Below are positions 1 through 64,000 of a stretch of 64,000 nt of DNA, one piece after another. Made by a program: the position numbers and the translations under genes. Within the stretch, counting starts at the first letter, position 1; every line of letters begins with the position of its first letter. The notes below the pieces were generated by a model. The model was not told the origin of the DNA. It did not search any database and saw nothing but the letters and a program-made list of their open reading frames with translations. The DNA is from a virus: the IMG/VR virus record IMGVR_UViG_3300046777_001709, positions 1 to 64,000 of that record; one strand, given 5' to 3'.

Positions 1-40
1 TAGTTCATACTACTTTACTATTCTATTGGTACTGCACTAG

Positions 41-48
41 TATTTATA
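41..48 (-). promoter_or_regulatory. T4-type late promoter (TATAAATA)
   Basis: The minus strand reads TATAAATA, the exact T4 late-promoter -10 box recognised by gp55/gp33-modified polymerase. It lies just past the hairpin that ends the first operon and would fire a leftward gene outside the window. The match is direct; use as a promoter is inferred. Confidence 0.55.
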
Positions 49-50
49 AC

Positions 51-75
51 AGAAAAGGTGCCCAAAAGAGCACCT
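51..75 (-). terminator. Intrinsic terminator of the leftmost operon
   Basis: On the minus strand an 8-bp stem (AGGTGCTC/GGGCACCT, one G-T pair) with a TTTT loop is followed by TTTCTGTT. It lies about 50 nt after the last gene of the leftward operon and just before the TATAAATA box. Confidence 0.6.
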
Positions 76-122
76 AATCTTTGCCTGTAGAGAATTGCAG
101 TACCAACAGACATCATTATTTA

Positions 123-350
123 TCACATTTCCTCAAAATAACAAAAAACATCCATAAAGACTTCATCATCTTCATCCAAAATCATCCAACCTGCACACAT
201 ACTATCGGAGTAGTATTCCCACGCACGACAGGCATCAGTATGTGTAATCTCATAACCACGGTCGGCAAAGATTTTCACAATACGGTCAATGTCGTTTGTG
301 TATTCAAGATGATGGTTATACTGTTCCTTGAGTGTTAGTTTTTTCAACAT
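123..350 (-). CDS. Small conserved phage protein, unknown function
   Basis: A 75-residue acidic protein of unknown function. I start it at the ATG at 350 because AGAGGA lies 8 nt upstream; the longer frame needs a TTG at 383 with no ribosome-binding site. It overlaps the end of the preceding kinase gene by 35 bp, so the two are probably translated from one message. Several aromatic and charged residues (Trp, Tyr, Asp/Glu) cluster in the C-terminal half. There are no membrane segments or zinc ligands. It is the last gene before a terminator hairpin. Confidence 0.6.
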   Translation of the reverse strand: MLKKLTLKEQYNHHLEYTNDIDRIVKIFADRGYEITHTDACRAWEYYSDSMCAGWMILDEDDEVFMDVFCYFEEM

Positions 351-801
351 AATCAAAGTCCTCTTCACGAGTTGGGATTTCAAGTTGATGATACATTCGT
401 TTCAGAATGCTCTCAGGAATGAACTTACCTTCACGGTGCTTATTCCTTTCTAGTGCTTCCTCTAAGGATATCTCAAAGTATACCACACCTCTAGCATAAG
501 AGGAAGGGATTTTACGAAGTTTGTTCTTTCGGGTCTTTTTGGACAAATTCGTTTGGTCCCAGATAATGTTTTTACCCTTCTCCTTCGCCATATTCAGTTG
601 AAGTTCAAGTTCCCGAGTAGCATCAGGAATTACATCATCAAAGACTTCATTATAAGTTTGCCCAACACGTTTTGCATATTCTTCAATATAGTTGTCCGTA
701 GAGAGAACAACGGCATCCTTCCAGTAGTCCAGTTTCTTCAATTTTTGAACATAAGTGGATTTCCCAGAAGTAGGAATACCACAGAGCATTATGAGTTCCA
801 T
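316..801 (-). CDS. P-loop kinase (polynucleotide-kinase-like)
   Basis: A 161-residue P-loop kinase resembling the kinase half of T4 polynucleotide kinase. The Walker A motif GIPTSGKST is at residues 8-16, followed by VLSTDNY (a DxxY-type substrate site) and a mid-protein IIWDQTNLS strand. The C-terminal arginine-rich stretch (ERNKHREGK) resembles the lid. These enzymes move the ATP gamma-phosphate to polynucleotide 5' ends, or to small substrates in related families. No phosphatase domain follows, unlike T4 Pnk. The ATG at 801 is preferred over 810 because GGGAGA sits about 9 nt upstream. An RNA ligase 1 gene lies 2 kb upstream in the same direction, so an end-healing role in RNA repair is plausible but unproved. 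Confidence 0.7.
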   Translation of the reverse strand: MELIMLCGIPTSGKSTYVQKLKKLDYWKDAVVLSTDNYIEEYAKRVGQTYNEVFDDVIPDATRELELQLNMAKEKGKNIIWDQTNLSKKTRKNKLRKIPSSYARGVVYFEISLEEALERNKHREGKFIPESILKRMYHQLEIPTREEDFDYVEKTNTQGTV

Positions 802-802
802 T

Positions 803-1081
803 TTAGACATTCTCCCAAGAAATTACAATAAATTCTTCAGGATTACGAAAATAATTTGTTGCCGTTTTTTTCACTTTATACCCATCCTCTCGGAGTTTGT
901 GAGAAATTTCATCCCCATAATTAGGATAATGCAACTCAACATGATATGAACCCTTTTGGGCAGCATCACTAATGTAAGAATAAATTTTATCCAGATTTTC
1001 TTGAATTACATATTCTTTAGTTTTATTGTGTTGATAGTAAGCAATAGATTTTGCTTGTGATGCAGTAATTCGTGGGGTCAT
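803..1081 (-). CDS. Conserved hypothetical phage protein (92 aa)
   Basis: A 92-residue protein without a family I can name. The N-terminal half is helical and polar; the middle has a YHVELHYPNYGDEIS segment and the C-terminus ends in a beta-type IVISWENV stretch. Such small alpha/beta proteins are common in cyanomyovirus early regions. It is the first gene after the dyad-hairpin-TATAAT junction (ATG 23 nt after the -10), and its stop is one base from the kinase start, so both share a transcript. Confidence 0.55.
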   Translation of the reverse strand: MTPRITASQAKSIAYYQHNKTKEYVIQENLDKIYSYISDAAQKGSYHVELHYPNYGDEISHKLREDGYKVKKTATNYFRNPEEFIVISWENV

Positions 1082-1104
1082 CAGGTGTCTTTGTGTATGA
1101 TACT

Positions 1105-1160
1105 ATTATAGGGCACCCAGAGAGTTCTGGAGTGCCCCGTGTGACGGTTTGAGAACTGGT
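1105..1160 (-). promoter_or_regulatory. Composite junction A: dyad, hairpin, TATAAT
   Basis: Read leftward directly after the HNH stop: a 22-nt conserved block (1139-1160, containing AAACCGTC), a 28-nt segment forming a GGGCAC-CCAG/CTGG-GTGCCC hairpin (1111-1138), then TATAAT (1105-1110) 23 nt before the next ATG. No TTGACA lies at -35. The same order and spacing recur at 3.5, 5.4 and 6.7 kb. It probably combines a terminator and a promoter. Confidence 0.6.
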
Positions 1161-1637
1161 TCAGTTATAAACGTATTCCTTCCATTCAGACACATTACTC
1201 TTATTCAGAGAAAGTGTCATTTTGTTGAATGGTGCCTTTGGTTTTCTGTAAAGAGGTCTACCCCATTCTTCTGGGGTCTTATCACCCTTATGAGTATTAC
1301 AAGGCATACAGGCAACTACCATATTCTCCCAGGTGTCTTGTCCACCCTTACTACGGGGAATAACGTGGTCAATTGTGAGGTTTTTGATAGACCCACAATA
1401 TTGGCACATATGGTCATCACGTTTGTAAATCATATGACGTGATGGTTTGTTCGCCATAATTTTCTCGATGGGCAACTTTACATAATTGACCAGTCGAATA
1501 ACACGGGCAGACAGACGCTGCGCCTTCTCTTTGAGGAGAAGAATGACTGCCCTCTTCCAGTTAGTAAAATTGATGGGTTCGTAACTTGCGTTGAGAACAA
1601 GTATAGTTTTATTTGGTTCAATAAGTAAGTTGTCCAT
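1161..1637 (-). CDS. HNH endonuclease, cyanobacterial type
   Basis: A 158-residue HNH nuclease. The core is CQYC at residues 78-81, the catalytic DH at 90-91 in LTIDHVIPRSKGG, the central Asn in WENM, and CMPCNTHKGD from residue 110. The two CxxC pairs would bind structural zinc and the His/Asn/His set the catalytic metal. The N-terminal part (VLNASYEPINFTNWKRA) matches a family widespread in free-living cyanobacteria, which suggests host origin. Homing-type HNH proteins nick or cut DNA, but nothing marks this one as intron-encoded. Its stop codon runs straight into composite junction A. Confidence 0.85.
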   Translation of the reverse strand: MDNLLIEPNKTILVLNASYEPINFTNWKRAVILLLKEKAQRLSARVIRLVNYVKLPIEKIMANKPSRHMIYKRDDHMCQYCGSIKNLTIDHVIPRSKGGQDTWENMVVACMPCNTHKGDKTPEEWGRPLYRKPKAPFNKMTLSLNKSNVSEWKEYVYN

Positions 1638-1654
1638 CGACCTGTTAGTAATAG

Positions 1655-2248
1655 TTAGTTTTTAGTTTCGTTGTGGTTCCAGTTTAGACCGTTCCACAAC
1701 CAGCGGTTTTGGTCAATTTTGGTTTGGGTAGAGAGCGATTTGCTAATCATATCAACAATCACCTCTTTTGCACCCTTACCTGCCTTCATCCCGTACATAA
1801 TCGGAGCGTGAATAGGAAGAATCATCTTCTGCACAAACTCCACGGCAAAGTCTTTCTTTTCGGGATACATCGTATTCCCACCAATAAAGAGGTTCGCCAT
1901 TTGATAAGCAACATCATCCACAGAAGTCCAGAATGCCTTCTCAAACTTGCGAACACGACTAGCATCTTCTGGGGTCAGAAGAGGAACCAAGTCATCCACA
2001 GCATCGTTGAGAATGGTCTCAATCACGTTTTTTTCCTGATTGATAGCATCCTTGGACTTATGACGAAGAACATAATCATCTGCCTTGATTTTGACCATAT
2101 GACCATCATCAAAACGAATGACTACACCCTCACCATCATCCCACTTGCGAATGTGGTCAACAACCTTAGTGATGTCGGTTTCATCACCAGCAATTGCTTT
2201 GACTACTGGAATACCAAAATTTTCAGACAATTCAAGGAGAGTTTTCAT
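1655..2248 (-). CDS. rnlA: RNA ligase 1, C-terminal half (split gene)
   Basis: 197 residues matching the second part of T4 RNA ligase 1 (Rnl1). Nucleotidyltransferase motif IV is GEGVVIRF (Glu40) and motif V is VKIKADDY (Lys53, Lys55), aligning with T4 EGYVAV and FKIKSDWY. The remainder corresponds to the helical Rnl1-specific C-terminal domain. The lysine nucleophile motif is absent: it lies in the half encoded at 2881-3477. Rnl1 seals RNA ends, in T4 to undo host tRNA cleavage. The ATG at 2246-2248 has no clear ribosome-binding site. Whether the two halves assemble into an active enzyme, or this is a dying gene, cannot be told from sequence. Both frames are intact. Confidence 0.85.
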   Translation of the reverse strand: MKTLLELSENFGIPVVKAIAGDETDITKVVDHIRKWDDGEGVVIRFDDGHMVKIKADDYVLRHKSKDAINQEKNVIETILNDAVDDLVPLLTPEDASRVRKFEKAFWTSVDDVAYQMANLFIGGNTMYPEKKDFAVEFVQKMILPIHAPIMYGMKAGKGAKEVIVDMISKSLSTQTKIDQNRWLWNGLNWNHNETKN

Positions 2249-2255
2249 ATAAATA
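2248..2255 (+). promoter_or_regulatory. Late promoter for the homing endonuclease
   Basis: A perfect plus-strand TATAAATA box 27 nt before the GIY-YIG start codon, overlapping the start codon of the RNA ligase C-half on the other strand. T4 I-TevI is also made from a late promoter, so late expression of this endonuclease is plausible. Confidence 0.55.
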
Positions 2256-2880
2256 ATCTTTGAGTGGTGTTATTGAAGAAGGATGAAAAACGATTATTAC
2301 GTCTACTTTATCGTAGACCCAGAAAAAAATCAAGTGTTCTATGTTGGAAAGGGTAGAAAAAACAGAGCATATTCACACTTGAAAGGAATAAAATCTTCAA
2401 AAAGAGTTCAGGACAAAATAAAGAGTATAAGGTCAAATGGTGCAGAACCAATAATTATTTTTCATCAAAAAGATTTGACGGAAGATATTGCGTATAATTT
2501 AGAGAAAGAAATGATATCATATTATGGAAGAAAGGGAATTGATGATAACGGAATTTTGATGAATATTTGTGAGGATAATAGACCCCCTGTTAGAAGATTC
2601 CAATCAAAATCAACAAGAGAAAAAATTTCCAAAAATATGAAAGGTAAGAATAAAGGAAAATTACCTTGGAATAAAGGAAAATCTTTCAAAAGAGGTTCTC
2701 AAACAAAAGAACAAACTATCAAAGTTATGAGAACAAGATTAGTAAATCTTTTACTAAAAATATTTGAGCATTATGATGTTGCAAATGATTTTACCATAGG
2801 CGAATGTAAGTCAAAGAATATTATAAGTAAAACATCTCCTATATCAGAATTATCTATTATCCAATATTTTGGAAAGATGA
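2249..2880 (+). mobile_element. Homing endonuclease insertion in RNA ligase 1
   Basis: About 630 bp separates the two RNA ligase halves and is almost filled by an oppositely oriented GIY-YIG gene that also extends 50 bp into the N-half. The N-half ends GEYLPYK and the C-half starts MKTLLEL, fitting a clean cut inside one reading frame between motifs IIIa and IV. There is no spare length for a group I intron core in the sense orientation. It therefore looks like an intron-less homing insertion; exact borders are inferred. Confidence 0.75.
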
Positions 2881-2930
2881 TTACTTATAGGGAAGATATT
2901 CCCCAGTTGTATTCTTACGAACAGCAGTAA
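2283..2930 (+). CDS. GIY-YIG homing endonuclease
   Basis: A 215-residue GIY-YIG endonuclease. The catalytic module is at the N-terminus: YYVYF at 5-9 and FYVGKG at 19-24, with Arg residues just after and a Glu-rich helix near residue 75 (NLEKEMISYYG) that would supply the metal-binding Glu. Residues 110-145 carry NUMOD3-type DNA-binding repeats (REKISKNMKGK, WNKGKSF), typical of phage homing endonucleases. The gene runs against its neighbours, carries its own late promoter and sits exactly inside the RNA ligase gene, which is presumably its homing site. Its last 50 bp are antisense to the end of the ligase N-half. Its composition is lysine-rich and more AT-rich than nearby genes. Confidence 0.88.
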   Translation: MKNDYYVYFIVDPEKNQVFYVGKGRKNRAYSHLKGIKSSKRVQDKIKSIRSNGAEPIIIFHQKDLTEDIAYNLEKEMISYYGRKGIDDNGILMNICEDNRPPVRRFQSKSTREKISKNMKGKNKGKLPWNKGKSFKRGSQTKEQTIKVMRTRLVNLLLKIFEHYDVANDFTIGECKSKNIISKTSPISELSIIQYFGKMITYREDIPQLYSYEQQ

Positions 2931-3477
2931 GAATTAGATTATCTTCTGGATAATCTACCACAATACGATTCTTCCTTGAAACCCACTCAAAAATGGGGGT
3001 TAGACCATTTTCAATACAATAATTTATAAACTTCGCATAATGAGGTTTGTCGGCAATAAACACTTCTGCGTTCATCGCAACATCCGTAACTCCTGCTTTG
3101 GTTGCAAGACGGAACCCTTCTTTGGTAGGAATCGGACGAATCATAGACCCATCCAGTTTCTCTAGAACAACGTGAGGTTCAGAGAGATTGATTTTATCCA
3201 GTTGAGTTTCATCACGTTCTCCAGCGTTGAAGAACTTATGATAAGGACGGGAGATAAGTTGACCAGTTTCGGTATCGAAGATGAGACCACGACACTCACG
3301 ACGCATCTTCATATTATAGTGAGACCGTTCACGAATGAGAGAGAAGGTATCCTCAAACGCAACCATATAATTGATAACAGTGTACCAATCTTTTACCATC
3401 ACTTTGAACTCTTGGCGGTCCTCAATATGAGGAACCACATCGTCAATATGATTGATGTCTGGGAAGTTGTAGTTCAT
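2881..3477 (-). CDS. rnlA: RNA ligase 1, N-terminal half (split gene)
   Basis: 198 residues matching the first part of T4 RNA ligase 1. Motif I is EKLDGS with nucleophile Lys107; the CRGLIFD stretch at 62-68 and FEWVSRKNRIVV at 163-174 correspond to T4 CRGIMFE and the NFEFVAPTNRIVL motif III/IIIa region. The frame stops right after GEYLPYK, where T4 Rnl1 continues (T4 GEYISYDD). Motifs IV and V are encoded downstream at 1655-2248. It can hold the adenylylated lysine but cannot complete catalysis alone. The ATG at 3477 is chosen; an upstream in-frame TTG at 3507 lies within the promoter. TATAAT of composite junction B is 21 nt upstream. Confidence 0.87.
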   Translation of the reverse strand: MNYNFPDINHIDDVVPHIEDRQEFKVMVKDWYTVINYMVAFEDTFSLIRERSHYNMKMRRECRGLIFDTETGQLISRPYHKFFNAGERDETQLDKINLSEPHVVLEKLDGSMIRPIPTKEGFRLATKAGVTDVAMNAEVFIADKPHYAKFINYCIENGLTPIFEWVSRKNRIVVDYPEDNLILTAVRKNTTGEYLPYK

Positions 3478-3498
3478 CGTTCTGTTTCTTATATAGAC

Positions 3499-3554
3499 AT
3501 TATACAATAGAAAAGGTGCCTTGTGGGCACCTGGTGGACAGTTTGGAAAGTGTC
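3499..3554 (-). promoter_or_regulatory. Composite junction B: dyad, hairpin, TATAAT
   Basis: Leftward order: dyad GACACTTT-NN-AAACTGTC (within 3533-3554; arms match 7 of 8), a 28-nt segment with an AGGTGCC/GGCACCT hairpin followed by TTTTCT, then TATAAT (3499-3504) 21 nt before the RNA ligase ATG. No -35 consensus is present. This is the best-preserved dyad of the four copies. Confidence 0.65.
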
Positions 3555-3563
3555 TTTTGGTTA

Positions 3564-3938
3564 TTATTCTTCATCAAGTTCAACGTCTTCTACAAGATTT
3601 TTGAGACGATCAAAGAAATCTTCATCCAGTGGAATAAGTTCTTCTTCTCCACGATCAATACGATCACACATTTCCATCAAATCTTCAAGAAAAAATTTTG
3701 GGTAACACTCATCTTCTCCAAGAGAAACCCAAAACCATTCATAGCATTCTGTAAAAGGATCATCATCTTTCAACAGAGCATAATCCTTATAGTTGTCGGT
3801 CATTAGATCACGCCAGATTCGGAATGCTCCGTGGATACTTTGCCAGCCAGTCATCCAACAATGACCGATCCAATACTCCCACCAATTCAAAGTGGTTTTC
3901 TTGGACGCTGTTCCTTTTATAGGAGTAGAGAATGTCAT
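3564..3938 (-). CDS. Acidic hypothetical protein (124 aa)
   Basis: A 124-residue protein I do not recognise. The first half is tryptophan-rich (WWEYWIGHCWMTGW) with helix-forming spacing; the second half is strongly acidic (GEDE, MEMCDRIDRGEEEL) and ends in an acidic tail, VEDVELDEE. There is no signal peptide or transmembrane segment. It starts at the stop codon of the next gene upstream, so the pair is translationally coupled, and it is the last gene before composite junction B. Confidence 0.55.
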   Translation of the reverse strand: MTFSTPIKGTASKKTTLNWWEYWIGHCWMTGWQSIHGAFRIWRDLMTDNYKDYALLKDDDPFTECYEWFWVSLGEDECYPKFFLEDLMEMCDRIDRGEEELIPLDEDFFDRLKNLVEDVELDEE

Positions 3939-4165
3939 TACGCTAGTTTATAATCCTCTTGATAATATGCACCGATTACCTTATCATCCCATGCAGTAGG
4001 AACTTTTGATAGTCGATGGTGTAGATGATTAATTCCTGAAATTTGATAATCTTCGTGTTGAATGTCTTGCAGAATACCAACTAGATTTTTGATTTCGTTT
4101 GTTGTTTTAGGATGGCGTAATGCACAATGATTCATTCCTTCAAGTTTTCTGTAAGTACGGGACAT
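3938..4165 (-). CDS. Small basic hypothetical protein (75 aa)
   Basis: 75 residues, histidine-rich (ALRHP, QHEDY, NHLHHRL), with no family assigned. The ATG follows GAGGATC at good distance, and the stop overlaps the start of the downstream 124-residue gene. A promoter with TTGAAA and TATAAT sits just upstream, so it probably opens a two-gene transcript. The histidine pairs might bind metal; that is speculative. Confidence 0.55.
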   Translation of the reverse strand: MSRTYRKLEGMNHCALRHPKTTNEIKNLVGILQDIQHEDYQISGINHLHHRLSKVPTAWDDKVIGAYYQEDYKLA

Positions 4166-4190
4166 AACATGATCCTCAATTACATTATTA

Positions 4191-4219
4191 ATTATACTAC
4201 TTTTTCAAATCTTTTTCAA
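4191..4219 (-). promoter_or_regulatory. Sigma-70-type promoter (TTGAAA-N17-TATAAT)
   Basis: The minus strand carries TTGAAA (4214-4219), a 17-nt spacer and TATAAT (4191-4196), 25 nt before the ATG at 4165. It overlaps the end of the upstream membrane-protein gene. No dyad element accompanies it. Confidence 0.6.
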
Positions 4220-4427
4220 ATTCCTTAGCAAGTCTTAATGCTTTTCTCCACACAATCCACTTTACAATAGGATTTGATGGGTTATAGATCAACCACCATT
4301 TGGTCTTCTCATACCACAACCTAACAATCTTGTAAAGCAAAACAATAGCAGTTGCAATACTATTATCAGTTACTACAAGATATGCAAATATTATGAATAT
4401 AATAGACCAAAGATAGTAGGATGTCAT
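4197..4427 (-). CDS. Small membrane protein
   Basis: 76 residues with a hydrophobic N-terminal segment (about residues 4-33: YLWSIIFIIFAYLVV, then ATAIVLLYKIV) able to span the membrane once or twice. An aromatic, basic tail ends in LAKEFEKDLKK. It is probably an inner-membrane protein with the charged tail in the cytoplasm. Its ATG overlaps the stop of the preceding 53-residue gene (ATGA), so the two are coupled. Small membrane proteins of this sort are frequent in phage early operons; no function is assignable. Confidence 0.55.
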   Translation of the reverse strand: MTSYYLWSIIFIIFAYLVVTDNSIATAIVLLYKIVRLWYEKTKWWLIYNPSNPIVKWIVWRKALRLAKEFEKDLKK

Positions 4428-4585
4428 TGTCTTAGTGAAGTTAAAAAGTCAATAATCTGTTCACGAATAATATCCATTTCAGTTTCACATCCCAAATTTT
4501 TTGCCCTTACACGAGTGTCTGAGTGTTTAGTGTAGACATCTTCGATAAGAAGATCAATTGCATGATTTTTTGCCATTTCTTGCAT
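4424..4585 (-). CDS. Short helical protein (53 aa)
   Basis: A 53-codon gene starting MQEMAKNHAI and ending TSLRQ. It is supported by a strong ribosome-binding site (GGAG, 6 nt before the ATG at 4585), an ATGA overlap with the downstream membrane-protein gene, and a 32-bp overlap with the upstream gene. The product is charged, mostly helical, with one Cys and no membrane segment. I do not recognise it. Confidence 0.6.
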   Translation of the reverse strand: MQEMAKNHAIDLLIEDVYTKHSDTRVRAKNLGCETEMDIIREQIIDFLTSLRQ

Positions 4586-4754
4586 TAAAATCTCCATTAA
4601 TTTTTATTGGGCAGGTTGTGATTGTTTTACGTAATTCTGTGACAAGATCGATCTTTTGTTGCTGCGTTAATCCAACAACCTTAGATACATTGTTAATTAA
4701 GAATAGTAGTTGACTACAAGATAAAATGGTTGTCGAAAAAATTAGAGCAACCAT
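4554..4754 (-). CDS. Small protein with hydrophobic N-terminus
   Basis: 66 residues: a hydrophobic leader (MVALIFSTTILSCSQLLFLI) followed by a polar region (VVGLTQQQKIDLVTELRKT). The leader could be a signal peptide or anchor. A lipobox-like LSCS is present but is not a good match to L-[AS]-[GA]-C. The gene lies between a secreted-type protein and the 53-residue protein in one operon, hinting that the group acts at the envelope. Function unknown. Confidence 0.5.
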   Translation of the reverse strand: MVALIFSTTILSCSQLLFLINNVSKVVGLTQQQKIDLVTELRKTITTCPIKINGDFNARNGKKSCN

Positions 4755-4775
4755 GAAATTTACTTAATTCTACTA

Positions 4776-4973
4776 CTATTTAACCCCATCAAAACTTTTA
4801 ATATAAGAAACACACTGTTTCCACTTTTCAAATTCCTCATCAGTAAAGTTATCTGAGGCGTAAGGAATATCTACAATATCAGCACACAACCTGTTTACGT
4901 TGATGGTTGCATACTCCTGAGCAAAAACTGGAGTGGAACAAAAAATTAATGAAAGAGCAATGAGTTGTTTCAC
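4776..4973 (-). CDS. Small exported protein with Sec signal peptide
   Basis: 65 residues with a textbook signal peptide: MKQLIALSLIFCSTPVFA, with predicted cleavage after the Ala (VFA-QEY). The mature part is about 47 residues with two Cys that could form a disulfide. The start is a GTG overlapping the stop of the upstream gene (GTGA). Phages rarely export small proteins without a purpose; candidates are lysis timing, superinfection exclusion or periplasmic inhibition, but nothing here decides. Confidence 0.6.
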   Translation of the reverse strand: MKQLIALSLIFCSTPVFAQEYATINVNRLCADIVDIPYASDNFTDEEFEKWKQCVSYIKSFDGVK

Positions 4974-5197
4974 AGAAATTTTTCTAAAGATGATTTGGTG
5001 GTTTTGTTTTGTTTTACTTGTTTTGTAATATAAGACTTTGCAGTCTTGTAGTTGTTTGCAATGTGAACTTGTTCTCCATTGTTGAGGATAACAAATTTTT
5101 TACCAAAAGGTACTGCTGCCCATGTTCCATCCTTAGTTACGTATCCCGCAGGGTCGGAAGGAACTGGATCTAACAAACCATAATTTTGGATATTCAT
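4970..5197 (-). CDS. Hypothetical protein (75 aa), start corrected
   Basis: A 75-residue protein from the ATG at 5197 (MNIQNYGLLDPVPSDPAGY...). The frame extends upstream to a GTG at 5287, but that part is antisense-free overlap with a better gene (5194-5337) and gives Cys-rich nonsense. The ATG overlaps that gene's stop codon as ATGA, a typical coupled start. The protein has a beta-rich middle (FGKKFVILNNGEQVHIA) and a lysine-rich C-terminus. No family recognised. Confidence 0.55.
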   Translation of the reverse strand: MNIQNYGLLDPVPSDPAGYVTKDGTWAAVPFGKKFVILNNGEQVHIANNYKTAKSYITKQVKQNKTTKSSLEKFL

Positions 5198-5337
5198 AGG
5201 AAGGTTGCAGTTGCACTCATGATTCGTGCATTGGGATGTTGTGCCAGTGCAACTTGCTTTGCCTCTTGAATGTTTCGTGCATAACACTCAACATAAAAAA
5301 CTTTGCCACCAACCATGCAAGTAACGCGATGCTTCAT
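5194..5337 (-). CDS. Short conserved cyanophage protein (47 aa)
   Basis: A 47-codon gene beginning MKHRVTCMVG with AGAGGA 7 nt before the ATG. The body (YARNIQEAKQVALAQHPNAR) has the look of a small alpha/beta domain that I associate with short cyanophage proteins in which an EA-x-x-VA-x-A helix precedes a P-x-A-x-I strand. It ends in ATGA, coupling it to the next gene. It is the first gene after composite junction C and heads the 4.2-5.3 kb operon. Confidence 0.6.
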   Translation of the reverse strand: MKHRVTCMVGGKVFYVECYARNIQEAKQVALAQHPNARIMSATATFL

Positions 5338-5363
5338 TGGATTCCTCTTGTGTTGATGTATAT

Positions 5364-5418
5364 ATCATAGCACCTCTCAGAGGGTCCTGTGAGGCGCTCA
5401 GACGGTTTATGGACTGTC
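5364..5418 (-). promoter_or_regulatory. Composite junction C: dyad, hairpin, TATGAT
   Basis: Leftward: conserved block with GACAGTCC-AT-AAACCGTC (5397-5418), a 27-nt hairpin segment whose stem is AGCGCCTC/GAGGTGCT with one mismatch (5370-5396), then TATGAT (5364-5369) 26 nt before the ATG at 5337. It follows the helicase stop by 11 nt. Confidence 0.6.
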
Positions 5419-5429
5419 CTCCTACCCTA

Positions 5430-6665
5430 TCACTTCCGAATCACATCAGCGACGAAATTGCCCTTCACAAACACCTCATCCACGACGTTCTCTACGCGAC
5501 GGGCAGTGGCAACACCAACCTTGTTGTTGTATACGGGAATGACAACCTTGCCAAAGGGTTTCAGATAGTTGTCAAAATCACCAGGCAGAAGATCACCAGA
5601 TTTCATACGAGCAGTGTCCTCAGGATTTACTCGAATGCAACGTCCGATTGTCTGAACAGTAGAGATAAAGTTCTGTTGACGCAAGAAAATACAAGACTGA
5701 ATACCAGGAACACTAATACCCTCAGTCAGAATACCAATGTGAAGAACAACAAACTTACGATCTGGATCAGCACCATAATCAGCAAGAGTGTCAAGAAACT
5801 CAGAGCGAGAAACCTTACGATTGCCAATAAAAGCACCGTGCTTAGAAGTAATGTGAAGGACTTCATACCCGTTATCGTGCATTTCTTCCATAAAAGAAGT
5901 GGAAGAAAGCATGTTCATCATGACTTTGGTGTTGGGAGCAACCACCAGTACCTTGTTCATGTCATCCTCATTGAAGATACAATCACAAAGAGTATAGAAA
6001 TCACGCTCTGCAGCACCATCTTTAGAATCGCGGATGGCAGGAATTTGCATCACAGCAGTCTTAGGAGGAAGAATACTACCATTCTTCAAAAGTTCAGGTG
6101 CTTTGACGTTATGGATTTTGCTACCAAACACTTCAGAGTCATTGTTACCTGGTTTAGAAATAACTTGACTGAATTTAGGAGTAGCAGTCAGAGAATAAAA
6201 GTTCTTTGCAGTTTTACTAATTGCTTCGACAGAATCAAAGAACTTTGAGTTGACAGCATTGTGACACTCATCTAGATAGACTGTATCCAGTTCCAGTTCT
6301 GCCTTGACAATCTTATCCAGAGAATGATAGGTACTGAAAATCAGTTTGTTTCCAGCGGTCTTCTCATGCCAATAAGCAAGTTCCAGATAATCAGTAATAC
6401 GAGTATGATTCGTATCACCACTGTGAACATGTGCAATGTGTGCGCTATCGATAAACTTTTCGAATTCATCACTCAGTTGTTGAGTAAGAAGAATCTTAGG
6501 AGCAACAACAAGAATGGTTTTGTCACCACCCTCAGAGAAACGATGATGAGCATCGGCAATCATCATGATACTCTTACCAGCACTGGTGGGAGCAATGGTC
6601 AGCATCTTAGAGTGCTGACGCATCAGAGAGAAGACTTCTTGCTGGTGGGAACGAAGTTGAATCAT
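5430..6665 (-). CDS. SF2 DNA helicase (UvsW-like core)
   Basis: A 411-residue superfamily 2 helicase. Motif I (Walker A) is APTSAGKS at 25-32, motif II DECH at 132-135, motif III LTATP near 159-163, and motif VI QTIGRCIRV at 338-346, so both RecA-like lobes are complete. T4 UvsW, which unwinds R-loops and branched DNA and helps switch off origin-dependent replication, has about 500 residues including an N-terminal substrate domain. That domain is missing here: motif I begins at residue 25. It could be a shortened UvsW or a separate cyanophage DECH helicase. It follows composite junction D, and a second, consensus promoter lies further upstream. Confidence 0.8.
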   Translation of the reverse strand: MIQLRSHQQEVFSLMRQHSKMLTIAPTSAGKSIMMIADAHHRFSEGGDKTILVVAPKILLTQQLSDEFEKFIDSAHIAHVHSGDTNHTRITDYLELAYWHEKTAGNKLIFSTYHSLDKIVKAELELDTVYLDECHNAVNSKFFDSVEAISKTAKNFYSLTATPKFSQVISKPGNNDSEVFGSKIHNVKAPELLKNGSILPPKTAVMQIPAIRDSKDGAAERDFYTLCDCIFNEDDMNKVLVVAPNTKVMMNMLSSTSFMEEMHDNGYEVLHITSKHGAFIGNRKVSRSEFLDTLADYGADPDRKFVVLHIGILTEGISVPGIQSCIFLRQQNFISTVQTIGRCIRVNPEDTARMKSGDLLPGDFDNYLKPFGKVVIPVYNNKVGVATARRVENVVDEVFVKGNFVADVIRK

Positions 6666-6687
6666 GGTCCTTTGTTTCTATGAGATT

Positions 6688-6744
6688 ATTATAGCACTAA
6701 AAAACCTCCCGTTAAGGAGGTTAGTGGACAGTTCTTAAAGTGTC
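6688..6744 (-). promoter_or_regulatory. Composite junction D: dyad, terminator hairpin, TATAAT
   Basis: Leftward: dyad GACACTTT-AA-GAACTGTC (within 6723-6744), a 29-nt segment with stem AACCTCC/GGAGGTT and a T6 run (6694-6722), then TATAAT (6688-6693) 22 nt before the helicase ATG. TTAACG, a partial -35, lies in the hairpin loop 16 nt from the -10. Confidence 0.65.
6697..6722 (-). terminator. Intrinsic terminator after the cupin operon
   Basis: 7-bp stem AACCTCC/GGAGGTT, six-base loop and TTTTTT on the minus strand. It is the strongest U-tract terminator in the first 7 kb and would end transcripts coming from the cupin operon or from the promoter at 6786-6814. Confidence 0.75.
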
Positions 6745-6785
6745 TAAAAGCTTTTTATAATTTGATCTTCAACCGGGACAAAGGT

Positions 6786-6814
6786 AGTCTACTGTGATTA
6801 TTGGGATTTGTCAA
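6786..6814 (-). promoter_or_regulatory. Sigma-70 promoter (TTGACA-N17-TAGACT)
   Basis: Consensus TTGACA (6809-6814), a 17-nt spacer and TAGACT (6786-6791) on the minus strand, preceded by a C-run as in the promoter at 17.46 kb. Predicted transcription starts near 6779. No gene lies between it and the terminator at 6697-6722, so it yields a short RNA of about 80 nt unless polymerase reads through into the helicase gene. Confidence 0.6.
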
Positions 6815-6824
6815 GGGGGGAAGA

Positions 6825-7319
6825 TTATTCCCAAGAAAAACTTAGACTTACTCTTGGATTTGATACTATAGGTTCGTGATATGTACCTTTAGGTATGAAT
6901 ATACTATCTCCTGGTTCAAGAGTATAAGTAACATCAGTACATCGATAAGATACTTTTCCTTTTGCTTGAACTATTAAAACATCAAGATCATCATAATGAT
7001 CCGCAAAAGTCATACTCTGATCACCAAAAGAAATATAAGTATGCATTACTTTAACGCCACTATTATTACGTACACAATTAAAAGTTTCTCCAATAGTACC
7101 TGGATGGTAATCTCCCCTTAGAAAGAATGATGGAGGATGAACTGCATCATGAGTCAATAGATTTTTATTTGTGTATTTTTTAGTAGTAGGTGGATGAATC
7201 TCGAATTCATTCCAGATTACCACCATTTCAGTATATTCTTTTGATATTTTTTCAATAACATCGTCCCAAGAAATTTTCTTAGCAACTGGATAATGATTTT
7301 TTGTAAAAATAATACTCAT
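6825..7319 (-). CDS. Cupin-fold protein
   Basis: 164 residues ending in a cupin barrel. A first metal-site-like stretch is HTYISFGDQSMTFADHYDD, followed by VQAKGKVSY and then the second motif PGDSIFIPKGTYHEP, the G(x)5PxG(x)2H signature. Cupins bind Fe or other metals and act as oxygenases, isomerases or sensors; the JmjC-like subgroup hydroxylates proteins. It overlaps the upstream oxygenase-like gene by ATGA, so the two are made together and may share a substrate. Which reaction it catalyses cannot be said. Confidence 0.75.
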   Translation of the reverse strand: MSIIFTKNHYPVAKKISWDDVIEKISKEYTEMVVIWNEFEIHPPTTKKYTNKNLLTHDAVHPPSFFLRGDYHPGTIGETFNCVRNNSGVKVMHTYISFGDQSMTFADHYDDLDVLIVQAKGKVSYRCTDVTYTLEPGDSIFIPKGTYHEPIVSNPRVSLSFSWE

Positions 7320-7879
7320 CTTACATCTAGATTAATAGAGATAATTCTTCTAACTTTATCTGAAGAATTTGGTAAAGTTTGGTGTAGAATATTAGATGGG
7401 AAAAACAACATAGACCCAGAATTAACTTGAGGGGAATAATTTGTATGTGCGAGTCTAAAAGAATCAATGAATGGAGATATAAAATTAACTGCAGTATGCT
7501 CTAAAGGATCAAAATCTATGTAACAAATAGAACTCAATCCTATATTTCGATCACTATGGTCATGTATGGGGTGATACATGTTTTTATATTGTTCTTGAAA
7601 CCAAAATTGTTGGATCGAATAAAATTTAAAACCAAATGATTTTTTCATATGATTTAATTCATCTTCAAAAATTGATTCTATTATTTTATTTTGATGTTCC
7701 GTTTTTCCATTAGTTGAATCATAAAATGATGTTAAAACTGAAGAATCCAAACACATGTCATGAGAATTCATGACTTCTAAAAGTTTTTTCTTTTTGATAT
7801 CCCATTGATCAACTTCTAGTTGAAGATATGGGACAGTAAACATAGGAAATATCCTATAATTATCAAGATTCATTGACAT
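7316..7879 (-). CDS. Putative 2OG-Fe(II) oxygenase
   Basis: 187 residues resembling the 2-oxoglutarate/Fe(II) dioxygenases abundant in cyanophages. The metal-site pattern is MYHPIHDHSDRN (HxD), then a distal His in FFPSNILHQTLPNS and an Arg pair (VRRIISINL) that would bind 2-oxoglutarate. The ATG at 7879 is chosen; AGAGGA lies upstream and the frame's extension needs a TTG. These enzymes hydroxylate proteins or small molecules. The neighbours are a cupin and a zinc protein, and the next cluster encodes tail fibres, so modification of a virion protein is possible but only inferred. Confidence 0.65.
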   Translation of the reverse strand: MSMNLDNYRIFPMFTVPYLQLEVDQWDIKKKKLLEVMNSHDMCLDSSVLTSFYDSTNGKTEHQNKIIESIFEDELNHMKKSFGFKFYSIQQFWFQEQYKNMYHPIHDHSDRNIGLSSICYIDFDPLEHTAVNFISPFIDSFRLAHTNYSPQVNSGSMLFFPSNILHQTLPNSSDKVRRIISINLDVR

Positions 7880-8198
7880 CTTTACCAAGATCCTCTATAA
7901 TAGAGTTGAACTTTTCTTCCCAATCCGAATTATCTACACCCCATTTGTTTAAAGGGCAACTATCTAAAATAATTTTTGCTTTTGCAGGAACGTAGCATCC
8001 ACATTCTATACAACGATTATTCAATTCATCATACTTGTCACATTCCCTACAAGTAAGAACTCTTTTCTTATATACCTCATCGGATACAAATAAAACCTTA
8101 TCTTGGTTGCTTTCAATATAATTAATTAACTCCCAAGCAAATCCTGCAAGATTTTTCCCTTGCTGAAATAATGATGGATATTTTTTCTTATCATCCAT
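7863..8198 (-). CDS. Zinc-binding protein, CxxC/CxxCGC/CP type
   Basis: 111 residues. The C-terminal half carries LTCRECDKY, RCIECGC and then DSCPLNKW, a four-plus-cysteine zinc site of the form CxxC-x-CxxCGC-x-CP. A 51-residue protein at 17504-17659 has the same signature (CLQC, CKKCGC, KCPIQKW), so the phage encodes two versions. The first half is helical (FQQGKNLAGFAWELINYI). The family is known from phages and may bind nucleic acid or protein; its role is unknown. A CTAAATA late-type box lies 21 nt before the ATG. Confidence 0.65.
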   Translation of the reverse strand: MDDKKKYPSLFQQGKNLAGFAWELINYIESNQDKVLFVSDEVYKKRVLTCRECDKYDELNNRCIECGCYVPAKAKIILDSCPLNKWGVDNSDWEEKFNSIIEDLGKDVNES

Positions 8199-8219
8199 AA
8201 TTTACCATTATTAAAAAAA

Positions 8220-8226
8220 TATTTAG
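8220..8226 (-). promoter_or_regulatory. Late-type promoter (CTAAATA)
   Basis: CTAAATA on the minus strand 21 nt before the ATG of the zinc-protein gene, overlapping the stop of the adhesin gene. It would make the zinc protein/oxygenase/cupin operon late. One base short of the T4 octamer. Confidence 0.4.
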
Positions 8227-9341
8227 ACTAATTGATACAATCCTTTAATTGTTGACGAGTTAATTGTTCCTTCTACTGAATAATTTGATCCAGATATTGC
8301 CCTTCCAGGTTGTCCAGCAGATCCACTATTATTGGTATTTTGCCCTGCTGTCGCCCAGTCTCCACCACTTCCACCAGTCTCCCCGTTTGTTCCGTATGTT
8401 GCACCACAACAACTACCACCAGGACAGTTTGGTGCGCCTCCAGCAGAACCATTTGCACCTATTAAAGAACCACTTAAGTTATTATAACCTCTTCCAAGTC
8501 CACCATTTCCACCAGTTCCAGCGGTACCTCCAGATACACCGTATGCGTTAAAGCATCGAATTCCCCATCTTGCCTCTGCACATCCACGCCTATATCTACA
8601 GCAACCATCCCAAGTTGTATAGGCATGATATGCATATCCACGAATATTACATTCAAATTGTGAGTTAGGACTTTCTGCGCATCGTTGAAAATATATTCTG
8701 CTTGCCACAGATTCATCATATGTATCACAATATCCACTACTTCCAGGCGAACCATTTGATCCACGTTCGCCGCCACCTCCACCACCATAAATGTTTGCGG
8801 TCGATCTTACAAAAATAACTATGTTATTCCCAGCTGGGGAACTTACTGATAATGCATTACCACCATTACCTCCACTTATTGTTGTTGGAGTTCCACCTAC
8901 TCCACCGGCACCATAGATTACACCAGAAACATCAATAGTTAAATTGGTTGCAGTAGAATTAAATACTGCTGCTGGATTGGATGTTGAATTTGATCCACAA
9001 GTTCCATTGATATACATCCATTTTTTAATATTTTTATTTAAATTAGAATTCCATGATTGATTGGCAATATCAAAATTAATATCAGTTCCTGTTTGTGTTA
9101 TGTAATAATATTTTATAGAATTTCTAAATTGTGATAATTTTAGGTTATTAGATGATGATATAGAATCGTTTTCTGTGGCATCAGGAACGATTGGATTTTT
9201 ATTTGATAAATTTGTATTCTTTAACAATTCTGATGCCTTAATTGGTCCAGAAGATTCTTCTTTAAAATTATTTCTCAATGAACTGAATGAAATTTGTCCA
9301 GTAGAATAAAATGGACCATTCTTAGATACTACTGCAGTCAT
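8223..9341 (-). CDS. Glycine-rich tail adhesin with Cys-rich insert
   Basis: 372 residues. The N-terminus (to about 110) is non-repetitive and likely the virion attachment part. From about residue 145 the chain is runs of Gly with GG-x-GG turns (VGGTPTTISGGNGGN, YGGGGGGERGS), the pattern of the glycine-rich motifs in T2/T6-type gp38 adhesins, where poly-Gly-II sheets support variable receptor-binding loops. An unusual insert near 210-265 holds about nine cysteines (CCRYRRGC and neighbours), and another CPGGSCC follows. I interpret it as a receptor-binding tip protein. It lies directly downstream of the 619-residue fibre gene. Confidence 0.7.
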   Translation of the reverse strand: MTAVVSKNGPFYSTGQISFSSLRNNFKEESSGPIKASELLKNTNLSNKNPIVPDATENDSISSSNNLKLSQFRNSIKYYYITQTGTDINFDIANQSWNSNLNKNIKKWMYINGTCGSNSTSNPAAVFNSTATNLTIDVSGVIYGAGGVGGTPTTISGGNGGNALSVSSPAGNNIVIFVRSTANIYGGGGGGERGSNGSPGSSGYCDTYDESVASRIYFQRCAESPNSQFECNIRGYAYHAYTTWDGCCRYRRGCAEARWGIRCFNAYGVSGGTAGTGGNGGLGRGYNNLSGSLIGANGSAGGAPNCPGGSCCGATYGTNGETGGSGGDWATAGQNTNNSGSAGQPGRAISGSNYSVEGTINSSTIKGLYQLV

Positions 9342-9350
9342 TATTATTTT

Positions 9351-11210
9351 TTAGTAAAGGTTGTGCCATTTAAAAGTTAAACCACCATCAGTACTACCAT
9401 AACCTTGATGGCGTTTAAGTGTACTGTTGTAAATGATTGATCCTTCCACAGTATTTGCCAATCCAACTAAAGTTGAATTAGGAACATTTGGTAAAATCAT
9501 ATATGGATTTGTATTTGCAGAACCAACATTTCCATAGTCAAATACAGATCTTGGTTCATAAGTATCAAATGCAATATTACTTTCGCTTCTGATATTTAAA
9601 GAACTATTATTTAAATCAATCGTTTTACCATAGAATTGAATTTCTCCGAATACCGTAGATATTGATAATGCATTAGTGCCAAAACCAACACTGTCAAAAA
9701 GTGCAATACCATTTACATTTAATACTTCATTTGAAGTTAAAGATGTTGTTCCAATTCCAATAGATCCAAATAATCCTAACTGACCTTGTGCATCAACAGG
9801 TGCAATTGGAGAAGTTGTTCGTACTCCAATAGATCCTAAATTATCAATTACAAAATTATTGGTAATATTTACATCATAAAATGTAGAAATACCTGAAGAA
9901 TTGTTTATATTGGTATTATTGATAATTCCTGGTAAAGTTATTGAGTTGGAAGTTAAATTTCCAGAAATAACTACATTATTACCAAAGAATGCATTTCCAG
10001 TAACCGTAGAAGTACCGACAACATGAAGATTATTTGATGGATTGGTAATACCTATACCAAATTTTCCATCATAAGTTAATGATGCTAATTCATTATTTGA
10101 CTGTCCATATAACCAGGCAAATCTTCCCGTATTAATTCCAGCAGGTCCAGCATGTAAATAAAAATTAATATTTCCAGTGTCATTATTGATAATATCAAAT
10201 GTTTTGGATTGACTTCCAAATCTTAATACTGCAGTACTTCTACCTACACCTACAGAATTACCAATACTAATTCTGGATTGTCCAGAATCAGAAATAATTT
10301 CTACTAAAGATCCTGATGATTTTCTAACTTGAATTTCTGATGATGGAAGAGCAGTTCCAACCCCAATTCTTCCAGAGTTTAGTGCAGAGAATCCAGTTCC
10401 ACCAGCACCAACATGTAATGTATTGGCAATTGTTGTAATACCAATTGGTAAAGAAATAACGTCAATTGTATCGGTTATAATTTTAGATGCAGTTATTACT
10501 CCAACTGTAATATTCGGAGTTCCTGTAAGAGATTGTGCTGTACTAGCAGTTCCAGTTACATTACCAACTAAATTACCATTAAAAATTGGGGATGTTACAC
10601 TACCTACTACAGATACATTAGTTTGTAATCTTGCGTTTGGTAATGTACCACTACTAATATTAGATGCATTAATTTCTGTTATCCCAATTCCAGATCCAAC
10701 AAAAGATCCTGATGTGAGAATACCAGATACTTTTACATCTCCGGTTGAGTTTATTCCGACTCCATTTCCACCATCCGGATTGTCTCCAATCTGAAGAAAA
10801 TACTCAGGCATTGTTGTTGCTATGCCAACAGTACCCGCAGCATATATGCTAGAATATGCAGTACCAACAGGATTAACATCAATCCATTGTGATGTTGGGA
10901 TGTTGGTTAGACCTTTTCCATCACCATAATAAGTAACAACACCCGTAATAGCAGTAACAATACCCGAATTAATTATTAACTTACCGTCAGTTATAGTATT
11001 GGAAGTACTGATACCCGAAGAATACGAGTCTACAGACTTTAAATTGTACGCAGTTAAAAATCCAGAAACAGCAACATTACCCCTAACATCCAAAAATTCT
11101 GTAGGGACAGAAGTACCTATCCCCACAAGACCATTGGAGTTTACGATGAAATTGTCATCATCAACTTGAACACCATGCCTAAGGTTAAAAGACTTCTTAT
11201 AATTTGCCAT
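9351..11210 (-). CDS. Virion structural/tail fibre protein (619 aa)
   Basis: 619 residues of beta-rich repeats with many GIGT and VGIGTTSL turns (GLVGIGTSVPTEFLDVRGN, SIGIGTTSLTSNEVLNVNG). This is the repeat style of large cyanophage fibre/structural proteins, in which stretches beginning with G-I/V-G-T-x-x-P describe short beta-helical or trimeric coil segments. The C-terminus (KRHQGYGSTDGGLTFKWHNLY) is compact and non-repetitive. There is no S74 or collar domain. It lies between the S74 giant and the glycine-rich adhesin, consistent with one fibre assembly. Confidence 0.7.
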   Translation of the reverse strand: MANYKKSFNLRHGVQVDDDNFIVNSNGLVGIGTSVPTEFLDVRGNVAVSGFLTAYNLKSVDSYSSGISTSNTITDGKLIINSGIVTAITGVVTYYGDGKGLTNIPTSQWIDVNPVGTAYSSIYAAGTVGIATTMPEYFLQIGDNPDGGNGVGINSTGDVKVSGILTSGSFVGSGIGITEINASNISSGTLPNARLQTNVSVVGSVTSPIFNGNLVGNVTGTASTAQSLTGTPNITVGVITASKIITDTIDVISLPIGITTIANTLHVGAGGTGFSALNSGRIGVGTALPSSEIQVRKSSGSLVEIISDSGQSRISIGNSVGVGRSTAVLRFGSQSKTFDIINNDTGNINFYLHAGPAGINTGRFAWLYGQSNNELASLTYDGKFGIGITNPSNNLHVVGTSTVTGNAFFGNNVVISGNLTSNSITLPGIINNTNINNSSGISTFYDVNITNNFVIDNLGSIGVRTTSPIAPVDAQGQLGLFGSIGIGTTSLTSNEVLNVNGIALFDSVGFGTNALSISTVFGEIQFYGKTIDLNNSSLNIRSESNIAFDTYEPRSVFDYGNVGSANTNPYMILPNVPNSTLVGLANTVEGSIIYNSTLKRHQGYGSTDGGLTFKWHNLY

Positions 11211-11226
11211 CTTATATGGTTTTTAG

Positions 11227-14200
11227 TTATTTATCTAATAGTTTTTGCTCAAGATTTTCGACCTTAGAAGAAAGTTCTTTAATTGCCTCAACAAGAAGTG
11301 GTACGATTTTTTGATAATCTACAGCAAGATATCCATTATCTCTTGTCACAACTGCTTCTGGAAGAACTTCAAGTATTTCTTGAGCGATTACACCAACATC
11401 ATTACCTTCTTTACCAGAATTTTCGTTCCAGTTATAAGTATTACCACTAATTGATAATACTTTTGATAGAGGATCTTCAATAGGTACAATATTATCTTTT
11501 AGTCTTTGGTCAGATGTATGGAATGCTGTTATGTCACCAGTTACTCTAAGTTCACCATTTACATTAACAATTTGAGTTTGAGAACTCAATGACAAATCTC
11601 CAGTTGAAGTATCGATAGTATTGTCATTGGTAACGGCAATTCTAATCTTACCAAAATATGCTTCACTAAATGCTTTAGATGATGTACCAACATATGCACC
11701 AAGGTCACTATCTGGTACAATGCCTGTATTTAATGTAGTCTCTCCAGATACGGTAAATGTACCAGAAATATTTGTGTTTCCACCAATATAAAGATTTTTT
11801 CCAATTCCAACTCCACCCAATACAATCAAATCACCAGTTGTTGTGGATGATGAATCAGTTCCTTTAGTAAGTCTTACAGTATTACTAAATGTTGATTGGG
11901 ATTTAATTCTTAGATCACCATTAAAATTAACAGGACCATCAAATTGTGAAAGAACTTGTCCAGATGTACCTCCTTCTACAAGTAATCTTTCTTTGATAGT
12001 TACCTCATCAAATACTGCACTTAGTTTTGATGGATCTTGTCCTGTTACTGTTGGAGTTGGAATATCATAAGAAATGGTCTCTCCACTTGACGCAGATGTC
12101 TTTGTATTGCCATTGAATACATCACCATCACTGTTCATAGCAGTATAAACTACAACGCCACAGGAACGCTCCTGGGACTGTGCTAGGAAGTCTTCTCTTT
12201 CTGTTAGCGTCTTAACCTGAATTTGTGGGAGACCTGTAGAGTAGTTTCCTGGACCATAACCAAGATATTCAAATGTATGACCAGAAGCACGTAAGATGGA
12301 AGGTCTACGGAATTCTACAGCAATAGGAGAAATTTTACGAATTAATGAATTTGCATCATGATTTTCTTGTCGTGTTCCGAGAGCACCACGAATTACTGAT
12401 ACTTGAGTAGCGTTATCACTACTCGTAATTCTCATAATTTCATTATCAACCTGAATATAAGAACCTAAAGTAAGTCTACTTGAAGTTGAACCAGAACTAC
12501 TGATTTGTATTACAGATTCACTAGTAACCGCACTTGTTAATGTAAATGTATCATTATCATAGAATGGTACTGTTCTTGCAGCAATACTCTCACTGCCAGA
12601 ATTAGATGCACCATCATTAGATGATAATCCATGTTTTAGAATATAACCATTAGATGCTGAAATAGGTGAATTTGTTCTTGCTGTAAATTGAGTTACATGT
12701 GTTTTATCAATTACAATAAACTCACCAAGATTATTATTACTTGAATTAATAACAGTAAATTTATTACCAGAAACTAAACCGTGAGAAGATGATGTTGTGA
12801 ATGTGGTAATACCAGTAGTTGAATTATAGGTAGTTCCTGTAATTAAAGAAGAATTTCCAACAACAAATGCATACTGAGAAGAAATAATAGTTGGATCACC
12901 AGAAGTTTTTGCAACTGATACTTGATTTTTTGCTGGGATAGAAGTAATTCTATAATATCCATCAGATGTAGTTCCTGCTCCAGTGAACTGAATAACATCT
13001 CCAATATTTGTCGAAATTCCAGAAATTGCAACATTAAATCTTGCATTTCCATTTCCACTACCAATTTTTGTTTGATCAAAATAGAGTGGACCAGCACTGT
13101 ATCCAGAACCATTTGCAATAATATCTGCAGAAACAACGGCACCACCAATGACAACTACTTTTGCAGTTGCACCATTCCAAGTTCCTGTTTGTGACCCATT
13201 AAGTAGTTTTACATTATAATAAGTTCCGTCAGTATAAGATGCACCAGAAACTAAAGAACTGTAAGTAACAATTCCAGATAGACCATGATTTCTTCCGAAA
13301 GTAATAGTCGCACTATTAGCAGAAGACGATACTGAAGAAATGGTAAGTCCAATACCAATTTGCTTCAACATTAAGTCTGCTGTTTCTCTAGTGATGCTCT
13401 TTTTGAGATCATTAGTTACAACATCACCAATTGGAGAACGCTTAGCGAATGTCTTTGCTGCGCGAGGATTTGCATCTGCATTATCTCTATCCAATTGTGG
13501 ATAAAGATCTACTGGAAGTTGACCATACTTTAGATCAGTAAATTCTGAATCAATAGCATTATTGGCATTAAGTACATAAAGATGATAGATTCCATCTTGT
13601 GTATTGTAAATGTATGGAGAAATTACTTCATTTCTGTAAATATAAAGATTACTTTGAAGATCATTTCTTTCAAATCTAGGAAGCAATGTATTTCTTACAT
13701 TTACATTATTAGTAAATGATCCTGGAACATGTGCAATATCAAAAATATCAGTGGTAGAATAAGTAAATGTTACGTCATCAATGACATTGATTTTAAATAT
13801 ACCATTATAACCTAAGTTATCTTCACCTGCTGTATTGTTTGTGCAAGTTACATTTTTAATAATTACAGTATCACCAGTTTGTAAATTGTGTGGTAATTCT
13901 GAAATAACTGTGACAACGTTAGAACTTACAGAACAAGTATTAATGAATCTTGGATTTTTATTATATCCATAATCTGTACTGGCAATGCTTGTTCTTGTAA
14001 AGTCTGCATTATTTCTAGCACCAGTAAAACTTGAAGTTTGAATTACAAATCCATTTTCTGGATCTTTGGCATTAGTAAGTTCTTTTGGAATTACAACTCT
14101 AATTTTATAAAGTTTTTCATCTAGACTTCTTTCGTCAGCAATTCTGTTAACATATACAAGATCTGTTGAAACACCAAATGTTGCGATACCACCAGAAGTA

Positions 14201-16491
14201 AATGCATTATAAATCTCATTATTTGTATTGGTATGAATGAACCAATTAGATCTAACAGGATCATATTGAACTGGTGAACCAATATCACCAGAATCTTTAT
14301 CAGATACTCTACTTAAAATACTAAGATCAGTTCCACCATAAACAGTAATACTTTCTCCAAGAATTGCATTAGTATATGATGATGCAAGTTTTACTTGAGT
14401 AGAATTAATTTTTATTGCATAATATACCCTATGCTCTACAATATTTTCTGGATAATCTCCATTATCACTTAAAATAATAACTTTTTCACCAGTCTGTAAA
14501 TTATGAGTTCCAATTGTAAATGTACTAGAAGATACTGAAGATACATTATATGTTTTTACTGAACTTGTTGTTCCTAGTGCCGTTGTAATTCCACTGGTCG
14601 AGATTACATTATCGCACATGTAAATGTCCGATGAATATGTATTTCCAGCAGCATCGAAATAAAGTTTATCTCCTTTTCTTGCACCGATACGATAACCTTG
14701 GGTTAAAGATGATGGTGGATTGTCTGCTGACGTAAAACCATAAAGATAGAGATGACTAGAAATACCTACAGATGTGGTTAATCCAACATCCAAAGATAAC
14801 CATTCAATTTTATCCTCATCAAGCATGTCAATTGCTCTTGGAGGAATAATAGATGTAATAAACGCATTATTATCTTTATCGAATGCAGTTCTCTTGAATC
14901 CAGATGAATTCAGTGATATTTGTCCAAAGTTTGAGTTTGAGTTAGTGATTGAAGCATCTCCACCAGTTTCTGCATCAAAATGTTTATTAAAACCAATTGC
15001 AAAAACAGAAACAATTTGAATGAATGCATCATTACTAATTTTAATGTGTGATGATTCCCAACCACTTCTATAAATTGCATCTGGATCTAAGTGATAGACC
15101 TGACTAGAATTAGTCTGAGATGCTCCTTGTGAAAGTGATGAACCATAAACTGGTGTTACATTTATGGTTTGATAGGATCTTGATTGCTTATCATATTTTG
15201 CAAAAGCACGGTCATCTTTCTGCAATGAAACTGCAGTAAATTGTGCAACAACTGTACTTCTAAAACCAGATGCTTTGTTACCATCAGCATGAAGACCATT
15301 CATGCCCCATACTGATCTTAAAGAACAGTTAAAGATGTATGGAGATGCACCAGAAACTGTATCTGTTTCTACGGTTACTGTTGCAGAAGATGAACTTGGA
15401 CTTGGGTTGATATTTGGATATGATTCGATACTTGGGAGAAGATATGTAAATTGAGTATCACTTAGAACATTTTGAACTTTTGTTGAAATGTTATATGGGA
15501 AAACTACACCAGATCCAGATACACCTTTAATTTTAATAGGTGTTCCAGAATTAAGTCCATGATTTTCATTAGTGGTTACTGTAACAACAGAATTTGCTAC
15601 AGATCCATTACCAGAAATAATATTAGAAATATTAATAGGATCGGAAGCAAATGCTCCAACAATTTCCCACTCTGGACGCTGTTTTGCAAATCCAAGTTCA
15701 CTTACTGGGAACTTCTGATCAATATCACGAATTGCATTATATGCATTAGATACTTTACTGTAGTACATATCTAAGTCTGTTAGACCATATGTACCAATTT
15801 TATTCACACCATCACAGAATTCAAAACATGTTAACTTATGGTGAGAAAATGTAGGAACAGATTGATATGTAGGATCAAAATTATCTGGATTTGTATAAAC
15901 CAATCCAGTTTCATCTCCATCAAACATGGAGAACTGCCAGAAATAACATGCTCCAGTAATTCTAAACAGAGCAGATTTTTCTACTGCTGGGTCTGTTGGA
16001 TTTGGAACATACTTAGGTCTTAATTTAGTTTTACGAAGGTCTAAACCTACAATTGAAGTTCCTCTTGGAACAACGACACCACCGTAATAACTATTAAACT
16101 TATATAAAATATTATCTTCTTGTGTTAAATCAAATACAGAATCTAATCCTAGTGAGAGTACTGAACTTGCTAATACACCAACACCACCTGCTCTAGAAAC
16201 AGCATATGCCGCTCCACCATTATCATATATTGCATATCCAGGTCTATTATCAATTAGGTATTCTCCAGGGAATAATAATATTGTAGTTTTTTCGGTAATA
16301 TCGTTATTATTTCCTTTTAAATATGAAAATCTGGCAGATTCTAAAAGTGCTCTTTGAATAGTTTTAAATGGTTGCGTTAGACTAGCACCATCATTGGTAA
16401 TTGCATCCGTAGAATTTATATCGCTCGGATTAACATATAAAATTCTACCCTCGGTGTTACGGATAAAATTGTCTAACTTATTCAAAGTCAT
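11227..16491 (-). CDS. Giant structural protein with S74 chaperone domain
   Basis: 1754 residues, the largest gene in the window. The N-terminus (ILYVNPSDINSTDAITNDG, then SLTQPFKTIQRALLESARF) is a right-handed beta-helix-type start known from cyanophage structural proteins. The middle alternates helix-poor beta repeats, including an ANGSGYSAGP turn shared with other proteins here. The last 100 residues are an S74 intramolecular chaperone (SDQRLKDNIVPIEDP, VGVIAQEILEVLPEAV, then a coiled-coil end VENLEQKLLDK). S74 domains trimerise fibres and then cut themselves off. It is likely a trimeric side or tail fibre; a CATAAATA late promoter precedes it. Confidence 0.8.
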   Translation of the reverse strand: MTLNKLDNFIRNTEGRILYVNPSDINSTDAITNDGASLTQPFKTIQRALLESARFSYLKGNNNDITEKTTILLFPGEYLIDNRPGYAIYDNGGAAYAVSRAGGVGVLASSVLSLGLDSVFDLTQEDNILYKFNSYYGGVVVPRGTSIVGLDLRKTKLRPKYVPNPTDPAVEKSALFRITGACYFWQFSMFDGDETGLVYTNPDNFDPTYQSVPTFSHHKLTCFEFCDGVNKIGTYGLTDLDMYYSKVSNAYNAIRDIDQKFPVSELGFAKQRPEWEIVGAFASDPINISNIISGNGSVANSVVTVTTNENHGLNSGTPIKIKGVSGSGVVFPYNISTKVQNVLSDTQFTYLLPSIESYPNINPSPSSSSATVTVETDTVSGASPYIFNCSLRSVWGMNGLHADGNKASGFRSTVVAQFTAVSLQKDDRAFAKYDKQSRSYQTINVTPVYGSSLSQGASQTNSSQVYHLDPDAIYRSGWESSHIKISNDAFIQIVSVFAIGFNKHFDAETGGDASITNSNSNFGQISLNSSGFKRTAFDKDNNAFITSIIPPRAIDMLDEDKIEWLSLDVGLTTSVGISSHLYLYGFTSADNPPSSLTQGYRIGARKGDKLYFDAAGNTYSSDIYMCDNVISTSGITTALGTTSSVKTYNVSSVSSSTFTIGTHNLQTGEKVIILSDNGDYPENIVEHRVYYAIKINSTQVKLASSYTNAILGESITVYGGTDLSILSRVSDKDSGDIGSPVQYDPVRSNWFIHTNTNNEIYNAFTSGGIATFGVSTDLVYVNRIADERSLDEKLYKIRVVIPKELTNAKDPENGFVIQTSSFTGARNNADFTRTSIASTDYGYNKNPRFINTCSVSSNVVTVISELPHNLQTGDTVIIKNVTCTNNTAGEDNLGYNGIFKINVIDDVTFTYSTTDIFDIAHVPGSFTNNVNVRNTLLPRFERNDLQSNLYIYRNEVISPYIYNTQDGIYHLYVLNANNAIDSEFTDLKYGQLPVDLYPQLDRDNADANPRAAKTFAKRSPIGDVVTNDLKKSITRETADLMLKQIGIGLTISSVSSSANSATITFGRNHGLSGIVTYSSLVSGASYTDGTYYNVKLLNGSQTGTWNGATAKVVVIGGAVVSADIIANGSGYSAGPLYFDQTKIGSGNGNARFNVAISGISTNIGDVIQFTGAGTTSDGYYRITSIPAKNQVSVAKTSGDPTIISSQYAFVVGNSSLITGTTYNSTTGITTFTTSSSHGLVSGNKFTVINSSNNNLGEFIVIDKTHVTQFTARTNSPISASNGYILKHGLSSNDGASNSGSESIAARTVPFYDNDTFTLTSAVTSESVIQISSSGSTSSRLTLGSYIQVDNEIMRITSSDNATQVSVIRGALGTRQENHDANSLIRKISPIAVEFRRPSILRASGHTFEYLGYGPGNYSTGLPQIQVKTLTEREDFLAQSQERSCGVVVYTAMNSDGDVFNGNTKTSASSGETISYDIPTPTVTGQDPSKLSAVFDEVTIKERLLVEGGTSGQVLSQFDGPVNFNGDLRIKSQSTFSNTVRLTKGTDSSSTTTGDLIVLGGVGIGKNLYIGGNTNISGTFTVSGETTLNTGIVPDSDLGAYVGTSSKAFSEAYFGKIRIAVTNDNTIDTSTGDLSLSSQTQIVNVNGELRVTGDITAFHTSDQRLKDNIVPIEDPLSKVLSISGNTYNWNENSGKEGNDVGVIAQEILEVLPEAVVTRDNGYLAVDYQKIVPLLVEAIKELSSKVENLEQKLLDK
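11228..11235 (-). promoter_or_regulatory. Late-type promoter (GATAAATA)
   Basis: GATAAATA 17 nt before the ATG of the 619-residue fibre gene, overlapping the stop region of the upstream giant gene. It matches the NATAAATA form of T4-like late promoters. No ribosome-binding site is evident in the short leader. Confidence 0.5.
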
Positions 16492-16522
16492 TTTTTTATT
16501 AGTTACAAACCTTATTACATGT

Positions 16523-16530
16523 TATTTATG
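16523..16530 (-). promoter_or_regulatory. Late-type promoter (CATAAATA)
   Basis: CATAAATA 31 nt before the ATG of the 1754-residue gene, overlapping the end of the preceding small gene. Confidence 0.5.
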
Positions 16531-16831
16531 AAGTCAGATCTTCTTCTTCAAATTCATAATATTCGTCTTGTGGCATATCTTCAGGATTCTCCAGATCTAC
16601 AGGAAATAGACAAGGATGTGCCTCCTCATCTATTAGATAGAAAGAATTTTTATAAAGATCTTCTGGTTCGTATCTCCTGTACTTGTCTGCCAATTGCATC
16701 ATCTCTGGATCCGTAGATGCAATTTCTGGAAGTTCGTCAAAAGTAAAAGGTATTTCGTTTATCAAATACATTTTTACAATCATACTGCCCTTATTGTACC
16801 AACAGTATGCGTGAGTAATTTTATAAGACAT
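16526..16831 (-). CDS. Acidic hypothetical protein (101 aa)
   Basis: 101 residues, acidic throughout (C-terminus PQDEYYEFEEEDLTS), with an aromatic N-terminus (ITHAYCWYNKGSMIVKMYLI). No family recognised. It is the last gene of the early island, after two tRNAs. It could be transcribed from the tRNA promoter by read-through or from the AATAAATA box 20 nt upstream; both options are visible. Alternation of acidic patches with Tyr/Phe suggests a protein-binding or inhibitor role, but this is only a hint. Confidence 0.55.
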   Translation of the reverse strand: MSYKITHAYCWYNKGSMIVKMYLINEIPFTFDELPEIASTDPEMMQLADKYRRYEPEDLYKNSFYLIDEEAHPCLFPVDLENPEDMPQDEYYEFEEEDLTS

Positions 16832-16851
16832 ATTGATATTCCAATATATCT

Positions 16852-16859
16852 TATTTATT
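16852..16859 (-). promoter_or_regulatory. Late-type promoter (AATAAATA)
   Basis: AATAAATA on the minus strand, 20 nt before the ATG at 16831 and 4 nt after the end of the downstream tRNA. It would let the 101-residue gene join late transcription. Confidence 0.4.
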
Positions 16860-16863
16860 TTTA

Positions 16864-16936
16864 TACCCGTGGTCGGATTCGAACCGACACTGTAGAGATT
16901 TTAAGTCTCCTGTCTCTGCCATTGGACTACACGGGC
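16864..16936 (-). tRNA. tRNA with anticodon UAA (Leu), short variable arm
   Basis: A 73-nt cloverleaf: acceptor GCCCGTG/CACGGGT (one G-U pair), D arm, anticodon stem GGAGA/TCTCT with loop CTTAAAA, T arm GTCGG/CCGAC with TTCGAAT, and discriminator A. The anticodon reads UAA, decoding UUA (Leu). The variable region is only 5 nt, whereas bacterial tRNA-Leu normally has a long variable arm. CCA is not encoded. It starts at the base after the CCA of the upstream tRNA. UUA is common in this AT-rich phage and rare in GC-richer marine Synechococcus. Confidence 0.8.
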
Positions 16937-17011
16937 TGGTAGGACTGCCGAGAATTGAACTCGGTTCTGCCGCTTATAAGGCGACGGCTTTAACCAATAA
17001 GCAACAGTCCC
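16937..17011 (-). tRNA. tRNA-Ile (anticodon UAU) with encoded CCA
   Basis: A 75-nt gene: acceptor GGGACTG/CAGTCCT, D stem GCTT/AAGC, anticodon stem GTCGC/GCGGC with loop CTTATAA (anticodon UAU, decoding AUA), T arm CCGAG/CTCGG with TTCAATT, discriminator A and an encoded CCA. AUA codons are frequent in the phage genes here and rare in many hosts. A perfect TTGACA-N17-TATAAT promoter ends 15 nt upstream. The next tRNA follows with no spacer, so processing must cut exactly after CCA. Confidence 0.9.
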
Positions 17012-17025
17012 ATAAAACCAAATCA

Positions 17026-17054
17026 ATTATAGAGGATTTGGAACTCTTTGTCAA
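17026..17054 (-). promoter_or_regulatory. Perfect sigma-70 promoter for the tRNA pair
   Basis: TTGACA (17049-17054), exactly 17 nt, TATAAT (17026-17031) on the minus strand. The start point would be near 17019, about 8 nt before the tRNA-Ile. The -35 box overlaps the last codons of the antitoxin-like gene. Confidence 0.85.
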
Positions 17055-17236
17055 CAACCTTCTTCGTGATCTGTATGAATACGAATTAGGTCATCTTCTA
17101 CTTGATGATATTCGTTGTATGGAGTCATTACAAGATTTCCTTTTGAACTTGTAATAAGAAAAGATTCTCCAGATTCTACTCGACTTAGAATAGAATCAAA
17201 GTTTTTTTGAAGTTCTTCTATTGTAATGATTTCCAT
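17051..17236 (-). CDS. Phd/YefM-like antitoxin, orphan
   Basis: 61 residues with the layout of the Phd/YefM antitoxin N-terminal domain: ITIEELQKNFDSILSRVESG, then a beta hairpin ESFLITSSKGNLVMTPYNEY. Such proteins bind operator DNA through this domain and neutralise Doc or YoeB/RelE-type toxins through a C-terminal tail. Here the tail is only about 15 residues (DDLIRIHTDHEEGC) and no toxin gene is adjacent. An orphan phage antitoxin may block a host toxin that would otherwise abort infection. It is expressed from the early promoter at 17454-17482. The family call is by pattern and the role inferred. Confidence 0.65.
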   Translation of the reverse strand: MEIITIEELQKNFDSILSRVESGESFLITSSKGNLVMTPYNEYHQVEDDLIRIHTDHEEGC

Positions 17237-17238
17237 TG

Positions 17239-17427
17239 TTAGAAAGGATTTGAATAACTCACAGTATCTTCATTGAGTTGAGATCGGACCACTTCTAACA
17301 CATTCATGAATTGATCTACACTCTCACATTCAACTACCCGTTCACTACCTTCACTAGAATATAGATAAAATTTCCTAGCAATAGTATCGACCACACAGCG
17401 GGTCAGCATTTCTTCTTGAGGAGGCAT
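17239..17427 (-). CDS. Small hypothetical protein (62 aa)
   Basis: 62 residues (MPPQEEMLTRCVVDTIARKF...). A beta-strand pair (CVVDTIARKFYLYSSEGSER) is followed by a helix (DQFMNVLEVVRSQ); this reads as a compact alpha/beta domain seen in other short phage proteins. It is the first gene after a perfect sigma-70 promoter, with its stop 3 nt before the antitoxin ATG, so the two are co-expressed immediately after infection. It does not resemble a toxin. Function unknown. Confidence 0.55.
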   Translation of the reverse strand: MPPQEEMLTRCVVDTIARKFYLYSSEGSERVVECESVDQFMNVLEVVRSQLNEDTVSYSNPF

Positions 17428-17453
17428 CGAGTGCTCTGCTTGATTACCCCCAT

Positions 17454-17482
17454 ATTATAGGGGGTCTTGGTCCTGGTGTCAA
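17454..17482 (-). promoter_or_regulatory. Perfect sigma-70 promoter of the early island
   Basis: TTGACA (17477-17482), exactly 17 nt, TATAAT (17454-17459) on the minus strand, 26 nt before the ATG at 17427. It drives the small hypothetical and antitoxin-like genes inside an otherwise late gene cluster. A C-run precedes the -35, as at 6.8 kb. Confidence 0.85.
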
Positions 17483-17503
17483 GGGGGAAAATTTAAAAGT
17501 AAT

Positions 17504-17659
17504 TCACCATTTTTGAATTGGACATTTTTGTCTAGGAATTCTCACCTTTAATGGCATAAAACAACCACATTTTTTACATTGTCTGGTTGATTTCAAAAAA
17601 TGTTCACATTGTAAACATATTTTCATTTTATCAACTGCTTGACGTGTTCTATCATCCAT
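17504..17659 (-). CDS. Small zinc-ribbon-like protein (51 aa)
   Basis: A 51-codon gene (MDDRTRQAVD...) with CLQC, CKKCGC and KCPIQKW, a zinc-ribbon-like arrangement shared with the 111-residue protein at 7863-8198. Its start overlaps the end of the upstream 166-residue gene by 8 bp, so it is translationally coupled and probably belongs to the late virion operon. The rest is basic. It may bind nucleic acid or act in assembly; undecided. Confidence 0.65.
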   Translation of the reverse strand: MDDRTRQAVDKMKICLQCEHFLKSTRQCKKCGCFMPLKVRIPRQKCPIQKW

Positions 17660-18152
17660 TTGCGGTTGCCCCACTTTCTAGTTCTTTAACTGCCTGCATA
17701 AAAATATCATTAGGGTCATAAGTTAACTCATAAATTACATTATCTACAGAGAATGATGAATCAGAAACAAATTCTTGTATTTTTTGATCTATAATATCTT
17801 TTATTCTATTATCTCCTCTTTCAGCATAATAATTTCCTATCAAAACAGCATTAATTGGATTATATGCTCCAAAAGATATTATCTTGTCATTAATTACTTC
17901 TGTTGATCCAATTCCAGAATTATTTGTGTCATTTATTACAATTTTTTTAGTTGATGTTCTTTCATCACCAACAGAAATATTTTTATTAATTAAAGTTTCT
18001 GGATTTGGTAAAAAATCCTTATCATATCTCGATACTGCATCATCAATATCTTCTAATGTAGCATCTGGTCTAATAGGAACAATCGCCCAAGTTTTATCCT
18101 CATACTCTACCCGAATTTGAGCAGGCATAATTTCCAAAATTTTATACTTCAT
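17652..18152 (-). CDS. Conserved virion-cluster protein (166 aa)
   Basis: 166 residues starting MKYKILEIMPAQIRVEYEDK. The ATG at 18152 is chosen over a TTG at 18161. The first 60 residues are a beta-rich domain (RVEYEDKTWAIVPIRPDA) followed by acidic helical text. The style is of cyanophage structural-cluster proteins that lack a T4 counterpart. A GATAAATA late box lies 22 nt upstream, so it is late. It may be a minor tail component or assembly factor. Confidence 0.55.
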   Translation of the reverse strand: MKYKILEIMPAQIRVEYEDKTWAIVPIRPDATLEDIDDAVSRYDKDFLPNPETLINKNISVGDERTSTKKIVINDTNNSGIGSTEVINDKIISFGAYNPINAVLIGNYYAERGDNRIKDIIDQKIQEFVSDSSFSVDNVIYELTYDPNDIFMQAVKELESGATANG

Positions 18153-18174
18153 ATCAATCAAATTGGTTTGAAAT

Positions 18175-18182
18175 TATTTATC
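18175..18182 (-). promoter_or_regulatory. Late-type promoter (GATAAATA)
   Basis: GATAAATA 22 nt before the ATG at 18152, overlapping the stop of the glycine-rich gene upstream. Confidence 0.5.
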
Positions 18183-19077
18183 CTACTCTACCTGCTCTGG
18201 TTCCAGTTGAAATCCAGGTAACATTACTATTATTTACAATATAAAACCCTGATAGTCCACCACTAGAACCTGCAGTTCCAGCAGTATAATTTCCATTAGA
18301 ACCTGCAGTTCCTGCTGAACCATTATTACCCCAGTCACCACCAGCACCACCAGTTCCACCACTACCAGCATTAGTTCCACCAGCACTTCCAGAGGAACCA
18401 CCAGTTAAAGATTGATTATATCCTCGTCCCACTCCACCAGCACCTCCAGTTCCTCCTGCAGTTATAACGGTTGATGTTGAGTTTACTGCACAGTAACAAA
18501 GACCATTATATACGCCATAAGTTCCGGGATAATAAAACGAACAAAGAGAATTGCATTGTCCTGAACCAACACTACCAAAAGCAGATAGATCTCCAACTAT
18601 TGTTTGTGTAGTAGTAGTATAAGAACCTTGACCACCAGTACCGCCTTGTCCTCCACCTCCACCACCGGCATAAATCGTTCCTTGATTGTTTATAGAAATT
18701 CCGCTAGAACCTGCAAAAATAGCATTTCCTCCAGTTCCACCATTTGCTGCACCACCAGCACCTTGAATACTTCCATTATTCTCAATTTTTAAACTACCAC
18801 CTAGTCCAGAAGGAATATTTAAAGCATAGTTTGCCGTGCTTGTAGCACCTACAATAACTCCAGAATTAACAATAACTCTTTTTCTTTTAGTTGAAGTCCA
18901 TGCTGTTGCGCCAAAAATATTATTAAAAGTAGTTTGTAGATTAAGATTAGTTGTTGTTTGTGAAATAATTAATAAAAACTCATTTGCATCTGAAATATTA
19001 TTAACAAAAACCCATTGGTTATTTTGTCGAATATAAGCATTTACATCAATCCAAGTATTATTTTGTCTTAATTTCAT
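18178..19077 (-). CDS. Glycine-rich tail adhesin (299 aa)
   Basis: 299 residues. The N-terminal 90 residues are ordinary; the rest is glycine-rich with YAGGGGGGQGGTGGQ and GGTGGAGGDWGNNGS, resembling gp38-type adhesins with poly-Gly sheets. A loop around residues 170-205 has five Cys (CNSLCSFYY, LCYCAVN), likely a variable receptor-binding loop. It follows the collagen-like fibre and its assembly-type chaperone, the usual order fibre, chaperone, adhesin. It is shorter than, but the same design as, the 372-residue protein at 8223-9341. Confidence 0.7.
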   Translation of the reverse strand: MKLRQNNTWIDVNAYIRQNNQWVFVNNISDANEFLLIISQTTTNLNLQTTFNNIFGATAWTSTKRKRVIVNSGVIVGATSTANYALNIPSGLGGSLKIENNGSIQGAGGAANGGTGGNAIFAGSSGISINNQGTIYAGGGGGGQGGTGGQGSYTTTTQTIVGDLSAFGSVGSGQCNSLCSFYYPGTYGVYNGLCYCAVNSTSTVITAGGTGGAGGVGRGYNQSLTGGSSGSAGGTNAGSGGTGGAGGDWGNNGSAGTAGSNGNYTAGTAGSSGGLSGFYIVNNSNVTWISTGTRAGRVG

Positions 19078-19099
19078 ATTATATTCCTACTATCCAAAT

Positions 19100-19537
19100 C
19101 TAAGATAATCCTAATAAAACTTTTAAATCATCAATTGTTAAACCCAATGACTCAATTTTCTCTTGTGGTGTTAAATTATTAAAAATTTCTGTTTCTACAA
19201 TATCTTTTAAAATCCATTCATCTTCCCAAATTAAATATTTTCCTGCAGAAATTTCTGGAGGTACATCTTCTGTACAATTTTCGGGAATTATAAGAGGATT
19301 ATCATTTATAATTTGAGAACCGTTATTTTTATTATAATAAATTCCTCTTTTATCCTTTATTATGTCCCAAGATTCACCATTAAAAATAGGAATATAACCC
19401 TCAGAAAATTGTGGAGGTTCAATTCCAGTAGCATGTGCAGGAATTAACCATACTCCAGGAGGATCTAGTGGTGATGGTTCTGCAATTCCTTCACAAATAA
19501 AATGATTATATTCTGGATGATAGTGATAAATTCTCAT
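19100..19537 (-). CDS. Tail fibre assembly-like protein
   Basis: 145 residues beginning MRIYHYHPEYNHF and containing EPSPLDPPGVWLIPAHATG, a signature of a family that accompanies phage tail fibres (fibre assembly or hinge-type proteins), followed by FNGESWDIIKDKRGIYY. The C-terminus is a helix pair (LTPQEKIESLGLTIDDLK) also typical of these proteins. It lies 9 nt after the collagen-like fibre gene, supporting a role in its folding or as a fibre-tip component. Confidence 0.7.
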   Translation of the reverse strand: MRIYHYHPEYNHFICEGIAEPSPLDPPGVWLIPAHATGIEPPQFSEGYIPIFNGESWDIIKDKRGIYYNKNNGSQIINDNPLIIPENCTEDVPPEISAGKYLIWEDEWILKDIVETEIFNNLTPQEKIESLGLTIDDLKVLLGLS

Positions 19538-19545
19538 GGTTTTAA

Positions 19546-22500
19546 TTAAAATTTAATACAGGGAAGAAGTGCTATGTTTCTAGGTCTAGTTTCAGTACTA
19601 CCATTATTTTGGATAGTAATTCCGGTTGTATTTGCATTAATACTTAGAGTATGACTGTGAGAACCTGCAGCACCTGTTGATGTAGATGATAATGGATATC
19701 CTACTCCACCATCTCCAGGTCCCAAGGACTCTGAGTTAGAACCATAAGTATGTGTGTGACTTCCAGTTGTGTTTGTAGAACCACTATGAGCATGTCCTGG
19801 ATCAGTTATTCCATGGTTGTGAGACTGATACGATTGTGTTTGTGCAGATCCAAATACACGAGCAGAATCTATTCCACGACCATTATCCCAACCGCGAATG
19901 AATTCACCCCTCAAATCTGGGAGATTGAAAGAACTTCCGCTTCCACCATATGTATAACCAATTATGGCAAATAAAGATGAATAAGTTGTTGTACTTAGTG
20001 AAGCACCATTACACGTTAAATATCCACTGGGTGCAGTTGAAGTAGCAAAATAAATTACTGATCCGGTTGGAACTAATGAAGTAGATGAAGAAGTATCAAA
20101 CCAAAGATCACCATTACAAGCGGTTAGTGGTTGCGATGATTGTATATATCTTCTACCATAAGCATTACTATCTTCTGCTATGACTATGGTAGAACCAATT
20201 GATGTAATAGGAGGAGAACAAGTATAACCAACCTGAGATACTCCAATTGAAACATTTCCTATTGCAGTAACCGTAATATTTGCAACTCCAGATGAAGGAG
20301 ATGATGCAGTAACTGCATCACCAATAAAATTAAGTGTTGTAATTGTAGATCCTACAAGATTTCCTTCATCACGAATAGTAATACCAGTAGACCCAGTAGC
20401 ACCTTGAGTACCTTGAAGACCTGTACCTCCAGAAGAACCTGTAAGACCTTGAGTACCTTGAGTACCTTGGAGACCTGTACCTCCAGTAGAACCTGTAAAA
20501 CCTTGAGTACCTTGTCTTCCTTGAGTACCTTGAAGACCTTGAGTACCTTGGAGACCTGTACCTCCAGTAGAACCTGTAAGACCTTGAGTACCTTGGGTTC
20601 CTTGAGTACCTTGAAGACCTTGAGTACCTTGGAGACCTGTACCTCCAGTAGAACCTGTAAGACCTTGAGTACCTTGAAGACCTTGAGTACCTTGGAGACC
20701 TGTACCTCCAGTAGAACCTGTAAGACCTTGAGTACCTTGGGTTCCTTGAGTACCTTGAAGACCTGTACCTCCAGTAGAACCTGTAAGACCTTGAGTACCT
20801 TGGGTTCCTTGAGTACCTTGTCTTCCTTGAGTTCCTTGTAATCCCTGAAGTCCTTGATTTCCTGTAAGACCTTGAGTACCTTGAGTACCCTGAAGTCCTT
20901 GGAGACCCTGAGTTCCTTGAGTACCTTGTAATCCCTGAAGTCCTTGATTTCCTGTAAGACCTTGAGTTCCTTGAGTACCCTGAAGTCCTTGGAGACCCTG
21001 AGTTCCTTGAGTACCTTGTAATCCCTGAAGTCCTTGATTTCCTGTAAGACCTTGAGTTCCTTGAGTACCCTGAAGTCCCTGAAGACCTTGAGTACCTTGT
21101 CTACCTTGCAATCCTTGGAGACCTTGAGTACCTTGTCTACCTTGCAATCCTTGGAGACCTTGAGTACCTTGAATACCTTGTAATGCTACATCTGCAGTTT
21201 TAGCCCAACTAACTCCAGTACCTACAGATATTAGAACTGATGATGCAGATCCAACATTATTTGTACTATCATATAAAGGTCCTTCAATATAAATTCCAGA
21301 AGATACTGTACAAACACCAGAAATATTTGCATTATTCCCAATGTTTATGCTTTTTTCTACACCAATTCCACCTTCTACAATAAGTGAACCACTATCTTTG
21401 GATATAGATTCTGTGGTATCGTTTATATAAAGAGCATCATTAATTTGGGTTGTACCAGAAGATGAATCTAAAATTAAATTTCCAATTGGTGTAGTAATAC
21501 TATTACCACCAATTGTTATATTATTAATTTTGGCACCATTTAGGGTTGAAATGCCAGTGACATTTAAATTTGTGGTACTTGTTTGATTGAAAGTTGATGT
21601 ACCAAAAACTTGAAGATTTTTACTTGTAGTAACACCAGACACTCCAAGATTTGTAATTGTCGCTATGCCAGTTACATATAGATTTGTAACATCAATTGAT
21701 CCAATAAATTTAGTTGCAGTTACTATTCCACTAAAGTTTGCACCAGTGCCATTCAGATAATTAAGTGTACTAATACCATATATTTGTAAATTATTTGCAG
21801 TAGATAATCCAGTTACACCCAATGACTGTAATGTAGAAACACCAGATACATTGATATTTTTAATATCAACTTGTTGGGTAAATCTGGAATACCCATTAAC
21901 ATCTAAAAGATATAGCGGTTGAGTACTTCCAATTCCAACTCTATTATTTACTTCATCATATACAAAATTCGATGCTCCATCAACAATTCCCGCAGAATTA
22001 TTAAACTGAATATTTTGATAAGTTCCTCCAGCACCCGATCTAATAGTGCTTTGATTTACCCATATAAGACCACCAAAATTATTTTTAGTTAATATTTGAT
22101 TATTACTTCCTGGATTATTGTTATAATCATATATTGTACCCCTTAATCTTATATCACCATTAACATCTAATTCTTGAGTTGGGTTTGATGTTTTAATACC
22201 AACCAATCCAAGTGAAGTTGCAGTAAATATAGTTCCACCATATCCGACATTTAATCCGAAACCAACTGTTAAAATTCCTACATTACTATCGAATATTAAG
22301 TTAGAAGAATTTGCAAAATCACCATTTTCTTTAAATAATACTCCACCATTATTACCTGGAGGAGAGACTGTAATAGTTCCGGCAATTCCAAGTGGAATTG
22401 CATTTACATTTATACTATTTCCAACAAAATTTAATTGTGTTATACTGCTTAGTGATCCAACAAGACTTCCTTCTTCAAATAAACTAATAGAACCGGGAAT

Positions 22501-22713
22501 TAATCCTCCAGTTATAGGAACCCAATATCTTTCTCCAGGATAACCTTCTACAGAAACAATTTGATATTGTTGTCCTAGTGGAAGAGGTGGATAAATTGCA
22601 ACAGGATCACCTAAATTTGGTTCTGCTTGACTAAGACCCAAGTAAGAATATCTATCTGTAGAAAGATTACTCTGTGGTGTTCTTTTTACCCTTCCACTCA
22701 AATACTTTGTCAT
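19546..22713 (-). CDS. Collagen-like tail fibre with collar domain
   Basis: 1055 residues. The N-terminal 500 are beta repeats (VGIGSTQPLYLLDVNGYSR and similar). Residues about 508-770 are uninterrupted G-x-y triplets dominated by GLQ, GTQ and GRQ with periodic GLTGSTGGT inserts, a bacterial-collagen-like triple helix without proline. Residues about 885-1055 match the phage tail-collar/short-fibre C-terminal fold (APSGYLTCNGASL, FNLPDLRGEFIRGWDNG, then HNHG, HAHSG, HTHTY and HSHT histidine pairs like the metal-binding HxH of T4 gp12). It is likely a trimeric receptor-binding fibre. The triplet DNA is highly repetitive, so length variation is expected. Confidence 0.85.
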   Translation of the reverse strand: MTKYLSGRVKRTPQSNLSTDRYSYLGLSQAEPNLGDPVAIYPPLPLGQQYQIVSVEGYPGERYWVPITGGLIPGSISLFEEGSLVGSLSSITQLNFVGNSINVNAIPLGIAGTITVSPPGNNGGVLFKENGDFANSSNLIFDSNVGILTVGFGLNVGYGGTIFTATSLGLVGIKTSNPTQELDVNGDIRLRGTIYDYNNNPGSNNQILTKNNFGGLIWVNQSTIRSGAGGTYQNIQFNNSAGIVDGASNFVYDEVNNRVGIGSTQPLYLLDVNGYSRFTQQVDIKNINVSGVSTLQSLGVTGLSTANNLQIYGISTLNYLNGTGANFSGIVTATKFIGSIDVTNLYVTGIATITNLGVSGVTTSKNLQVFGTSTFNQTSTTNLNVTGISTLNGAKINNITIGGNSITTPIGNLILDSSSGTTQINDALYINDTTESISKDSGSLIVEGGIGVEKSINIGNNANISGVCTVSSGIYIEGPLYDSTNNVGSASSVLISVGTGVSWAKTADVALQGIQGTQGLQGLQGRQGTQGLQGLQGRQGTQGLQGLQGTQGTQGLTGNQGLQGLQGTQGTQGLQGLQGTQGTQGLTGNQGLQGLQGTQGTQGLQGLQGTQGTQGLTGNQGLQGLQGTQGRQGTQGTQGTQGLTGSTGGTGLQGTQGTQGTQGLTGSTGGTGLQGTQGLQGTQGLTGSTGGTGLQGTQGLQGTQGTQGTQGLTGSTGGTGLQGTQGLQGTQGRQGTQGFTGSTGGTGLQGTQGTQGLTGSSGGTGLQGTQGATGSTGITIRDEGNLVGSTITTLNFIGDAVTASSPSSGVANITVTAIGNVSIGVSQVGYTCSPPITSIGSTIVIAEDSNAYGRRYIQSSQPLTACNGDLWFDTSSSTSLVPTGSVIYFATSTAPSGYLTCNGASLSTTTYSSLFAIIGYTYGGSGSSFNLPDLRGEFIRGWDNGRGIDSARVFGSAQTQSYQSHNHGITDPGHAHSGSTNTTGSHTHTYGSNSESLGPGDGGVGYPLSSTSTGAAGSHSHTLSINANTTGITIQNNGSTETRPRNIALLPCIKF
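20395..21185 (-). repeat. Collagen-like coding repeat tract
   Basis: Nearly 800 bp of tandem 9-nt units (minus strand GGT-CTT-CAA and GGT-ACT-CAA types) with longer higher-order repeats of about 100 bp that recur several times almost unchanged. It encodes the G-x-y region of the fibre. Repeats this similar promote slippage and recombination. Confidence 0.85.
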
Positions 22714-22715
22714 AG

Positions 22716-23384
22716 TTATACTGTACTATTTTCTAGTATGCTACAAATAAATTCCATTTGTAATGGGGCAACTAACCCACCACTCACATATGTATGAGCA
22801 ATTCCAGCAACTACACCAGAATTAGTTACGAATGTTTTTGATGTACCTACACTACCAATAATATTATCTATAACAAATGATTGTTGTGGTGATGGAAAAA
22901 TGGATGTTGTAAGACCAAATGTTCCACTACATGTAAATGCCAATCCACTCATTGTAACTTCATCATTTACATTAAAATTGTGGGGAGTTAAAGTTGTAAT
23001 TGTAGTTACACCAGTGTTATTATCATATAAACAATTAGTAATTGTCACTATTCCTGTTTGAGATCCTTCAATTACAATGGAATCAGAAACAATTGCACTT
23101 CTTTCTAAAACTAATCTACCATCAATAATTATTAAAGAATCATTTGGTGGTATTTCTGCATCTTTTATTACTCTTATATTTCTAGTATTTCCTGCGGTTC
23201 TTGCAGATGTACTTTTTCTTCTGTGCGTAAAAGTAATTGTTGGATATGTATTAACCCCAACATTTGCTACTTGAGCATAAAGAACAATTGCAGATACACC
23301 GACAGGAGTTGTATAAACAGTCTGTTCTCCTGGTGCAACTGGAACTGCTATAGTTAAAAATTTATTAAGAGGTGCTACTGCCAT
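22716..23384 (-). CDS. Virion structural protein (222 aa)
   Basis: 222 residues, beta-rich, no clear family. The start MAVAPLNKFLTIAVPVAPGE followed by YTTPVGVSAIVLYAQVANVG resembles a jelly-roll-like structural domain common in cyanophage virion clusters. Its second half holds short repeats (TTITTLTPHNFNVNDEV) of the kind also found in the 1754-residue giant. Two bases separate it from the fibre gene and three from the upstream beta-helix gene, so it is one late transcript. Confidence 0.6.
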   Translation of the reverse strand: MAVAPLNKFLTIAVPVAPGEQTVYTTPVGVSAIVLYAQVANVGVNTYPTITFTHRRKSTSARTAGNTRNIRVIKDAEIPPNDSLIIIDGRLVLERSAIVSDSIVIEGSQTGIVTITNCLYDNNTGVTTITTLTPHNFNVNDEVTMSGLAFTCSGTFGLTTSIFPSPQQSFVIDNIIGSVGTSKTFVTNSGVVAGIAHTYVSGGLVAPLQMEFICSILENSTV

Positions 23385-23387
23385 ATT

Positions 23388-26144
23388 TTATCTCAACGCA
23401 AGAATTAAAGGTGTGACTTCTGCTTGTATTGCTTTACTAAAATCTCTTCCCCGAATTGTTGCTGTAGGTTGATTTATTTGAAATCCTTCACCAATGTCAA
23501 AATTTCCTTTCTGATCTGTACTTGTGAATGGAATTTGTGCTCCATTCAAAGCAACAATTTCATTTTCTTTAATGGGAATAGCACCTTTAAAGGGTGTTGC
23601 TATATTTATATCTGTTCCAGTACCAATGTATTCAAAAGAATGAGAACTTGTTAAAATTCTACTAATTCTTTTTAAAGACACATCTTCATTTCCAAATAAT
23701 TCGTAAGGAATAAATTCATTAAAGGTGACTGTTGTGACACCAGATAATGTAGGTTCAGTTGCAACATCAACGGTATAATAAATTGGTTGTGTTATTACTT
23801 CTGCAACTGCACCACCAGATCCATCAATGAATACTTCTAAATTTTGTGTAGGTAAATAATTTCTACCGCTATTAATGACATCAATCGCAGTAATTTCACC
23901 AGACACAGGATCAATTGTTGGACTTACCTCAGCAATTATACCTTGAGGACCCTTTGGTTGTTGTGTCAAATCATCAGAATCTCTAATAATGACAGATGGT
24001 GGATTTGCTGCACTATATCCAGAACCACCATTAATAATTTTAATAGAATCAATACTAACCATTGGTTCTTGTAGAATAGTACTGACTAATCCTGTAGTTA
24101 TAGTATCTGAATAATTGGACAAATCTATTTTGAAGAATAATGCTTGTCCATCATAAGGTCTTCTTGGATTACCAATAGAGTCCCTCATATTTGTAAAAGT
24201 GACTGTATCGGAACCAGCATCAACACCGTCTGCTGTTCTTGTTGATGGATATCTACTTACCTGACCAGTAAATTCTGTAGATCCTAAACCTACAGCATAT
24301 AATCCATAATTTCCAAATGATGAATTGGAATTTGTAAGATCGCAAGATCCTCCACTTGATGCAAATATTCCAATATCACAATTGATGGTAAATATAGAGA
24401 CTAACTGAGCATAACCATTATTTGTTATTGATACTCCAATACCCGCCTCATTATATTGTGTAAAAGAATCACATACCATAGATTTTAAATCAGCACCAAT
24501 CGTAGATGCCGTTGCATGATTTCCATCTATCTTCATACCAATACTTTTGGTCATGAAATTTGTACAATTTCTTACGTATGGACTCTTCCATCTTCCAGTA
24601 GATCCCTCTGTTGCTGGTCCTGGTGCAATATATCCAGAAACTGCATAATTTGATGGATTTGTTGGAGGAAATGCTACTGCACCACCACCAGTATTTGCAA
24701 CTGAAACATTAGTACATGCAAAGGATATATTTTCAATTAAACATCCTCTTCTTACATGGAAAATATCTTTTTGTAAATTATTTGGAACAATAGTTACAAG
24801 TCTTAAATCTTGTCCAGATACCGAAACATCAGTTCTAAGTCCAATTGGATTGTTTTCTTGATAAACTCCTGATCTAATAAAAATAGTATCTCCTTCTTGG
24901 GCAATTGCAGCCGCGGCACCGATTGTTCTTTTAGCATCACCTTCCAATAGTCCACTATTAGAATCATTTCCATCCATAGTGACCCATATTGCGTTCTGAG
25001 TCTGAACTCCAGGTGGTCTCCAAGATACCCCAGTTCCAACAGAGGATAAACGATAATCAAATTTTCCGATTGCAGTACTATTGTTTATATCAATTAAAGA
25101 AGAATTAAGTTCTAATGTACCATTAAGGGTAGTAGCGCCATCTACATTTAAAGTAGAATCTAAGTCGGTAGATCCTTTTACGTTTAGTGTTGTTTGTAAA
25201 GTTGTAGCACCATCTACATCTAATGTATTATTAAGGGTAGTAGCACCATCTACATCTAATGTATTATTAAGGGTAGTAGCACCATCTACATCTAATGTAT
25301 TATTAAGGGTAGTAGCGCCATCTACATTTAAAGTAGAATCTAAGTCGGTAGATCCTTTTACGTTTAGTGTTGTTTGTAAAGTTGTAGCACCATCTACATT
25401 TAGTGTTGAATCAAAATCAACTTCTCCGGTAGCATGAACAGATCCAACAATGTCTAAAGTTGCTGATGGATTACTATTTTGAATACCAACATTAGTCATT
25501 CTGTAGATATTTCCTTCAGATGTAAATCCCCACAAATCTTTGGATTGTATATCCGCAATGAAATTGGGATTATTTGGATTTGGAATTGGAATAATATTAT
25601 CTGTACCTAATCCAAGACTATTAATTTGTTTAAAATTTAATACACTAAAAGATTTTGCTATTCCTGTCGTTGGAATATAAACACCCTCATCTTGAACAAA
25701 AATTCCTTCAGTAAAACTAGGTTCAAGGGCAGTCCAACGAATACCCTCTTCATCCATACTTAAATAATACCCATTTGATCCTGGAGAATTTACAGAATCG
25801 TAAATAAACTCATCAATTTTTATATTTCCCGCAATATCTAATAACTGTTGGGGAATTGTACTTCCTATTCCAACTTTACCAGAGATAGCATCACCAACTA
25901 ATGTAGTTCCTCCAACACCAACATCTAGTCTTTTTCTTGCAGTTATAATACCTACAGACAAATACTTATCAATATAAACATCACCAAAAAATTTTGCGCT
26001 ACCTAATACTTCAATATCACCAAATTTTTCTAATGATCTAGATTCAAATTCATAATATAAAGTTCCATAAACATAAACATCTTTAAAGAATTTAGCATCC
26101 TCATTAAAGTATGCCTGATTACCAAATACTGTAATGTCTGACAT
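23388..26144 (-). CDS. Beta-helix structural protein with 12-residue repeats
   Basis: 918 residues. Residues about 236-354 are tandem 12-residue units of the type VDGATTLNNTLD. From about 385 a right-handed beta-helix follows (IWVTMDGNDSNSGL, DTIFIRSGVYQENNPIG, then LIENISFACTN), similar to pectin-lyase-like phage structural proteins. The C-terminal part has the turn NGGSGYSAANPPSV, found also in the gp5-like hub protein. No catalytic residues are evident. It is probably a trimeric fibre or baseplate spike-associated protein. The repeats are exact at DNA level and include a 90-bp duplication. Confidence 0.75.
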   Translation of the reverse strand: MSDITVFGNQAYFNEDAKFFKDVYVYGTLYYEFESRSLEKFGDIEVLGSAKFFGDVYIDKYLSVGIITARKRLDVGVGGTTLVGDAISGKVGIGSTIPQQLLDIAGNIKIDEFIYDSVNSPGSNGYYLSMDEEGIRWTALEPSFTEGIFVQDEGVYIPTTGIAKSFSVLNFKQINSLGLGTDNIIPIPNPNNPNFIADIQSKDLWGFTSEGNIYRMTNVGIQNSNPSATLDIVGSVHATGEVDFDSTLNVDGATTLQTTLNVKGSTDLDSTLNVDGATTLNNTLDVDGATTLNNTLDVDGATTLNNTLDVDGATTLQTTLNVKGSTDLDSTLNVDGATTLNGTLELNSSLIDINNSTAIGKFDYRLSSVGTGVSWRPPGVQTQNAIWVTMDGNDSNSGLLEGDAKRTIGAAAAIAQEGDTIFIRSGVYQENNPIGLRTDVSVSGQDLRLVTIVPNNLQKDIFHVRRGCLIENISFACTNVSVANTGGGAVAFPPTNPSNYAVSGYIAPGPATEGSTGRWKSPYVRNCTNFMTKSIGMKIDGNHATASTIGADLKSMVCDSFTQYNEAGIGVSITNNGYAQLVSIFTINCDIGIFASSGGSCDLTNSNSSFGNYGLYAVGLGSTEFTGQVSRYPSTRTADGVDAGSDTVTFTNMRDSIGNPRRPYDGQALFFKIDLSNYSDTITTGLVSTILQEPMVSIDSIKIINGGSGYSAANPPSVIIRDSDDLTQQPKGPQGIIAEVSPTIDPVSGEITAIDVINSGRNYLPTQNLEVFIDGSGGAVAEVITQPIYYTVDVATEPTLSGVTTVTFNEFIPYELFGNEDVSLKRISRILTSSHSFEYIGTGTDINIATPFKGAIPIKENEIVALNGAQIPFTSTDQKGNFDIGEGFQINQPTATIRGRDFSKAIQAEVTPLILALR
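25123..25400 (-). repeat. Duplicated ~90-bp block flanking 36-bp repeats
   Basis: A segment of about 90 bp (25123-25214) recurs almost exactly at 25309-25400; between them the 36-bp unit encoding VDGATTLNNTLD is repeated three times. This is a recent in-frame expansion within the beta-helix gene. Confidence 0.75.
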
Positions 26145-26145
26145 T

Positions 26146-26718
26146 TTAGAGTACCGTGTTAATAACTGTGTTTAAGATACCACCAGTAATTCCAGTAATA
26201 ACGTCCGATCCTACAAAACTACCTTCGAAAACTCTTGCAACAAAACTTTGACCCATACTCTGCATCAATGTTCCAGTAGTTGCGGAAGCATCTATTTTAT
26301 TTCCTTTCATTAAGATTCTTCCAGAACCAGATATCATATTAATACTTCTACCAGCTTTCAGATGAATATCTTCATCTGCATCTATCATTATGTTATTACC
26401 TTTAATACGAACTTTTCCTGTTCTATCGGCAGTAATACATACGTCACCATTTTTTCCAACAATTACAACATCAACACTTTTTCCTTCATTCTTTTCTCCG
26501 GCAATTATTTCAATTGTTCTATCATTCTTAATTGAAAATAAACCACCAGTCGTTAATGAAATAGATGATTGTAAATCTGTCGTTGCTCCATAAATCTTAT
26601 AAACATCGGTACCACTTAATCCCATTTGTGGATTGGCACTATCAATCCTAAAATTAGGATTGAAACTCATCAATTGTCTTGCGTATATATTTTGATCTGG
26701 TCTTTCTGCTACTGACAT
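26146..26718 (-). CDS. Baseplate spike-like beta-helix protein
   Basis: 190 residues. Residues about 70-150 are short alternating strands (VDVVIVGKNGDVCITADRTG, KVRIKGNNIMIDADEDIHLK, NMISGSGRILMKGNKID), the period of the triple-stranded beta-helix in T4 gp5 C-terminus and VgrG-type spikes. The gene sits next to the gp5-like OB-domain hub gene, whose product lacks its own needle. I infer that this phage carries the cell-puncturing needle as a separate protein. The hydrophobic C-terminal tail (GITGGILNTVINTVL) is unusual for a needle tip. Confidence 0.65.
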   Translation of the reverse strand: MSVAERPDQNIYARQLMSFNPNFRIDSANPQMGLSGTDVYKIYGATTDLQSSISLTTGGLFSIKNDRTIEIIAGEKNEGKSVDVVIVGKNGDVCITADRTGKVRIKGNNIMIDADEDIHLKAGRSINMISGSGRILMKGNKIDASATTGTLMQSMGQSFVARVFEGSFVGSDVITGITGGILNTVINTVL

Positions 26719-26719
26719 C

Positions 26720-28642
26720 TTAGACTACACAATTAACAACTGATTGAACTTCACCTTTAAAATCTGGATTTCCAAGTAGTGGACGAAGAACTGCACCAGA
26801 TCCAGTTTCTGTTCTAACTGAAAGAACTGGAAGTGACTGAACTACATTATTTAGAGGTTCTACTTGATAAATTGATCCATTAACAATTTGCGTCTTATAT
26901 TCATTTCCTAAATTATCAACCACAATATCTCCATCAATATAACCTGTTCCACCAACTTCAACAAGAACTTTATTGACTGAATATTCTATAATATCTGAAG
27001 GTGTATAATTTTCTCCTTCAGATACCATGTAAATTGAAGTTACCTCCCCATCATCATTAATTAGTGCTCTGGCAATAGCACCATATCCTTGATCAGCATC
27101 ATCAGTAATTTCTACAAATGGTGGATATGTATAACCAGAACCACCATTTGTAACCTGAATACCTATAATACTTGCCCTAGTGATACCATTTTCATCTTCA
27201 ACATAAGAACCAAAGATTGGAACAGCAGTAGCACCAGATCCAGAACTTCCACCACCAAAAATGTTCACTATAGGTGCAGAAGCATTATTAATTGCACCAG
27301 TAAAACAATTTAAGATATCATTAATATTTTGTCCGGTGTTCTGTAAATTAATAACTTCTAATATATTTTGATAAGGTTCAGATCCCTGGAATTTTGCACC
27401 CGCACCAATTACCCACGAATTAATCATACCTTGGAAACTATCACCACTTTGATTACAATCAAGTACAATTCCAACAGACTTAAGAGCATCGATAGATGAT
27501 CTTAATAAATTACCAACACTAAAATCTGAGAAGAATTGTAATAGTTTTTCTACACCACCAAGAACTGTTGAAAGACCACCTTCAATTGTATCAATAATAG
27601 TATTTAAAAGAGATCCTACAAATTGATCTGCAGCACAACTCACAAATCTATCAATATTTTCTACTACAGAATATAATAAATCAGAAACAACATCTTTAAG
27701 ACGATCTATTACTAATCCAGCAACACAGGCAATGGCATCCTCAAGAAGTTTGACTGGTTCTACCATTGCAGTTTGTGCCGCCACTCCAGCCAAATGTGCC
27801 GCCGCAGGATTTGCAGTTGCCGCCAATACTGCAGCATATACTTTTTTATACAGTAAATCTAATCCCTTTTTCAAAAGAGTTTCCAATTGTTTAAATAGGA
27901 AGTTAAAAGATTGTCCAACAAAGTCATTAGCAAGTGAAACAATCTTATCGACTGCTTTTCTAATTTCTTGACGGATTCTTCCTAAAAAGTTCTGTGCTTT
28001 TTTTAAAAATCTTCTTATCTTCTTTAGTAGATTTTTAACTTCTGCTTTTATCCCATCTACTTTTGTGTTATTAACAGTATTTGCAAGAATAATCTCGGAT
28101 CCTACTGCATCACTTTCAGATACTTTCTTTGCTTGCTCTGATAATTCTGGTGGTATTGCTGCCGGAGTTGGTTGAAAATCTTTTGTTACCTCATTATTTT
28201 CACTTTTTGCAACAACATCTCCTTTAGGTTCAATTTTACTATTGAATCCGGTAAAAGGTACAAATGGAGATGTATAATTTTTAGATGGTACTGATGATGT
28301 TCTACCAAAAGTTGCTAAGATAACTGGAATCTGGGCATTGTCACCATCTAAGAAAAATCCAAGTACAATATCACCAGGTTGTAATTGAACGCCTGTTGCT
28401 GCATTTGCAGCACCACTTCCAGCAGTTGTTGGAATTAATGCCTGTGCCCAAGGTAGATCTTCATTTGGAAGTTCTGCTTCACTATAAGGATGATACCCAA
28501 TAATTCTAACTTTAAATCTATTTCCCCATCCACCACCTTCTACTTGCTTTCCCATAGATTCAAGTGGTGGGATTTGACCAATCCACCATCTAAATCCATC
28601 TCTTCCAATAAAATTACTCTGAAGTAAAGATTGATCTAACAT
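26720..28642 (-). CDS. 5: gp5-like baseplate hub protein without lysozyme
   Basis: 640 residues. Residues about 15-120 are a gp5-type OB-fold (FRWWIGQIPP, FKVRIIGYHPYSEAELP, DLPWAQALIP, GDIVLGFFLDGD), closely following T4 gp5. T4 then has lysozyme and a needle; here residues 165-330 are long amphipathic helices (NLLKKIRRFLKKAQNFL, AVDKIVSLANDFVGQSFNFL) and the C-terminus is beta-rich with GGSGYTYPPFVEI. No lysozyme catalytic pattern is seen. Puncturing and muralytic functions appear to have moved to the neighbouring spike and hydrolase genes. It joins the gp27-like ring at the centre of the baseplate. Confidence 0.75.
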   Translation of the reverse strand: MLDQSLLQSNFIGRDGFRWWIGQIPPLESMGKQVEGGGWGNRFKVRIIGYHPYSEAELPNEDLPWAQALIPTTAGSGAANAATGVQLQPGDIVLGFFLDGDNAQIPVILATFGRTSSVPSKNYTSPFVPFTGFNSKIEPKGDVVAKSENNEVTKDFQPTPAAIPPELSEQAKKVSESDAVGSEIILANTVNNTKVDGIKAEVKNLLKKIRRFLKKAQNFLGRIRQEIRKAVDKIVSLANDFVGQSFNFLFKQLETLLKKGLDLLYKKVYAAVLAATANPAAAHLAGVAAQTAMVEPVKLLEDAIACVAGLVIDRLKDVVSDLLYSVVENIDRFVSCAADQFVGSLLNTIIDTIEGGLSTVLGGVEKLLQFFSDFSVGNLLRSSIDALKSVGIVLDCNQSGDSFQGMINSWVIGAGAKFQGSEPYQNILEVINLQNTGQNINDILNCFTGAINNASAPIVNIFGGGSSGSGATAVPIFGSYVEDENGITRASIIGIQVTNGGSGYTYPPFVEITDDADQGYGAIARALINDDGEVTSIYMVSEGENYTPSDIIEYSVNKVLVEVGGTGYIDGDIVVDNLGNEYKTQIVNGSIYQVEPLNNVVQSLPVLSVRTETGSGAVLRPLLGNPDFKGEVQSVVNCVV

Positions 28643-29985
28643 TAATCTTTTCTTTCCTCTACATTAACGCCAAAAGTATCTCTGATCAATTTCATGGAAG
28701 TATAAGAATTTTCAACATCAAAATGATGACACAGTTCTTTTATCATATATAGACCACTTTGTTCGGTGTCAAATTCTTTTGCATCAGATTGTGTAATTTT
28801 GGGAAATTTACACTCAATAATATCACCTGCTCTTAAATTTGTGTTGGATGGTACAACTACATTTAATGTTTGTGTGAATAATGTATTGTATCTCATGAGA
28901 GATTGTGACTGATATTTTACTTGGTCTGAATTTATTTCTTTTGAAACATCTTTTTCCATTGTACCAACATCATAAATTGCAGTAATTATTCTTGTTGGTA
29001 CATCTCCTAAAGTTTTATCAGATCCTTCTGAAAGTAAAGGAAGTTTAAAATTAGATCCAAGATTTTTTGCTTTACCGGAATAATCATTTAATTTAAAAAC
29101 CCCTTCTTCATAATTTGAAAAACTAAAATCTAATGGATTAAAGAACATTCTATGACTTGCATAAGTACCAAGTTTTAATTTTTCAATAAGGTTTTGATTT
29201 TTATTTGTATAGTAGTTTAAGATTTTAAAATCATTATTTATTTTGTTTTCATTTTCATCATATGAATCTGATGCCTCACTATAGACATAAGTTGCTTTTG
29301 GTTTTTGTAAGATTAATTCATCAATAGATCTAAACTGAAATCCATCTTTAGTCTGATAGAATAAAAATCCAGCAGTTGCATTTCCAGAACTTATTGGTAC
29401 ACCTTTAGATGCTAACCATATCAGGACTGTAAAAGGTTTTCTCATATTACCAATAAATCCATACTTATTGGACGTTTTATCAATAGTACCTATCTTATCA
29501 GTTTTTAAATAATCAGTTAATATCTTCTCAACAGAATCACTGATTGTCATACTTGTTGGATATTTCTTTCCAATTCTAACTGTTTCGTTTGTTATTGCTT
29601 CTCTAGAAACTAAATGTAGAGTAAATGTTTCTCTGTTTGTTTCTGAAATTACATCAGTTATACTGGAAACATAAAAATAATCTTTTGAATTTTGCGAAAA
29701 ATTTAATCCAGGATTTGTTGAAGAATTGCCTGCAATTTTTAATGATATTCTTTCTCCACCTCTTAATGGAAGTCCATTATAAATTGATTGCTTGTCACCA
29801 TCTGGATTATTTGCAGGGGCAATTACATTTCCATTATCTACTACTCTTAGTTTTGCAGTAATAGTGGGTGAAAATATGTCTTCATAATATTCAAAAGCAA
29901 TTGCACCACCTATAATGTCGATAGTTCTTGACTGATCATTTGATTCTAATATTAGTTCTTCATATATGGACTTAATAATTGACAT
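28642..29985 (-). CDS. 27: gp27-like baseplate hub protein
   Basis: 447 residues with the domain logic of gp27: N-terminal barrel-like strands (DIIGGAIAFEYYEDIFSP), a middle helical region (SDSVEKILTDYLKTDKIG) and a C-terminal barrel (LRAGDIIECKFPKITQ, GLYMIKELCHHFDVENSY). The latter resembles T4 TPGVKIIFNDSKN and FYVDEVIHELSNNNSV. gp27 forms the trimeric ring at the end of the tail tube that carries gp5. Overall identity to T4 looks low and the protein is about 55 residues longer, so the name rests on pattern and position. It overlaps both neighbours by 1 nt. Confidence 0.7.
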   Translation of the reverse strand: MSIIKSIYEELILESNDQSRTIDIIGGAIAFEYYEDIFSPTITAKLRVVDNGNVIAPANNPDGDKQSIYNGLPLRGGERISLKIAGNSSTNPGLNFSQNSKDYFYVSSITDVISETNRETFTLHLVSREAITNETVRIGKKYPTSMTISDSVEKILTDYLKTDKIGTIDKTSNKYGFIGNMRKPFTVLIWLASKGVPISSGNATAGFLFYQTKDGFQFRSIDELILQKPKATYVYSEASDSYDENENKINNDFKILNYYTNKNQNLIEKLKLGTYASHRMFFNPLDFSFSNYEEGVFKLNDYSGKAKNLGSNFKLPLLSEGSDKTLGDVPTRIITAIYDVGTMEKDVSKEINSDQVKYQSQSLMRYNTLFTQTLNVVVPSNTNLRAGDIIECKFPKITQSDAKEFDTEQSGLYMIKELCHHFDVENSYTSMKLIRDTFGVNVEERKD

Positions 29986-31850
29986 TATAGATACGCCAAA
30001 TCTAGGAGAAGTTTGTTCTTGATAAAGTTATTTAACATATTAAAATCACTTGTAGCAGAAACATTATAAATTTGTGCAGCAGTTGTTGAGTAAGATGGTA
30101 CAGTTTCTTGTATAGGACTTGTATCATCAACTATGGCAACTTTTGGACTAGTTCTTTTTTTCTCCGGAACTCTTTGTTTTGTTTCTTGAGATTTAGGAGA
30201 TATTCTTGCCATTGTTGTAGAAGATGGACTTCCGATAAAAGGTAATGATGCACTAAAACCATATTCCAATGGATCAATAACATTTTTTCTAGGGCGTCCA
30301 ACTTCTCCAATTCTTGGTGATATTTCCCAATGCAAATGTGGTCCTGTAGATCTTCCGGTACTTCCAACATATCCTATAATAGTTGTTGAAGATACTTTAT
30401 CACCTTTTTTATATTTTGATGGAGAATTCATGTGAGCATACATATGTTCAATACCAGAAGAATCAACATAAAATACACTATAACCATACCCGTTATACCA
30501 CCCAGAATCGGTGATAACAGCATCTGTAATTGGATATAATGGAGTTCCTGAGGTAGTTGCAATATCTCTACCTCTATGATCTCTTCCCCTACTTTTAATG
30601 TAACCTGCTCTATCTCCTATACTTAAACCAAGTTTTTTGGGATCCAATGGACTTTTTGGTTGTGTAGATTTTGGTGGTTGTGTAGATTTTGGTGGTTGTG
30701 ATGATGCTCCTGGTTTGAAAGATCTAATAAAACTATTATGTTTTTGATTTCTTTGGGTATAAACTTCCGCAGCAGGTCTTTCCCATTTATCCATCCACCA
30801 ATATGCTGCTTCTTCTGGAGTTGAAAATTGCCTTTTTAAATAATCTGGACCCCTATCTTCACCAATTGCATATTTTATTTGTGATTTCCAGTTGGTTTTA
30901 TAATCCGGAACTGCTCTTAAGAATGCTTCTTTTCTACCAGCACTAGAATATTGGAATAAACCGATACCAGGACCTCCTGATTCTTTTACACCTATTCTAA
31001 AATCGCTTTCACCCTTTATATTTGCAAGAATACCTAAAGCATGTATATGAGATACTCCTAATTGTCTAAGATAGGAATATCCTGCTTTTGGATCAAGAAC
31101 TCCTGAGGAAGTTGTTTCTGGACCAGTGTATGTGGGTGCTTGTGTAGATGTAGATTCTGGATATAATGTTCCTTGTCTTTGTTCCCCTAAACCAGGTGCT
31201 TGTTCTCCAGTCTCTAAAGATTCTGTAAGTGGTGTAGTGAATAATGAAAATCCTTCATATATTTGTGATCCTAAATTTGCAACTGATGAATTAAGTTCCC
31301 TAAAAGATCTTGATACATTACCTTCACTAAATTCATTAAAATCTAATCTTACAATAGCATCCAAACTATAAAACAAAGTATTGTTGAATGAGGTGAATAT
31401 ATCTGATAAAGAATTTATAAAACCTCTCATCATTGAACCAACCTTTCCTACACGAGAAACAAATTCTTTTCCCATGAAAATCCAAGTAGGAATATTTTCA
31501 ACAATCCATCCGGCAGTTATAAAACCAAGAAATGATAATAGTCTTCTTAATGGACTTCCTTCACTGTTCAATGCAAAGTTAAGACCTCTTGATGGTAAAG
31601 TTGATACTCTTGATGCTTCTATCTGATCTTCTTTTTCTCTTCTTTTCGATGCTTCTACTCTTCTATAATAAAGAATTGAAGATTGTTGCGACAGTTCATT
31701 TTTTACTCTAGTATTTCTTGAAATTGTTTTTGAAATATTATTAACGGAAGTTCCAACAGTTGATACAGATTTTTTTGTTGAAAAAACTGAATTAGATATA
31801 TTGTTAATATTGACTGATGATTTTCTGAGAGTATCTGCTAATATTGCCAT
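29985..31850 (-). CDS. Tail hydrolase: lysozyme-like plus M23 peptidase
   Basis: 621 residues. The N-terminal 240 are helical with a hydrophobic segment at 103-125 (LLSFLGFITAGWIVENIP). Residues about 255-380 form a phage tail lysozyme-type domain with Glu281 in IKGESDF, GPGIGLFQYS, and EEAAYWWMDKWERP. After a PPKSTQ linker, residues about 415-530 are an M23 LytM-type endopeptidase: zinc ligands His425 and Asp429 in HRGRD, and HLHWE at 505-509, with an AHM motif at 472. Together they would cut glycan strands and peptide cross-links during injection, replacing the lysozyme missing from gp5. An N-terminal helical part could contact the tube lumen. Confidence 0.85.
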   Translation of the reverse strand: MAILADTLRKSSVNINNISNSVFSTKKSVSTVGTSVNNISKTISRNTRVKNELSQQSSILYYRRVEASKRREKEDQIEASRVSTLPSRGLNFALNSEGSPLRRLLSFLGFITAGWIVENIPTWIFMGKEFVSRVGKVGSMMRGFINSLSDIFTSFNNTLFYSLDAIVRLDFNEFSEGNVSRSFRELNSSVANLGSQIYEGFSLFTTPLTESLETGEQAPGLGEQRQGTLYPESTSTQAPTYTGPETTSSGVLDPKAGYSYLRQLGVSHIHALGILANIKGESDFRIGVKESGGPGIGLFQYSSAGRKEAFLRAVPDYKTNWKSQIKYAIGEDRGPDYLKRQFSTPEEAAYWWMDKWERPAAEVYTQRNQKHNSFIRSFKPGASSQPPKSTQPPKSTQPKSPLDPKKLGLSIGDRAGYIKSRGRDHRGRDIATTSGTPLYPITDAVITDSGWYNGYGYSVFYVDSSGIEHMYAHMNSPSKYKKGDKVSSTTIIGYVGSTGRSTGPHLHWEISPRIGEVGRPRKNVIDPLEYGFSASLPFIGSPSSTTMARISPKSQETKQRVPEKKRTSPKVAIVDDTSPIQETVPSYSTTAAQIYNVSATSDFNMLNNFIKNKLLLDLAYL

Positions 31851-31851
31851 A

Positions 31852-33339
31852 TCACATCACCACATTATAGTTTAGTTGTGAGTATAATACATAAAAGTTA
31901 TCAGGGTTTGCAGGATTTATTAGTGGTACATCACTCAGTGCTCCACTAGTGACTGGTAGACTTTCTTGATTTCTATTTTGATTAATTGTAGACATTAAAA
32001 TGACACTAGGTTTTGGATCTGGTAAACTTCCAACATTTTGTTGTTGTTTAGGTGGTGCCATTACCTGTGCTGGCATAATTGGTGATGATGATTCAGGTTT
32101 TGGTGGTGAAACTACTGCAGTTGGTATCATCGTTGCCGATGAAGTTACTTCTGGACTTTGAGTATTTTGAGCAGAATCTGATGCTTGTGTTGTTAAATTA
32201 TTTGTATCTGTGTTCATCATGGGTGTGACTGGTACCACTGATGGTGATGAAGTCATGTTCGCAGAAGATGACTCTTTATTGGGCACTTTGTCTGCATTAT
32301 TCATACCCAATAAAGAAGCAGCTTTATTTGTAGTTTCTTTTGTTAAATTTTTTGCTGCATTTACAATGTCGTCGGCAACTTTGTTATTTTCAAAAATGTT
32401 GCTGCCAAATGCTTCTGCAATTTCATCAGCAATAAATCCAGCACCAGCAGCCATTCTTACAAATTTAAAAGGACCCAATAAAGATGCAACTGCTAATAAA
32501 CCATCAACATTTTCATTATTAAAAAAGTTCATTAAACCACTGATAACGGTAATACCTTTAGTAATTCCACCACCCACGGCACCACCACCTTTTGGTTTTC
32601 TTCCAGGCATCAAATTCAATGCGGCAGAAAGTGGTTTAGTAATAAAAAGTTTTGTTAGAAAACTTCCAATTGTACCAATGGTTTTCATTATCAAACCAAA
32701 TCCTGCTTTAATTGCTACTAGTCCTCCAACAAGAATGCCAACATTTTTTAAGACATTCCCCTTAATATCATTAACTTTATCTACACCTTCTTTTTGATTT
32801 ATATCTAGTAGATCTATTGTTTCTTTTGCAATCCACCCCAAGAATAATGCACTAAGAGCGGTACCAATACTAGAAAAAATATTGCTTACTTTAGGAGTTA
32901 ATTTTTCTACAGGTTCTAGAATTGAATTCTGTATTTTTTGCTCAGATTCATTTTCTTTTCCTATTCTAATTTCTTGCTCAGCAAGTCTTCTATCTCTTTC
33001 TTGCTGCGCTCTTATTCTATTTTCTTCAGATAAACTATCTTGCTGAAGAAGAACTGATATTCCAGCAAGACCTGTTCCTAATTTTGTTATTTCATTTCTA
33101 AGACTTTCAATATTAGAATTTAATTCAACCAATGCTAGTTGATTTCCTTGAGCAGCAGCAATATTTTGACTATCTACTTCTGCCCTTTGTCTCTCAATTC
33201 TAATATTTTCCTCACGCATTATTGAGGAATTAATAGATGCTCTTTTCATAAGAGCATTTCTGACATCCTGTGACAATATGGATCCCGTCACTGGATCAAT
33301 ACCAGTTCTACCAACTACTTCGGGATCCAATTCTGCCAT
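31852..33339 (-). CDS. Helical hub/tape-measure-like protein (495 aa)
   Basis: 495 residues, no firm family. Residues about 40-150 are strongly helical and charged (RIERQRAEVDSQNIAAA, RIRAQQERDRRLAEQEIRIG), likely coiled coil. Hydrophobic stretches follow (TALSALFLGWIAKETIDLL; GNVLKNVGILVGGLVAIKAG; AVASLLGPFKFVRMAAGAG), then a low-complexity Ser/Pro/Thr C-terminus. Coiled coil plus hydrophobic helices is the layout of tape-measure/hub proteins, and the position after gp26 would fit the role of T4 gp29. T4 gp29 is 590 residues. Assignment is by layout only. An AATAAATA late box precedes it. Confidence 0.45.
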   Translation of the reverse strand: MAELDPEVVGRTGIDPVTGSILSQDVRNALMKRASINSSIMREENIRIERQRAEVDSQNIAAAQGNQLALVELNSNIESLRNEITKLGTGLAGISVLLQQDSLSEENRIRAQQERDRRLAEQEIRIGKENESEQKIQNSILEPVEKLTPKVSNIFSSIGTALSALFLGWIAKETIDLLDINQKEGVDKVNDIKGNVLKNVGILVGGLVAIKAGFGLIMKTIGTIGSFLTKLFITKPLSAALNLMPGRKPKGGGAVGGGITKGITVISGLMNFFNNENVDGLLAVASLLGPFKFVRMAAGAGFIADEIAEAFGSNIFENNKVADDIVNAAKNLTKETTNKAASLLGMNNADKVPNKESSSANMTSSPSVVPVTPMMNTDTNNLTTQASDSAQNTQSPEVTSSATMIPTAVVSPPKPESSSPIMPAQVMAPPKQQQNVGSLPDPKPSVILMSTINQNRNQESLPVTSGALSDVPLINPANPDNFYVLYSQLNYNVVM

Positions 33340-33363
33340 TGCTAGTTATTGTATCTTTGTTTG

Positions 33364-33371
33364 TATTTATT
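33364..33371 (-). promoter_or_regulatory. Late-type promoter (AATAAATA)
   Basis: AATAAATA 24 nt before the ATG at 33339; it overlaps the stop codon of the small gene upstream. Confidence 0.5.
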
Positions 33372-33534
33372 GTGAATTTTTAATGTTTTCTTCTTCAATA
33401 TATTGCTTTAGAAGAGCAATATAGATTTCCCTTTCCCAAGGGATCATATTTTCTATTTCAGTCAAAGAATATTTGTGATGTTGTACTAGAGAAAAGTTTG
33501 TTTTATAATATGACTCAAGATTTTCATGAGCCAT
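33367..33534 (-). CDS. Small conserved tail-assembly-region protein (55 aa)
   Basis: A 55-codon gene beginning MAHENLESYYKTNFSL, two bases after the gp26 stop. The text VQHHKYSLTEIENMIPWERE followed by IYIALLKQYIEEE is a pattern I associate with short conserved proteins in the hub-assembly region of T4-like phages. It is helical, acidic at the end and has no Cys. Tail phages often encode a short chaperone between the baseplate and tape genes, which is the likeliest role. No T4 gene name can be assigned safely. Confidence 0.65.
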   Translation of the reverse strand: MAHENLESYYKTNFSLVQHHKYSLTEIENMIPWEREIYIALLKQYIEEENIKNSQ

Positions 33535-33536
33535 TC

Positions 33537-34253
33537 CTAGGCGAAAAAACTAGAAAGTCCCTCCATTACAACCTCACTTTCAACACCAGTATTTGGATTT
33601 TTAATTTTAATAGTGTGAGATAGTTTAGGCATAGTCTCAAAAAACTTTTCAACTTGTTTGAATTGTTTTGGACTTAGTTGATCAACAAATTCACCAAGTT
33701 CTTTCTTTGTACAGTCTGATGCTGCCCAAGATTCTTCTTCGGAATATACCTGTTCAATACAGGATATAATCATATCAAAAGTATCATCAACACTAACATT
33801 AAAATCAGTTGTAAAATTAGTTTTAATAAATTCTTTCATTGAAGGATATCTCATCCTTAAAGTAAGAGTATCATCCAGTTTTATGTCTCTAGAATGATCA
33901 TCAGATACGATAATACCTATATCATCAAGATTAATACTAATCGGAACTTGTGTTTTTCCGTCATCTGGACAAGTAATTAGTACATCAACACTTTCCCCGA
34001 CAGATTTACCACGAATATTAAGGAAAAGATATTCAATATCAAATGTAGAAAGTTGATCCACTTTAATACCTTTTGTTAAAATGCAATTGGAAATTACAGT
34101 TTTAACTGCTTCGGCAATCTGCTTTGGATCTTCACTTTCCATAGCAATAATGAGAATTTTTTCTTCTTTTACCAAAAAGGGTCTATATTTAATTTCCTTT
34201 TTTAGTGATGGAATTTCTAATGTATACGAAGGAGTTGCAATCTTAGGAAGCAT
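33537..34253 (-). CDS. 26: gp26 baseplate hub assembly protein
   Basis: 238 residues matching the T4 gp26 baseplate-hub chaperone family: a conserved beginning (PSYTLEIPSLKKEIKYRPFL then VKEEKILIIAMESED), a central section with YLFLNIRGKSVGESVD, and a helical C-terminus (LGEFVDQLSPKQFKQVEKF, FFETMPKLSHTIKI). In T4 gp26 acts in hub assembly and is scarce in the finished particle. Position next to hub genes agrees. An AATAAATA late box is 24 nt upstream. Confidence 0.8.
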   Translation of the reverse strand: MLPKIATPSYTLEIPSLKKEIKYRPFLVKEEKILIIAMESEDPKQIAEAVKTVISNCILTKGIKVDQLSTFDIEYLFLNIRGKSVGESVDVLITCPDDGKTQVPISINLDDIGIIVSDDHSRDIKLDDTLTLRMRYPSMKEFIKTNFTTDFNVSVDDTFDMIISCIEQVYSEEESWAASDCTKKELGEFVDQLSPKQFKQVEKFFETMPKLSHTIKIKNPNTGVESEVVMEGLSSFFA

Positions 34254-34277
34254 TCTTTGTTTCAGTTCAGTTGCTTC

Positions 34278-34285
34278 TATTTATT
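34278..34285 (-). promoter_or_regulatory. Late-type promoter (AATAAATA)
   Basis: AATAAATA 24 nt before the gp26 ATG, overlapping the gp54 stop codon. Same spacing as at 33.37 kb. Confidence 0.5.
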
Positions 34286-35081
34286 AGATCACCGTTGGAT
34301 TGACATTTCCTGGAGTATAATTGACACCTCTTACACCACTCTCATTACCAAGTGATTGACCAGTTCTATAAATTGTTGGTGGTTTAATTTCTTGGTTAAC
34401 TGGTTTTTGTGGTTGACTTGGTTCTTTATTATTATTTTCATTTCTGAATATATCAAAACTCAATGCTCTTCCAGCAACATAACGATCAATCTTAAATGTT
34501 GCCTGAACTTTTAATAATTCTGATGAAGTATAACTGACAGGAATTGAAGCAATATTATATGGATATAATCCTATGAATGTATATTCAATTTCTGCATTAT
34601 AATCTCTATCAAATTTAATTATTCTCGTTTTGTTTGATTTATAATTTTCTGGATATTGCATTCTGATAAAATAACCAGTGTCTACATTCTGGTTTATTGG
34701 ATCATTAAACCCATCTATTGGATTATGAGATCCACTGGCAATAAATTCCATCCAGTGTTCTAAAAACTTCAATGCCTTATAGTTATTATCCACATAAAAT
34801 TCTAATGATATATCTGGATACTGTCTAGTATGAGCAAAAGTTTCAGTAATACCAGTATAATTTCCTCTTATATCTGCCGTGGCAAGTTGAGTTGTTGGTA
34901 GTATGGCATTAAAGCACAACAATCCAGCATCTTCTGCAATAAATCTTGAGGTTACACCTCTTGATCTAAGATATGTTTTTAATTCTGACGGAAGACCACC
35001 AAATATTACTTGATAATGTGAAGTTTGTGCAAGGTTTGTAAATAGTGGTTTAATATCCGATATCTTGCGTGGTGTTGCCAC
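34284..35081 (-). CDS. 54: gp54 baseplate tail-tube initiator
   Basis: 265 residues of the gp54/tail-tube-like fold. The N-terminus (LAQTSHYQVIFGGLPSEL then YLRSRGVTSRFIAEDAGLL) and SLEFYVDNNYKALKFLEHWM correspond to the conserved tube-fold core that gp54 and gp19 share. The last 45 residues (PSQPQKPVNQEIKPP) are a flexible tail. In T4 gp54 sits on gp48 on the baseplate and starts tube polymerisation (T4 length 320). It is the first gene of the leftward hub operon and faces gp4 across a 40-bp divergent promoter region. Confidence 0.8.
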   Translation of the reverse strand: MATPRKISDIKPLFTNLAQTSHYQVIFGGLPSELKTYLRSRGVTSRFIAEDAGLLCFNAILPTTQLATADIRGNYTGITETFAHTRQYPDISLEFYVDNNYKALKFLEHWMEFIASGSHNPIDGFNDPINQNVDTGYFIRMQYPENYKSNKTRIIKFDRDYNAEIEYTFIGLYPYNIASIPVSYTSSELLKVQATFKIDRYVAGRALSFDIFRNENNNKEPSQPQKPVNQEIKPPTIYRTGQSLGNESGVRGVNYTPGNVNPTVI

Positions 35082-35082
35082 T

Positions 35083-35121
35083 CTAAATACCTACTATAAG
35101 TCTTGTGTTATAGTTATTTAG
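35083..35121. promoter_or_regulatory. Facing late promoters between gp54 and gp4
   Basis: Plus-strand CTAAATA at 35083-35089 points to gp4 (ATG at 35122, 32 nt away). Minus-strand CTAAATA at 35115-35121 points to gp54 (ATG at 35081, 33 nt away). The two are symmetrical and face each other, so their predicted start points are only a few bases apart. Confidence 0.6.
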
Positions 35122-35562
35122 ATGTCCTATAAAGGAAAATATAAGATAAAAAATCCACAAAAATACAAAGGTGATCCAACCTCTGTTATATGGAGATCTT
35201 TATGGGAAAGAAAGTATATGAAATATTTGGATAATAACGAAAATATCATTGAATGGTCAAGTGAAGAAATATTCCTTTGGTATAAATCTCCTTTAGATAA
35301 TAGACCTCATAGATACTTCCCAGATTTTTTTGTCAGAGAAAAGTGTTCAGATGGAAAAATAAGATCATATCTTGTAGAGATTAAACCAAAAAGACAGACG
35401 GCACCTCCACAAAAACCAAAAAGACAAACAAAAGGATACTTGTATGAGGTAATGGAGTACGCAAAAAATCAAAGTAAATGGGAAGTTGCTAAAGAGTATT
35501 GTGCTGATAGAGGTTGGGAATTTAGAGTACTTACAGAAGACGATCTTAATATAAGATACTAA
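35122..35562 (+). CDS. 4: gp4 head completion protein
   Basis: 146 residues aligning end to end with T4 gp4 (150 residues): MSYKGKYKIKNPQKYKGDP, then WRSLWERKYMKYLDNN, HRYFPDFFVREK, VEIKPKRQTAPPQKP and WEFRVLTEDDL all have direct T4 equivalents (for example EIKPKKETQPPVKP and IKFRILTEDGL). The D-x-n-EIKPK part resembles a PD-(D/E)xK nuclease core. gp4 acts in head completion after DNA packaging, before tail joining. No ribosome-binding site is visible in the short leader from the late promoter. Confidence 0.92.
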   Translation: MSYKGKYKIKNPQKYKGDPTSVIWRSLWERKYMKYLDNNENIIEWSSEEIFLWYKSPLDNRPHRYFPDFFVREKCSDGKIRSYLVEIKPKRQTAPPQKPKRQTKGYLYEVMEYAKNQSKWEVAKEYCADRGWEFRVLTEDDLNIRY

Positions 35563-35563
35563 A

Positions 35564-36151
35564 ATGGCACTTACAGGATACGAAAAAGCACTAACAGATT
35601 ATACTAAACAAGAACTTATTGAAATTGCAGAAAAATATTCTGTCTACTATAGCACGGCAACTGGGGAAGGAAGAATATCTGGGTACGCTAGATTATCAAA
35701 GACACAGTTAATTTCTATCATCAAGAACGATAGTGATTATAAGGATGCAAATCCAAAATCACCAAGAAGAGATAAAAAAAGTAGAAGACTAACCAATAGA
35801 TTAAAAAACTTTAAAGAATCTTTAATTGGAATTGAAAAACCAGATGATTTAATGGATGAAATTTTAGGACTAATAAGTGACACAAAAAGAGATTTTATAG
35901 TACCTGGAAGATATTATACTTATGTTTATTATGCAGTAACACCAAGACTTGTATACGATAGATATCCTTTAATTAAAGCGGGAGATATTTTAGAGAGAGG
36001 ATTTAGAGGATTTAATTATCACCTAGGTAAGATAAGACAATATAATACTGTAGACGGAGATAGACTTGTTAGTGGATTGTATGAATTAAGTGCTCAAGAA
36101 TTCAATACTCTCTTGTCAGTTCCTTATAGGAAATTGATTAGAAATCCATAA
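35564..36151 (+). CDS. Conserved T4-like phage protein (195 aa)
   Basis: 195 residues. The first 60 look SAP/Rho-like (LTDYTKQELIEIAEKYSVYY, YARLSKTQLISIIKND), a fold that often binds nucleic acid. The second half (GRYYTYVYYAVTPRLVYDRY, LERGFRGFNYHLGKIRQYN, then VPYRKLIRNP) matches a family frequent in T4-like genomes with the pattern GFRG-N-H. No T4 name is firm. It lies one base after gp4 and before gp48, so a late assembly role, or a DNA-binding head/tail factor, is likely. Confidence 0.65.
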   Translation: MALTGYEKALTDYTKQELIEIAEKYSVYYSTATGEGRISGYARLSKTQLISIIKNDSDYKDANPKSPRRDKKSRRLTNRLKNFKESLIGIEKPDDLMDEILGLISDTKRDFIVPGRYYTYVYYAVTPRLVYDRYPLIKAGDILERGFRGFNYHLGKIRQYNTVDGDRLVSGLYELSAQEFNTLLSVPYRKLIRNP

Positions 36152-36154
36152 ATA
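36147..36154 (+). promoter_or_regulatory. Late-type promoter (CATAAATA)
   Basis: CATAAATA on the plus strand at the end of the preceding gene, 13 nt before the gp48 ATG. The leader would be very short, so this may be chance or may serve a downstream start. Confidence 0.35.
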
Positions 36155-36167
36155 GTTAAAAAAATAA

Positions 36168-37082
36168 ATGGCAAAATACCTCAGATATCCTCTAAAGAAC
36201 ATTGGTTCTCAGGATGATTTCTTTAAAATCCAAATTATTAAATATGAGGCACCTGGTCTCAATTTAACAGGAGGTTTTGCTTTAAGAACAACTGAACAGG
36301 CATTAGAAGAAGCATCATTAAAAGATCCTAATAAAGTCAAGACCCCAGAGGCAACAATTATTCTTCCAATGCCTCAAAATATACAAGATAGTAATGCTGC
36401 AGATTGGTCTAGTGGAACAATGAATCCCTTAAATGCCGCTACTGCAGTTGCAGCAAATTCTGCAGTTCTTAGTGACAATGTTGCAAAATCATTGATGAAA
36501 TCATTAGATAATCTTGGACTAAATTCTCAAGGAATTTTAGATAGTGGTGAAGGTCAGCAAGGTGTTGCTGCAACGGCAGCTGCTCTTGCGGCAAGAGCAT
36601 TAACTGGACAAGGTGGAATTGATCAAATAGTTTCTAGAGCAACTGGTCAGGTATTCAACCAAAACGTTGAAGTTTTATTTAATGGTGTACAAATAAGATC
36701 TGCATTTCAATTTTCTTTTGATTTAGTACCAAGATCAAAAAAAGAATCTGATATTATTAAAGATATTATTAGAACTTTTAAGACAAATATGACACCTAGT
36801 AAAGGTACTCAAACTGGTACTGGTAATGGTCTATTCATTAAAGCACCAAATGTATTTAAATTGCAGTATATGAGTGGTGGTAAACAACACCAATTTTTAC
36901 ATAGATTTAAACCATGTGCATTAACTCAAATGTCAGTTGACTATACTGGATCTGGTCAATATTCGACTTATTCTGATGCAACACCAGTTCATATGAGATT
37001 GTCTTTACAATTCCAAGAACTAAGTCCAATTTACGCAGAAGACTACAATACAACAGAAGGAAGAACTGGAGTTGGTTACTAA
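36168..37082 (+). CDS. 48: gp48 baseplate tail-tube cap
   Basis: 304 residues consistent with gp48, the baseplate protein that joins the hub to the tail tube. A tube-like C-terminal domain (VEVLFNGVQIRSAFQFSFDL, VPRSKKESDIIKDIIRTFK, PVHMRLSLQFQELSPIYAED) matches the gp48/gp54/gp19 fold, in which the last strand reads L-x-L-x-F-x-E-L-x-P-I. The middle has an Ala-rich helix (AAATAAALAARALTGQGG). It lies between the 195-residue gene and gp53, overlapping gp53 by 1 nt. T4 gp48 is 364 residues. Confidence 0.82.
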   Translation: MAKYLRYPLKNIGSQDDFFKIQIIKYEAPGLNLTGGFALRTTEQALEEASLKDPNKVKTPEATIILPMPQNIQDSNAADWSSGTMNPLNAATAVAANSAVLSDNVAKSLMKSLDNLGLNSQGILDSGEGQQGVAATAAALAARALTGQGGIDQIVSRATGQVFNQNVEVLFNGVQIRSAFQFSFDLVPRSKKESDIIKDIIRTFKTNMTPSKGTQTGTGNGLFIKAPNVFKLQYMSGGKQHQFLHRFKPCALTQMSVDYTGSGQYSTYSDATPVHMRLSLQFQELSPIYAEDYNTTEGRTGVGY

Positions 37083-37732
37083 TGTCTTACTTTAGAGAAC
37101 TACCAAATTTACAATACCAATCATTTTTATCAGACAGAAAATCTTCTGATGATTATATTTTAGTAAAAAATATTTTCAGAAGAGCAAAACTTAGAGACGA
37201 TCTTCAGAATGTTTTTACTATTTTCAATAAGTATCAAATACCTGATGGATCAAGACCAGAATTAGTTGCAGAAGAACTCTATGGAAGTTCTCAATATGAC
37301 TGGGTTGTTTTAATTGGTGCGGGTATTACTAATGTAAGAAACCAGTGGCCTTTATCTGATAAAGAAGTATATGATTATGCAGAAACTGTTTATGGTAATG
37401 AACTAAATGCAATTCATCATTATGAAACAGTTGAAGTTAGAGATTTAAATGACAAATTAATTCTTCCTGCAGGAAAAGTAGTAGATCAAGATTTTACTAT
37501 TCCTAACCCTAATAATCCTTTGGCAACCTTAAATCCAGTAACTGGAGTTACAAATTATGAGTATGAAGTTTTAAAAAATAATGAAAAGAGAGGAATATAT
37601 GTATTAAAACCAAGTTATCTACAACAAGTGCTGACAGATATGAGAAAAATGATGACTTATGATAAATCATCACAGTATATTAATGAGAAATTGATTAAGA
37701 CTGAAAATACCAGAGCATCAAATCCATTTTAA
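37082..37732 (+). CDS. 53: gp53 baseplate wedge protein
   Basis: 216 residues matching T4 gp53 (196): FRELPNLQYQSFLSDRKSSD, then VAEELYGSSQYDWVVLIGAG (T4 LANAIYGNPQLYWVLLMCN), ITNVRNQWPLSDKEVYDYAE and a C-terminal helix with LTDMRKMMTYDKSS (T4 FMNDLIRIMEKSYG). The start resembles the LysM-like wedge domain. gp53 locks adjacent baseplate wedges. It starts at the gp48 stop (TAATG) and its end overlaps the opposing Mom-like gene by 15 bp. Confidence 0.88.
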   Translation: MSYFRELPNLQYQSFLSDRKSSDDYILVKNIFRRAKLRDDLQNVFTIFNKYQIPDGSRPELVAEELYGSSQYDWVVLIGAGITNVRNQWPLSDKEVYDYAETVYGNELNAIHHYETVEVRDLNDKLILPAGKVVDQDFTIPNPNNPLATLNPVTGVTNYEYEVLKNNEKRGIYVLKPSYLQQVLTDMRKMMTYDKSSQYINEKLIKTENTRASNPF

Positions 37733-38308
37733 ACTCAAAGATTTATCAAAGACCATAACATAACGGTGCTTACGGGAACGGTCTCTCCATTCTCCCTCAG
37801 CACCTTTTATTTTGCCACGAGAATGTTTAGTTCCGTCTGTATAATAGAAATCTTTCTTTGGATCTGTGAGACCTGCATATTTAAAGTTACAAGCGCGATA
37901 AATTGTACCAGTATGATGATCGCTGTCAGCGTATGAAATGATTGCCTTGACATCTGTCTCTTTTCTAAGTTTTTTTATACAACGAGATACAAACCAAGAA
38001 GTAATGTTATATTCTTCTTCTTGTGTTTTAGGATGAATGCAAAGGCGTGATAATTCAAATAGTCCTTGTTGTTGATTTCTTTCAAGACCAAATGCACCCT
38101 TTGCAATTTCTGGTACTGGAAGTCCAGTAAAAATTACAACTCCAACAGGTCCTCCAATATTTAATGGGGAAAAGTCGTTTGATTTGAATAACCCATAATT
38201 ATAACCAGATTTATAACCTTTTGAAAAATCTTTTAGATAATGATAGGTAAGTAAAAGATCTTCTGCCTGTTTCTTTGAAATCCTATCAATATAAAAATCA
38301 GATTTCAT
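37718..38308 (-). CDS. Mom-like GNAT DNA-modification protein
   Basis: 196 residues resembling phage Mu Mom and its relatives, GNAT-fold proteins that convert adenine in DNA to a carbamoylmethyl form. Shared pattern: LLLTYHYLKDF at the start, FELSRLCIHPKT, SWFVSRCIKKLRKE, KAIISYADSDHHTGTIYRAC and NFKYAGL (Mu has ELNRLWV, ESWFVSRCLKLL, VSFADTSQGHVGTIYRASNF). Acetyl-CoA or a related cofactor would sit near the SYAD strand. The C-terminus is basic. It may protect phage DNA from restriction. An early-type promoter at 38336-38364 overlaps the gp32 stop. The family call is by pattern; the chemistry is inferred. Confidence 0.7.
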   Translation of the reverse strand: MKSDFYIDRISKKQAEDLLLTYHYLKDFSKGYKSGYNYGLFKSNDFSPLNIGGPVGVVIFTGLPVPEIAKGAFGLERNQQQGLFELSRLCIHPKTQEEEYNITSWFVSRCIKKLRKETDVKAIISYADSDHHTGTIYRACNFKYAGLTDPKKDFYYTDGTKHSRGKIKGAEGEWRDRSRKHRYVMVFDKSLSLKWI

Positions 38309-38334
38309 AAAAAAGGGAGTTTATAAACTCCCCT
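38309..38334 (-). terminator. Terminator between gp32 and the Mom-like gene
   Basis: A perfect palindrome GGGAGTTTATAAACTCCC (38315-38332) followed on the minus strand by TTTTTTAT. It lies right before the Mom-like ATG and ends gp32 transcripts. A promoter -10 lies just upstream of the palindrome. Confidence 0.8.
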
Positions 38335-38335
38335 T

Positions 38336-38364
38336 ATTATATCATATATTACTTATTCCGCCAA
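38336..38364 (-). promoter_or_regulatory. Promoter for the Mom-like gene (TTGGCG-N17-TATAAT)
   Basis: TTGGCG (38359-38364), 17-nt spacer and TATAAT (38336-38341) on the minus strand, overlapping the end of gp32. The start point would fall inside the terminator palindrome, so transcripts from here would lack one arm and escape termination. Confidence 0.5.
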
Positions 38365-39270
38365 GCGGGCGAAGTATGAGAGAGTGTCATCATCTTCATC
38401 TTCATCAACAGAGGCAGAACGAGAAGAATTTAGACTGTTCAGTTCTGAGCGAAGGTCATCATCAAGGTCACGAGCAGGACCACGATAATCTTCTTCTTCC
38501 TGAACTTCTTCGTCAATACGAGGAGCAGAAGACTTCTTACCTAGAACAGAATCAAGACGCTTCTTCAGTTCATCATAAGACTTGAATTGATCAGGAGCAA
38601 CGATTTCGGCAAGAGAGTATTGCTTTTTCCAGATTGCTTCCATCTCGTCATCATCATCTAGAAGGGCACCAGGAGAGGAGAACTCACTGGAATCATAGTT
38701 ACGATAACCAGCAACGTTCTTTGCCTTCAGTTTGAAGTTAGCACCCTGCCAGAAGTCAAAAGGATCGATAGGAGTCTCATCTTCAAACTCTGGTTGCATT
38801 GCTGCAGTAATCTTATCAAAGATTTTTTTGCCGTACTTGAAGAGGAATACCTTGCCTTCATTTTGGGGATTGGCAGGATCTTTCACAACATAGATATTGC
38901 TGATGTAAGTCAGTTTACGCTTTTGCTTACGGGCAACTTCTTTACCAGCATCAGTACCATTATTCCACAGTTCGGAGTTTAGTTCTGATACAGGATCTTT
39001 CTGACCAAGAGTAGTCAGGGAGTTTTCAATATACCAACCACCAGGACCTTGGAATGCGTGACTGTAGAGTTTCACGAAAGGAAGGTCTTCACCATCAGGT
39101 GCAGGGAGGAAACGGATTACGGCATAACCATTACCGCTTTTATCTACATCCAGTTTCCAAATGCGGTCATCAGAAGAACCGCTAGTGTTATTCATTTTTT
39201 CTACTTCCTTGACCAGTTTAGCAGTCAGGGAACCAAGTTTGGATTGTTTCTTTAGATCGGCAAAGCCCAT
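38353..39270 (-). CDS. 32: gp32 single-stranded DNA-binding protein
   Basis: 305 residues of T4-type gp32. A basic N-terminus with a LAST-like segment (KKQSKLGSLTAKLVKEVEKM) for cooperativity, an OB-fold core (YAVIRFLPAPDGEDLPFVKL then YSHAFQGPGGWYIENS), and an acidic C-terminal tail (YDELKKRLDSVLG, then many Asp/Glu to the end, DEDDDTLSYFARLAE) that would recruit gp59 and other partners. The zinc ligands of T4 gp32 (three Cys and one His) are not present: no Cys lies in the core. It coats ssDNA in replication and recombination. A consensus early promoter lies upstream (39314-39342). Confidence 0.93.
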   Translation of the reverse strand: MGFADLKKQSKLGSLTAKLVKEVEKMNNTSGSSDDRIWKLDVDKSGNGYAVIRFLPAPDGEDLPFVKLYSHAFQGPGGWYIENSLTTLGQKDPVSELNSELWNNGTDAGKEVARKQKRKLTYISNIYVVKDPANPQNEGKVFLFKYGKKIFDKITAAMQPEFEDETPIDPFDFWQGANFKLKAKNVAGYRNYDSSEFSSPGALLDDDDEMEAIWKKQYSLAEIVAPDQFKSYDELKKRLDSVLGKKSSAPRIDEEVQEEEDYRGPARDLDDDLRSELNSLNSSRSASVDEDEDDDTLSYFARLAE

Positions 39271-39313
39271 TTAGATACCTCGGATAAATTTGGATTCGGG
39301 GGATTACTTGGAT

Positions 39314-39342
39314 AGTATATCAAGAATCGAGTCACTTGTCAA
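39314..39342 (-). promoter_or_regulatory. Sigma-70 promoter of gp32 (TTGACA-N17-TATACT)
   Basis: TTGACA (39337-39342), exactly 17 nt, TATACT (39314-39319) on the minus strand, overlapping the end of the DUF1825-like gene and 43 nt before the gp32 ATG. GAGGT precedes the ATG. Confidence 0.8.
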
Positions 39343-39664
39343 GATATTTTTTAAGTGACTCAATAGTTTGAGTCATACTATTAAACAAGAAATTCATATC
39401 AGTCTCTGGTGGGAATCCCATCAGAGCAACTGATTTGCGAAGGTTCTCTTTCATTTCAACCGCTTTTGGGTCATCGGAAAGAGATAACCTAGTATACATC
39501 ACTCTCTGCTTTTCTAGCAAGAGGGTCAGTTTTTCGATATGTTCCATTTTTTCTTCTCTGGACATACTTCCAAAAGTAAGAATACTTCCGTAAAGAAATT
39601 CTTGAAGATCATTAATTTCATCAAGTTCTTGTTGAATTATTTCGGATTCAAAAAAACTACTCAT
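39332..39664 (-). CDS. DUF1825-like protein, cyanobacterial family
   Basis: 110 residues that look like a conserved cyanobacterial protein family: MSSFFESEIIQQELDEINDL, then MSREEKMEHIEKLTLLLEKQ and RVMYTRLSLSDDPKAVEMKE follow the host pattern FFDSEIVQQE, EGKKLFIEQMESLMERYRIF and MKRFELSEDF as I recall it. The function of the host family is not established. The fold should be a long helical bundle. In this genome it sits between gp59 and gp32, a spot where cyanophage annotations often place gp33; the true gp33 here appears to be the gene at 40244-40549. It could bind host polymerase or replication protein. Confidence 0.65.
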   Translation of the reverse strand: MSSFFESEIIQQELDEINDLQEFLYGSILTFGSMSREEKMEHIEKLTLLLEKQRVMYTRLSLSDDPKAVEMKENLRKSVALMGFPPETDMNFLFNSMTQTIESLKKYLDK

Positions 39665-40247
39665 TGAGAATTGTCCTTAAAATTTTTTTATACTGGAACA
39701 TATCAATATTTATGAACGGAGAATACTTTTTTATTTTTAAACTTACGGTTTCCCACACTGGATCCATAAGTTTTTTGTCAAAGATATTACTGAACATGAA
39801 TATTTTATCATAGATTACTAAGGTTTCAAGAGAAATCTTACCACCTAGAAATCTTTTTAAAGTTGGGGGATGTCCCTTTGAACAGTCAAAAGCGTCATCT
39901 AATTTCATTTGAGTAAACAATTCTTCAGATTGTTCTCTGAACAAATAACTTAAACTCTGTTGTCTTCTCATCCATTCAGAATATACCCTTTCACCAGAAT
40001 TGATAATTTCACCAATCCATAGATTTTGAGGATTATCTGCAGCAACAAAGTTTGATAATAAAAAATCTACAATTTCTTTGTCTGATAATTTTCTAGAAGT
40101 TCGTTCAAAAAAATAACGATCTTTTCTTTTATTAAAAGAAGTTATTGATGCTTTAGTTTTTTTATGATATTTAAAATAATCATACTTGGGATTTGTAAAA
40201 TGATTTTTCAACCCAAGATAATTTACATAAACTTCAAAAGGACTCAT
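39657..40247 (-). CDS. 59: gp59 helicase loader
   Basis: 196 residues matching T4 gp59 (217), which loads the gp41 replicative helicase onto gp32-coated forks. Conserved segments: MSPFEVYVNYLGLKNHFTNP, KYDYFKYHKKTKASITSFNK, RKDRYFFERTSRKLSDKEIV, and a C-terminal domain with CSKGHPPTLKRFLGGKISLE. It overlaps gp33 by 4 nt and the next gene by 8 nt. It carries one Cys, in the C-terminal half. No odd features. Confidence 0.9.
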   Translation of the reverse strand: MSPFEVYVNYLGLKNHFTNPKYDYFKYHKKTKASITSFNKRKDRYFFERTSRKLSDKEIVDFLLSNFVAADNPQNLWIGEIINSGERVYSEWMRRQQSLSYLFREQSEELFTQMKLDDAFDCSKGHPPTLKRFLGGKISLETLVIYDKIFMFSNIFDKKLMDPVWETVSLKIKKYSPFINIDMFQYKKILRTILNE

Positions 40248-40549
40248 AGAGGAAGTTTTGCACGAGAACTTCGTTTCATAAAGTTAAGACGAATAGCATC
40301 CCATTTTAATTTTTCTTTGAGAGGTTTTGAGATAAGTTTGGTAACAGACTCCACTTCAATACCATTAGATTCACAGTACATAACTATCCCATCGATATAG
40401 TTACATTTTTCCTCTGCAACAATCTTTTCTATTTCTATGGCAAATCTTGAAGGTGTGAGAAACTTATCTTCTATTGCTTGTTCTAATTCTTTATTTGGTT
40501 CCATATTCTCTACATTAAATTCTAGAAGACTTTCTAGTATGTTTTCCAT
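40244..40549 (-). CDS. 33: gp33 late transcription coactivator
   Basis: 101 residues aligning with T4 gp33 (112) over its core: IEIEKIVAEEKCNYIDGIVM, YCESNGIEVESVTKLISKPL and KEKLKWDAIRLNFMK (T4 IIEKMVEEFGMSYLEATTAF, LEENSIPETQFAKFIPSG, IIEKIQSEAIDENLLR). gp33 bridges RNA polymerase to the sliding clamp for late promoters. T4 gp33 ends in an LDFLL-type clamp-binding tail; here the C-terminus is SSRAKLPL without the acidic-hydrophobic tail. A strong early promoter is upstream. Confidence 0.82.
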   Translation of the reverse strand: MENILESLLEFNVENMEPNKELEQAIEDKFLTPSRFAIEIEKIVAEEKCNYIDGIVMYCESNGIEVESVTKLISKPLKEKLKWDAIRLNFMKRSSRAKLPL

Positions 40550-40571
40550 AAAATTTCACAATATATTATTT

Positions 40572-40600
40572 ATTATAAGATAAAATAATGAATTAGTCAA
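40572..40600 (-). promoter_or_regulatory. Sigma-70 promoter of the gp33-gp59 operon
   Basis: TTGACT (40595-40600), exactly 17 nt, TATAAT (40572-40577) on the minus strand, overlapping the end of the exonuclease gene and 22 nt before the gp33 ATG. An AATAAATA box (40567-40574) overlaps the -10, which would allow continued late expression. Confidence 0.75.
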
Positions 40601-41273
40601 TAGACATAAGTTCTAGTCTATCATTAACAAACTTTTTGATGTACTCAACTACAAGTTTCATGTATTTTTTTAAATCTCTTTCCTCATAAAGTACACATTC
40701 ACCATTCTCACATGCCATTATAATCACCAATTTTTTAATTGGCGTTCCTGTCATTTCATAATATGCCATACCATAGAACATTGCTTGCACAAAATAGTGC
40801 GTAATCCATTCTCTTGGTTTTGGTTTTTTAGATGTCTTGAAGTCTATTACTGCAAGTTCACCATCATGTTCGGCAATACAATCTGTTGTTCCAGCAACTC
40901 CAAGTTGTTTGCTGTATAGAGGACCTTCTAAACAATGAATATTGTTTATTTTGTTTAATTCTGACTTTGAAATTTTAAATAGAAAATCGGAGATGGGTTG
41001 AACTTCTGGAAGATTTTTATTATACAGATAGTTTTCAACTAGCGTATGCATATCAGTTCCCCGACTTGTTGCCGCTTTTGTGATACGCTCCGCTTCTTCC
41101 TCTCCGACTTTTTTACGCCATTTAACAAATATTTCTTTATTGAAATGACTTGTTACAGAAGTAATAGAAACTAATTTAAGTAATTCGTCATCATTAGGAA
41201 CTTTATAATATCTTACACCATCTATAGTTTCTCGCTCTAGATTTGGAAGAGTCACATCAATATGTTTGAACAT
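40593..41273 (-). CDS. MGME1/RecB-like exonuclease (PD-(D/E)xK)
   Basis: 226 residues of the PD-(D/E)xK nuclease superfamily, close in pattern to MGME1-type exonucleases. The active site is VAGTTDCIAEHDGELAVIDF with Asp131 and Asp144, and Lys146 in DFKTSKK. An upstream helix (SRGTDMHTLVENYLYN) with His76 corresponds to the RecB-type motif. A later QAMFYGMAYYEMTG helix holds the Q-x-x-x-Y motif of this family. It would trim ssDNA ends in replication, recombination or host DNA breakdown. The neighbours phoH and the gp33-gp59 operon are replication-linked. SD GAGGAT precedes the ATG. Confidence 0.8.
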   Translation of the reverse strand: MFKHIDVTLPNLERETIDGVRYYKVPNDDELLKLVSITSVTSHFNKEIFVKWRKKVGEEEAERITKAATSRGTDMHTLVENYLYNKNLPEVQPISDFLFKISKSELNKINNIHCLEGPLYSKQLGVAGTTDCIAEHDGELAVIDFKTSKKPKPREWITHYFVQAMFYGMAYYEMTGTPIKKLVIIMACENGECVLYEERDLKKYMKLVVEYIKKFVNDRLELMSID

Positions 41274-41284
41274 TAAATCCTCAA

Positions 41285-42049
41285 TTATAGATCAATATTT
41301 GATTGCATTTTAGCAATAATGTATTCCTTAACTAGTCCTGATCTACAAATATCTTCCACACCAAACTCAATAATATCAAAGGAGGGCATGGTTCTTAAAA
41401 TTTTCATGAAATCAATGATGCCATTTCTTTCACTGGTTTTTTGAAGGTCAGATTGTGTGGCATCACCACAGAACATAATCTTAGAATTTTCTCCTACACG
41501 GGTAATGATAGAATCTAATTCATGTCCAGACATGTTTTGGAATTCATCAACAACAATGATTGCATTGTCTAGAGTAGTTCCACGAAGAAATGAAGTTGAC
41601 CAAAACTTAATGGTTTCTTGAGATTTTAAATTACCATAAAGCATTTCAAAATCTACATCAGAAGGCATTTGGAACATGTACTTTACCATATTCTTGTATG
41701 GAATTTGGTAAATATCTGCCTTGTCATCATGAGAACCTGGAAGAAAACCAATTTCTCTTGTGGCAACTAGTGAGCGAACAATGTATACTTTTTCGTATGG
41801 ACTTTTTTCATCAAGTACATCACATAGAGCATTATAGAGTGTGATGAATGTTTTACCAGTTCCAGCACAACCATATGCAACAATATGTTTACCATTAGCA
41901 TATGAATCAAAAAGTCGTTTTTGATTTTCCGTGAGTGGATCAATGTCAATTAAAAATTCAGCACTAAGAGGTTTTCTTCTCTTCATTTGCTTAGCAGTTA
42001 ACCCAACCCCAATAGGTTGGGATTCATTACTTCTCTTTCTTCTTGCCAT
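41285..42049 (-). CDS. phoH: PhoH-like ATPase
   Basis: 254 residues of the PhoH family, near-universal in cyanomyoviruses. A basic N-terminal 35 residues precede the core LTENQKRLFDSYANGKHIVA; Walker A is GCAGTGKT at 60-67; YIVRSLVATREIGFLPG follows; Walker B is IIVVDEFQNM around 170; and SKIMFCGDATQSDL is the sensor. PhoH is an ATPase related to SF1 helicases, belongs to the Pho regulon in many hosts, and its phage role is unsettled (RNA or DNA metabolism). It lies one base from the upstream 80-residue gene. Confidence 0.92.
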   Translation of the reverse strand: MARRKRSNESQPIGVGLTAKQMKRRKPLSAEFLIDIDPLTENQKRLFDSYANGKHIVAYGCAGTGKTFITLYNALCDVLDEKSPYEKVYIVRSLVATREIGFLPGSHDDKADIYQIPYKNMVKYMFQMPSDVDFEMLYGNLKSQETIKFWSTSFLRGTTLDNAIIVVDEFQNMSGHELDSIITRVGENSKIMFCGDATQSDLQKTSERNGIIDFMKILRTMPSFDIIEFGVEDICRSGLVKEYIIAKMQSNIDL

Positions 42050-42050
42050 A

Positions 42051-42293
42051 CTAGATTTTCTTTACAGTTGAACCAGGCATTTTTGAGGCACGGTCTAAAA
42101 CATCATTCCAACCTGGATTTCTGGAAATGAGTTTATTCTTCCACTCTCCAACTTCACCTGGAGAAGCGCAACCTTGGGACCAATCCCGAGTCCATTCGGG
42201 ATTGTCTTTATACCACTGCATAATGTCATTGACACTCATCTCAATGACCTTCGTTTCACCTGTTTCTTTATTAATAATTGGATAAATTGCCAT
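42051..42293 (-). CDS. Conserved cyanophage protein next to PhoH (80 aa)
   Basis: 80 residues starting MAIYPIINKETGETKVIEMS. The layout (short beta-ribbon, charged helix DIMQWYKDNPEWTRDWS, C-terminal GWNDVLDRASKMPGSTVKKI) resembles FmdB-type phage proteins but without their zinc cysteines. It has one Cys. It is found in the phoH-thyX block, one base before phoH, so the two are co-translated. Possibly a small structural or regulatory partner. A CTAAATA box lies about 23 nt upstream but is a weak call. Confidence 0.6.
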   Translation of the reverse strand: MAIYPIINKETGETKVIEMSVNDIMQWYKDNPEWTRDWSQGCASPGEVGEWKNKLISRNPGWNDVLDRASKMPGSTVKKI

Positions 42294-42319
42294 AAGTTAT
42301 GATATCAAGACAAAATTAT

Positions 42320-42988
42320 TTAGATCCACTCCAGTGCTTCAGCAACTGAGGGAAATTGTTCTGCAAAGATTTTCTTACACTCAAGAGCAATATCCATATG
42401 CTCTTTCTGAGTTCCGTGTGCGGAGCGAAGATTGATATAATGTATCCATGACCTGCAAGAACCGGTCATATAGATGCGTGTGGGCGTCGCTAAGGGCAAT
42501 ACAAAACGAGCACACTCTTTTGCCACGCCCTGCTCTAGAAGACCATTGTAGAGTCTCTGCCCCGCCGCAAAATACTCAGAAATCTCACCCTGCATACGGA
42601 GTTTAACATAATCACTAATATCATCAATAGAGTTTTGACGATTCTTAGTATCCTGACGGCGAAGATCTGGAATTACTGGAGTATCTGAAAGAAGATTTGT
42701 GTCGGCATAGCGTTGTGAAAACTCTTGAAATGTGAAAGACCTATGACGCAGCACTTGTGCCGCGATACCACGGGTAGTATTAATTTCAAGCGTCATGTAT
42801 GCCTGCTCAAAAATACTCCAGTGTTCGTGCTTAATGCAATAACGCAGTAGACCTGCAGCAGTATCAAAGTTAAGTTGGTTATTTGGATTGCTTACGCGAG
42901 CGATGTAAGAGATCACTTCTTGAGCGTTCTTATTAACTAACTCACCAGCACCCTGAGTAATTGCGATAAGTTTAATTTCTGGTTTCAT
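42320..42988 (-). CDS. thyX: FAD-dependent thymidylate synthase
   Basis: 222 residues of ThyX. The signature RHRSFTFQEFSQRY at 81-94 is the RHRxxSxxxxSxRY family motif except Thr in place of the first Ser. Other conserved parts are HEHWSIFEQAYMTLEI, and ARFVLPLATPTRIYMTGSCR with RSWIHYINLRSAHGTQKE for FAD and dUMP binding. It makes dTMP from dUMP using methylenetetrahydrofolate and NADPH with FAD. In phages it feeds rapid DNA synthesis and can bypass host ThyA. It is coupled to the preceding gene by an ATGA overlap. Confidence 0.93.
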   Translation of the reverse strand: MKPEIKLIAITQGAGELVNKNAQEVISYIARVSNPNNQLNFDTAAGLLRYCIKHEHWSIFEQAYMTLEINTTRGIAAQVLRHRSFTFQEFSQRYADTNLLSDTPVIPDLRRQDTKNRQNSIDDISDYVKLRMQGEISEYFAAGQRLYNGLLEQGVAKECARFVLPLATPTRIYMTGSCRSWIHYINLRSAHGTQKEHMDIALECKKIFAEQFPSVAEALEWI

Positions 42989-43170
42989 TTCTTTCCAAAT
43001 CCTTTTGATGTTTTTGCTTCTAGTTCTGCAAGTTCTTGTTTTACAACTCGCAGTTGTGCTTTCATTTCTTTAATTTTTTCATCTGTATAAAGATGATCTT
43101 GCTTAACCAACCTTTCAAGAAGTTTTACAAGTTTCTTTACTCTACTTGTAGGATTGTCAATCATCTTCAT
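42985..43170 (-). CDS. Small coiled-coil protein before thyX (61 aa)
   Basis: 61 residues, nearly all helical (VKKLVKLLERLVKQ, KIKEMKAQLRVVKQELAELE), with leucine heptads suggesting a coiled coil; the C-terminus is basic (KTSKGFGKK). Short proteins like this precede thyX in several cyanophage genomes that I recall. It overlaps thyX as ATGA and the upstream gene by 14 bp, so all three are made together. It may be a small dimeric regulator or a membrane-free scaffold. Function unknown. Confidence 0.6.
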   Translation of the reverse strand: MKMIDNPTSRVKKLVKLLERLVKQDHLYTDEKIKEMKAQLRVVKQELAELEAKTSKGFGKK

Positions 43171-43306
43171 AAATCTCGTCGTAATCTGAAATAATTGGTG
43201 AATTTTTTTCTTTGTATGTAGAAGAATCAGAATAGACCTCTACCTTAAGAGCATCAATTAATAGTTCAAGATTACGAACAATTAGTTTTACTTTCTCTTT
43301 GTCCAT
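43157..43306 (-). CDS. Short acidic protein (49 aa)
   Basis: A 49-codon gene beginning MDKEKVKLIVRNLELLIDAL and ending YDEIYEDD. It has a helical first half, an acidic tail and no Cys. GGAGAG lies about 11 nt before the ATG. It starts the thyX-phoH operon just past a terminator and overlaps the next gene by 14 bp. Unrecognised. Confidence 0.55.
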   Translation of the reverse strand: MDKEKVKLIVRNLELLIDALKVEVYSDSSTYKEKNSPIISDYDEIYEDD

Positions 43307-43334
43307 AAACTGATGTTCTCTCCAACCATTTTAC

Positions 43335-43366
43335 ATAAAAAAAGGGAGGATGTCAATCCTCCCTTT
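43335..43366 (-). terminator. Intrinsic terminator upstream of the thyX operon
   Basis: Stem AAAGGGAGGAT/ATCCTCCCTTT (11 bp, tetraloop TGTC on the plus strand) followed on the minus strand by T7. It ends the 49-residue TYRG-type gene that stops four bases upstream. Confidence 0.85.
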
Positions 43367-43369
43367 GAA

Positions 43370-43519
43370 TCATTCACGTGTTGCCATATGGTATTGAGAC
43401 TCTTTGAGTTTATTTTCTTTCTCAATTTTCTCACGAATAATCAGTAACCAATTAGATACCATTTCTTCTTTACGAGTATCGGTGTCATACTTGGCACCAC
43501 GATAAGTTGCTTGTGACAT
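43370..43519 (-). CDS. Small TYRG-type protein (49 aa)
   Basis: A 49-codon gene: MSQATYRGAKYDTDTRKEEM. The TYRG-x-KY start recalls the short cyanobacterial DUF4278 proteins that begin with a TYRGVxY motif, also present in cyanophages. AAGGAG is 9 nt before the ATG. The rest is a charged helix. It stands alone between two terminators, so it has its own transcript; a weak GTTACA-N16-TATAGT pair lies about 80 bp upstream. Confidence 0.6.
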   Translation of the reverse strand: MSQATYRGAKYDTDTRKEEMVSNWLLIIREKIEKENKLKESQYHMATRE

Positions 43520-43660
43520 TAGGTCTGCTCCTTTACTGAAAGTAAATTTGCGTTGCTTCTCCTAATGGATACTTCCGCTGGGTTTACCAGTCAACGATTA
43601 CTATAGATATACATTTTTTTTTGTAACTTTTGATACGTTTTTAAAAAATCTTAACAGACA

Positions 43661-43692
43661 AAAAAATTGCCGGGAAAATTTTCCCAGCAATT
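43661..43692 (-). terminator. Intrinsic terminator after the 118-aa gene
   Basis: Stem ATTGCTGGGAAAA/TTTTCCCGGCAAT (one G-T) with almost no loop, followed on the minus strand by TTTTTTTG. It closes the operon of 44.9-43.7 kb. Confidence 0.85.
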
Positions 43693-43698
43693 TAAAAT

Positions 43699-44055
43699 TC
43701 ACTTTCTCTTTTTCTTTTCGGGTGGTTTGTAACCCCATAGTTTAGGATTAACTCTACCATACCCAAAATCAATTTTCTTGATTACACCAGGACCAAACTT
43801 ATCATAGTACATATCAAATATTTTTACTCTTGTACCACGACAAAGATCCATGTAAGTATTATCATTGATTTCATAAGTTATTACATAAGCATCATTTGGG
43901 AAAGAAGGATCTTTTATTTGTTGTATTGATGCTTTTTCTAGTAATATTTCACACCCATATCTAGGGGGAATATCTTTCTTTTCTTCTGTTGTCCATTCCA
44001 CAACTTTCTTCCCCTTAACTTTAGTACTGGTTATACTCAAGAACGACCTCCCCAC
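43699..44055 (-). CDS. Conserved cyanophage protein (118 aa)
   Basis: 118 basic residues. A beta-rich domain (KKVVEWTTEEKKDIPPRYG, then AYVITYEINDNTYMDLCRGT) is followed by VKIFDMYYDKFGPGVIKKID and a lysine-rich end (PPEKKKRK). I know similar proteins from cyanomyovirus genomes but not their function. It overlaps the 198-residue gene by 19 bp. The positive C-terminus suggests nucleic acid contact. Confidence 0.55.
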   Translation of the reverse strand: MGRSFLSITSTKVKGKKVVEWTTEEKKDIPPRYGCEILLEKASIQQIKDPSFPNDAYVITYEINDNTYMDLCRGTRVKIFDMYYDKFGPGVIKKIDFGYGRVNPKLWGYKPPEKKKRK

Positions 44056-44633
44056 TGGATGTCAGGATATGCTTCAGAAACAATTTCTTTAGTAATTTTA
44101 TACTTAGTTTCTAGTTTTTTATCTTTTATAAGACAAAGAATTTCCGCTTCTAGTGGATGCAACCCTTGAAGTGTATTAATAAACATCGTCTCTCTACGAA
44201 TGGAACTAAGTCCATCGTTTCCACCCTTAATAAAATTATAGAATTTCGAATACTCTTTACGAATTGATGATTTTCCTTGATCTTGTGAACCTAATGAATT
44301 AGATCCCATTTCACTCATTTTGTAAACAGCATCTTCAATTTTTTCGGACATTGTTCCACTAAATGAATTCTGCTCACCAACACTTGCATAAGGTACTTCA
44401 CCTTCAGGGAGAAGAGAAATAACACTTTCATCAAAATTCCAAATAAAAATTGCCTTTATAGAAGGATGTTCATACTTCTTTAAAAGTTCAATTTTTTTGG
44501 CATTAGATCTTTGCTTCGATACAAGATTTAATACTTCAAATGCAAATGGATTTGCTGGTAAATCTTCACTTACTTTCACTGCAGGTTTTGCTTTCGGTGC
44601 AGATGCCTTTGCTTTTACTTTTGTTGTAGTCAT
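44037..44633 (-). CDS. Conserved T4-like phage protein (DUF6433-type)
   Basis: 198 residues. After a low-complexity Lys/Ala/Pro start, the body matches a family common in cyanophages: AKKIELLKKYEHPSIKAIFI, WNFDESVISLLPEGEVPYAS, FYNFIKGGNDGLSSIRRETM and FINTLQGLHPLEAEILCLIK. The RRETMF and HPxEAE-x-L motifs are diagnostic of this group, labelled DUF6433 in phage annotation as far as I recall. The pattern of conserved helices suggests interaction with a host or phage replication protein. Role unknown. Confidence 0.65.
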   Translation of the reverse strand: MTTTKVKAKASAPKAKPAVKVSEDLPANPFAFEVLNLVSKQRSNAKKIELLKKYEHPSIKAIFIWNFDESVISLLPEGEVPYASVGEQNSFSGTMSEKIEDAVYKMSEMGSNSLGSQDQGKSSIRKEYSKFYNFIKGGNDGLSSIRRETMFINTLQGLHPLEAEILCLIKDKKLETKYKITKEIVSEAYPDIQWGGRS

Positions 44634-44655
44634 ACTCTGTTATTAAAAAAATAAA

Positions 44656-44892
44656 TTAATCTTCTTCATCTTCATCATATTCATCATAATCATCAAAAAA
44701 CCCTTCTTGAAAGGTTACAGCAACAACTTCATCAGGAATTACGTTACCGTTTTCATCATAACATTCAGGATGAAGTTTAGGAATTTCCCTGTAGTTCATC
44801 ATGTACTCTCGTGCAACCCATCCTAACATTATTCCAACAATAAAAAATAAAATGGTTACAAAAGAACCAATTACTAGACCTGCTGCTAACAT
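44656..44892 (-). CDS. Small single-pass membrane protein
   Basis: 78 residues from the ATG at 44892, with GGAG 7 nt upstream (the frame opens further to 44976 but that start lies in a large hairpin). A transmembrane segment is at the N-terminus (LAAGLVIGSFVTILFFIVGI), followed by a short aromatic link and a very acidic tail (GFFDDYDEYDEDEED). This design is common in cyanophages. The acidic tail would face the cytoplasm or periplasm. A CATAAATA box lies further upstream (45071-45078). Confidence 0.65.
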   Translation of the reverse strand: MLAAGLVIGSFVTILFFIVGIMLGWVAREYMMNYREIPKLHPECYDENGNVIPDEVVAVTFQEGFFDDYDEYDEDEED

Positions 44893-44967
44893 AGGTTTTC
44901 TCCGGGAAACTACTATTTCTTCCTTGATGTAAAGGAAAATTCGAAATAGATGGTTACTTCTCTCTTT

Positions 44968-45020
44968 AGAAAGCAAACCATCTTTTCAAAGATGATATGG
45001 AAAGGTTTGGTTTGCTTTCT
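44968..45020 (-). other. Long nested hairpin in an untranslated leader
   Basis: A perfect 13-bp inverted repeat (AGAAAGCAAACCA at 44968-44980 and its complement at 45008-45020) encloses a smaller hairpin (CATCTTT/AAAGATG). It lies between the late-type box at 45071-45078 and the membrane-protein ATG. There is no U-tract on either side, so a simple terminator is unlikely. Confidence 0.6.
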
Positions 45021-45070
45021 TCTCCCTCCACTTAAAAAAAATTCAACGCCGCGATTTATGCGGTTATTAT

Positions 45071-45078
45071 TATTTATG
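45071..45078 (-). promoter_or_regulatory. Late-type promoter (CATAAATA)
   Basis: CATAAATA on the minus strand between the glutaredoxin gene and the hairpin leader. Its transcript would begin near 45064 and run through the hairpin into the membrane-protein operon. Confidence 0.45.
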
Positions 45079-45084
45079 TTTACG

Positions 45085-45321
45085 TCAGACAATTTGTTTT
45101 TCTTTTAAAAATTTAACTGCATCAGTACATCCACCTAGTTTTTGATCGTCACAAAGAACTTGGGGGAACGTAGATCCTTCACCAAATTCTGCATAAAACT
45201 CATCTTTGGTAAAGTGCTCATCAAGATTATACACCACAAATTTACTTCCTGTCAATTCTAGAACTGTTTTAATTTTATGACAATAAGGGCAGTTTTCCTT
45301 ACTATAGACAACAAAATTCAC
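45085..45321 (-). CDS. grx: Glutaredoxin
   Basis: 78 residues with the complete glutaredoxin fold: MNFVVYSKENCPYCHKIKTV, active-site CPYC at 11-14, the TFPQVL cis-proline segment, and the GGCTDAV glutathione-binding turn. It reduces disulfides with glutathione and, in T4-like phages, serves ribonucleotide reductase (T4 nrdC counterpart). AGGAGA precedes the ATG. It is the first gene after the glycan cassette. Confidence 0.93.
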   Translation of the reverse strand: MNFVVYSKENCPYCHKIKTVLELTGSKFVVYNLDEHFTKDEFYAEFGEGSTFPQVLCDDQKLGGCTDAVKFLKEKQIV

Positions 45322-45332
45322 TTTATTTTCTC

Positions 45333-48224
45333 CTAATTAAAAAAGTATTTAACAACATTAGTTACATCAGTTTCCACTGATTTCATTTGATTAATAAGAT
45401 TGGAATTAACTAAATCTGGATGAACCCACCAGTCCTCAAATGTATATTCGTCGTTGAAAGCAACGTCTTTGACTACGAGTTCGTAACCGTAAGATTTCAA
45501 AAATCTTCTAGATTTATCTCTATAAGAAGATGTAATATCTACAGAATGATCATGTTCATATGTGATTACACCAAATCTATACTTTTCAAAAGGAATAGAT
45601 GTCAGGATCTCAAAAGTTGTTTTAGATGGTTCACAATCAACTTGAAGATAATCTATATCTGTTCCAACATTCATTTCATCCAAAAGTTTCTCATAATTAA
45701 TTCTGGTTGCATCTTTACAAAGAATTTGGTTTTTTCTTTGTTCAGCAAACATTTTACATAAGTCCTCCTTAATTTCAATAGAAATTCCTTTCCAATGAAA
45801 TTGTGTTTCTAAAAGAGCGGTATTGTTTTGATAAAAAGGTTCTTGTGCTCCGATTTCTAGATAAGTCCCTTTACGTTTTCCATTTAAAATTGCAAGAACA
45901 AACATATCTTGATATGCTTGAGAATAATTCTTTTCAATTGTTTCAGAACCAGGGAATTTAAATCTTAATTGATGATGCTTATTTTTATTATACTTAATAA
46001 TCTCATCAGGTATGTTACCAACACCATAACTCATTAATAAGTCTTGAACAGATTTTTCATACTGTTCTGGAAGTTCATAATTATTTTTAATTTCTTGAAG
46101 TATTTTTCTAGATTCATTTCCTTTTCCCCACCACCAAGCAGCAATTGCTTTCTCATAGAGTAAAGAAAATGTATCAATATACCCTACATTATTTTGTAGT
46201 GGAACTAGTTCTTTTTCAGAGAAAGTAATACCTTGATGGGAAACACTATATGCATCAGTCCATTGTTCACGTTTTCCGTGAAATTTTGCCATTAGAAAAT
46301 AAGCTTCAGGTCTTGTTGGAAGAAGATTAATTGCATGTTGGAGAAGTGTTCTAGCGGTACTATCTCTTGTCCCCTGTTTTTCATAACACTGATGTGCCCA
46401 CAGAAGTGCTTCATACGCGAGTATATCATCTTCAGATCTTTCAGCAGATCTTAAAAAATAAGAAAGTGCTGGAGCAGTATGACCTTCATTCCAATACCAT
46501 ACACCAAGATTAAAGTTATATTGGGCGTTCTCTGGATCACTACTATAGTTTGTAAGTAATGTTTCAATTTGATTCATATTTGAATCTTCATTTTTAACAA
46601 CTTTGAAAGATTTCATTTTATTTTTCCAGTAATTAATAACTGTATTATAAGATTCTATGTGTCCATTTTTTTGAGATCCATTTACTTCTTTGTCTTCTTC
46701 AGGGGAAAAAGTTGTATTGAATGATATGTCTTCAACAAATAATGGAATACTATAGCACACATCTTCCAAAGTTTCAAATAAAACATTTTCTAGAAGAGGA
46801 GTTAGTACATTTCCAGATCCAGGAAGTTCTAAATGAAATTTTTTAGTTCCAAGACAGTAGTTCTCAACTAAAACTCTAGCATAATTTCTAGTGATAATAT
46901 ATGCCGTACCAGCCCAATCATCCCAATACCTTTTACGAAGATTAAATGTATTGTAATCTTTTCTAATTACTAGAAGTTGTACACAACAAGCATCTTTTGG
47001 TATAGAACTAATAAACTCTTCCCAAGTAAAATCCCAGTACTTAACTGTCTCTAAACTTAAATCATCTTCACAAAAGAAAGCATACTCTTCATCAGTTTCT
47101 TCATACCACTTTCGTATTGCTTTTAGATGGGAAACAACACATCCAATTGTTCCACCATTCATCTGATCTAAAAACTTTCCAGTAATTTCATCATCAGATT
47201 CCGTAAATCTCTTGGATAAAATTGCTGTTGGAGAAATTCCATATTCGGAAAATTGTCTTTCAATGTTTTCTTGACGATCTTTAGATTCTTCAAGAGAAAC
47301 ATAATAGACTGAAGGAAAATTTTCAAGTTTATTATTCATCATTATTTTGTTTGCATAATAGATTTGTTCGTCAATTTGTTGAATATTCCATTGTGTTTGA
47401 GGTTCGACATAATAATTATCACTTAATGGTGCTATTTTTTTATTATTTTCAATATGTTCTACTGTAAGTATGTATTCTGCATCCCATTGCCTTGTTTTTT
47501 CATCATCATCATACAATGAATTTTTAATTTCATTAAGTTGTTGTTGACTATAACCTTCAAAGTTTTCTATTCTTTTTTTATCGGAGTGTGGGATATGTAG
47601 TATATTATAATCAAAATTTAATTTTTTTTCTTCTAATCCAAGAACCCTAAGTCGATGAAAAATTTCATCATCTTCATAAGAATAGTATTTACCAAGATTC
47701 TCATTGTAACCACCGATTTTTATAAAGTTCTTTTTAGAAACAAAAAGAAGACCAATCAAGTGTTTAAATATTGGACTATATGAGTTTACATACTCAACAA
47801 GTTCCAATAAACTCATATTATTTTTATCTACAACATATCCCTCACCATCAAAAACTTCATAATTTTTAATATTATGTTTTCCAGATACAAAACTATTTTC
47901 TGTGATCTTATAAGTCTCAAAGAAGTTATAGTATGGACTGAAAATATAATCACAGTCAACCTTTAAAATATAATCTCCTGTTGCAATACTTGCAGCAAGG
48001 TTAAGAGGTTGTGGTTGATTAAAATATTTTTGATCAAGTACAGTAATTACTTTAATCCTTTTGTCTATTTTTGTAAGTGGTGTTAATGATTTCTCAGAAC
48101 TCCAATCAACAATAATAATTTCAGTAATCTCTGTTCTTAACAACCAAGAACTAAGTGCAATCTGTAATGGTTCATTTCTATTCTTACAAGCACAAATTAA
48201 TGAAATTGTCATATAAGTATCCAA
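45333..48224 (-). CDS. Four-domain glycosyltransferase/methyltransferase
   Basis: 963 residues with four modules. Residues 1-265: GT2-type glycosyltransferase (LICACKNRNEP, DCDYIF with the metal DxD at 90-92, YSYEDDEIFHRL). Residues 304-505: GT25-type transferase (YYVSLEESKDRQENIERQF, GCVVSHLKAI, FFCEDD at 384-388). Residues 552-735: TPR-like helical repeats. Residues 767-950: FkbM-type methyltransferase (GTYLEIGAQEP, YLQVDCEPS). It could build and cap a glycan using one scaffold protein. GT25 enzymes include LPS galactosyltransferases and collagen galactosyltransferases, notable beside collagen-like fibres. It overlaps the fucosyltransferase gene by 16 nt. Confidence 0.82.
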   Translation of the reverse strand: MDTYMTISLICACKNRNEPLQIALSSWLLRTEITEIIIVDWSSEKSLTPLTKIDKRIKVITVLDQKYFNQPQPLNLAASIATGDYILKVDCDYIFSPYYNFFETYKITENSFVSGKHNIKNYEVFDGEGYVVDKNNMSLLELVEYVNSYSPIFKHLIGLLFVSKKNFIKIGGYNENLGKYYSYEDDEIFHRLRVLGLEEKKLNFDYNILHIPHSDKKRIENFEGYSQQQLNEIKNSLYDDDEKTRQWDAEYILTVEHIENNKKIAPLSDNYYVEPQTQWNIQQIDEQIYYANKIMMNNKLENFPSVYYVSLEESKDRQENIERQFSEYGISPTAILSKRFTESDDEITGKFLDQMNGGTIGCVVSHLKAIRKWYEETDEEYAFFCEDDLSLETVKYWDFTWEEFISSIPKDACCVQLLVIRKDYNTFNLRKRYWDDWAGTAYIITRNYARVLVENYCLGTKKFHLELPGSGNVLTPLLENVLFETLEDVCYSIPLFVEDISFNTTFSPEEDKEVNGSQKNGHIESYNTVINYWKNKMKSFKVVKNEDSNMNQIETLLTNYSSDPENAQYNFNLGVWYWNEGHTAPALSYFLRSAERSEDDILAYEALLWAHQCYEKQGTRDSTARTLLQHAINLLPTRPEAYFLMAKFHGKREQWTDAYSVSHQGITFSEKELVPLQNNVGYIDTFSLLYEKAIAAWWWGKGNESRKILQEIKNNYELPEQYEKSVQDLLMSYGVGNIPDEIIKYNKNKHHQLRFKFPGSETIEKNYSQAYQDMFVLAILNGKRKGTYLEIGAQEPFYQNNTALLETQFHWKGISIEIKEDLCKMFAEQRKNQILCKDATRINYEKLLDEMNVGTDIDYLQVDCEPSKTTFEILTSIPFEKYRFGVITYEHDHSVDITSSYRDKSRRFLKSYGYELVVKDVAFNDEYTFEDWWVHPDLVNSNLINQMKSVETDVTNVVKYFFN

Positions 48225-48946
48225 TCTTTTCTATACAAATCTTTAGTATTCCAAGTTGAGTATTCTCCCGTAAACCAGTTTTTGGGGGCGATTGTTTTTT
48301 TACTTTTTGCTAACCAAGAACCCCACCACGAAAATGACGAATTAGAGATAATATGATAATCACAAAGACTCATCAAACATAAATCAATAAATGGATTATT
48401 AGAACAGGAAAATCTGAATCTACTCCCAATAAAATTTAATTTACACCACTCTATATCATCACTAAAAATCATTACTTCTAAGTCAGGAAAATATTTGAGA
48501 GCATCATTATAGTAATCATAATCTAATAAAACAAAATTTGGATCAGTTATATAGTCTCCACGCCTAACATGAATTGCTACAACATTTTCTGAAAGAACAT
48601 TTTTTCGATAATGAAAACAACTTTTATAGATTATATCACGAAAAGTGAAATCTTTCCTCAAATCATTTTCAATATGATAAAAATATTTTTCAGTCTGAAA
48701 AAATCCATATAAGTCTCCCTCAGATGAATTAAAAATTTTTTCATCAAATTCATAAGTAGATTCTTCTAAAAATGGAGAATAAATTTTCAGTTCTTTCCTT
48801 GGAATATTAAAACATTCGTGTAGTGAAGTATTTTGAGGAAACCAATAGTCTGTGGAATTGTGCATTGATATTCCTTTCAAAGCAGCATACTGGAACATTT
48901 GGTTCCCCAATCTTCCCAAAGAACCAAGATTGCTAAAAGAAAGCAT
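48209..48946 (-). CDS. Alpha-1,2-fucosyltransferase-like (GT11)
   Basis: 245 residues of the GT11 family: GRLGNQMFQYA at 11-21, HVRRGDY at 126-132 (the GDP-binding HxRRGD motif), and the C-terminal ISNSSFSWWGSWLAK that is a family hallmark. These enzymes move fucose from GDP-fucose to a sugar 2-hydroxyl. Cyanophages occasionally encode GT11 enzymes within glycan cassettes. It starts at the stop codon of the next gene upstream (ATG/TAA overlap), and the acceptor is unknown. Confidence 0.88.
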   Translation of the reverse strand: MLSFSNLGSLGRLGNQMFQYAALKGISMHNSTDYWFPQNTSLHECFNIPRKELKIYSPFLEESTYEFDEKIFNSSEGDLYGFFQTEKYFYHIENDLRKDFTFRDIIYKSCFHYRKNVLSENVVAIHVRRGDYITDPNFVLLDYDYYNDALKYFPDLEVMIFSDDIEWCKLNFIGSRFRFSCSNNPFIDLCLMSLCDYHIISNSSFSWWGSWLAKSKKTIAPKNWFTGEYSTWNTKDLYRKDWILI

Positions 48947-49500
48947 TACTTTTCTATCATCAATACTAAAATATCATCACTAATAAAATGCTGAACTTTA
49001 TGTTTAACGAAACATTTAACAATACTTTCGAGAGTTATTTCACTCCAATCTTCAGCATAATGAGTACCAAATAAGCGATAATCATCAATTAAAATTACTC
49101 CAGTGCTTGCAAAATAAAGATTATCAATTGAAATACATTCTTCAATCAAAGGACAATCTTTATTACCCTTTGCAGTGTTACCAGAAGACCAATGTCCATC
49201 TAACCAAAAAATAACTTTATTTCTTGTTGTTAGTGTTTTTAAAATTTCTGGTAATACTTTTGCAGTATCTCCAAAATGATTTACAACATTTTGATAATTT
49301 TTTTCTTGTTTAACTTTGTCGAAATAATTATAATAATGTTCAGATAATTCTATTGTATGAAGTGTTCTGAAATGTGGTTGAAGATTAATAATTGTCTGAC
49401 CACCAAGAGTTCCAGATTCAATTAGAACATCATATTGACTTATATTTTGTTGAAATTTTTCTAATATACCGTTAACAATATCAATATTGAGAGAAGACAT
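48946..49500 (-). CDS. SAM-methyltransferase-like protein
   Basis: 184 residues with a Rossmann-like SAM-binding fold: YDVLIESGTLGGQTIINLQP (motif I, ESGT instead of the common GxGxG), LHTIELSEHYYNYF (acidic residue at the end of strand 2), VIFWLDGHWSSG and VILIDDYRLFG. Related phage and bacterial proteins are annotated as methyltransferases. Its location between two sugar-modifying genes implies methylation of a glycan. The glycine-poor motif I is atypical, so activity is uncertain. Confidence 0.65.
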   Translation of the reverse strand: MSSLNIDIVNGILEKFQQNISQYDVLIESGTLGGQTIINLQPHFRTLHTIELSEHYYNYFDKVKQEKNYQNVVNHFGDTAKVLPEILKTLTTRNKVIFWLDGHWSSGNTAKGNKDCPLIEECISIDNLYFASTGVILIDDYRLFGTHYAEDWSEITLESIVKCFVKHKVQHFISDDILVLMIEK

Positions 49501-49501
49501 T

Positions 49502-50476
49502 TTAATTAAAAATAAAGTTATTTACAGTCTTTTGTGGAATTCTTAGTAGATATGCGGCATTATCTTGAAATCCATATGTGATAATAAAATCATTGTTATA
49601 TTCAGTAAGACCACAACAAAATTCAATTTTTGCATCCATAAAAGAAAACTGGGGAGAAATTTTTACAATATTCCAATTCTTATCCCATAATACAAAACGA
49701 TGGCGATAAGTTCCATCCTTTTTTCCAGCTTCGCTATTATAGAGAGATGTTTCATGAACTACACACATTCTATATTCACCGAAAGGAATTACCTGCGATC
49801 CCCCTCTAAGATCACCACATCCTAAATCTCTCCAATTACCCAAAAAAACTTGCTTAGATGATTGAGTTTCTGGATCAACCTTGACAACTTCTGTACCATT
49901 AGTCCATTTTACATAATAGTAAGGGAGATCTGTAACTGGCATCCAGTTTTTCTCACAATAGGAATCTTTATCTACAGGAGTTGGAATACGAAACTGTGAT
50001 ACTTCTTTTACAGTAGTATTATCCAACTCCAGTTCAGAAAGTTCCATACGACCAGTGCCGATATTATCAAGGTCTCTACGTACACCAGAAACGTATAATT
50101 TATCATCCCACCTGACAATACGACAATCCTCTAATCCAACAAATTCCCACAATTCTTTATCTGGAAAACTTGATGTGTCTATACGAGAATAGTATTTTAT
50201 TCTCATATTTTCATCCAATTCGCACAGATAATTCCAAGTGCGAAGATGCATATCATTTTCGGGATGAATATAAACTAAAGGTCCCCAATGATTTTCATAT
50301 TTATTTTTTTCTGCATGATAAAGTGTATAGTTAATATTTCTTAAATTAACAAGAATTTTACCATTATCATTATATACCGAAGGATTGGTAATAGATGGTC
50401 CCATCAACTCATTATTAGGAATAATCAATGGATGTATAGAACCACCATTATCAATTGCAAATTTTACAAAATTCAT
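49502..50476 (-). CDS. GH130-like five-bladed propeller protein
   Basis: 324 residues resembling the GH130/GH43-like propeller group of glycoside phosphorylases and hydrolases: PSITNPSVYNDNGKILVNLR, FVGLEDCRIVRWDDKLYVSG, NWMPVTDLPYYYVKW, IPFGEYRMCVVHE and FCCGLTEYNNDFIITYGFQD. The EDCRI and Y-G-x-x-D-N-A elements are typical. Some relatives split mannosides using phosphate, others only bind sugars. No signal peptide, so it acts inside the cell or on the virion. It may trim or check the glycan made by the neighbours. Confidence 0.7.
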   Translation of the reverse strand: MNFVKFAIDNGGSIHPLIIPNNELMGPSITNPSVYNDNGKILVNLRNINYTLYHAEKNKYENHWGPLVYIHPENDMHLRTWNYLCELDENMRIKYYSRIDTSSFPDKELWEFVGLEDCRIVRWDDKLYVSGVRRDLDNIGTGRMELSELELDNTTVKEVSQFRIPTPVDKDSYCEKNWMPVTDLPYYYVKWTNGTEVVKVDPETQSSKQVFLGNWRDLGCGDLRGGSQVIPFGEYRMCVVHETSLYNSEAGKKDGTYRHRFVLWDKNWNIVKISPQFSFMDAKIEFCCGLTEYNNDFIITYGFQDNAAYLLRIPQKTVNNFIFN

Positions 50477-50497
50477 AAGATTTTAAATTATTAAATA

Positions 50498-50854
50498 TTA
50501 AGAAAGACTTGCAATATGTTCTTGACACATTACAATATCAGATTCAATAGACTCAATCTGTTGTTGTACTGTAAGATAATTTCCTGTTCCTTCTTCAAGA
50601 GTTGCTAGATGTGTTTGAAGTTGAGCGAGAATTTCTTGATTATTATCAATTCTTGCTTGATGCTGTTCAATATCCCATTCTACACTATAAGGTGGTGGTG
50701 TTGGATGAGTAATAGTTGCCTCGATTTCAAAAGCACCACCTTTCTCATCAATCATTGCTTGAACTTGTTCGATAGTATAACCAGTATCATTATTAGGATC
50801 AGAAGTCAAATAGTAAAGATGATCCAAAGGTAGTGTTAGTGTTGTAGTTTTCAT
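50498..50854 (-). CDS. Small coiled-coil protein in the glycan cassette
   Basis: 118 residues from the ATG at 50854, chosen for GGAGG 8 nt upstream and the TAATG overlap with the preceding gene; the frame runs on to 50914 without a better start. The first half is a small beta-type domain (TLTLPLDHLYYLTSDPNNDT); the second half is a coiled coil (RIDNNQEILAQLQTHLATLE). No family recognised. It may be a scaffold for the glycosyltransferases around it, or a small virion protein. Confidence 0.55.
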   Translation of the reverse strand: MKTTTLTLPLDHLYYLTSDPNNDTGYTIEQVQAMIDEKGGAFEIEATITHPTPPPYSVEWDIEQHQARIDNNQEILAQLQTHLATLEEGTGNYLTVQQQIESIESDIVMCQEHIASLS

Positions 50855-51882
50855 TAAAATTTCCTCCAAAGTTCTTTTGAAAATTGTACCCAGTCTTGTA
50901 CTCTGGTTTCCCAACTATAATATTTATTGGATATTTCTACTTGTTGAGTACTATCGAATTCACCATTTCTGTATTCGGTAATGGTTCTTTTAAGTTCTCT
51001 CGTAAATCTTTCAATATGTTTTTGGCGATCTGGAATAAAACCATAATGTCTCGCAAACCCAAGACCAGTTTCGGGTAGGGCAGCAAGATTGGAAGAAAGA
51101 ACAGAGCAACCAGCACACAATGCTTCAATCATACAAATACAGGAAGTCTCCATAAAGTAAGTAGGGTAAGCAAAAATATGAGTATTCAACAGTTGCTCAC
51201 GAATCTTAGAGTTGTTAGTACGTGTGTGACGAACAACTCTCTTATCTTCATTTGCAAGTTTCAAACAATAACGAAGAAACTGCTCTTCTTGTGGATTAAT
51301 ATGTGCATATTCGTAGGTTTGAAGACCTTGCTGATATTGGTTCTTTCTTTCATCAGGGTCAATTTCGTGAAAAATATGAAGTTCAAAGTCTTCTTCTGGA
51401 ATGAGTTTAATACTTTCAAGAAGAATATCCAAACCACGAATAGGATTTGAATGGAACATCAATTGCAGTTTTCCTTCTGGTTTCTTATGAACTGGGAATG
51501 GTTGTGTTGCATTTTTAAGAACAAAACACTTTTCCATTGGTAGTTGAAGTCGTTCACCAAATCTTTCATACTGCCAATTAGAAACAAAAACATATGCCTT
51601 AAAATGCTTTTGAAACTCTTTATCCAGCAGTCTTTCGATACCCTCTTCCATATGATGAGGGTGTAACCAGACAATATTAGAACTATCGGGAGATAGAGTA
51701 TTGTCGCCTGGAATAACTGCCCAGTGCCAATCAGCAAGGTCAGGAGCAGCAGGAAGAACATAATCCTGCCAGGCACGACCCATAATTTCAGTACCTCCTA
51801 CTCCATCGGGATTAAGAACTGCTTCCAGAAGAGGAGGCATATTATTGTGTAAGTATTCTGGTTTTGTGACAACTTTTTTCAT
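50854..51882 (-). CDS. GT4-family glycosyltransferase
   Basis: 342 residues of GT-B fold. The N-terminal half includes VLNPDGVGGTEIMGRAWQDY (the G-G-T-E nucleotide-sugar loop) and NIVWLHPHHMEEGIERL. The C-terminal half holds FHSNPIRGLDILLESIKLIP and the E-x7-E element ETSCICMIEALCAG, the hallmark of GT4. These enzymes transfer sugars from nucleotide donors to glycans. It overlaps the next gene upstream by 4 nt, part of the continuous cassette. Confidence 0.82.
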   Translation of the reverse strand: MKKVVTKPEYLHNNMPPLLEAVLNPDGVGGTEIMGRAWQDYVLPAAPDLADWHWAVIPGDNTLSPDSSNIVWLHPHHMEEGIERLLDKEFQKHFKAYVFVSNWQYERFGERLQLPMEKCFVLKNATQPFPVHKKPEGKLQLMFHSNPIRGLDILLESIKLIPEEDFELHIFHEIDPDERKNQYQQGLQTYEYAHINPQEEQFLRYCLKLANEDKRVVRHTRTNNSKIREQLLNTHIFAYPTYFMETSCICMIEALCAGCSVLSSNLAALPETGLGFARHYGFIPDRQKHIERFTRELKRTITEYRNGEFDSTQQVEISNKYYSWETRVQDWVQFSKELWRKF

Positions 51883-52721
51883 AGTACCTCTTTCAAAAAG
51901 TTTTCCATTGGTGATTTTTTAAAAATTTCTAGTCCTTTTTCTGTTTGGGCATCTAGTTCTTCTGGTTTTTTAAGAAGTTTATAAACAGTGTCTACAAAAC
52001 TATTATAAGTTGAAGTGAATACTGTTCCTTCCATATAGTCGGGGAAATCTGTATCTGGATTTCTTTCACAAATTACAGGAACTTTATTCTGGATAAGATG
52101 AGTGACTCTTACCATCTCAAAGATTTGATTATCGTGATTATGTAGGTTAATCACAAGTTTTGCTCTTTTAATTAGTTCATCCCTCGCATCACCATAAGTT
52201 GATTGAACTGCAACAAAATTGATATTTTTATTATTAGCAAACTGTTTCATAATGTACTCTCTGCGAGGAGAGGGGGAAAGATAAGCAAGAATATCAATGT
52301 CCCTTTGTTCTGGTTTATTGCGTTCAAAGTATGAAATCTCTGGAACATAACCAATCTTAAAATGTTTAATATTTTCTACTCCTGCTTTACGAAGAACATC
52401 AACATTTCTCATAGAGTAATCCCATACCTCAAGACCACGGTACTTACGACACCATCTTATACATTCTGGTTGGTCTCTCATTTGTTCCAAAGAATATATG
52501 ATTGTATCTTTTGGAATATCGTGTCTTACTACATCAACAGGACAATGGTGCATTCCAAAAACAATGTTTCTTCTATCAGTCTTAAAATCATTGACACTAT
52601 TAGTTACATCATAACCTAATTTTTGTAGTGAAAAAAATACTGCTGCCTCAATCTCATGAAAGACTTGTGCATGAACATCAAACCCATTATCTGGCACAAT
52701 GCGAACTAAATTAAACTTCAT
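51879..52721 (-). CDS. GT-B glycosyltransferase-like protein
   Basis: 280 residues. Strand-helix patterns such as NIVFGMHHCPVDVV and IIYSLEQMRDQPECIRWC precede a C-terminal Rossmann half with RDIDILAYLSPSPRREYIMK, LVINLHNHDNQIFEMVRVTH (E at the nucleotide-binding helix) and VPVICERNPDTDFPDYMEG. This matches bacterial CgeB-type and GT1-like transferases. The N-terminal domain is short, so the acceptor is unclear. It overlaps neighbours by ATGA on both sides. Confidence 0.7.
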   Translation of the reverse strand: MKFNLVRIVPDNGFDVHAQVFHEIEAAVFFSLQKLGYDVTNSVNDFKTDRRNIVFGMHHCPVDVVRHDIPKDTIIYSLEQMRDQPECIRWCRKYRGLEVWDYSMRNVDVLRKAGVENIKHFKIGYVPEISYFERNKPEQRDIDILAYLSPSPRREYIMKQFANNKNINFVAVQSTYGDARDELIKRAKLVINLHNHDNQIFEMVRVTHLIQNKVPVICERNPDTDFPDYMEGTVFTSTYNSFVDTVYKLLKKPEELDAQTEKGLEIFKKSPMENFLKEVL

Positions 52722-54145
52722 TTAATAAACTCCTCAAAGTTTTTATTAATTTCATTAATAATATTAATATCTTTGGATACAACACCTAAACCGTTACAAT
52801 GCTTAAAATTTGTTTTTGGTAGATTGATTTCATTAAAGAATCTATTCACACCAAACTCTGGATTATCTACCATCGTATCATGCATAAGAATTATACCACC
52901 TTCTTTTAAAAATGGAGTCCATTTGTCAAAATCATTTTTAACTGATACATAATCGTGCATTCCATCAATATGGAGAATATCAATAGGTTTGTTCCAGATT
53001 TTTACTACATCATCAAAATATCCTTTAATAAAGGTAATATTATTTAATTCTAGTTCTTTTTGCTTTTCTAGTACATAATCATAAGTATTTCTTACCCCAG
53101 CAAATGGATCTCCTTCAAAACTATCAATCCCATAGATATGTCCTTTTTGGGCAAGTGCAAAACAAAATGTAGAATATCCATAATCCACACCTAAATCAAC
53201 GACTGTTTCTGGTTCTATTCTACGAACTAACCAATCAGCAAATCGTCTATGATCTTTCCAATTAAAGTTATTTTGACTTCCAACTTCAATTAGAATATCA
53301 AGTTTATTTTTCACATAAGTGGTTTCATTTTTTTCAACATCTTCACGATACATTTCTGGCGGATAGTATGTAAAATACCTTTCTAATCCTTGATTATCAT
53401 ATTGATGATGACGACGATAATGGAAGCAGTGTTGTTTTGGAAGACCTGTTGCCATCCAGAGTTCAAAGCAATATCGATAGTTTTGTAATTCTCTCATCAT
53501 CGCTTCTAAATCCATATACTCTTCAATTTTTAATGGATGTTTAAGTTTACGGATATAATCATTTCGTGCCCACCAAAAGTTTCCTGCATAGTGCTGAACC
53601 ACGAAATCAAGTTTAATGTCGTGCCTTTCTACCCAATCAACTCCACAACAATCATATCCTTCATCAAGTTTAGCAATACAATCTTCCCACTTTTCGATAT
53701 TATAGTATTGCATATAGTGACGCCAATCTTTTATTGCGCCAGGAATATGAGTTGAATAAGAACTCATTCCTTTATTGTGGAAATAGAAAACATATCCATC
53801 ATTGTTTAAACAATGCTCATAAATTTTTTCAAGAGTTTGTCCTTCATAAAAATTTGGTTGTTCTCCCGTATTTCTCATATCAATAATATTTACAAATGGA
53901 AATCTATCATTGATATAACCAGTCACCATTTCATTATAAGAATGACCAGTTTTAGAATTATACAGACCAAGTGGAAGAGTGATACACATGTTTATGGTTG
54001 CCTTATCAGCAAGACCAGTAGATTTTAACAGACTCATCTGTTCATCAACCCACCAAATCCACATATTATTTGTATCTGGAATGAATAGATGATAAAAAAC
54101 AACAATCATTTTGTTCAATTTTTTTTCGTTTTTGTAATTCAACAT
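52718..54145 (-). CDS. Glycosyltransferase-methyltransferase fusion
   Basis: 475 residues. The N-terminal 270 resemble a phage/bacterial glycosyltransferase-like domain (YINDRFPFVNIIDMRNTGEQ, HNKGMSSYSTHIPGAIKDWR, YAGNFWWARNDYIRKL). The C-terminal 190 are a class I methyltransferase: TVVDLGVDYGYSTFCFAL (motif I), HIYGIDSFEGDPFAG, and DILHIDGMHDYVSVKNDFDK with GGIILMHDTM, a methyltransf_24-type pattern. The fused pairing implies that the sugar transferred is then methylated. The upstream boundary is soft: ATG at 54145 overlaps the previous gene by 7 nt; an ATG at 54109 is an alternative. Confidence 0.72.
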   Translation of the reverse strand: MLNYKNEKKLNKMIVVFYHLFIPDTNNMWIWWVDEQMSLLKSTGLADKATINMCITLPLGLYNSKTGHSYNEMVTGYINDRFPFVNIIDMRNTGEQPNFYEGQTLEKIYEHCLNNDGYVFYFHNKGMSSYSTHIPGAIKDWRHYMQYYNIEKWEDCIAKLDEGYDCCGVDWVERHDIKLDFVVQHYAGNFWWARNDYIRKLKHPLKIEEYMDLEAMMRELQNYRYCFELWMATGLPKQHCFHYRRHHQYDNQGLERYFTYYPPEMYREDVEKNETTYVKNKLDILIEVGSQNNFNWKDHRRFADWLVRRIEPETVVDLGVDYGYSTFCFALAQKGHIYGIDSFEGDPFAGVRNTYDYVLEKQKELELNNITFIKGYFDDVVKIWNKPIDILHIDGMHDYVSVKNDFDKWTPFLKEGGIILMHDTMVDNPEFGVNRFFNEINLPKTNFKHCNGLGVVSKDINIINEINKNFEEFIK

Positions 54146-54834
54146 ACAATATGACTCTTAACGTGACCAACAATAATATTAGGATCTACAAATACTTTAT
54201 GACCTTGCTCTGCAACTCTTTCACAAAAGTATAAATCTTCTCCCAATGGAAGTTCGTAAGTAACACCATCAATTTCTTGAATGACTTTACCAAGGCTAAA
54301 CCATGGTCTTTTGAGTGATTCAAAAATACCGGACTTTACACACATAAACCCAAGACCAACTCCATAAACCTCAAGTGGTTCACCAAGTTGTTGAAGAATT
54401 TGTATTTCTTCTCTCTTCATTGGTTTGAAATCATCTTTTTGTCGATGAATCATTGCGTCTGCTCCCTGTGCTTCAAAATAAACAGCAGAAATGACACTCT
54501 TATCACTGGAATATAACCTTAAAAACTGCTCTGGATTCCAGAGAATATCACTATCAATCATAAAAAGTTTGTCGTATGTATATTGACCTTTTCCTGGTGA
54601 AGAATTAAAAACTTCTAAATTACGACTTCCAGTAATAGTTGCTTCTCTAGCATTTGTAACCAAGGAAGCATATTCATTTTGGTAAATCCAAGAAATATTA
54701 TTTGCTTGAAGTGTATGAATAGTTGAGATTAAACACTTTACATAATCAGCACACATTGAGTTTCCTGGTGTTGTGATGACTACATTAAAGTGTGGTAATG
54801 TTGCTTGTTGAGGTGAATTGTAATAATTTAACAT
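54139..54834 (-). CDS. GT-A glycosyltransferase-like protein
   Basis: 231 residues from the ATG at 54834; the frame extends upstream only by overlapping the neighbour. Pattern: HFNVVITTPGNSMCADYVKC, YDKLFMIDSDILWNPEQFLR (DSD metal site), ISAVYFEAQGADAMI, and EDLYFCERVAEQGHKVFVDP (ED catalytic region). It is a paralogue of the next gene, sharing the same order of motifs. Such small GT-A proteins transfer sugars to glycans or proteins. Confidence 0.75.
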   Translation of the reverse strand: MLNYYNSPQQATLPHFNVVITTPGNSMCADYVKCLISTIHTLQANNISWIYQNEYASLVTNAREATITGSRNLEVFNSSPGKGQYTYDKLFMIDSDILWNPEQFLRLYSSDKSVISAVYFEAQGADAMIHRQKDDFKPMKREEIQILQQLGEPLEVYGVGLGFMCVKSGIFESLKRPWFSLGKVIQEIDGVTYELPLGEDLYFCERVAEQGHKVFVDPNIIVGHVKSHIVC

Positions 54835-54839
54835 AAAAT

Positions 54840-55562
54840 TTACAGAATAATCATTTTTTGATGACCGACACGAACTTTTGGATGAACCCAAATATCAAAA
54901 CCATATTTTTTAAAGTCCTGACACATTGAGATATCTTCGGAACAAACATCCTCAAGAATTGTTCCGTCAGGTTTTTGAAGTTGAATCACACGAGGAACAA
55001 ACCAAGGATAAGGTATTTTCTCATAAACACCTTTTTTAATCAATATCCACCCAAAACCACAATAGTCCACTTTAAATGGTTCTGTTCTTCTTGCCATATC
55101 TTCAACAGTCTCATAACGATTTGAACCCTTTTCATAAAGTTCTTGGTCGTTCATAGATTCAACAACGGTGGTTTGATTAGAAAGTGCTCCACCATTTGAT
55201 TGACAATACCAACCAGCAGAAATATCTTTATTCATTTTTAGAAGTTCCATCAAGTCTTCTGTCTTGAAGATGATATCACTATCAATCCACATGATATAGT
55301 CATAAGGAACTTTTCCCCTAAAAGGAGTCAGCATTGTTCCTGCATAATTATCTGCTTGTAAACAATCAGTTCTGGCATGATTCACCATTGAACTGTATTG
55401 TTGAGAGATATAAAAATTAATTCCTTGTTGATTGAGGTCAAATAAAAGTCTTACAAATTGTGTCATAAAGGTTCCAGAATACATTAATCCTGGAAGACAA
55501 AATGCGATTGTTTTTCCTTTAAGACTTGTGTTTGAAGATTGATTTGTATAATTTAACGGCAT
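54840..55562 (-). CDS. GT-A glycosyltransferase-like protein
   Basis: 240 residues: GKTIAFCLPGLMYSGTFMTQ, FYISQQYSSMVNHARTDCLQ, YDYIMWIDSDIIFKTEDLME (DSD site), ISAGWYCQSNGGALSN, and CSEDISMCQDFKKYGFDIWV. It is the first gene of the cassette and lies 45 bp downstream of the propeller-adhesin gene, with no promoter visible between, so it may be co-transcribed late with the tail genes. Paralogue of the gene at 54139-54834. Confidence 0.75.
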   Translation of the reverse strand: MPLNYTNQSSNTSLKGKTIAFCLPGLMYSGTFMTQFVRLLFDLNQQGINFYISQQYSSMVNHARTDCLQADNYAGTMLTPFRGKVPYDYIMWIDSDIIFKTEDLMELLKMNKDISAGWYCQSNGGALSNQTTVVESMNDQELYEKGSNRYETVEDMARRTEPFKVDYCGFGWILIKKGVYEKIPYPWFVPRVIQLQKPDGTILEDVCSEDISMCQDFKKYGFDIWVHPKVRVGHQKMIIL

Positions 55563-55607
55563 GTGTGAAAATCATTTTAAAGTCATTCTACCATATGTAT
55601 GCGTTTT

Positions 55608-58310
55608 TTACCACCAGGTAATTTTTACATATCCATCTCCACCATTTCCACCAATTCCAAATTTATTTTGTTCTATAGAGTATCCACCGCCGCCGCCGCC
55701 ACCTCCTCGGGTGCCGTTCCCTCCATTTCCTGCTACTGATGCGATTGTTGAGATTGCAGTAAGTATAGTACCACTAGCACCACCAGCAACATAAGTATTA
55801 TTTCCAAAAGTAAGTTCTGTTAAACTACTAGACGAACCAGTTGTTCTTGCAGTCCAAACAATAGCATTTGTTGATGTGGTTAATCCCCCAGTATTGGCGC
55901 AGATAACATAAGTAGCATTTCCAAATGTTAAGGCATTGTTAGTTGATAATCCAGAAGTTCTTAAAGACCAGTTAATTGCATCTGTTGATGCAGATATATA
56001 TGCACCACCACCAAGGAAATAAGTATTATTCGCAAAAAGAGATGCAGCAATACCAGCAGTAGTACCAGCAGTTCTTAAAGTCCAAACAATAGCATCTGTT
56101 GAAGTGGAAATAATTCCATTATTAGCGGCAACAATATAAATACCGTTTCCAAAACTACTCGTACTAATAGTATTAGTACCTGCAATCCCAGAAGTTCTTA
56201 TAGTCCAGTTAATTGTATCTGTTGATGATCTTATTGTTGCTTGAGTACCAGAAACAACATAAGTACTGTTGCCAAACATGAGCGCATTAGCAGTACTTGC
56301 GCCAAGACTAGAAGTTCTTAAAGTCCAGTTAATTGCATCTGTTGAGGTACCTAAAGATCCACTATTACCAGCAGCAACATAAGTACTGTTTGCAAAGATG
56401 AGTGCATTAAATTGTGAAATATTACCAGAAGTTCTTATAGTCCAATTTATTGCATCTGTTGAGGTACTTAATACACTAGAAGCACCAGTAGCAACATAAG
56501 TATTATTTCCAAAAGTAAGAGCACTAACAGCATTAGTAGCAAAACCAGCAGTTCTTGTATACCAACTATTTAAACCGGTACTCAAAGCACCTCCGCCACC
56601 TCCACCAGAACCATAAGAACCAGTATAAGATCCAGGAATACCATCACCACCATTTCCACCAGTTTCACTTCCACCATTTGTATAAGTATTTCCATAATAA
56701 TAAGTAGTCGCACTACCCCCAGGCCTAGTATTCATTGCACCACTTCCGCCACCAGTCACTTGGAATCTGTTTGCTTGTGTTGAGTCATTTGAACCAAAAC
56801 CAGAAGAAAATCCATTACCACCAGCAAGACCAGCAGAAGTTAAAAGAGGATTGAGTGTGACTGATGCTGCGGGAGCGGCGGTTCCTGATGTAATTGCATT
56901 ATCACTTGCACCACCACCAGAAGAAGAAGATAATGTATAAGTTGCAGTACCTGTTGGAGTGTTTCCAGTCCAAGTGACCGTTGTAGAACCACCAGAAGAA
57001 CCACCACCAGAAGAATAACCACCAGCAACAAAGGTGGTTCCATAGGTTAAAGCAAGAATGCCTTGTCCTTGGAAAAGTGAAGTTCTTGAAGTCCAAACAA
57101 TTGCATTTGTTGAGGTATTTAAGATTCCAGTATTACTAGAAGCAACATAAGTACTGTTTGCGAAGATGAGTGCATTAATATTACTAACACCAAAACCAGA
57201 AGTTCTTAAAGTCCAATGAATTGTATCTGTTGAGGTATTTAAGATTCCACTTTGACCAGCAGCAAAATAATTATTGTTCGCAAAGGTGAGTGTACTAATA
57301 TTATTAGTACCAAAATTAGCAGTTCTTAAAGTCCAAACAATTGCATCTGTTGATGAACTTAAGAGTCCATTACCACCACTAACGACATAAGTACTGTTTC
57401 CGAAAGTGAGTGCATAAATTAAATTAGTAGAAAAACCAGAAGTTCTTAAAGTCCAAGTGATTGCATCTGTTGAAGTATTTAAGACTCCAAAATTACCACC
57501 AGCAATATAAGTATTATTTGCAAAGGTTAGTGCATTAATATTAGAAGTAGTACCAGCAGTTCTTAAAGTCCAAACAATTGCATTAGTTGAAGTATTTAAT
57601 CTCCCACCATTAGCGCCAGCAACATAAGTACTGTTTCCAAAGGTGAGCGCAAGAATAATATTAGTACCAAAACCAGGAGTTCTTGAAGTCCAAGTGATTG
57701 CATCTATTGAGGTACTTAAGACTCCACCAGAACCAGCAGCAACATAAAGACTGTTTGCAAAGATGAGTGAGTAAATGATACTAGTAAAAAACTGACTATT
57801 TTGTTGTATCCAATTAATACCATCAGTACTGATACTCATACCACGATTGTTTCCACCAAGACCACCAGCACCAGGTGTCACAGTCATCGTAGAAGCATTT
57901 CCAAGTTCTCCACGACGAATCAACCAGGCATTATAAGCACCTCCACCTCCTCCACCACCAGAACCGATTGTTCCTACGGGTCGTCCTGATGCTCCACCAC
58001 CTCCAGCACCGATTGCTTCAATATAAAACTGTGTTGCTGTTGGGGGAATAAAAAATGTTTGTGATACTGGTGTTGTAAACTCTTGAAAACCTTTATATGT
58101 TACTGGATCTGTTGATGAGGTTGTTGAAGAGTTTATGGGTTCCCAGGTTTTTTGATCTGCTTGGACTGCTAAAAATTTTCCAGCATTTCCAGTTGTACTT
58201 GGAAGTGTATTATTATCAATATATTGATCAACATACTGTCGGTTTACTGCATCAGTTGCATTAGATACTACACTTACACCAGTAACTTTATTGCTGTCTA
58301 ATGTCGCCAT
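55608..58310 (-). CDS. Giant tail adhesin with two 7-repeat propeller blocks
   Basis: 900 residues. The N-terminus (DSNKVTGVSVVSNATDAVNR) is a tail-fibre-type repeat shared with two paralogues, then a Gly-rich scaffold begins (EAIGAGGGGASG). Residues about 158-428 hold seven approximately 40-residue units, each with an Asp-box-like S-T-D-A-I-x-W-T and a strand A-L-T-F-G-N-x-T-Y-V-A-G. A Gly-rich stretch with FSSGFGSNDS and TGGGSGAMNTRPGGSA follows, then another seven units (about 580-855), and a Gly-rich end GGNGGDGYVKITWW. Seven such units normally close one beta-propeller. I infer two propellers in a glycine-rich adhesin of the tail. The repeat counts are mine, by eye. Confidence 0.75.
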   Translation of the reverse strand: MATLDSNKVTGVSVVSNATDAVNRQYVDQYIDNNTLPSTTGNAGKFLAVQADQKTWEPINSSTTSSTDPVTYKGFQEFTTPVSQTFFIPPTATQFYIEAIGAGGGGASGRPVGTIGSGGGGGGGAYNAWLIRRGELGNASTMTVTPGAGGLGGNNRGMSISTDGINWIQQNSQFFTSIIYSLIFANSLYVAAGSGGVLSTSIDAITWTSRTPGFGTNIILALTFGNSTYVAGANGGRLNTSTNAIVWTLRTAGTTSNINALTFANNTYIAGGNFGVLNTSTDAITWTLRTSGFSTNLIYALTFGNSTYVVSGGNGLLSSSTDAIVWTLRTANFGTNNISTLTFANNNYFAAGQSGILNTSTDTIHWTLRTSGFGVSNINALIFANSTYVASSNTGILNTSTNAIVWTSRTSLFQGQGILALTYGTTFVAGGYSSGGGSSGGSTTVTWTGNTPTGTATYTLSSSSGGGASDNAITSGTAAPAASVTLNPLLTSAGLAGGNGFSSGFGSNDSTQANRFQVTGGGSGAMNTRPGGSATTYYYGNTYTNGGSETGGNGGDGIPGSYTGSYGSGGGGGGALSTGLNSWYTRTAGFATNAVSALTFGNNTYVATGASSVLSTSTDAINWTIRTSGNISQFNALIFANSTYVAAGNSGSLGTSTDAINWTLRTSSLGASTANALMFGNSTYVVSGTQATIRSSTDTINWTIRTSGIAGTNTISTSSFGNGIYIVAANNGIISTSTDAIVWTLRTAGTTAGIAASLFANNTYFLGGGAYISASTDAINWSLRTSGLSTNNALTFGNATYVICANTGGLTTSTNAIVWTARTTGSSSSLTELTFGNNTYVAGGASGTILTAISTIASVAGNGGNGTRGGGGGGGGYSIEQNKFGIGGNGGDGYVKITWW

Positions 58311-58332
58311 TTACTTCTATTCTCCGTAATGG

Positions 58333-58340
58333 TATTTATT
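58333..58340 (-). promoter_or_regulatory. Late-type promoter (AATAAATA)
   Basis: AATAAATA 22 nt before the ATG of the 900-residue adhesin, overlapping the stop of the next adhesin. Confidence 0.5.
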
Positions 58341-60130
58341 TACCACCAAGTAATTTTAACATAACCATTTCCACCATTACCCCCATTACCAAAAGAAGAT
58401 CCATTGGTTGCTCCACCACCTCCACCACCTCCACGAACTCCATTACCACCGTTTGCTGCAATAGAAACACTTGCTCCACCTCCACCTCCACCATAACCAT
58501 AAGGAAGTCCAGAGATTGCTACTGCATTTGTTCCGTTAGTTCCTGATGAAGTTCCCCCAGATGCTGATGTGGTAATTCCATAAACATTAATTGAACCTCC
58601 AGAACCACCAGCACTTGAAGTAGAACCAGCACCACTTCCACCACCTGTTGGTTGGAATTGATTGGTTTGTGCTGTTGCAGTGATACCCGCACCAATTGCA
58701 GATTCATTTCCACCATAAAGACCTGCAGTGGTATAAAAAGAACTTGATTGACTTGTAAGTTGTGCTGCTCCTGGTGCTATTACTGAACCACCAGATGCCG
58801 TAATTGTATAAGTTCCTCCAGGACCAGACCAAGATACTATAGTTTCTGTTCCTGCAGAACCTGTTGCTGCATCTGTAGTTCCTCCTACTCCACCAACACC
58901 AGGATTGACTGTGATGTTTGAGGTTACAATTGACTTTGGAATGTACCAAGAAGTATAAGAACCTGATGCTCCTCCTTGTCCTGATACTTGTGAGTATGAG
59001 GTAGTTAATCTCCCACTAGCACCACCAGCAACATAAGTATTATTACCAAAAGTAAGAGCACTAATAGTATTAGTACCAAAACCAGAAGTTCTTAAGGTCC
59101 AAGCAATTGTGTTGGTTGATGTATTTAAGACTCCCAAATAACCACCAGCAACATAAGTATTACCACCATAGGTAATAGCATCAATATCACTAGTAAACCC
59201 AGAAGTTCTTAAAGTCCAAACAATTGCGTCTGTTGAGATACTTAGATATCCATTTTGACCTCCAGCAATGTAAATATTGTTTGCATAAGTAAGAACAAAA
59301 ATAGAATTAGACCCAAAACCAGAAGTTCTTAAAGTCCAAGTGATTGCGTCTGTTGAGGTATTTAATTTTCCAGCACCACCAGCAACATAAGTATTATTTC
59401 CAAAAGTAAGAGTATTAATATTATTAGCAACAATACCAAAACTAGCAGTTCTTAAGGTCCAAGTGATTGCATCTGTTGATGTGTTCAATACTCCACGAGA
59501 ACCAGCAGCAATATAAAAAGTTGTATAAGTAAGGGCATTAATATCATCAATAGAAAAACTTGACGTTCTTAAGGTCCAAGTAATTGTGTCTGTTGAAGTG
59601 GTTAATCTTCCATTAGTACCACCAGCAAGATAAGTAGTATCACTATAAGTAAGAGAAAGAATAGCATTAGAACCATGACTTGAAGTTCTTAAGGTCCAAG
59701 TGATTGCATCTGCTGATGTATTTAATCTTCCAGTATTACTAACAGCAATATAAGTATCATTACCAAAAATAAGAGCATTAATATTATCACCAAAACTAGC
59801 AGTTCTTATGGTCCAAGTAATTGCTGACTGTGCTGTGGTTTGTCCGGCACTCCCCCCACCACCAGCACCTACTGCTTCAATATACAAAAGATTTGCATAA
59901 CTTGGAACATTAAAAGTCTGTTCTCCAGGTGTCGTAAATTCTTGGTAGTTAGAAACATAATCCCAAGAAAGATTCGTTCCATCAGTTGTTGTAAGAAACT
60001 TACCAGTATTTCCAGTTTGCGATGGTAGTTCTTGAATATTTGCATCTACATAGTTTTTATTAACCACATCAGTCGGTTCAAATATAGATGTAGTAATACC
60101 AGAAATAAAATTAGAACCTGCGGTTGTCAT
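58340..60130 (-). CDS. Tail adhesin with one 7-repeat propeller block
   Basis: 596 residues, paralogue of the genes on both sides. The N-terminal attachment part (SNFISGITTSIFEPTDVVNK) is followed by EAVGAGGGGSAG, after which seven Asp-box-like units run from about residue 97 to 382 (SAITWTIRT to NTIAWTLRTSGFGTN, each ending in a Y-V-A-G-G-type strand). The rest is scaffold: SGQGGASGSYTSWYIPKS, VNPGVGGVGG, GGSGAGSTSSAGGSGG and the end GGNGGNGYVKITWW. It has only one propeller block, sitting earlier in the scaffold than the first block of the 900-residue paralogue. No catalytic residues are recognised. Confidence 0.75.
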   Translation of the reverse strand: MTTAGSNFISGITTSIFEPTDVVNKNYVDANIQELPSQTGNTGKFLTTTDGTNLSWDYVSNYQEFTTPGEQTFNVPSYANLLYIEAVGAGGGGSAGQTTAQSAITWTIRTASFGDNINALIFGNDTYIAVSNTGRLNTSADAITWTLRTSSHGSNAILSLTYSDTTYLAGGTNGRLTTSTDTITWTLRTSSFSIDDINALTYTTFYIAAGSRGVLNTSTDAITWTLRTASFGIVANNINTLTFGNNTYVAGGAGKLNTSTDAITWTLRTSGFGSNSIFVLTYANNIYIAGGQNGYLSISTDAIVWTLRTSGFTSDIDAITYGGNTYVAGGYLGVLNTSTNTIAWTLRTSGFGTNTISALTFGNNTYVAGGASGRLTTSYSQVSGQGGASGSYTSWYIPKSIVTSNITVNPGVGGVGGTTDAATGSAGTETIVSWSGPGGTYTITASGGSVIAPGAAQLTSQSSSFYTTAGLYGGNESAIGAGITATAQTNQFQPTGGGSGAGSTSSAGGSGGSINVYGITTSASGGTSSGTNGTNAVAISGLPYGYGGGGGGASVSIAANGGNGVRGGGGGGGATNGSSFGNGGNGGNGYVKITWW

Positions 60131-60143
60131 TTATTTACCCTCC

Positions 60144-62822
60144 CTAGTACCAACTAATACGTACATAACCATCACCACCAGTACCACCAGTACCTACGGT
60201 ATTCGTGGTTTCCTCATAACCACCACCCCCGCCGCCACCACCTTTAGAACCATCACCCCCATTTCCTGCAAAAATTTGAGAATTTGAAGTACTTAATGTT
60301 CCAGAAAGACCACCAGCAACATAAGTATTGTTTCCAAAAGTAAGTTCTTGAATAGAATTAGCACCAAAACTAGAAGTTCTTAAGGTCCAAATGATTGCAT
60401 CTGTTGATGTGTTCAATACTCCACCAGAACCAGCAGCAATATAAGTATTATTATTAAAAATAATAGAATTAATTTGATTACCAGATAAACGAGAAGTTCT
60501 TAAGGTCCAAGTGATTGCATCCGTTGAGGTGTTTAATTTTCCAGATTGACCACCAACTAGATAGGTATTATTTGCAAAAGTAAGAGCATAAATAAAATTA
60601 CTAGCTATACCAAAACTAGCAGTTCTTAAGGTCCAAGTGATTGTATCTGTTGATGTGTTTAATCTTCCAGTACCACCAGCAGCAACATAAGTATTATTAC
60701 CAAAAGTAAGAGCAAAAATAGAATTAGTGGCAAAACCAGAAGTTCTTAAAGTCCAAGCGATTGCATTTGTTGAGATACTTAGATATCCATTTTGACCTCC
60801 AGCAATGTAAATATTGTTTGCATAAATGAGAGCATAAATTAAATTAGCACCAAAACCAGAAGTTCTTAAAGTCCAAGTGATTGCGTCTGTTGAAGTGCCC
60901 AATGCTCCACTATCACCAGCAACAACATAAGTATTATTATCGAAAGTAAGAGCATTAATACCAATATTACCAAAACCAGAAGTTCTTAAAGTCCAAGTGA
61001 TTGCGTCTGTTGAAGTATTTAATCTTCCACCACTGGCGCCAGCAACATAAAATGATGAATAAGTAAGAGCATTAATAGTATTAGTACCAAAACTAGAAGT
61101 TCTTAAGGTCCAAATAATAGGAGCAATTGATGATGAACTTCCACCACCACTTCCACCACCACCATAAGACAGACCAGTAATATTTAATCCTGTACTTCCG
61201 TCGATTTGATTCGATAGAGTTCCTGATATATTACTATAATAGTTAATTACTCCTCCAGCGCCACCAACAAGAGCAGTATCAGAAGTATATGCCCCACCTC
61301 CACCACCAGAGGTTTGAAATATTAATGTGGTAGCTGGTGCAGAAAATGCAGCAGTTGTTTGATTTACAAATCCTGGAGCACCAGTAGAACCGTTAGATAC
61401 TTGGAGATAATTTGTAGAATTTTCAGGTATTATTCCACCATTACCACCCAATGCTAAACCAGTATTACTTCCAGGACTTCCACCATTTACTGTAACTGAA
61501 TGAGTTCCTAATGGTCCAGTCCAAGATATTGTAGTTCCGGCACCAGCAGTTCCAGCAGTTCCACCAGCACCGATACTTACAGATAATGAAGACCCTGTGA
61601 TTTGATCTTTAGAAAGTATCCAAGATGCTGATGCTCCTCCACCACCTCCACCACCTGAGAATCCAAATATAGTAGTTGTGGAAGTTCTTAATGTTCCAGC
61701 ATTACCACCAGCAAGATAAATATTGTTTCCAAAGGTAAGAGCATTAGCATTTTGATTCTCAAAAACTGCAGTTCTTAAAGTCCAAGTGATTGCATCTGTT
61801 GATGTAGATAAGAATCCAGTAGAACCCGCAGCAAGATAAGTATTATTACCAAAAGTAAGAGCACTAATAGTATTAGTACCAAAACCAGAAGTTCTTAAAG
61901 TCCATTCAATTGCATTTGTTGATGTAGATAAGATACCAGCATTACCAGCAGCAACATAAGTACTATTTGCATAAATAAGATCATTAATACTATTATTACC
62001 AAAACCAGAAGTTCTTAGGGTCCAAGTGATTGCATCTGTTGAAGTGGTTAAGAATCCAGCATTACCACTAGCATTATAAGTACTATTTGTAAAAGAAAGA
62101 GAAAAAATTTGATTACCACCAAAACCAGAAGTTCTTAGGGTCCAAACAATTGCGTTTGTTGAAGTGGTTAAGAATCCAGCAGAACCCCCAGCAAGATAAA
62201 ATGTCGAATAAGAAAAAGCACTAATAGTATTAGTACCAAAACCAGAAGTTCTTAAAGTCCATTCAATTGCATTTGTTGATGTAGATAAGATACCAGCATT
62301 ACATCCAACAACATAAAGTCCTCCAATATATTCAACATCACTAATAGTATTAGTTCCGGCAATTCCACTAGTTCTTAAAGTCCAATTAACAGAATCCGTT
62401 GTTGTTGATATTATTGCTTGAGTACCAGCAAGAATATAAATACCGTTTGCAAAAGTTAAAGTATTACCATTACTAGCTCCAATAGCAGAAGTTCTTGAAA
62501 TCCAAATACTTGCACTAACATAAGAACTTCCATCAATATTTCCACTTGCTCCACCACCACCTGCACCAGTTGCTTCTATTAGAAATTCTTTTGCTTGTAA
62601 TGGTAAGTTAAATGTATAAGTTCCCGCCGTTGTATATTCTTGAGTTGCTTGAATTTGTTCCCAAGATACAACACTTCCATCTGTAAAGAGAAATTTATTT
62701 TCATTTCCAGAAATGCTTGGAATTAATCCTTTACTATCCAAATATCCTTTATAAGCAGCATCAGTTCCACTTGTTACAGTAGAAATTCCTGTAATTAAAT
62801 TAGAACCAATCTCAACAGACAT
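60144..62822 (-). CDS. Giant tail adhesin with two 7-repeat propeller blocks
   Basis: 892 residues. N-terminus GSNLITGISTVTSGTDAAYK, then EATGAGGGGASGN. The first block of seven Asp-box-like units spans about 102-381, and a second block of seven about 564-849. Between them is a glycine-rich scaffold (SGGGGGGGASASWILSKDQI, GAGGTAGTAGAGTTISWTGP, SYGGGGSGGGSSSS), and the C-terminus ends GGTGGDGYVRISWY. Units are almost identical at the DNA level in places (TDAITWTLRTSGFG). The first unit of each block lacks the Asp-box (SASIWISRT, IAPIIWTLRT), as expected where a propeller is closed. GGGGG precedes the ATG as a ribosome-binding site. Confidence 0.75.
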   Translation of the reverse strand: MSVEIGSNLITGISTVTSGTDAAYKGYLDSKGLIPSISGNENKFLFTDGSVVSWEQIQATQEYTTAGTYTFNLPLQAKEFLIEATGAGGGGASGNIDGSSYVSASIWISRTSAIGASNGNTLTFANGIYILAGTQAIISTTTDSVNWTLRTSGIAGTNTISDVEYIGGLYVVGCNAGILSTSTNAIEWTLRTSGFGTNTISAFSYSTFYLAGGSAGFLTTSTNAIVWTLRTSGFGGNQIFSLSFTNSTYNASGNAGFLTTSTDAITWTLRTSGFGNNSINDLIYANSTYVAAGNAGILSTSTNAIEWTLRTSGFGTNTISALTFGNNTYLAAGSTGFLSTSTDAITWTLRTAVFENQNANALTFGNNIYLAGGNAGTLRTSTTTIFGFSGGGGGGGASASWILSKDQITGSSLSVSIGAGGTAGTAGAGTTISWTGPLGTHSVTVNGGSPGSNTGLALGGNGGIIPENSTNYLQVSNGSTGAPGFVNQTTAAFSAPATTLIFQTSGGGGGAYTSDTALVGGAGGVINYYSNISGTLSNQIDGSTGLNITGLSYGGGGSGGGSSSSIAPIIWTLRTSSFGTNTINALTYSSFYVAGASGGRLNTSTDAITWTLRTSGFGNIGINALTFDNNTYVVAGDSGALGTSTDAITWTLRTSGFGANLIYALIYANNIYIAGGQNGYLSISTNAIAWTLRTSGFATNSIFALTFGNNTYVAAGGTGRLNTSTDTITWTLRTASFGIASNFIYALTFANNTYLVGGQSGKLNTSTDAITWTLRTSRLSGNQINSIIFNNNTYIAAGSGGVLNTSTDAIIWTLRTSSFGANSIQELTFGNNTYVAGGLSGTLSTSNSQIFAGNGGDGSKGGGGGGGGYEETTNTVGTGGTGGDGYVRISWY

Positions 62823-62823
62823 A

Positions 62824-64000
62824 TCATTTACCCCCTTCTAATATTTTTTCTAAATCCTTTATTTTTCTATTTTGATCTTTAATTGCTTCAATTAAAAGAC
62901 CAACAATATTACCATAGGCAACAGATTTAGTTTCATCACCATAAACAACATCAGGAATAATTTTTTCAACTTCCTGAGCAATTACACCAATTTGATGCTC
63001 TCCATTATCTATACGATCATATTCAACTCCACGAAGAGATAATACCTTATTTAATGCGTTATCAATAGTTTTAATATTTATTTTAAGTTTTTCATCAGAA
63101 TTTGCAGTTACAGTTCCACCAACAACCATATTTCCTGTTGATGGGTTAAAAGTTAATTTTGTAGAAGATACATTTATTGTAGATACCGTTCCACTAGTAG
63201 TATCATCAAATAGCAGATATCTTGTAGCATTTGTAGAAGTGTCGTCAACAACACTTATAGATCCTCCACTACCGCCACCACCAGTAATATTAATAGTAGT
63301 AATTCCTGAAACTGGTGTGGTAATTGTAGAAACTCCCGCACCTCTAAAATCAATTAAGGTAATTCCTACACCTACAATACCCCCAAATGTTGCGATTCCA
63401 ACTCCACCATTATTGTTTCCTTGAATTCCTTGTAGTCCTTGTGTACCTTGAGTACCTTGACGACCCTGAAGTCCTTGAATACCTTGAGTACCTTGAGAAC
63501 CTACAGCACCTTGAGAACCAATAGATCCCTGAGTGCCTTGAAGACCCTGGAGTCCTTGAAGTCCCTGGAGTCCTTGAGAACCAACAGTACCTTGAGAACC
63601 TACAGTACCTTGAGAACCAATGGCACCTTGAGAACCTACAGTACCTTGAGTACCCTGAAGTCCTTGAAGTCCTTGAGAACCAACAGTACCTTGAGAACCT
63701 ACAGTACCTTGAGAACCTACAGCACCTTGAGAACCAATAGATCCCTGAGTGCCTTGAAGACCCTGGAGTCCTTGAAGTCCTTGAGAACCAATGGTACCTT
63801 GAGAACCTACAGTACCTTGAGAACCAATAGATCCTTGAGTACCTTGACGACCTTGGAGTCCTTGAAGTCCCTGAAGACCTTGTGATCCAACGGCACCTTG
63901 AGAACCTACAGTACCTTGAGCACCAATTGCACCTTGAGTACCAATGATACCTTGAGATCCGATAGCACCCTGAGATCCTACAGAACCTTGAGCACCAATG
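62824..64000 (-). CDS. Collagen-like fibre with S74 domain (5' end outside window)
   Basis: An open minus-strand frame from the window edge to 62824, at least 391 residues. Its first part (to about 63415) is unbroken G-x-y repeats (GAQ, GSV, GSQ, GTV, GLQ units), followed by a beta-rich linker (GNNNGGVGIATFGGIVGVGI) and the C-terminal S74 chaperone: NSDEKLKINIKTIDNALNKV, LSLRGVEYDRID, IGVIAQEVEKIIPDVV, SVAYGNIVGLLIEAIKD and a coiled end. S74 domains fold fibre trimers and then self-cleave. The Ser/Lys-containing SDEKLK region includes the cleavage site. A start at 63129 is only an internal Met. Confidence 0.85.
   Translation of the reverse strand, partial: IGAQGSVGSQGAIGSQGIIGTQGAIGAQGTVGSQGAVGSQGLQGLQGLQGRQGTQGSIGSQGTVGSQGTIGSQGLQGLQGLQGTQGSIGSQGAVGSQGTVGSQGTVGSQGLQGLQGTQGTVGSQGAIGSQGTVGSQGTVGSQGLQGLQGLQGLQGTQGSIGSQGAVGSQGTQGIQGLQGRQGTQGTQGLQGIQGNNNGGVGIATFGGIVGVGITLIDFRGAGVSTITTPVSGITTINITGGGGSGGSISVVDDTSTNATRYLLFDDTTSGTVSTINVSSTKLTFNPSTGNMVVGGTVTANSDEKLKINIKTIDNALNKVLSLRGVEYDRIDNGEHQIGVIAQEVEKIIPDVVYGDETKSVAYGNIVGLLIEAIKDQNRKIKDLEKILEGGK
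63415..64000 (-). repeat. Collagen-like coding repeat tract at window edge
   Basis: Tandem G-x-y codons from about 63415 to the window end, with recurring approximately 110-bp blocks (GLQ-GLQ-GLQ-GTQ-GSI-GSQ-type order). The tract continues beyond the window, so its full length is unknown. Confidence 0.85.

Follow-up and report, generated by a model that had tools for sequence, protein, structure and literature searches.

The window analyzed here is a whole 64,000-nucleotide stretch of viral DNA (positions 1 to 64,000 of IMG/VR record IMGVR_UViG_3300046777_001709). Three consecutive paralogous genes lie on its minus strand: P0001 (900 aa; 55608..58310), P0002 (596 aa; 58340..60130), and P0003 (892 aa; 60144..62822). 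A first-pass annotation had described repeat units of about 40 residues in these genes, counted as 7 and 7, 7, and 7 and 7, and this count was confirmed by two approaches. When the translations were cut at the repeat W, 35 units were obtained, which formed five blocks of exactly seven (7 + 7 in P0001, 7 in P0002, and 7 + 7 in P0003) with a spacing of 38 to 42 residues between repeat W residues. A hidden Markov model of the unit delimited these five blocks as well (P0001, residues 160-434 and 577-849; P0002, residues 99-376; P0003, residues 101-378 and 565-844) and matched nothing else in the three proteins. At the DNA level, the blocks are arrays with a period of about 117 to 120 bp.

Outside the blocks, the three proteins are Gly rich, with a common N-terminal segment and a Gly-rich end. 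In P0003, the N-terminal segment (TDAAYKGYLD...; 62532..62822, minus strand) runs into the Gly-rich scaffold, which separates the two blocks (61140..61661, minus strand). When the scaffolds were aligned, the insertions fell at fixed positions: site 0 lies in the N-terminal region, site A after GAGGGG, site B after VTPGAGGLGG, and site C before the last Gly-rich stretch. The blocks, all on the minus strand, occupy sites B (56973..57839) and C (55734..56591) in P0001, site A in P0002 (58979..59842), and sites A (61662..62531) and C (60267..61139) in P0003. Two empty sites could be recognized from the aligned scaffolds, both on the minus strand. Site 0 of P0001 (58161..58166) reads GNAGKFLAV / QADQKTWEPINSS, and the 7, 14, 21, or 42 units of its relatives sit exactly there; site C of P0002 (58466..58471) reads YGYGGGGGGASV / SIAANGGNG and is occupied in P0003-type genes.

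These proteins had been proposed to be Gly-rich tail adhesins. The Gly-rich nature of the scaffold held, and its assignment to the tail drew weak to moderate matches. Gly_rich_2 (PF21722) scored 22.0 and 18.3 bits, below the gathering score of 24.3, and the matches of the scaffold to PHROG tail families were near or below the cutoff. The best Foldseek match of a P0003 model was the tail tip of Bxb1 (PDB 9d93), reached via the scaffold (probability, 0.92; E value, 0.0019), and a weak one was the Pam3 fiber; gp38 was absent from the matches of this model, which is only partly confident. A sequence search of the scaffold against PDB gave no match to solved structures, and scaffold-only pieces used as queries found no annotated phage. 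The upstream neighbor (62824..63999, minus strand; the gene runs past the end of the window) encodes a collagen-like tail fiber with a C-terminal Peptidase_S74 chaperone domain. We took P0001 to P0003 to be tail adhesins, presumably displayed on the virion.

Other genes of the window were noted as well. Directly downstream of the adhesin genes (45333-55562), the translations revealed, by eye, a cluster of glycosyltransferase-like and methyltransferase-like genes, which could modify virion or host glycans. Two more Gly-rich proteins, without propellers and without NCBIfam matches, are encoded at 8223-9341 and 18178-19077. A long collagen-like fiber with repeated GTQGLQG-type units and, by eye, a collar-like domain at its end is encoded at 19546-22713.

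Repeat motif and predicted fold of the blocks

The units had been read as Asp-box repeats of the form S-x-D-x-G-x-x-W. The motif found in the window is S-T-(D/N)-(A/T)-I-x-W-T-x-R-T. The short Asp-box (s-Asp-box) was published as S/t-x-D/n-x-x-x-W, in a hairpin joining the third and fourth strands of a blade (Quistgaard and Thirup 2009, PMC2716378). This pattern was fitted by 31 of the 35 window units and by 1223 of 1363 units in relatives, and according to the structure prediction for a block, the box is positioned between the third and fourth blade strands. The classical Asp-box (BNR), S-x-D-x-G-x-T-W, was not found, as the box in the window is one residue shorter and Gly is present in only 1 of the 35 units. 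Therefore, the identification of an Asp-box propeller repeat stood, but its form had to be changed from the classical box to the s-Asp-box.

In no known propeller do all blades carry a box; because the last blade is usually closed by the N-terminal strand, a propeller of n blades has at most n-1 boxes with a 1+3 Velcro closure (PMC2716378). Each of the four box-less units of the window opens one of the four blocks starting at strand D, as predicted by such a closure. In most blocks, the strand order D-A-B-C...A-B-C indicates that the first strand closes the ring on the last blade. The block at site B of P0001 starts one strand earlier, at strand C, keeps the box in 7/7 units, and ends after strand B, for which a 2+2 closure is probable. 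The more variable portions of the unit include the B-C loop and the final part of the D-A loop.

The fold was then predicted with AlphaFold2 from a window block (58991-59833, in P0002) with an 85-row block alignment. The block was predicted, with high confidence, to be a closed seven-bladed propeller of 28 strands (pLDDT, 93.7; pTM, 0.91); a solenoid was not predicted. When the predicted block was submitted to Foldseek, 1,481 PDB chains were matched at an E value of ≤0.001, and those among the matches listed were all propellers, including seven-bladed WD40-type, WRAP-type, and Ycf48 propellers, with TM scores of up to 0.82 (a seven-bladed WRAP design). A profile search of PDB with sequence alone matched the designed propellers Tako8/Ika8 (E value of about 1e-12, and 1e-7 with a broader alignment). 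The WD40 Pfam family had no match among the 85 blocks; the likeness to WD40 and WRAP propellers is at the level of fold and register only. The best structural matches of the block also included a collagen-repeat protein of a giant virus (Hokovirus; BFVD A0A1V0SF56), with 30% identity. Kelch_1 scored above its cutoff for P0002 and P0003 as wholes, over short partial stretches; this match, YidC, and other weak family matches were set aside as probable low-complexity or fold-level echoes. In a full-length model of P0003, built with a 16-row alignment, the scaffold was partly confident and the propellers were unfolded (pLDDT of about 26 to 35), perhaps because a deep, well-registered alignment was wanting; the confident fold model is that of a single block by itself. 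Based on these predictions, the view that the window blocks are closed seven-bladed β-propellers is well supported.

Relatives, unit counts, and nested runs

Relatives were collected as loci on metagenomic viral contigs in two scans, one with P0001 and the other with the block alignment as the query. A scan with P0003 recovered no relatives, its patterns being too specific, and a single block searched against genome contigs matched distant repeats at just four loci, all bacterial, including two from Paenibacillus. These two (L091 and L092) encode bacterial proteins with 12 to 13 related units, 33 to 37% identical to the window block. A related stand-alone propeller was also seen among collagen-like genes of Actinomycetia phage DSL-LC01 (L095; OQ999401.1, 3049-3921). 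It is annotated as a photosystem II assembly factor and is probably a tail module named for its resemblance to Ycf48. PhoH was common to 18 of 20 records, with 78 to 87% identity, and psbA/psbD-type genes were present in 10 of the 14 relative records tested; therefore, the relatives belong to a cyanophage clade. No psbA/psbD-type gene was found within the window's own fragment, and its nearest named relatives are T4-like cyanophages too. Judging from the shared core genes, and from psbA/psbD in the relatives, the group is that of the T4-like cyanophages.

Next, the units were counted in all runs uncut by contig ends, the window blocks included. There were 70 runs of 7 units, 8 of 14, 4 of 21, 4 of 28, 1 of 35, 2 of 42, and 1 of 49. 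Other counts were found in 25 uncut runs, mostly 6 or 8 units, a few of which came from distant bacterial proteins; several but not all of the 6s and 8s could be resolved to 7, either because the unit HMM gave 7 where a weak unit had been missed or because a scaffold W had been counted in. The relatives thus group as sevens, most of the uncut runs having 7 units or a multiple thereof, up to 49, and the earlier suggestion that seven is no chance count was borne out. In a few cases, the run adjoins or lies within a domain other than the Gly-rich scaffold, namely, Phage Tail Collar (PF07484), for which the matches were weak to moderate. These are two runs of 21 units (L070:1721-4555 and 4462-7299), two of 14 (L083:5809-7758 and L084:5788-7710), and one of about 6 (L089:1261-2340), and none had clear entry or exit signals.

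In the long runs of relatives, outside the window, short and long unit spacings alternated in the manner of brackets, and twelve of these runs could be read as propellers nested in propellers, up to four levels deep. A simple parse that relied on both the missing box and thresholds for the spacing yielded 83 sevens but misread long loops as exits; it was superseded by a strict test. In the strict test, entries were taken from the missing Asp-box alone and exits were predicted by the seven-blade rule, which avoids circularity; runs with unfitting unit or entry counts were set aside, and 12 runs qualified and gave a consistent parse. All 27 predicted exits fell at a spacing of 53 to 60, and all 27 entries fell at a spacing of 32 to 36; the remaining 207 steps had spacings of 38 to 55, with only two of them at 52 or more. 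The totals of L083 and L084 fitted, yet neither run could be parsed. With a cruder parse, 42 of 87 were sevens, whereas shuffling of the entry and exit positions (20,000 trials) gave 4.45 sevens on average and never more than 16. A guest entered only after blade 1, 2, or 3 of its host (8, 8, and 11 cases, respectively). It started right after host strand B, and host strand C resumed on return, which places the insertion in the B-C loop. The longest examples had 77 units, or 11 propellers, in one protein (L015) and 70 units (L025).

Since repeats assemble poorly and every long example is a metagenomic contig, the long nested genes could be assembly artifacts. This is extremely improbable, as the same long genes recurred in contigs of different data sets (L025/L026/L027/L032, L015/L041, and L016/L033), their frames stay open for more than 3,000 codons, and the bracket grammar balances. 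The units could also adopt an open solenoid fold or a long tandem one, seven being merely a frequent duplication length. The unfolded blocks of the full-length P0003 model and the 14- and 21-unit runs lacking entry and exit signals in a tail-collar host (L070, L083, and L084) would suit such a fold. However, a closed ring was predicted at a pLDDT of 93.7, exact sevens recur at many sites with the Asp-box gone from the first unit only, and a host keeps its seven blades despite interruption by a guest, so that we regard an open fold as very improbable. Nested propellers are the reading that we retain. The architecture is likely recursive, with propellers serving as both cargo and landing site and modules moving between genes, sites, and levels, thereby changing host recognition. 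In phage tail adhesins, it would probably extend to four levels and, in a single chain, to as many as 11 propellers (77 blades).

Exchange of propellers and their putative function

In the aligned scaffolds of the relatives, whole propellers were present or absent at fixed sites. Scaffold identity was higher than propeller identity in 10/10 pairs of P0002-type genes and higher than that of both propellers in 61 of 78 pairs of P0003-type genes. For example, the scaffolds of L055 and L009 were 90% identical and their site C propellers 96%, versus 57% for the site A propellers, which indicates that one module was replaced. Guests 75 to 76% alike were found at different positions in different genes. 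When P0003 was compared with its relatives, blades at the same position were hardly more alike than blades at other positions. Part of the faster change of the propellers could stem from relaxed constraint, or from recombination driven by the repeats, and not from selection by a receptor.

The propellers might be mainly structural, as spacers or assembly surfaces among tail proteins, with a turnover that is neutral recombination between near-identical repeats. Repeats of 120 bp favor recombination, the weak positional likeness of the blades is in line with it, and amplification of blades is known to have produced highly repetitive propellers again and again, in many lineages (PMC9218822). However, neutral slippage should often break multiples of seven, whereas the count survives swapping and nesting, and the swapping of one whole propeller next to an unchanged neighbor resembles module replacement. 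A mainly structural role is thus possible but unlikely. Alternatively, the propellers could be enzymes that degrade surface glycans and not binders, like the six-bladed phage endosialidase (GH58) or the tandem propellers of GH74. Phage tail proteins often bear depolymerases. In addition, most of the structurally characterized Asp-box propellers are glycosidases (PMC2716378). Nevertheless, no block matched any glycosidase family, the blades are nearly uniform, and no block-specific conserved catalytic set was noticed in an unsystematic inspection of the alignments, making an enzymatic role improbable.

We consider it very likely that the blocks are receptor-binding modules which are carried by Gly-rich tail adhesins and can be exchanged and inserted recursively, virion display and binding being the conjectural parts; the counts, fold, sites, nesting grammar, and exchange behind this proposal come from sequence or prediction. 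In our model, each of the three paralogous tail adhesins of a T4-like cyanophage would begin with a short N-terminal segment followed by the Gly-rich scaffold. The chain would leave the scaffold at fixed loops (0, A, B, and C), build a complete s-Asp-box propeller with seven blades (about 280 residues), and reenter the scaffold. The propellers would be held out on the scaffold as receptor-contact modules, each most likely offering its variable face to the receptor. Whole propellers would be gained, lost, and swapped while the scaffold stays in place, and in relatives a guest would be inserted, recursively, into the B-C loop that follows the first, second, or third blade of a host propeller. 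Exchange, loss, and nesting would change the surfaces that the phage can hold, and host-range variation may be the reason for the turnover.

Little is known about how cyanophages in the wild recognize their hosts, and tail adhesins are mostly unreadable from sequence. The candidate recognition domains described here are 280-residue modules with exact boundaries that can be compared between phages. A domain recursively inserted into its own kind, with the number of blades kept at each level, would, if true, represent an unusual way for proteins to evolve, and the nesting would be a natural test of how well a ring fold tolerates insertions.

Comparison with known systems

Several known systems share single features with these adhesins. 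The published Asp-box and s-Asp-box propellers have the same box in the same hairpin place, the n-1 rule, and the 1+3 Velcro closure, and seven-bladed members are known; the s-Asp-box examples are, however, five bladed with few boxes, whereas here the box is present in six of seven blades (PMC2716378). Insertion of foreign domains into Asp-box propellers is also known and was classified into organizational types 1 to 4, none of which is a propeller inside a propeller, still less a recursive one (PMC2716378). The endosialidase of phage K1F (GH58) is likewise an Asp-box propeller in a tail protein (PMC2716378) but, unlike those of the window, has six blades and two boxes and is an enzyme. A propeller in a phage receptor-binding protein is also found in gp45 of Staphylococcus phage phi11, where a cavity was proposed for GlcNAc; this protein has one five-bladed propeller per chain, forms a homotrimer, and uses another scaffold (PMC4901313). 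In gp38 of Salmonella phage S16 and of T-even phages, Gly-rich motifs likewise hold variable host-recognition segments in loops, and the variable loops between these motifs relate to host range (PMC6851490). The gp38 segments are short hypervariable loops, whereas the scaffolds described here hold entire domains of 280 residues or trees of such domains.

The other likenesses are more distant. The tail tip chain of Bxb1 (PDB 9d93) belongs to a siphophage of another host, and its weak match is to the scaffold, with the propellers unmatched. Related propellers occur in tail proteins of cyanophages, in the baseplate wedge initiators of S-SSM7, S-CAM9, and DSL-LC03, but at only 18 to 27% identity and in another gene. 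In DDB1-type proteins, a propeller chain is interrupted by another propeller, but at a single level, in a cellular protein with diverged blades and a fixed architecture. In the literature that we searched, neither nested propellers nor the Asp-box combined with phage tails was described, which does not by itself establish novelty. Taken singly, the fold, the box, propellers in phages, and adhesins rich in Gly all have precedents; their combination, and above all the recursive nesting, would lie outside the four organizational types of Asp-box propellers (PMC2716378).
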